Of a DNA stretch of 18,074 bases, positions 1 through 18,074 are shown piece after piece (positions within the stretch are counted from its first letter, which is position 1; each line of letters begins with the position of its first letter). The stretch is from an uncultured Opitutia bacterium (GTDB lineage Bacteria > Verrucomicrobiota > Verrucomicrobiia > Opitutales > Coraliomargaritaceae). Location: the NCBI GenBank assembly GCA_937899295.1, contig CALBPO010000395.1, positions 1 through 18,074 of the forward strand. Reading direction: 5' to 3'. Below the pieces are notes generated by a model. That model ran no database searches, was not told the DNA's origin, and saw nothing but the letters and a program-made list of their open reading frames with translations. A program made the translations under genes and the position numbers.

Positions 1-2
1 CC

Positions 3-887
3 GTGGCTGAGGCGACGGCGTTCCTAGAACAACTTGCGAGCGAGCCAGAGATGAATGTGCCGGAAAACCTACCTTGCTGCGCGTTTGCCCTCTCGGTGGC
101 TCAAATTTTTGCAGAGCGAGGAAGTCTCGACCCTCTGAAAAATGGAGGGGCAAAATGCCAAAGCGCCACGCACGTCTCCGACAGTCACTTAGTCGCACCC
201 ACTCGCGACTACTGGGTATCCGCGTTGTTACCATCAGGTTCTGCTGCGCTGCGCCTCGCTGACGAAAAATCAAAAGCGGGCTACCGGAGTATGAAGTGGA
301 AGATAGGAATCGAACCCATTACCAAAGAAATAAGTACAGCGCACAGTTTGCTCGATTCCCTGCCTTCGACTGTTCGCCTTCGATTTGATGCGAACGCTGG
401 CCTTGCCGCGAGCGAACTAGAACAATGGCTGGAGTTTTTAATCCCCTATCGGAAACGTATCGATTTTATCGAACAACCGCTTGCCTGCGGGCAGGAGGCG
501 CCGATGAGTGATTACATGAAAGCAAGCGGCATATGCATTGCGCTCGATGAATCCCTGAACGGGTCGGACCGTGAGCGCTGGCTAAAGCCTAATGCATGGG
601 TGGGAGTATTGGTCATTAAAGCACCGCTCATGGGTGAGCTTTCACAATTAAGCGACAGGCTTGCACCCGTGGCCGAGCAAGTGGTGTTCTCATCGGTATT
701 CGAAACAGGCATCGGCCTGGAAAACAGCCTGCGCCTCGCCGATTCATTACCACAAATTTTTCGCCCGATTGGGTATGATACGATGGATGCCTTTAATGAT
801 GGGCTCAATTATCTGCAAGCTGCGCCTACGATTTGCACCTCAGATCGCCGCGCATATGATCCAGACTTAGTATGGAATTTGATTTAA
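3..887 (+). CDS. menC: o-Succinylbenzoate synthase (MenC), 5'-truncated
   Basis: Enolase-superfamily enzyme that dehydrates SHCHC to o-succinylbenzoate in cytoplasmic menaquinone biosynthesis. The readable 294 residues show the whole catalytic barrel. A KxK pair lies in SMKWKIG (K98, K100). The metal ligands are in LRFDAN (D129), DFIEQPL (E157) and ALDESL (D182), and the second catalytic lysine is in VIKAPL (K206). SSVFETGIG follows near the C-terminus. MenC proteins are usually about 320-350 residues, and the N-terminal capping domain is short here. The GTG at position 3 is therefore probably an internal valine, and the true start lies upstream of the window. The family also contains dipeptide epimerases and N-acylamino acid racemases, but the menE gene immediately downstream, overlapping by 16 nt, supports the MenC assignment. 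Confidence 0.9.
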   Translation: MAEATAFLEQLASEPEMNVPENLPCCAFALSVAQIFAERGSLDPLKNGGAKCQSATHVSDSHLVAPTRDYWVSALLPSGSAALRLADEKSKAGYRSMKWKIGIEPITKEISTAHSLLDSLPSTVRLRFDANAGLAASELEQWLEFLIPYRKRIDFIEQPLACGQEAPMSDYMKASGICIALDESLNGSDRERWLKPNAWVGVLVIKAPLMGELSQLSDRLAPVAEQVVFSSVFETGIGLENSLRLADSLPQIFRPIGYDTMDAFNDGLNYLQAAPTICTSDRRAYDPDLVWNLI

Positions 888-2104
888 AGAGCTTAGGTCG
901 CGACTGGATAGAGGGGATCTCTGGCCAAGAACTACTCGCACGAGTGCAAAGCGAGGCCAAATTAATCCAAGGGCAAGATCAGCCCTTGGTGATCGAACAA
1001 ACGGACCCATATGATTTCACAGTCGAGTTCTTCGCTGCGGTCTCAGCAGGGCGATCGATCGCTCTGGCTAATCCAAACTGGGGCGCACAGGAGAGGGAGC
1101 AATTTACTGCCCTTATTGGGCTCGGCACCCCGCCCCCAGTTGGCGTAATTTCTAGCGCGACTCGTTTAAAATCTGGTCGGCAAGCTAAGGCGATACTTAT
1201 ACCCACAGGTGGCACAACGAATGGCATCAAGCTCGCTACTCACAATTGGGGAACTCTCGAAGTAGCCTGCAAAGGGGTGCAGCAATTTCTTGGCGGTGCT
1301 ATCATTAATAGCTGCTGTGTCTTACCGCTCTATCATGTTAGCGGGCTCATTCAATTGCTCCGTGCGTATCACTCTGGTGGATACATACGATTTGACGAAG
1401 ATGAGGTCGAAGACTGCTGTTTATCGTACGTGCCTACGCAATTAAGCCGGGCTCTATTCGATAAAAAGCGCATTCAGGCATTAAGCACAACGCGCGTTAT
1501 CTTCGTCGGAGGTGCGCCTATGCCCGAATCGCTTGCGGCCGCGGCACGCGAGCTTAAGTTGCCGGTGATGCCCGTCTACGGAATGACTGAGACTGCAGCG
1601 ATGGTGGCGGCGATTCCAGTCGAGGATTTTTTTGCTGACTCGCGAGCAGGTGCCCTGCCCATAGGTGACACTAATATCGAGATTGATTCTTCTGGGCGAA
1701 TACGTATCCAAAGCTCCGCCCTTTTTAAAGGTTACTATGGGGGTGAGCCACTTGATCTAGCGCGAGGTTATTTAAGTGGAGACGAAGGCTACATCGACGA
1801 GAACGAGCGGCTCCACGTGACGGGGCGCATTGATCGGCTCGTCATCAGCGGAGGCGAGAAGATCGATCCCCGCGAAGTGGAAGATGCCGTTAGTGCTATT
1901 GCTGGCGTCGAAGAAGTAATGGCGCTTGGTCTGCCCGATCCCGAGTGGGGGCAAAAGTTAGTCGTTTATTATACGGGTGAGGAGCTAGTGGACTGGAAGG
2001 AGCGGCTGAAAGAGCAGCTGGCGACTTATAAACTTCCGCAGGAAATGTTGAGGGTGGACCGTTTACCTCTGGACGAGAAAGGTAAGTTTTTGAGGCCTTC
2101 ATAA
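872..2104 (+). CDS. menE: o-Succinylbenzoate-CoA ligase (MenE)
   Basis: ANL-superfamily adenylate-forming enzyme that activates o-succinylbenzoate to its CoA thioester, the step after MenC. At 410 residues it is compact, as MenE proteins often are. The P-loop reads [10 protein letters not shown] (residues 111-120), a slightly divergent form of the usual S/T-G-T-T-G-x-P-K. The adenylate-binding motif YGMTE is present. The hinge region runs through SGDEGYIDE, then [15 protein letters not shown], and the C-terminal catalytic lysine is in EKGKFLR (about K405). The ATG lies inside the end of menC in another frame, so the two are probably translationally coupled. I see no Shine-Dalgarno sequence before it. 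The neighbouring menC separates it from generic acyl-CoA synthetases. Confidence 0.9.
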
Positions 2105-2154
2105 AGGAACCCCAGTGCTTGTCATTCCAATTTAACGACGCAAATCTTTGCCCA

Positions 2155-3897
2155 ATGAATAAAGCTGATATCGTAGACATCCTTGAAGACATCGCGGTGC
2201 TTCTTGAGCTGAAGGGGGACAACCCGTTTAAGATTCGTGCTTACTCAAGTGGCGCGCGAGTACTGGAAATGATGGAAGAGGATCTTGGCGATGTGATTGC
2301 TGAGGAGCGACTGGACGCGATCAAGGGGATCGGCTCCGCGCTGGTTGATAAGATCAAGACACTTTACGCTACGGGGGAGCTTGAATATTATACCAAGCTG
2401 CGCGAGTCTGTCGCACCTGGGCTGATTGAGATGCTCGAGATACCTGGCCTCGGCGGCAAGAAGGTAAAAAAGCTCCACGATGCGATTGGCGTGGAATCGA
2501 TCGACGCATTACAAGCGGCCTGCGAATCGGGTGAAGTCGAGGCGCTCAAAGGATTTGGTAAAAAATCGGCGGAGAAGATCCTTAGCGGGATAGCCAATCG
2601 CGCGGCCTATGCGAAGCGCCACCATTGGTGGAATGCGCGCGAAGTGGCCGAGCCGATCCTTGAAGGCTTGCGAAGCTTATCACAAGTCGAACGAGCGGAG
2701 GCTGCAGGTAGCCTGCGCCGATTGAGAGAGACGGTGGGAGACTTAGACTTCATCGTGGCCACGGCTGAACCGAAACCAGTCATGGACTGGTTTGTCGAGC
2801 AGGATGCGGTGCAGGAAGTCACGGCGCATGGGGCAACAAAATCTAGCGTCCGCTTCGAGTCTGGTCTGCAGGCCGACCTGCGGGTGGTGCCTGCCGAGCA
2901 GTTTGCCTTTGCGCTCCATCATTTTACGGGGTCAAAAGAGCACAATGTGGCACTGCGGCAACGCGCGCTAGCGCGAGGCTATAGCTTGAGCGAATGGGGC
3001 TTGTCGCAGAAGGGAGAAGAGGGAGATCCGCCAACTGAAATTCCTGACTCAATCACGACGGAGAAGGAACTATTTCAATTTCTTGGGCTTGCAGAAATTC
3101 CACCTGAATTACGAGAGGGGCTGGGTGAGATTGATTCAGCTGAGGCACAGCAGTTGCCGAATTTAGTTAGGCCGGCGGATATTCGCGGGGTGTTTCATAA
3201 TCATACCACAGCTTCAGATGGTCGCGCTACGATCGAAGAGATGGCTGCGGCTGCGGAGGCGCTGGGCTGGGATTATCTCGGCTTAGCGGACCACTCGAAG
3301 GCGAGCTTTCAGGCCAAAGGGCTCGACGATACACGCGTGCTAAAGCAGCTTGAATCGATCCGTGCTTTCAATGAATCGGGCGAGTCACCGGTACACATTT
3401 TTTCGGGGATCGAGTGCGACATCCTGCCTGATGGCTCCCTAGATCTTGAAGATGCGACGCTCAATGCACTGGATTATGCAGTGATGTCGGTCCACTCTAG
3501 CTTCAGCCAGTCGGAAGAGGAGATGACGGCGCGGGTGATCCGTGCGATTGAGCATCCAGCGACAACCATGCTTGGTCATCCGACGGGGCGCATCCTATTG
3601 CGCCGCGAGCCTTACAAGATCGACCTGCAAAAGGTGATCGACGCCGCGATTGCCAATCGCGTGATTATTGAGATCAATGCCAATCCGCATCGCCTCGACA
3701 TGGACTGGCGGCTTTGGCGTCGAGCCGCGGGACGTGGGCTGATGTGTGCAATCAATCCGGATGCCCACAGTATGGAGGGCCTGAGTTACTTTGACGCTGG
3801 GGTGAATATTGCTCGTAAAGGTTGGCTTGAGAAGGAGCAAGTGCTCAACAGTCGCGACTGTATAGGAGTGCAGCATTGGTTTAACCAGCGCAAGTGA
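2155..3897 (+). CDS. polX: DNA polymerase/3'-5' exonuclease PolX (family X polymerase plus PHP domain)
   Basis: Bacterial family X polymerase involved in gap filling during base-excision repair. From ATG 2155 it is 580 residues, matching the usual 570-580. The order is an N-terminal 8-kDa-like helix-hairpin-helix region ([32 protein letters not shown]), then the polymerase palm with GSLRR and GDLDF (D196, D198) and a third aspartate in ADLRVV (D241). The C-terminal PHP nuclease has [10 protein letters not shown] (H348, H350), LADHSK, GIECDI, SVHSSF, GHPTGR, EINANP and NPDAHS, so its metal ligands look complete. An upstream in-frame TTG at 2119 with AAGGA about 10 nt before it would add 12 residues. 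The family N-terminus aligns with [14 protein letters not shown], so 2155 is preferred. The gene starts 50 nt after menE and may share its transcript. Confidence 0.93.
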
Positions 3898-4146
3898 GAG
3901 TTTATAACAGATCCAGACAAGTTACTTTGTAATTATCGAACGAACTAAACAGATGCCTATAATTAAAATATCCAAGGATTCAGGCGAAAGATCCAATGTC
4001 TACACGCGGGGCTAGGTGTATTCTATTTCGCAGATGTTTATCTTCTACTATAGAGCACCCTCAGGTTTGAATACTATTGATCTAAATTTAGCGCAACTAC
4101 TTCAGGAGTTGATGTATTAATTTTTTACCTAATCGAATACCCTCAA
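3898..4146 (+). other. AT-rich intergenic spacer between the core block and the sulfatase locus
   Basis: This 249-nt spacer holds no convincing gene; the longest ATG-initiated reading I noted is about 20 codons from 3953. A TATAAT hexamer lies at 3958-3963, but no good -35 box sits 16-18 nt upstream. A TTGATG at 4109-4114 has only a poor -10 partner. A 5-bp stem (TACAC/GTGTA) near 3999-4018 is too weak to call a terminator. As the longest non-coding gap, and the one preceding the accessory gene run, it is the likeliest promoter region, but no specific site is supported. Confidence 0.5.
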
Positions 4147-5592
4147 ATGTTTATTAAAATAATATACCGTGCATCTCAATTTATTGGCACTTTTGCTACG
4201 GTGTTTTTAACAGCGGTACTTAGCCATGGATCAGATCCCGCATTAGTAGTCGTTGACCCCGAGGAGTATCCTAGCGCCTTGCGAAATCCGCTAAAAGGCT
4301 TTCGTCCTGATATGGGCGGAAGCGTCTCTAAAAGCCGATTTGCGACGCTAGCGCGTCATTATATTAAGTGGAATGATCTAGAGCAGAAGAAGACGGATGA
4401 CTTAGTAGCAAATATCCGGGCCTACAGCGATGGGAAATGGGCGAAGCTTCGTGGCACGGGAGTAAAAATAATTCCTCGGGTCTATTTAGATTGGGATCGA
4501 GAAAGCGGCAATGAATACTGGCCGAGCGATCTAGAATCTGGCGACTACAGCAGCCCTAAATTCAAGCGGCGACTTCTTCGCTTGATCGAGGCGCTTGGCC
4601 AGTGCTGGGATAGTGACCCTAGGGTAGCTTGGGTTCAGATGGGAATCATCGGCTTTTGGGGAGAGCACCATAACCCTCATCCAGATTTAGAAATGCAAAA
4701 ACTATTAGGAACGGCCTTTGAAAAAGCATTTCAGAACAAGCAGGTCCTAGTTCGTCATCCGAATGAGTTCGAGGATTTTGAGTTCGGCGTCTACTGGGAC
4801 TCTTGGGCGCATCAGGAGCAGACTTTCCGGCTAATGCACGGTGCTGGCATTGATCGGCTGAACGCAACTAAAGGTCGCTGGATGACTCACCCTATTGAGG
4901 GCGAGGCAGCCTACAATTGGGGTAATTATAAGGTTCAACCTGGGGATGATCCGAACGACACATTGTCTGATCCGGAGCACCGCGCCTTCTTTATCGATAC
5001 CATCCGTAATTTACACTGTAGCGCATTAGGGTGGATTGCGAATTACGACCAAGATAAGCCAGCAGTCCAAGCCGGAGCCGAGGAGGTGCAGAAAGCGTTT
5101 GGATACCGTTTTGTATTGGAGGAGTTCTCTTTTAGCCCAGTAGTTCGGAACTTGGGTGATCTGAGGATTAAACTGCGGGTTAAAAATACTGGGTCTGCGC
5201 CGTTTTATCAAGACTGGCCTGTTCGTTTGAACCTGCTGGACCCCTTAAGTCATCGCGTTGTTTGGAGCCAAGAAATAGAGAACGTTGACATTCGCACTTG
5301 GTTGCCGGGTGACGATTGGGATGAGAGAGTAGGGCGATACCGCGTCCCAGCTAAAACCTATTCTGTCGATACGACAGTTCCCCTCCCTGGTAATCTCAAG
5401 TTGCCGCGAGGTGAGTATGTCGTGGCGCTGTCGATTCCTGATCCCGAATTAGAGGAACTGGGCCTACGTTTCGCGATCCAGAATTACTTCGAAGGGGATT
5501 TTCATCCGCTAGGTATCGTCGCCTATGGCGTCAACCCGACTGGTCGATTTACCCTTCTGCCTGAGTCATTTGCTGACCCAATGGGAGAGTGA
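4147..5592 (+). CDS. Secreted DUF4832/DUF4874-like protein, putative TIM-barrel glycoside hydrolase
   Basis: 481-residue exported protein; function not established. An N-terminal signal peptide occupies about residues 1-28 (basic start, hydrophobic FIGTFATVFLTAVLS). The mature part opens with NPLKGF (47-52), typical of DUF4832/DUF4874 proteins. The central region reads like a barrel, and the motif IIGFWGEHHN (167-176) matches the family's conserved G-x-W-G-E-x-H. E173 is thus a candidate catalytic acid by analogy with clan GH-A hydrolases. From about residue 317 (GYRFVLEEFSFSP) a beta-sandwich follows, with the LRVKNTGSAPFYQDWPV signature of the DUF4832 C-terminal domain. It heads the sulfatase gene run, 41 nt before the first sulfatase, so action on a sulfated glycan is likely. 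Family-level recognition is fairly secure; enzymatic activity is inferred. Confidence 0.7.
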   Translation: MFIKIIYRASQFIGTFATVFLTAVLSHGSDPALVVVDPEEYPSALRNPLKGFRPDMGGSVSKSRFATLARHYIKWNDLEQKKTDDLVANIRAYSDGKWAKLRGTGVKIIPRVYLDWDRESGNEYWPSDLESGDYSSPKFKRRLLRLIEALGQCWDSDPRVAWVQMGIIGFWGEHHNPHPDLEMQKLLGTAFEKAFQNKQVLVRHPNEFEDFEFGVYWDSWAHQEQTFRLMHGAGIDRLNATKGRWMTHPIEGEAAYNWGNYKVQPGDDPNDTLSDPEHRAFFIDTIRNLHCSALGWIANYDQDKPAVQAGAEEVQKAFGYRFVLEEFSFSPVVRNLGDLRIKLRVKNTGSAPFYQDWPVRLNLLDPLSHRVVWSQEIENVDIRTWLPGDDWDERVGRYRVPAKTYSVDTTVPLPGNLKLPRGEYVVALSIPDPELEELGLRFAIQNYFEGDFHPLGIVAYGVNPTGRFTLLPESFADPMGE

Positions 5593-5633
5593 TGTCTCTG
5601 CGAAGCTTAAATTTTTAATCAGTAGCTAATCGA

Positions 5634-7280
5634 ATGAGAATCGTATCAAATTTATATGACTTCAGTCGCAGCCGCGCGTCTTGCAAGGGCAACTTTAGGG
5701 CGACTGTTGATCAACTGAATGCGATCTTGAGAAGCATCGCGATCTTGCTGCCTGTAATGGGAGCCCCTGCGCTTACGGCAGGCCAAGGCAATACTCCCCC
5801 TAATGTGTTGTTCATCGCGATTGATGACATGAACGACTGGACCTCCTATTTACAGGGGCACCCACAGGCGCGAACTCCAAACCTAGATCGACTCGCAAAA
5901 AACAGTGTTCACTTCACTCAGGCCTATTGCAACGCCCCTAGCTGCAACCCTTCGCGCGCGTCTGTTATGCTTGGTAAACACCCGAACTCTACTGGATTTT
6001 ATAGTAATAAGATTGGCCATACATCGATCGACTTACGTAAATATTATCCAGATAAATTAACCATTCCTCAGTTCTTTAAACAGCATGGCTACAGCACATT
6101 TAGGACTGGTAAAATATATCATTACTGGGGCGATTGGTCGGACATGAAGGTCAAGCAAAAGGACCTATCTTTTGAGGTACATTCGTGGGGTGGAGGAAAG
6201 TCAATCGAGCCATCGACTTACTTATGTGGAATTGATTTTGGCTGGTCCTTCACCAAAAGCGGCAAGCGTTCCTATATGGACTGGGGCGCGATTGATGCCG
6301 CGTCTTCGGAATTTGGTGAATATGGTCGAGCTTCTACTATGATCAAAGAAATCAAGCGCGAGCATTCCAAACCGTTCTTTGCTGCGCTCGGGTTTTATCT
6401 CCCACATTTACCGTGGTACTATCCTCAGGAAATTTTGGACGACCCAGACTTAGCGCATATTCGGGATGTGGCAGACGTGATATTGCCTAAGGTGCTGGCG
6501 GATCCTCCCGGCAGGGATTTACTGGACCTCTCAAATGTGGCAGTAAAGATTGCTGGTGGTGGGCTTCGTCCTCGCTCGCTCGAAGCTTCGAGAACCTACA
6601 AGAACTGGCACGATGCTATTACCGGCGAAGATAAATGGAAAGAAGCGGTGCAAGCCTATCTTGCTAGTATCTATTTCGTAGATCAGCAATTAGGAAGAGT
6701 TCTGGATGCACTTGAGGAAAGTCCGAATGGGCAACATACGATTATCGTAATCTGGAGCGATCACGGTTGGATGCTGGGAGAGAAGGGAGCCTGGCGCAAG
6801 TATCGACCCTGGGAGGATTCGGTGAGAACAAATTTTATAGTCAAGGCTCCTGGGATCGCCGCAGCTGCCATCGAGCAGCCGGTTGAATTGTTGAGTATCT
6901 GGCCAACCTTGACGGACCTTGCAGGGTTACCGATGAAGAACGACCTAGACGCTCGATCGCTCGTACCATTAATGAAAAATCCCGACACACAATGGAACTT
7001 TCCGGTCATCACCGCGCATTTAGATGAGAGTGGTAACGGTGGCTGGCAGTCTATTAGGACGGCGAGGTATCGATATATCAAATACCTGAAGACTGGAGCT
7101 GAAGAGTTGTATGATCATTCGAATGATCCGAATGAGTGGACAAACTTAATTGGTCGTTCACGCTACAGGGCGGTGAGTCAGGAGTTATCTGAATTAGTGC
7201 CCGACACAATGACGGTCTTAGGGAGTTGGGATGCTCCGGACGAAGCGGTCGTTGAACATAATCGACGGGAGCTTCACTGA
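5634..7280 (+). CDS. S1 family sulfatase, iduronate-2-sulfatase-like (sulfatase 1 of 6)
   Basis: Formylglycine-dependent sulfate ester hydrolase of 548 residues. Metal ligands appear in AIDDMND (D64, D65) and WSDHG (D376, H377). The modified cysteine is C104 in CNPSR, and GKIYHYW supplies the usual active-site Lys/His. The C-terminal ELYDHSNDPNEWTNL is characteristic of the iduronate-2-sulfatase-like group (S1_7 type). From ATG 5634 the hydrophobic stretch SIAILLPVMGAPALTAG is preceded by 33 residues, long for a signal peptide. An in-frame TTG at 5727 would give a normal short signal, so the start is uncertain. After the activation motif the sequence runs SVMLGKHP, where most relatives have T/S-G. 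Substrate is inferred only from the neighbours. Confidence 0.9.
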   Translation: MRIVSNLYDFSRSRASCKGNFRATVDQLNAILRSIAILLPVMGAPALTAGQGNTPPNVLFIAIDDMNDWTSYLQGHPQARTPNLDRLAKNSVHFTQAYCNAPSCNPSRASVMLGKHPNSTGFYSNKIGHTSIDLRKYYPDKLTIPQFFKQHGYSTFRTGKIYHYWGDWSDMKVKQKDLSFEVHSWGGGKSIEPSTYLCGIDFGWSFTKSGKRSYMDWGAIDAASSEFGEYGRASTMIKEIKREHSKPFFAALGFYLPHLPWYYPQEILDDPDLAHIRDVADVILPKVLADPPGRDLLDLSNVAVKIAGGGLRPRSLEASRTYKNWHDAITGEDKWKEAVQAYLASIYFVDQQLGRVLDALEESPNGQHTIIVIWSDHGWMLGEKGAWRKYRPWEDSVRTNFIVKAPGIAAAAIEQPVELLSIWPTLTDLAGLPMKNDLDARSLVPLMKNPDTQWNFPVITAHLDESGNGGWQSIRTARYRYIKYLKTGAEELYDHSNDPNEWTNLIGRSRYRAVSQELSELVPDTMTVLGSWDAPDEAVVEHNRRELH

Positions 7281-7379
7281 AGAACCAATCAGCCTAAAGT
7301 TAATAAGCGTGAAGACTAGAGAGAGGGAGATTTATTTTTAAGTTTAGACACATGGAGCCAGAAAATTGCTGAATTAATA

Positions 7380-8798
7380 ATGAAACAAACAAAGAAAATC
7401 AGCCGTCGTATTTTCGTCAGTAAGTCTGCCTCTGCGATCACTGGGATTACTATTTTACCTTCTTATCTCGCGCTCGGTAAGGCCGATGCTCTTGGGAATC
7501 TCCCGCCTAGTAAGCGAATCAACCTCGGCTGTATAGGCATAGGTGGTCGTGGCAAAAAAGTTATCCCTCAGCTCTGCAGTAATGGTGCTGCGAAGCCAAT
7601 CGCCTTTTGCGATGTTGATTTTAAACGCGCCGATAAGGAGGTAATGGATGCCTTCCCTGGAGTGCGCAAGTTTGCGGACTTTCGAGTGATGTTTGATCAA
7701 ATGGGTGACGATATTGATGCCGTCAGTGTCGTCACGCCGGATCATGTACACTACGTGCAAACTATTGAGGCCATGCGGCGCGGGAAGCATGTCTATGTTG
7801 AAAAGCCGCTGACTCACTCTTTCCGAGAAGCTACGCTGCTAATTCAGGCCGAGAAGAGGTATGGCGTGATCACACAAATGGGTAACCAGGGGCACACCTC
7901 GCCCGGCGCCCGACAGTTTAAACAGCTACAGCGAGCGGGTGCACTAGAGGACATTGTCAAAATCGAAGCATATAAGGACCCTTCGCTCTGGTTCATGGAT
8001 GCGGCACAACGCATAAATGAATTTCCTAAAGCAGAGCCGATTCCAAGTTCACTTAACTATGATCTCTGGTGCGGTCCCGCTAAAATGATGCCTTACAGCA
8101 GGCGCTATCATCCCTTTGACTGGCGGGCATTTTACATTTATGGCAACGGTATGCTCGGCGACTGGGGCGCACACATCATCGACTTCGCGCACAATTACTT
8201 AAAGCTTGGACTCCCCACTAAAGTAGAGGCTTTGCGTATGGATGACTATAACAAAGTAATTTTCCCACTTTCTTCGCAGATTCGGATGCAATTTCCGAAG
8301 CGTGGGGCCGGACTGCCAGCCTGTGAAATGCTTTGGCGAGATGGTGCGGATGCAATACCCTCATTGGATCAAAAATACTATAATTCTGATGCATCTGGTG
8401 AATTGGTGCCGCCGCGCTTGGGACGTGCGGGTTCGATTTTACATCGTAAGGCCGGGCAATTTGTAATCCATCGCGGCTCACACGGCAGTGCTTCGAGGCT
8501 ATATCCCAGAGCTAGCATGATGGATTATAAACGAGCGCTCAAAGCACCAAGCGGCGGGCTAGACCATATGCAAAGCTTTATTCAGTCATGTATGGGTAAC
8601 GGGAAAACTTCGTCACCGTTTAGTGTCGGGGGGCCACTGACCCAGTTGCTTATGTTGGGCGTGATTGCTCAGTATCTGAGCGAGGGCTTTAATTTTGATA
8701 GAGGTACGGAACGAATTACGAATAACCCAGTGGCTGATGCTTTGTTAGAGGGGCCCAAGCCTCGCAAGGGCTGGGAGCACTACTATACTGGTGTTTAA
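7380..8798 (+). CDS. Tat-exported Gfo/Idh/MocA family protein
   Basis: 472-residue NAD(P)-binding protein of the glucose-fructose oxidoreductase family. The N-terminus has a twin-arginine signal, SRRIFV at residues 8-13, followed by a weakly hydrophobic stretch, so it should be exported folded with its cofactor. The Rossmann loop is GIGGRG (53-58) and the family EKPL signature lies at 141-144. The C-terminal half includes GDWGAHIIDFAH. Relatives are dehydrogenases or aldose oxidoreductases, but some Tat-exported members use tightly bound NAD to hydrolyse glycosides by a redox mechanism (GH109 and similar families). Its place between two secreted sulfatases suggests a role in the same extracytoplasmic glycan pathway. 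The 99-nt gap upstream is the widest within the run and could hold an internal promoter, though none is recognisable. Fold and export are confident; activity is not. Confidence 0.88.
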   Translation: MKQTKKISRRIFVSKSASAITGITILPSYLALGKADALGNLPPSKRINLGCIGIGGRGKKVIPQLCSNGAAKPIAFCDVDFKRADKEVMDAFPGVRKFADFRVMFDQMGDDIDAVSVVTPDHVHYVQTIEAMRRGKHVYVEKPLTHSFREATLLIQAEKRYGVITQMGNQGHTSPGARQFKQLQRAGALEDIVKIEAYKDPSLWFMDAAQRINEFPKAEPIPSSLNYDLWCGPAKMMPYSRRYHPFDWRAFYIYGNGMLGDWGAHIIDFAHNYLKLGLPTKVEALRMDDYNKVIFPLSSQIRMQFPKRGAGLPACEMLWRDGADAIPSLDQKYYNSDASGELVPPRLGRAGSILHRKAGQFVIHRGSHGSASRLYPRASMMDYKRALKAPSGGLDHMQSFIQSCMGNGKTSSPFSVGGPLTQLLMLGVIAQYLSEGFNFDRGTERITNNPVADALLEGPKPRKGWEHYYTGV

Positions 8799-8833
8799 TT
8801 TACGACTTAGCCTGATTAATATAGCTATTATAT

Positions 8834-10351
8834 ATGAATTTACTCTTTAAATATCTAAGCATACTCGCACTAGCTTCCACACTTGCTACCAGTTTTTTAT
8901 GTGCTCAAGAAGATCGGCCGAACGTATTGTTTATCTCTGTCGATGATTTAAACGATTGGGTCGGGGTCTATGGTGGGCATCCGCAGGCTAAGACCCCGCA
9001 CATAGATCGCTTCGCGCAGCAAGCAATGGTTTTTCGTAATGCCAGTTGCCCAGGGCCAGTTTGTGGACCATCCCGCTCTGCGCTGCTTTCAGGATTTATG
9101 CCATCAACGACGGGTCTCTACGGGAATAGCAATAACATGCTCGACTCAGCGATCGTGCAAAAAAGCGCTACCCTACCAGAATACTTTTCGAAGCATGGTT
9201 ATGTAACAATTTCCAAAGGAAAGATTTTCCACAAGCATTCCACAGAGAATGGCCAAGACCATGGGCACTGGGCATTTGATATTTGGGAGGTGGCGAAAGG
9301 CGGAGGAAAGATCGACCCAGAACGATATTTTTGTAGGGATGAAGGCATCATCAGTGGACGGAAGATTGAAAACCCCAAATTCACAAAGAGTGGTGGATCG
9401 CGTTTGGCGTTTGGGCCACTTCTAGGGGAAAAGGAACAAACTAAAGATTATCGCACGGCAAAGTGGTTTGAAGCGAAGCTCAAAGAAGACTACGAAAAGC
9501 CATTTTTTATGGCGGTAGGGATTTCTAAACCGCACCTCCCATTTTATGCACCTAAGGAGTATTTTGACCTGCACCCTTTGGAATCAGTGATAGTTCCAGA
9601 ATATCGGATGGATGACCTTGATGATATTTTAAACACTCACGGCGAGCCAGCGTTTAAGCCACACCTTGATTTTCAATGGTGCCGAGAATATGGAGTCATG
9701 CAAGACGTGGTTCAAGCCTACTTGGCCACGGTTTCCTATGCGGATGAATGTGTAGGGGTCGTCCTAGATGCCTTAGCAAATAGCCGATACGCTGATAATA
9801 CTATTGTAGTCATATGGGGAGATCACGGATGGCACTTCGGCGAGAAATTGAAGTTCCGTAAGGCCTCGCTATGGCGCGAAGCGACGCAGTTACCGCTGAT
9901 CATTCAAACTCCTAATATGCAAACTGGGCAGGACTGTAGGCGTAATGTGAACCTCATAGACCTTTACCCGACATTGATTGACCTATGCGGTTTACCAGAA
10001 AAAGAACTAGACGGAACAACTATCAGGCCTCTACTAGAGAATCCAAATCTCGCTTGGCCTCCGACTGTAACTACACAGGGTAAAGGCAATCATTCTATAA
10101 TATCTGAGCGGTGGCATTATACTTCGTATGCCAGGGGCTTTGAGGAATTATACGACTTGGAGAATGATCCGATGCAGTGGACGAATCTAATACATTCTGA
10201 CCTTGATAGAGCTGAAGTCGCGATAGCCGAATTAAAGACATACCTACCAGCCTTCGAGGCAGAAGAAATATTAAAGAGTCAAAAAGATGATTCCATCAAA
10301 GAGATGGATCATACGATCAAGACCCGCCGCGATTTACGCTCGCTCAAATAG
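8834..10351 (+). CDS. S1 family sulfatase, iduronate-2-sulfatase-like (sulfatase 2 of 6)
   Basis: Secreted sulfatase of 505 residues with a Sec signal peptide (about residues 1-24, ending near FLCA/Q). SVDDLNDW gives the first metal ligands, C77 in CGPSR is the formylglycine site, GKIFHKH is the active-site Lys/His motif, and WGDHG (D330, H331) the second metal site. ELYDLENDPMQWTNL near the C-terminus and PHLPFYAPKEYFDLHP in the middle place it with the iduronate-2-sulfatase-like (S1_7-type) group. The last 25 or so residues form a charged, lysine/arginine-rich tail outside the usual fold. It starts 35 nt after the Gfo/Idh/MocA gene in an AT-rich leader without a Shine-Dalgarno sequence. The cysteine before the signal cleavage region is not in a proper lipobox, so a lipoprotein is not called. 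Confidence 0.92.
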   Translation: MNLLFKYLSILALASTLATSFLCAQEDRPNVLFISVDDLNDWVGVYGGHPQAKTPHIDRFAQQAMVFRNASCPGPVCGPSRSALLSGFMPSTTGLYGNSNNMLDSAIVQKSATLPEYFSKHGYVTISKGKIFHKHSTENGQDHGHWAFDIWEVAKGGGKIDPERYFCRDEGIISGRKIENPKFTKSGGSRLAFGPLLGEKEQTKDYRTAKWFEAKLKEDYEKPFFMAVGISKPHLPFYAPKEYFDLHPLESVIVPEYRMDDLDDILNTHGEPAFKPHLDFQWCREYGVMQDVVQAYLATVSYADECVGVVLDALANSRYADNTIVVIWGDHGWHFGEKLKFRKASLWREATQLPLIIQTPNMQTGQDCRRNVNLIDLYPTLIDLCGLPEKELDGTTIRPLLENPNLAWPPTVTTQGKGNHSIISERWHYTSYARGFEELYDLENDPMQWTNLIHSDLDRAEVAIAELKTYLPAFEAEEILKSQKDDSIKEMDHTIKTRRDLRSLK

Positions 10352-10360
10352 AAATCCTCA

Positions 10361-11833
10361 ATGCCTTATCTATTTAGAAATACTAGCTATCTCGTGATGG
10401 GCTTAGCGGCAGTGTGCACACTTACGGCGAGACCAATGAATGTCGTCTTCATTGCGATTGATGACCTTAATACCGACCTTGGGTGCTACGGACACGAACA
10501 AGTGCAGACACCTAATATGGACCGTCTAGCAAAGATGGGTGTGCAATTCAATAATGCGTATTGCCAGCAACCGCTTTGTGGGCCGAGTAGGGTCAGTGTC
10601 ATGTCGGGACTTCGCCCTAACACCACTGACTGTTTTAGTCTAGGCGATAATATTCGCAATAAACGGCCTGACACGCTGACCCTCGGCCAGTTTTTCCAAG
10701 ATAAGGGATATTATGTTGGGCGCGTAGGTAAGATCTATCATTATGGGAACCCTAGTCAGATTGGCACTAACGGGAATGATGATAAGTTAAGCTGGCAGGA
10801 GCGCTTTAACCCGCAAGGAATCGACAGCCTGCAAGAGGATGAGATTATTCGCTACCCAGGAGGAAAAAAAGGAAACCCAAATAAGAAAGAGAACTTAGGC
10901 ATCTCAATGGCTTGGTGGGACCCCGTTAGTGAGGATGAAGAACATACCGACGGCATGGTCGCCTCTCGCGCAATCGAAATGATCGAGCGTAACATGGCAG
11001 AACCCTTCTTTGTCGCGGCTGGCTTTTTTAATCCTCATTGTCCGTACGTCGCCCCGAAGAAATATTTCGACCTGCATCCTTTTGAGGCGATTACCATGCC
11101 TGACCTTGCTGAGTCAAAGAAGGACTTAGAAGATGTTCCGCCGATGGCGATCCTGCGAGACTCAGGAAGCAAGTGGCCATTCTACAACGTTTCGAATATT
11201 ACAGTAGATGAAGCCCGTAAATGTAAACAGGCCTATTTTGCCTGTATTTCATTTGTGGATGCCCAGATTGGACGCATCATGGATGCTCTTGAGCGAAATG
11301 ATCTGATGGATGATACGCTGATTGTAGTTTGGTCTGATCATGGATACTTCCTCGGAGAAAAAGGGCTTTGGTATAAGCGTAAAAATTTTGAACGTTCGCT
11401 TCGAGTCCCGCTGATTATCGCCGGCGGTGGAATTAGTGCGCAGACTCAAGCCTGTAGTCAAATTGTCGAACTAGTAGACCTGTATCCAACAATTGTTGAT
11501 CATGCTGGATACGAAGTGCCGCAGGTATTAGAAGGAGAGAGTCTAGTGCCACTACTTAATGACCCACTGGCCGATTGGGATAAGCCAGCGATTTCACAGG
11601 TAATTCATTCGCGAGGTGAAGCATACGGCTTCTCGCTTCGCACGGACCGGTGGCGCTATACAGAGTGGAAAAGGGGCGTAGCAGGTCGCGAGCTATATGA
11701 CCATGCAAACGACCCCGATGAGGTCACTAATTTAGCAGGCTACCCTGAGCATGCGCCGCTAGTTAAGAGACTAAGCGAGCAATTAAAGCCTTATGTTGAT
11801 ACTATGAGTGAGGTCTCAGCCTTGGCAAATTAG
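10361..11833 (+). CDS. S1 family sulfatase, iduronate-2-sulfatase-like (sulfatase 3 of 6)
   Basis: 490-residue sulfatase with a signal peptide (SYLVMGLAAVCTLTA, cleavage near residue 23). Key residues are IDDLN at the first metal site, C73 in CGPSR as the formylglycine precursor, GKIYHYG, and WSDHG (D326, H327). The chain has the classic iduronate-2-sulfatase layout: SGLRPNTTDCF, then FFNPHCPYVAPKKYFDLHP, then FLGEKGLWYKRKNFE, and ELYDHANDPDEVTNL at the end. It begins only 9 nt after the preceding sulfatase stop, so cotranscription is near certain. Of the six it looks closest to the textbook iduronate-2-sulfatase pattern, but bacterial S1_7-type enzymes act on several glycans including algal galactans, so iduronate is not implied. 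Confidence 0.93.
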   Translation: MPYLFRNTSYLVMGLAAVCTLTARPMNVVFIAIDDLNTDLGCYGHEQVQTPNMDRLAKMGVQFNNAYCQQPLCGPSRVSVMSGLRPNTTDCFSLGDNIRNKRPDTLTLGQFFQDKGYYVGRVGKIYHYGNPSQIGTNGNDDKLSWQERFNPQGIDSLQEDEIIRYPGGKKGNPNKKENLGISMAWWDPVSEDEEHTDGMVASRAIEMIERNMAEPFFVAAGFFNPHCPYVAPKKYFDLHPFEAITMPDLAESKKDLEDVPPMAILRDSGSKWPFYNVSNITVDEARKCKQAYFACISFVDAQIGRIMDALERNDLMDDTLIVVWSDHGYFLGEKGLWYKRKNFERSLRVPLIIAGGGISAQTQACSQIVELVDLYPTIVDHAGYEVPQVLEGESLVPLLNDPLADWDKPAISQVIHSRGEAYGFSLRTDRWRYTEWKRGVAGRELYDHANDPDEVTNLAGYPEHAPLVKRLSEQLKPYVDTMSEVSALAN

Positions 11834-11873
11834 GACGGTAAAAGATGAATGATCTCTCATAGAAAAACTCCTT

Positions 11874-13268
11874 ATGAATAGACTATCCATAAATGCGGCA
11901 CTGATGTTTGTCTTATCTGTTCGAGCTCTAACTGCTTCGGCTGCCACAAGCGAGGTGCTGGCGCAGACGCCGCCAATGGGCTGGAACAGTTTCGACTCTT
12001 ATGGCGTATATTTACATGAGAAGGCTGCCTTTGCCAACCTTGAGGCAATGGCAGAAAAGTTACTGCCATATGGTTACGAATACTTCGTCATCGATAATGG
12101 ATGGTTTGGCGAATACACACTTCAAGAAGGCACTATTTTTCCAGCAGAAAAACATGCGCATGATATTCGGATTGATGAATACGGATATTTTCTGCCTTCC
12201 GAAGTTTATTTTCCTAATGGTCTCAAGCCGATTGCCGAAAGGTGTCATGAGCTAGGACTTAAATTTGGAGTACATTTAATGCGAGGAATCCCTCGAAAGG
12301 CGTATCAAATGGATCTTCCCATCAAAGGGACTCGCTATACGGCGCGTGATATAGCGAATACTAACCCAGAGGAGAACTGTAACTGGTGCCACTATTGCTA
12401 CGCGGTGGATATGAGTAAGCCAGGGGCTCAGCAATGGTATGATGGCTTGATCGAACATATTGCCAGTATGGGAGTGGATATGATTAAATACGACGACATC
12501 GTTGCGCACCCAGATGAAGTCGAGGCAGTCGCCAAAGCAATCGCTAAAACAGGTAAGCCGATTTTGTTGAGCCTTTCACCAGGCGGCAAGGTCGACCCCG
12601 AAGCGATCGACTTTTTCAAGATGGGTAACATGCTGCGCGTGACTCCTGATGTTTGGGACGAACAGAAGTATATCGATTTGTGCTTTGATGCTTGGCGCAA
12701 GTGGGAGGGCAAGGAACAGCCTGGGTTTTGGATCGACATGGACATGATACCATTCGGTCAATTACAGCTTATGTCTCCCCCCAGCGCTGATGGTGCAAAG
12801 ACAGTCATGGATAAAGGCGATATCGCTTTAGCGGGCAAAGGAGTGCACCGCAGGTGCCAGCTCAATAGCGACCAGATGGAGACTTTTATTACGATGCGCG
12901 CATTGGCTGCATCGCCTCTTATGATGGGGGGAGACTTACCCACCTTGGATGAGTTTTCGCTGAAGCTCATTACAGACCCCGACATGCTTGCATGTAATCA
13001 AAATGGAGTGATGGGCTCTCTGATTCATGCCAAGGAGAACATTGAAGTGTGGAAGTCAGAAAAAAGGGGTAGTTCAGAAGCTGCATGGGTCGCGGTTTTT
13101 AATCGTAGCGAGGTAGTCAAAACCTTCGTGCTTAGTACAACTAAACTTGGATTAAAAGAGAGTCCATCGATTAGCTTACGTAACATCTGGAAAAAGAGTA
13201 AGCTCGACTTAAATGGACTAGTTAAAATACCCGCGAATGGGGTTATTTTCATCGCTGTGAATCAATGA
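11874..13268 (+). CDS. Secreted GH27 family alpha-galactosidase-like glycoside hydrolase
   Basis: 464-residue exported hydrolase that probably removes terminal alpha-linked galactose (or a related residue) with retention of configuration. A signal peptide ends near ASA at about residue 24. The mature enzyme starts with the clan signature TPPMGWNSFD. The predicted nucleophile is D207 in MIKYDD and the acid/base is D259 in LRVTPDVWDE. FWIDMDMIPFG corresponds to the family's W-N-D-P-D-M region. A C-terminal beta-sandwich (about 385-464) ends with LVKIPANGVIFIAV. A CxxCxxC cluster (C169, C172, C175) sits in a loop before the nucleophile strand. It is the only clearly recognised glycosidase in the run, between sulfatases 3 and 4 with 40- and 34-nt gaps, suggesting that desulfation exposes its substrate. 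Confidence 0.9.
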   Translation: MNRLSINAALMFVLSVRALTASAATSEVLAQTPPMGWNSFDSYGVYLHEKAAFANLEAMAEKLLPYGYEYFVIDNGWFGEYTLQEGTIFPAEKHAHDIRIDEYGYFLPSEVYFPNGLKPIAERCHELGLKFGVHLMRGIPRKAYQMDLPIKGTRYTARDIANTNPEENCNWCHYCYAVDMSKPGAQQWYDGLIEHIASMGVDMIKYDDIVAHPDEVEAVAKAIAKTGKPILLSLSPGGKVDPEAIDFFKMGNMLRVTPDVWDEQKYIDLCFDAWRKWEGKEQPGFWIDMDMIPFGQLQLMSPPSADGAKTVMDKGDIALAGKGVHRRCQLNSDQMETFITMRALAASPLMMGGDLPTLDEFSLKLITDPDMLACNQNGVMGSLIHAKENIEVWKSEKRGSSEAAWVAVFNRSEVVKTFVLSTTKLGLKESPSISLRNIWKKSKLDLNGLVKIPANGVIFIAVNQ

Positions 13269-13302
13269 TAAAAAATACTTTCGAAGCTTTAATTTAAATA
13301 AT

Positions 13303-14757
13303 ATGATAAAATTAGCATATACTTTGAGCTCCACATTGTTACTTGGACTGCTTGCTAGCGCCAAGCCACACACGAACATTGTTTATATTTTAGCCGATGA
13401 CTTGGGTTATGGCGATTTGAGCATTTTAGGGCAGTCACATTTCGAGACGCCTCACATAGATGAGCTCGCACGCAAGGGGATGATTTTCACCGACCACTAT
13501 TCAGGAAGTACAGTCTGTGCGCCCTCCAGGGCCTCACTGCTCACAGGTCTGCATACTGGCCACGCACCAGTTCGTGGGAACTTAGAGTGGCAACCTGAAG
13601 GCCAGTATCCGATGCCGGAGAGTACCTATATTATACCCCAGATGTTAAAGCGTGCGGGATACACCAGTGGTATATTTGGCAAGTGGGGCTTGGGTGCACC
13701 AGAGACTCCAAGTGAACCTCTTAACATGGGCTTTGATCGCTTTTATGGCTATAATTGTCAGCGTATCGCACACCATTACTATCCGTATTTCCTCTGGGAT
13801 GATGATCAGCTTGAGGTTCTTTGGGATAATTTTGGTATGGAGACGGGAACCTATGCGCCCGATTTGATCCATCAAGAAGTGCTTGATTTCATTGAAGCCA
13901 ATCAAGACCAAGCGTTCTTCTGCTATTACGCGATTATTCAGCCACATGCGGAGATGTTCGCTCAAGAGGAGTACATGAATAAATACCGCGGAAAGTTCCT
14001 GCCAGAGAGCTCATACGTAGGGACCGACGACGGCCCTAACTTCCGCAAATTTGCTTACGGATCCCAGCCCGAAGCGCATGCCGCCTTTGCCGCGATGGTA
14101 AATTGTATTGATGACTATGTGGGCGACATCGTCGCGGAGTTGGAAGCCTTGGGAATTGCCGAAGATACCTTGATCATATTTACGTCCGATAATGGACCTC
14201 ACTCTGAAGCGGGCCACAATCCCGAATATTTTAACTCTAATGGCCCGTTCAAAGGAAAGAAACGCGATCTTTACGAGGGAGGCATTCGGGTGCCGATGAT
14301 AGCTAATTGGCCCAGCCAAATTGCTGCAGGTTCTACCACTGGGCATGTCTCAGCCTTCTGGGATGTCTTTCCTACTCTCGCAGAAATCTCTGGTCAGCCA
14401 ATCCCCGAAAATATAGATGGCCTCTCATTTTTACCCACTCTACTTGGGAAGGATGATCAAGCTGTACACGATTACTTGTATTGGGAGTTTCACGAAAAAA
14501 AGGGTAGACAGGCAGTGCGTAAAGGAAACTGGAAAGGCGTACGCTATAAGGTCTCGATCAGTCCAGATTCGCCAATTGAGCTGTATGATTTATCTGCAGA
14601 CTTGGGAGAGACTAAAAATCTCGCCGAGCAATATCCAGAAATTGCCGCAGAGCTTTCTAATCTAATGACAAAGGCGCGGAGTGTGCATCCAGATCCAAAC
14701 TTTAATTTCCCAGATCGACGATACGTTCCGCGCAATACGCTAGGCAGTAAAAAATAA
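13303..14757 (+). CDS. S1 family arylsulfatase A-like sulfatase (sulfatase 4 of 6)
   Basis: 484-residue secreted sulfatase with a short signal peptide (cleavage near SAK, residue 21). Metal ligands are in LADDLGYGD and TSDNGPH (D296, N297); this is the only member here with the Asp-Asn form, the others having Asp-His. C72 in CAPSR is the formylglycine precursor, followed by the canonical RASLLTG. GKWGLG and GYNCQRIAHHYYPYFLW mark a distinct arylsulfatase A-like group common in PVC bacteria and Bacteroidota; the subfamily number cannot be fixed by eye. GPFKGKKRDLYEGGIRVPMI is the expected C-terminal active-site segment. It differs clearly from the four iduronate-2-sulfatase-like paralogues and so likely removes a different sulfate. 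Confidence 0.92.
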   Translation: MIKLAYTLSSTLLLGLLASAKPHTNIVYILADDLGYGDLSILGQSHFETPHIDELARKGMIFTDHYSGSTVCAPSRASLLTGLHTGHAPVRGNLEWQPEGQYPMPESTYIIPQMLKRAGYTSGIFGKWGLGAPETPSEPLNMGFDRFYGYNCQRIAHHYYPYFLWDDDQLEVLWDNFGMETGTYAPDLIHQEVLDFIEANQDQAFFCYYAIIQPHAEMFAQEEYMNKYRGKFLPESSYVGTDDGPNFRKFAYGSQPEAHAAFAAMVNCIDDYVGDIVAELEALGIAEDTLIIFTSDNGPHSEAGHNPEYFNSNGPFKGKKRDLYEGGIRVPMIANWPSQIAAGSTTGHVSAFWDVFPTLAEISGQPIPENIDGLSFLPTLLGKDDQAVHDYLYWEFHEKKGRQAVRKGNWKGVRYKVSISPDSPIELYDLSADLGETKNLAEQYPEIAAELSNLMTKARSVHPDPNFNFPDRRYVPRNTLGSKK

Positions 14758-14769
14758 ATTCCCTATTTA

Positions 14770-16287
14770 ATGAAGTCGGCCGCGCTAGTTCTAATTTTGT
14801 TCAGTTTCTTACTGCCTCTGGCGGCGTCTTCTCCTCGGTCACCCAATATTTTATGGATTGTTGCCGAGGATTTGTCTCCCTTTTTTGGCTGCTATGGGGA
14901 TGCCGTGAATCAGGGACATACGCCGACTGTCGATCGACTTGCCGCTGATGGAGTAATTTTTAAGCGTGCTTACACGGTTTCGCCAGTCTGTTCGTCTAGC
15001 CGGTCCGCCCTAATTACTGGGGTAATGCAGACGACGACTGGGACGCACCAGCATCGCTCTAGCCGTTCGCCTGAAGGGGAGATCGTTCCTGCAGATCTAC
15101 GTATCAAACTTCCTACGGGGATGAAGACAATTCCGGAGCTCATGCGTGCGCAGGGCTACTTTACTTTCAATAGCGGTAAGGACGATTATAACTTTCACTA
15201 TGACCGGCGGGATCTCTATGATGTAGGAACCAAGGCTGACTACGAGGCAGGGATGAATGGCTGGCAGGGGAATCGAGCTGAGCATTGGAAGTCGTATACA
15301 GAAGATGTCTGGGGAGCGCGTGTTGATAAGAGTCGTCCCTGGTTCGGTCAGATACAAATCGATGGAGGAAAGGGCGATCGACGTTATCTCAATGAGGCTG
15401 ATTTTATTGCAAAGGATTCTGTGTCATTGCCTCCTTATTTCCCAAACACTCCAGCCCTTCATCAGGCATGGTCTGTTCATTTCGATAATGCCCGCGGGTC
15501 GGATGTGCGCATTTTTAATATTCTACAACAACTCGAGGCTGATGGCGAAATGGAGAACACCATCATTTTCTTCTTCTCTGACCATGGGCACAATACCTCG
15601 CTTAGGCATAAACAGTTTTGTTACGAAGGAGGGATGCTCGTGCCACTAATTATTAAGGGGAATCATCCCGCGATCTCAGCCGGGCGTGTCGTTAATGATC
15701 TAGTGACCCTTCTGGATGTCGGCGCGACGACCCTAGCACTGGCAGGCGCCGAGCTACCAAATTATCTGGAGGGTCAAAATTTATTTGGATCTGAATACCA
15801 AACCGCGGAGTACGTGCTAGGGGCGCGTGATCGTTGCGACTACACGATCGACCGGATACGTACAGTCCGGTCAGATCGATACCGCTATATTCGAAACTAT
15901 TATTTAGACCGCCCTTTGATGCAGCCGGGCTATCGCGACGATCGCCCTCCGTCGATGGATATGCGGCGCTTGTTTGAAGCCGGAGAACTGACTGAATATC
16001 AAGCAGAACATTGGTTTGGCCTACGCCCTCGGGAAGAACTTTATGACATGGATACAGATCCTCATCAGATCTACAACTTAGCCTCCTTACCTGACTTTCA
16101 GGCTGAGCTGCTTAGGCATCAGGAGGTTTTGGAAAATTGGATCAATGATTCTGATGACCAAGGACAATACTCGGAAAGCGATGTGCAGCTCCGTGCGACC
16201 TACGAGCTCTGGAAAGATCGCGATATTTTTAAGAACGCTGATGTGAACCCCGAATATTCTAAATTCCGCGAAGCAAGCGGTAACTAA
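14770..16287 (+). CDS. S1 family sulfatase, sulfamidase-like, with CSSSR activation motif (sulfatase 5 of 6)
   Basis: 505-residue secreted sulfatase with a signal peptide ending near AASS (about residue 20). The sequence ITGVMQTTTGTHQHRSSR and SGKDDYNF match the heparan N-sulfatase/sulfamidase-like group (S1_8-type). The putative formylglycine cysteine is C74 in CSSSR, where serine replaces the proline of the CxPxR consensus; the codons at 14989-15003 read TGT TCG TCT AGC CGG. The first metal motif is VAEDLS, Glu-Asp rather than Asp-Asp, and the second is FSDHG (D271, H272). The rest, including QIQIDGG, YEGGMLVPLII and ELYDMDTDPHQIYNL, looks intact, so an active enzyme is more likely than a decayed one. 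It starts 12 nt after the preceding stop. Whether it cuts sulfamide or O-sulfate cannot be told. Confidence 0.9.
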   Translation: MKSAALVLILFSFLLPLAASSPRSPNILWIVAEDLSPFFGCYGDAVNQGHTPTVDRLAADGVIFKRAYTVSPVCSSSRSALITGVMQTTTGTHQHRSSRSPEGEIVPADLRIKLPTGMKTIPELMRAQGYFTFNSGKDDYNFHYDRRDLYDVGTKADYEAGMNGWQGNRAEHWKSYTEDVWGARVDKSRPWFGQIQIDGGKGDRRYLNEADFIAKDSVSLPPYFPNTPALHQAWSVHFDNARGSDVRIFNILQQLEADGEMENTIIFFFSDHGHNTSLRHKQFCYEGGMLVPLIIKGNHPAISAGRVVNDLVTLLDVGATTLALAGAELPNYLEGQNLFGSEYQTAEYVLGARDRCDYTIDRIRTVRSDRYRYIRNYYLDRPLMQPGYRDDRPPSMDMRRLFEAGELTEYQAEHWFGLRPREELYDMDTDPHQIYNLASLPDFQAELLRHQEVLENWINDSDDQGQYSESDVQLRATYELWKDRDIFKNADVNPEYSKFREASGN

Positions 16288-16298
16288 ACTACAAAAAT

Positions 16299-17909
16299 AT
16301 GATGAACTATAAGTCTTATTTTCTCAGCGGACTTGTCCTTACCCAATTTATTTCAGTTGGGGTGCTGCAGGCCGCATTGCCAGACCTATCAAAAATGAAC
16401 ATCTTGTTTCTATGCCCCGAAGATTGGTCTGCAGCAGCCATAGGGGCCTATGGAAACGAACAAGTGAAAACGCCGAACTTAGACGAATTTGCCAAAACAG
16501 GAACTTTGTTTACGAAGGCTTATTGTCAAAATCCGGTATGCAACCCTTCGCGTAGCTCATTTAACACGGGATTACGCTCGGATACGACGAGGGTTTTTAG
16601 CAACGCCGATAAGTTCCAAGAGGTTATACCCAATTGGGCGACCACAATTGGTGAGACTTTAAAAAGTCATCCTATTAAGACTTATATGATAGGAAAGTTG
16701 TTTCACCATAACTGGGATGCAATCGTGCAGTCATCGGCATACGATGGGATGTTAAAATACGGGAAACAAGAAGGTTATAAGGGTAGGGTGGTTGAATATA
16801 GCATCCCCAAGGGCACTCCCCCTAATCCTCCCAAGACTTGGACTTATACGTCTGACCTGGACTGGGACGCAAAGATGATTGAGGCGATGAAGGTTCGAAA
16901 AGAGCTCTGGGCCAATGCGGTTAAAGGCTCCGAGCAGTGGGAAGAAGGGCGAAGTGTATTCCAAAGTCTATCTGCTGAGCTAATCGGCGATAGTGGAGAC
17001 ATCGAAGAGCGTAATCCTGATGGAGTGAAGGCCCGAGTGGTTGCTAATCTGATTCGCGAGCACGCTGAAAGTGGCGAGCAGTTTTTCATCACCTATGGAA
17101 GCAGTCGACCCCACACGCCGCTGATCGCACCTAAGAAGTACTTCGATCTTTACGACCCTAGTATTCTAGAACTGACCAAGGCTAAAAAGGACCTAGATGA
17201 AAATATTCCGGCGGTTGCCAAGCGCCATGGGCGCAACTGGGATATTTTTAAAATACGTGAAGAAACTCCCGAACAAGCCCAAGCTGCGATCCATGCCTAT
17301 TACGCCTGTGCGAGTTTTATTGATGACCAAATTGGATTGATGCTAGAAGCTCTGGAAGAGTCGGGGCAGGCAGACAACACGATAGTTATCCTTACCTCAG
17401 ACCATGGCTTTCATCTCGGCGAGCACGGCATGTGGAGCAAGATTAGTCTTTTTGAGCAAGCGACACGAGTGCCCATGATCGTCAGGATTCCGGGCGTCAC
17501 CGATGGCGCGACCTGTGGAGAAATCGTCGAATTAGTCGATCTATATCCGACCTTGTGTGATATGGTGGGGCTTGATTTGCCGCACGAAAAGTTAGAGGGC
17601 ATCTCCTTTCTTCCCTTGGTTGAAACTCCAGACTTAGCTTGGAAAAAAGCAGCATTCATACTTTGCCGACAGGGCAAGCATCTTGGTAGATCGATTCGAA
17701 CAAAGTCGCACCGCTACACCGAGTGGATTGACTACGCAGATCGCGATGATGACCATGCAATCGTTCGATTCACTGAGCTGTATCACTTAGATCTTGATGA
17801 GTTGGAGCAAGTCAACTTGGCGAACCGTATCGAATATGCGCCGAAACGAAGGGAACTAGCTGAATTGCTTAGTGAGGGATGGGAATCTGCACTTCCCCCC
17901 GTCAATTAA
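16299..17909 (+). CDS. S1 family sulfatase, iduronate-2-sulfatase-like (sulfatase 6 of 6)
   Basis: 536-residue secreted sulfatase. A signal peptide covers about residues 1-27 (SGLVLTQFISVGVLQA). C81 in CNPSR is the formylglycine precursor, GKLFHHN the active-site Lys/His motif, and TSDHG (D368, H369) the second metal site. The first metal motif reads CPEDW, with glutamate in place of the first aspartate. PHTPLIAPKKYFDLYDP and HLGEHGMWSKISLFEQATRVP place it in the iduronate-2-sulfatase-like (S1_7-type) group. It is longer than sulfatases 2 and 3 because of an insertion of roughly 60 residues around 165-230 (KTWTYTSDLDWDAKM through SLSAELIGDSG). It starts 11 nt after sulfatase 5 at a double ATG (16299 and 16302) and closes the gene run. 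Confidence 0.92.
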   Translation: MMNYKSYFLSGLVLTQFISVGVLQAALPDLSKMNILFLCPEDWSAAAIGAYGNEQVKTPNLDEFAKTGTLFTKAYCQNPVCNPSRSSFNTGLRSDTTRVFSNADKFQEVIPNWATTIGETLKSHPIKTYMIGKLFHHNWDAIVQSSAYDGMLKYGKQEGYKGRVVEYSIPKGTPPNPPKTWTYTSDLDWDAKMIEAMKVRKELWANAVKGSEQWEEGRSVFQSLSAELIGDSGDIEERNPDGVKARVVANLIREHAESGEQFFITYGSSRPHTPLIAPKKYFDLYDPSILELTKAKKDLDENIPAVAKRHGRNWDIFKIREETPEQAQAAIHAYYACASFIDDQIGLMLEALEESGQADNTIVILTSDHGFHLGEHGMWSKISLFEQATRVPMIVRIPGVTDGATCGEIVELVDLYPTLCDMVGLDLPHEKLEGISFLPLVETPDLAWKKAAFILCRQGKHLGRSIRTKSHRYTEWIDYADRDDDHAIVRFTELYHLDLDELEQVNLANRIEYAPKRRELAELLSEGWESALPPVN

Positions 17910-18007
17910 TGGATGCAATTACTTTAAGCTAGCGGTAGTGCTTTTGTTTATCCTAATCGGCGTAATGTCTAAAGACTAATGGCGCACCTTTTGTTACTAA
18001 CTACTCA
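17910..18007 (+). other. Spacer between the sulfatase run and the prepilin-like gene
   Basis: This 98-nt stretch contains no gene. I looked for a rho-independent terminator for the sulfatase run and found only a 4-bp stem (GTCT/AGAC around 17967-17976) without a U tract. No strong -35/-10 pair is visible, so whether the downstream gene has its own promoter cannot be decided from this sequence. Confidence 0.4.
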
Positions 18008-18074
18008 ATGGCAAATTGTTCAGTAAAACGAAATCAGATCCTTCGGGGGTTTACATTAATTGAATTACTAACAG
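18008..18074 (+). CDS. Prepilin-type N-terminal cleavage/methylation protein, 3'-truncated
   Basis: An open frame from ATG 18008 to the window edge encodes 22 residues ending RGFTLIELLT. This is the class III signal of type IV pilins and type II secretion pseudopilins: a short basic leader, cleavage after glycine, methylated Phe+1, and Glu+5 at the start of a hydrophobic helix. The leader (MANCSVKRNQILRG) is 14 residues, within the normal range. PVC bacteria encode many single-gene proteins of this kind (DUF1559 and H-X9-DG types), often near secreted hydrolases, and which subtype this is cannot be told because the gene leaves the window. No clear Shine-Dalgarno sequence precedes the ATG. Confidence 0.8.
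   Translation, partial: MANCSVKRNQILRGFTLIELLT

Follow-up and report, generated by a model that had tools for sequence, protein, structure and literature searches.

The window analysed here is a complete contig of a draft genome (C395 of G000, 18,074 bases), and it carries nine ORFs on one strand at positions 4147-17909 that, on balance, we take to be the contig-limited front of a locus of about 13 genes, in a marine Puniceicoccaceae bacterium, dedicated to exo-acting catabolism of a glycan with 2-/3-O-sulfated alpha-galactose. Pfam assigns six of the nine to Sulfatase (PF00884) and one each to a GH27-type melibiase, GFO_IDH_MocA and DUF4832. The ORFs are separated by 41, 99, 35, 9, 40, 34, 12 and 11 nt, and the gap upstream of the run is 249 nt. 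A first-pass annotation of this DNA had described nine same-strand genes with gaps of 9-99 nt and this same complement of domains; the ORF coordinates bear out the former and Pfam the latter. It had also proposed seeking the same gene order in Verrucomicrobiota genomes, and we find the order complete in two separately assembled Puniceicoccaceae genomes, at locus L031 of G006 (9/9 genes, 89-97% identity) and locus L033 of G009 (9/9 genes, 74-93% identity). Given this conservation, the run is the product of neither chance nor misassembly.

Table 1. Features of the nine-gene run and of the ORF that follows it.
Feature	Coordinates	Strand	Profile or solved-structure matches
DUF4832 protein, candidate clan GH-A-like glycoside hydrolase (Glu173, Glu253)	4147..5592	+	PF16116
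SulfA, S1_7-like sulfatase, CNPSR at 104	5634..7280	+	PF00884; best solved match 6hhm
Tat-type Gfo/Idh/MocA protein	7380..8798	+	PF01408; NF058561; best solved match 8tdf
SulfB, S1_7-like sulfatase, CGPSR at 77	8834..10351	+	PF00884; best solved match 6hhm
SulfC, S1_7-like sulfatase, CGPSR at 73	10361..11833	+	PF00884; best solved match 6hhm, E 4.4e-76
GH27, uncharacterised clade, specificity residue Asn75	11874..13268	+	best solved matches 4nx0, 3cc1
SulfD, S1_20-like sulfatase (galactose-3-sulfate type), CAPSR at 72	13303..14757	+	best solved matches 7ana, 7an1
SulfE, S1_8-like sulfatase (galactose-2-sulfate type), CSSSR at 74	14770..16287	+	best solved match 9bbd S1_8B
SulfF, S1_7-like sulfatase, CNPSR at 81	16299..17909	+	PF00884; best solved match 6hhm
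Prepilin-like ORF start (N-methylation motif), cut by contig end	18008..18074	+	

In the proposed pathway, the substrate would be oligosaccharides of a glycan whose alpha-linked D-galactose bears sulfate at O2, O3 or both. Exported sulfatases would strip sulfate from the non-reducing end, with SulfE acting at O2, SulfD at O3, and the four S1_7-like enzymes at positions that the sequence does not reveal. The GH27, together with a GH31 lying outside the window, would then free the alpha-galactosyl residue uncovered in this way, while the DUF4832 protein probably cleaves another, likely beta-type, linkage. A sodium:solute symporter would take up the freed sugar for use via a galactokinase-type route, and the Gfo/Idh protein probably has an accessory role, oxidising a sugar at C3. 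The sequence shows the gene order, the domains, the catalytic motifs and their conservation, whereas the substrates, the succession of steps and co-transcription are inferred. Studies of marine carbon cycling have yet to settle which sulfated glycans marine Verrucomicrobiota eat, and the locus offers a compact set of enzymes, conserved and in fixed order, that predicts 2-O- and 3-O-desulfation of galactose followed by GH27/GH31 action. It further draws attention to a GH27 clade, so far uncharacterised, that is found in several phyla, and to the DUF4832 protein as a likely hydrolase. If the enzymes act as predicted, they could be used to probe for a polymer of sulfated galactose missed by current annotation.

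The nine encoded enzymes are probably exported. Read by eye, seven of the proteins other than Gfo/Idh have short hydrophobic N-termini, the hydrophobic stretch of SulfA begins only ~30 residues from its N-terminus, and the N-terminus of the Gfo/Idh protein, MKQTKKISRRIFVSK, contains a twin-arginine motif. The genes may be co-transcribed; a scan for promoter-like sites (14 vs 21.3 in shuffles) and terminator-like sites (16 vs 12.0) decides nothing.

All six sulfatases score over the PF00884 cut-off and carry a formylglycine motif (C-x-P/S/A-S-R), five as CxPSR and one as CSSSR. By bit score, SulfE is nearest to characterised S1_8 enzymes, with matches to S1_8B (387.8 bits, E 7.5e-115), S1_8A (244.8) and S1_8C (133.6) ahead of the next non-S1_8 enzyme (91.7). 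S1_8B removes galactose-2-sulfate in the lambda-carrageenan pathway. SulfD is likewise closer to characterised S1_20 enzymes than to other subfamilies, matching 7ana at 364.5 bits and 7an1 at 349.6, with an S1_16 next at 211.2. The 7an1 sequence is the same as 9THU, which is BT1636, an S1_20 galactose-3-sulfatase; 7ana we take to be BT1622. SulfD residues H157, E302 and R321 are conserved in 13/13 sequences, and may correspond to the BT1636 residues that recognise galactose, the His for axial O4 and the Glu/Arg for O2. For SulfA, SulfB, SulfC and SulfF, the top solved match is in every case 6hhm (P18_S1_7; 4/4), by modest margins over other subfamilies that are smallest for SulfA (154.8 vs 139.8 bits). 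Human IDS is, we assume, also an S1_7 enzyme. Both S1_7 and S1_8 are polyspecific: S1_8 is at work in heparin and arabinogalactan-protein breakdown, and ulvan xylose-2-sulfate is a target of the two subfamilies as well (PMC9096561). Searches of the 83%-complete source genome turned up no radical-SAM maturase and no FGE-type protein.

The first-pass annotation had envisaged stepwise desulfation of a carrageenan-like oligosaccharide. The SulfE and SulfD matches, and the GH31 found in relatives, fit exo desulfation of a galactose-containing sulfated glycan, and a sulfated galactan is a plausible substrate, but carrageenan itself is unsupported. We consider it highly improbable that the run is a lambda-like carrageenan module with S1_8 as the 2-O-desulfating enzyme and GH27/GH31 standing in for the GH110 alpha-galactosidases of the known Pseudoalteromonas pathway. 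The enzyme nearest to SulfE is indeed the S1_8B of that pathway, and kappa-carrageenan galactose-4-sulfate is a target of the S1_7 enzyme cgsB; however, the sulfatase subfamilies of the run fit other polymers too, none of the six has an S1_15 (6-sulfate) best match, and lambda-carrageenan, with its 2- and 2,6-sulfates, has no place for an O3-type SulfD. Nor is any of the nine genes a GH110, a GH2 or a carrageenase-type GH16, GH82 or GH150; GH16, present in 7/9 genomes searched, was not found in the 83%-complete source genome. Among the closest known systems is the lambda-carrageenan PUL of Pseudoalteromonas distincta U2A, in which S1 sulfatases and galactosidases act by turns in an exo cascade (PMC12549532). 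Our locus resembles it in its probable exo-type S1/glycosidase set and in SulfE, whose best match is the S1_8 2-O-sulfatase of that PUL. The U2A PUL has a GH150 endo-enzyme, GH110 and GH2 galactosidases and S1_15 6-O-sulfatases, whereas the present locus, with no GH150 or GH110 among its nine genes, has GH27, GH31, an S1_20-like 3-O-type sulfatase, four S1_7-like sulfatases, DUF4832 and Gfo/Idh. Systems of this type are known, but this set of enzymes is an unusual one, and its polymer is probably something other than ordinary carrageenan. Among the matches listed from open-licence PMC literature, in the portions of text available, we found no description of GH27 combined with S1_20/GH31 and sulfatases.

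The first-pass annotation had also assigned the release of alpha-galactose to the GH27. Family membership is upheld: the best solved matches are 4nx0 (the beta-L-arabinopyranosidase Abp, E 9.3e-73) and its neighbour 3cc1, and both catalytic Asp segments, KYDD and PDVWD, align with 4nx0, which places the putative catalytic residues at Asp207 and Asp259. A standard alpha-galactosidase is not what we find, as the enzyme belongs to a separate clade and has Asn75 at the C6-pocket position where alpha-galactosidases have Asp. Across GH27 rows scoring above 80 bits against the window GH27, with L038, L089 and L090 set aside, Asp occurs at this position in 0/87. The 45 rows on the window side of the tree have 21 Ala, 20 Asn, 1 Ser, 1 Ile, 1 X and 1 gap, such that a small residue (Ala, Asn or Ser) is present in 42/43 rows with a readable residue; the 42 other rows have Tyr, His, Phe, Ile or Leu. 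In the tree, to which the same exclusions apply, Abp lies across a branch with 100% SH-aLRT from the window GH27. We therefore rejected membership in the plain alpha-galactosidases (Asn75 instead of Asp) and in the arabinopyranosidases (Asn75 instead of a bulky marker residue), and the alignments suggest a distinct, uncharacterised clade beside the beta-L-arabinopyranosidases.

The same residue bears on whether the GH27 is a beta-L-arabinopyranosidase acting on sulfated beta-L-arabinopyranose polymers such as green-algal arabinans or arabinogalactans, a reading we regard as very unlikely. Abp and 3cc1 are the best solved matches, and sulfated Codium arabinogalactan is the target of an S1_8 (PMC8406133), but the marker residue (Ile, Glu or Tyr) is replaced by Asn in the window GH27 and by a small residue in nearly all its clade. 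The Group VI enzymes GsAbp, Bh1870 and CpArap27, described in PMC4598101, are the nearest solved relatives and share the SLSPG and KxDD segments, yet have Ile at the specificity residue, which is found in only 1/45 window-side rows. L-arabinose isomerase, detected in 1/9 genomes, was also absent from the source genome and from the 6 other genomes of its family searched.

The window-side clade is found in Verrucomicrobiota, Kiritimatiellota, Lentisphaerota, Planctomycetota and Bacteroidota. GH31 occurs in 14/44 of its loci vs 0/36 others, counts that are not independent samples because the loci are of unequal length and were drawn by one GH27 query, with the 36 others including many near-identical rumen Lentisphaeria. 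For this count L038 was scored as lacking a GH27, its GH27 being fused to a sulfatase, and L089 and L090 likewise had no GH27 call. With the same reservations, S1_20-like genes are present at 16/44 window-side loci and at 7/36 loci with a bulky-residue GH27, so that S1_20-GH27 pairing alone is no pointer to galactose. In the planctomycete locus L038, a single ORF of 930 aa begins with a SulfD relative (69% identity) and continues, with no second signal peptide, into a GH27 relative (70%). This natural fusion ties the desulfation and deglycosylation steps together and suggests that the SulfD-type sulfatase and the GH27 probably work one after the other on the same residue. The fusion is seen on one MAG contig, where a lost stop codon is possible.

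The DUF4832 protein (PF16116, 56.5 bits, over the cut-off) is likely itself a glycoside hydrolase, as judged from its predicted structure. The AF2 model (pLDDT 80.8) has a TIM barrel followed by a C-terminal beta-sandwich, the architecture of SIR_1591, a Streptococcus DUF4832 protein reported as a glycoside hydrolase. Fold matches show resemblance of the barrel to GH14, GH42 and GH5 enzymes, and VIA and Foldseek indicate a general TIM-barrel hydrolase likeness with no single family, where a family's absence from the match lists is no argument against it. E173 and E253 are invariant in 13/13 sequences and placed as in clan GH-A. Taking the GH27 and DUF4832 observations together, one could imagine two new specificities: a GH27 clade with Asn/Ala at the C6 pocket that, with the usual pocket Asp gone, accepts alpha-galactose still bearing a C6 substituent such as sulfate, and a clan GH-A-type DUF4832 hydrolase that supplies the missing beta-cleavage, forming an undescribed route for a 2,3-sulfated open-ocean alpha-galactan. 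We consider this combination unlikely.

The conserved locus L031, from the nearest relative, suggests what lies beyond the contig end. There, the nine genes are followed by a prepilin-like gene, then by a GH31 whose nearest solved matches are GH31 alpha-galactosidases (E 1.6e-156), an SSF (sodium:solute) symporter and a PhoD-like gene. Since the run extends in this way, the transporter and glycosidase missing from the window are probably next door. The exo-acting module of the first-pass annotation is supported; of the parts that it had placed elsewhere in the genome, the transporter is probably adjacent. In the fragmented source genome, no GH31 was found, the sole match being the GH27 itself. 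A galactokinase-type domain is present in 7/9 genomes including G000, too common to be specific evidence.

Fucose-rich glycans stay a possible substrate given the GH29-type matches in the source genome, among 8/9 genomes with such matches. A fucose-containing sulfated polysaccharide (a galactofucan or diatom FCSP), with the locus handling galactose side groups, is nevertheless doubtful. In PMC8857213, marine Puniceicoccaceae are reported to consume sulfated methyl pentoses, and Verrucomicrobiota MAG loci from diatom blooms resemble ours in family, in lacking SusCD, in combining sulfatases of S1_7 and S1_8 types with a GH and a symporter, and in having GH31 in some cases; there, S1_7/S1_8 and, in other contexts, GH31 lie beside fucosidases. 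Those loci, however, are built on GH29/GH95 fucosidases or GH78/GH106 rhamnosidases, and GH27 does not appear in the main text of that paper, whereas no fucosidase is present in our nine genes or among the four that come after them in L031. The L-fucose isomerase model has only a sub-threshold match in the source genome. Seven Bacteroidota loci (L044, L049, L053, L065, L069, L070, L074) resemble our locus in combining S1 sulfatases with neighbouring GH31 and GH27 genes, the GH27 being of the same clade, and all seven GH27s have Ala at the specificity position. Unlike our locus, they carry SusC/SusD together with a regulator of two-component type, identified by Pfam in L044 and L049 and by clustering in the rest, and no S1_20-like gene beside the GH27, although one is present on the opposite strand in L069 and L074. 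GH29 lies near GH31-GH27 in 4/7, assigned by Pfam in L049 and L053 and by clustering in L065 and L070, and in L070 a GH3 gene sits between the GH27 and the sulfatase.

The Gfo/Idh protein scores 302.7 bits against NF058561, below the curated cut-off of 750, which places it outside the BT_2158 family proper; it is a distant relative of the BT_2158-family glycoside 3-dehydrogenases. A full oxidative 3-keto route was considered and found weak, given this score and the inconsistent presence of DUF1080. DUF1080 occurs on other contigs of the source genome (C344, C140), but none turned up in G006 or in G009, though L031 and L033 carry the same Gfo/Idh gene. At L039, a DUF1080-ThuA gene lies directly upstream of DUF4832, and the Gfo/Idh protein of that locus is only 25% identical.

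Nine open reading frames (ORFs) on one strand occupy positions 4147-17909 with intergenic gaps of 9-99 nt. By Pfam they encode one DUF4832 protein, six S1 sulfatases (SulfA to SulfF, in gene order), one Gfo/Idh/MocA protein and one GH27 enzyme, bearing out the compact run described in the first-pass annotation. The formylglycine motif is kept in all six sulfatases, as CSSSR in SulfE. The run lies 249 nt from the upstream genes, among them enolase-C-like and AMP-binding genes that we take to resemble the menaquinone genes menC and menE. The window is one entire contig of a draft genome (G000; 415 contigs, 1.69 Mb, 83% complete). PF00884 matches number 34 in this genome, and six fall within the window.

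The SulfA, SulfB, SulfC and SulfF proteins all have 6hhm as their best solved match; this is P18_S1_7, an ulvan xylose-2-sulfatase according to PMC9096561. SulfE best matches S1_8B, described in PMC12549532 as the 2-O-sulfatase in the lambda-carrageenan cascade. SulfD best matches 7ana and 7an1, the latter identical in sequence to 9THU, which PMC13383068 names BT1636; PMC10154612 describes BT1636 as an S1_20 galactose-3-sulfatase. Both S1_7 and S1_8 enzymes are polyspecific, so most can be learned from the pairing of S1_20 with S1_8, which together suggest a terminal galactose bearing 2- and 3-sulfates. The earlier reading of a carrageenan-like polymer is only partly upheld: a sulfated-galactose module, of a general kind already known but with an unusual enzyme set, is partly supported, but carrageenan as the polymer is not, given this polyspecificity.

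The window GH27 best matches Abp, a beta-L-arabinopyranosidase, and 3cc1. According to PMC4598101 and PMC5853685, one key position is occupied by Asp in alpha-galactosidases and by Ile, Glu or Tyr in arabinopyranosidases; the window GH27 has Asn75 there. An 87-row tree separates GH27s on the window's side from the others with 100% SH-aLRT. The 45 window-side rows have Ala (21), Asn (20), Ser, Ile, X or a gap (1 each) at this position, and the 42 other rows, Abp included, have Tyr (22), His (13), Phe (4), Ile (2) or Leu (1). A small residue would leave space for C6, making galactose or 6-substituted galactose a likelier substrate than arabinose. A galactokinase-type domain occurs in 7/9 genomes, G000 among them; L-arabinose isomerase was detected in one of the nine and not found in the 83%-complete G000.

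Among the 44 window-side loci, S1 genes (one or more) are present in 33, S1_20-like genes in 16 and GH31 genes in 14; the corresponding counts for the 36 other loci are 15, 7 and 0. The GH31 association is therefore specific to the window-side clade and the S1_20 association is not. An S1_20-like gene lies on the same strand within two genes of GH27 in 12 window-side loci (leaving out the fusion described below), as do all seven in the other loci. S1_20-like sulfatases adjoin GH27s with a bulky key residue in L093, L096, L099, L100, L101, L104 and L110, suggesting that this group has a distinct sulfated substrate. Seven Bacteroidota loci share the order regulator, SusC, SusD, small SusE-like gene, GH31, GH27 and S1 genes, the last directly after GH27 in six and with a GH3 gene between in L070.

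In a planctomycete locus (L038, 8558-11350), a single 930-aa open frame joins an S1_20-like sulfatase (residues 28-482, 69% identity to SulfD) to a GH27 of the window's clade (residues 482-926, 70% identity to the window GH27), both halves also detected by Pfam. By eye, no separate signal peptide precedes the GH27 half. The frame is known from one MAG contig and may reflect a lost stop codon; taken as a true fusion, it is the strongest individual indication that the two enzymes act on one substrate.

Among named records, the nearest are the Puniceicoccaceae genomes AG-913-J04, ALOHA_ZT_54 and AG-457-L13 (the AG-named ones presumably single-cell genomes), and G006 is placed in the same genus as G000. 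All nine genes are retained in the same order in the homologous loci L031 (89-97% identity) and L033 (74-93%). L032 keeps the five for which its contig has room, and L039 keeps six, with Gfo/Idh, SulfB and SulfC missing at that place. The locus is patchy, since GH27 was detected in 15/134 genomes, G000 included (E<=1e-20).

The module had been described as lacking a transporter; downstream of SulfF, L031 continues with a prepilin-like gene, GH31, a sodium:solute symporter and a PhoD-like relative, so the transporter's absence from the window is probably a contig-end effect. The GH31 enzyme of L031 is similar to solved alpha-galactosidases of the same family (E 1.6e-156), though no GH31 was found in G000, at 83% completeness. 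The PhoD-like relative is 87% identical across 301 residues to an L033 protein whose PhoD Pfam match is weak; the match is above cut-off in L039 alone.

The radical-SAM maturase is above cut-off in 2/9 genomes, and the FGE family in all eight genomes other than G000, strongly (E under 1e-70) in six and weakly in G009 and G020. Neither was found in the 83% of G000 recovered, for which missing sequence would be the simplest reason.

The Gfo/Idh protein, whose best solved match is 8tdf, scores 302.7 bits against a BT_2158-type glycoside 3-dehydrogenase model (cut-off 750). It is a distant relative of these enzymes, and an accessory oxidation is possible; a complete 3-keto route is not supported. 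Immediately 5' of the DUF4832 operon in L039 (1378-5963), sugar-isomerase-like, DUF1080-ThuA, ThuA and Gfo/Idh genes look like a 3-keto-sugar pathway.

Several other families recur in these neighborhoods. Prepilin-like genes lie within or adjoin the sulfatase locus of relatives at differing positions, a family of ~633 aa, weakly PhoD-like by Pfam in some members, lies beside GH27/S1 genes in 8/44 loci, and cluster 10 proteins (~550-616 aa), whose GH28-like or beta-helix signals are weak, occur near three GH27 loci.

Genes flanking or accompanying the sulfatase-GH27 loci
Feature	Locus	Position	Remark
Enolase-C-like	window	3-887	upstream of run; Pfam
AMP-binding	window	872-2104	upstream of run; Pfam; overlaps enolase-C-like ORF
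PolX-type DNA polymerase	window	2119-3897	upstream of run; Pfam
Prepilin-like, start	window	18008-18074	runs to contig end; matches L031 prepilin-like start
Prepilin-like	L031	16137-16862	N-methylation motif; after SulfF
Prepilin-like	L039	9223-9972	N-methylation motif; before GH27
~633-aa PhoD-like	L031	20428-21392	by BLAST
~633-aa PhoD-like	L033	17959-19872	
~633-aa PhoD-like	L034	11007-12947	
~633-aa PhoD-like	L036	3295-5205	
~633-aa PhoD-like	L039	19604-21359	
~633-aa PhoD-like	L040, L046, L050, L069		further loci
GH28-like/beta-helix (weak)	L034	12934-14586	
GH28-like/beta-helix (weak)	L044	18857-20695	secretion-system sorting tail
GH28-like/beta-helix (weak)	L049	14747-16597	secretion-system sorting tail
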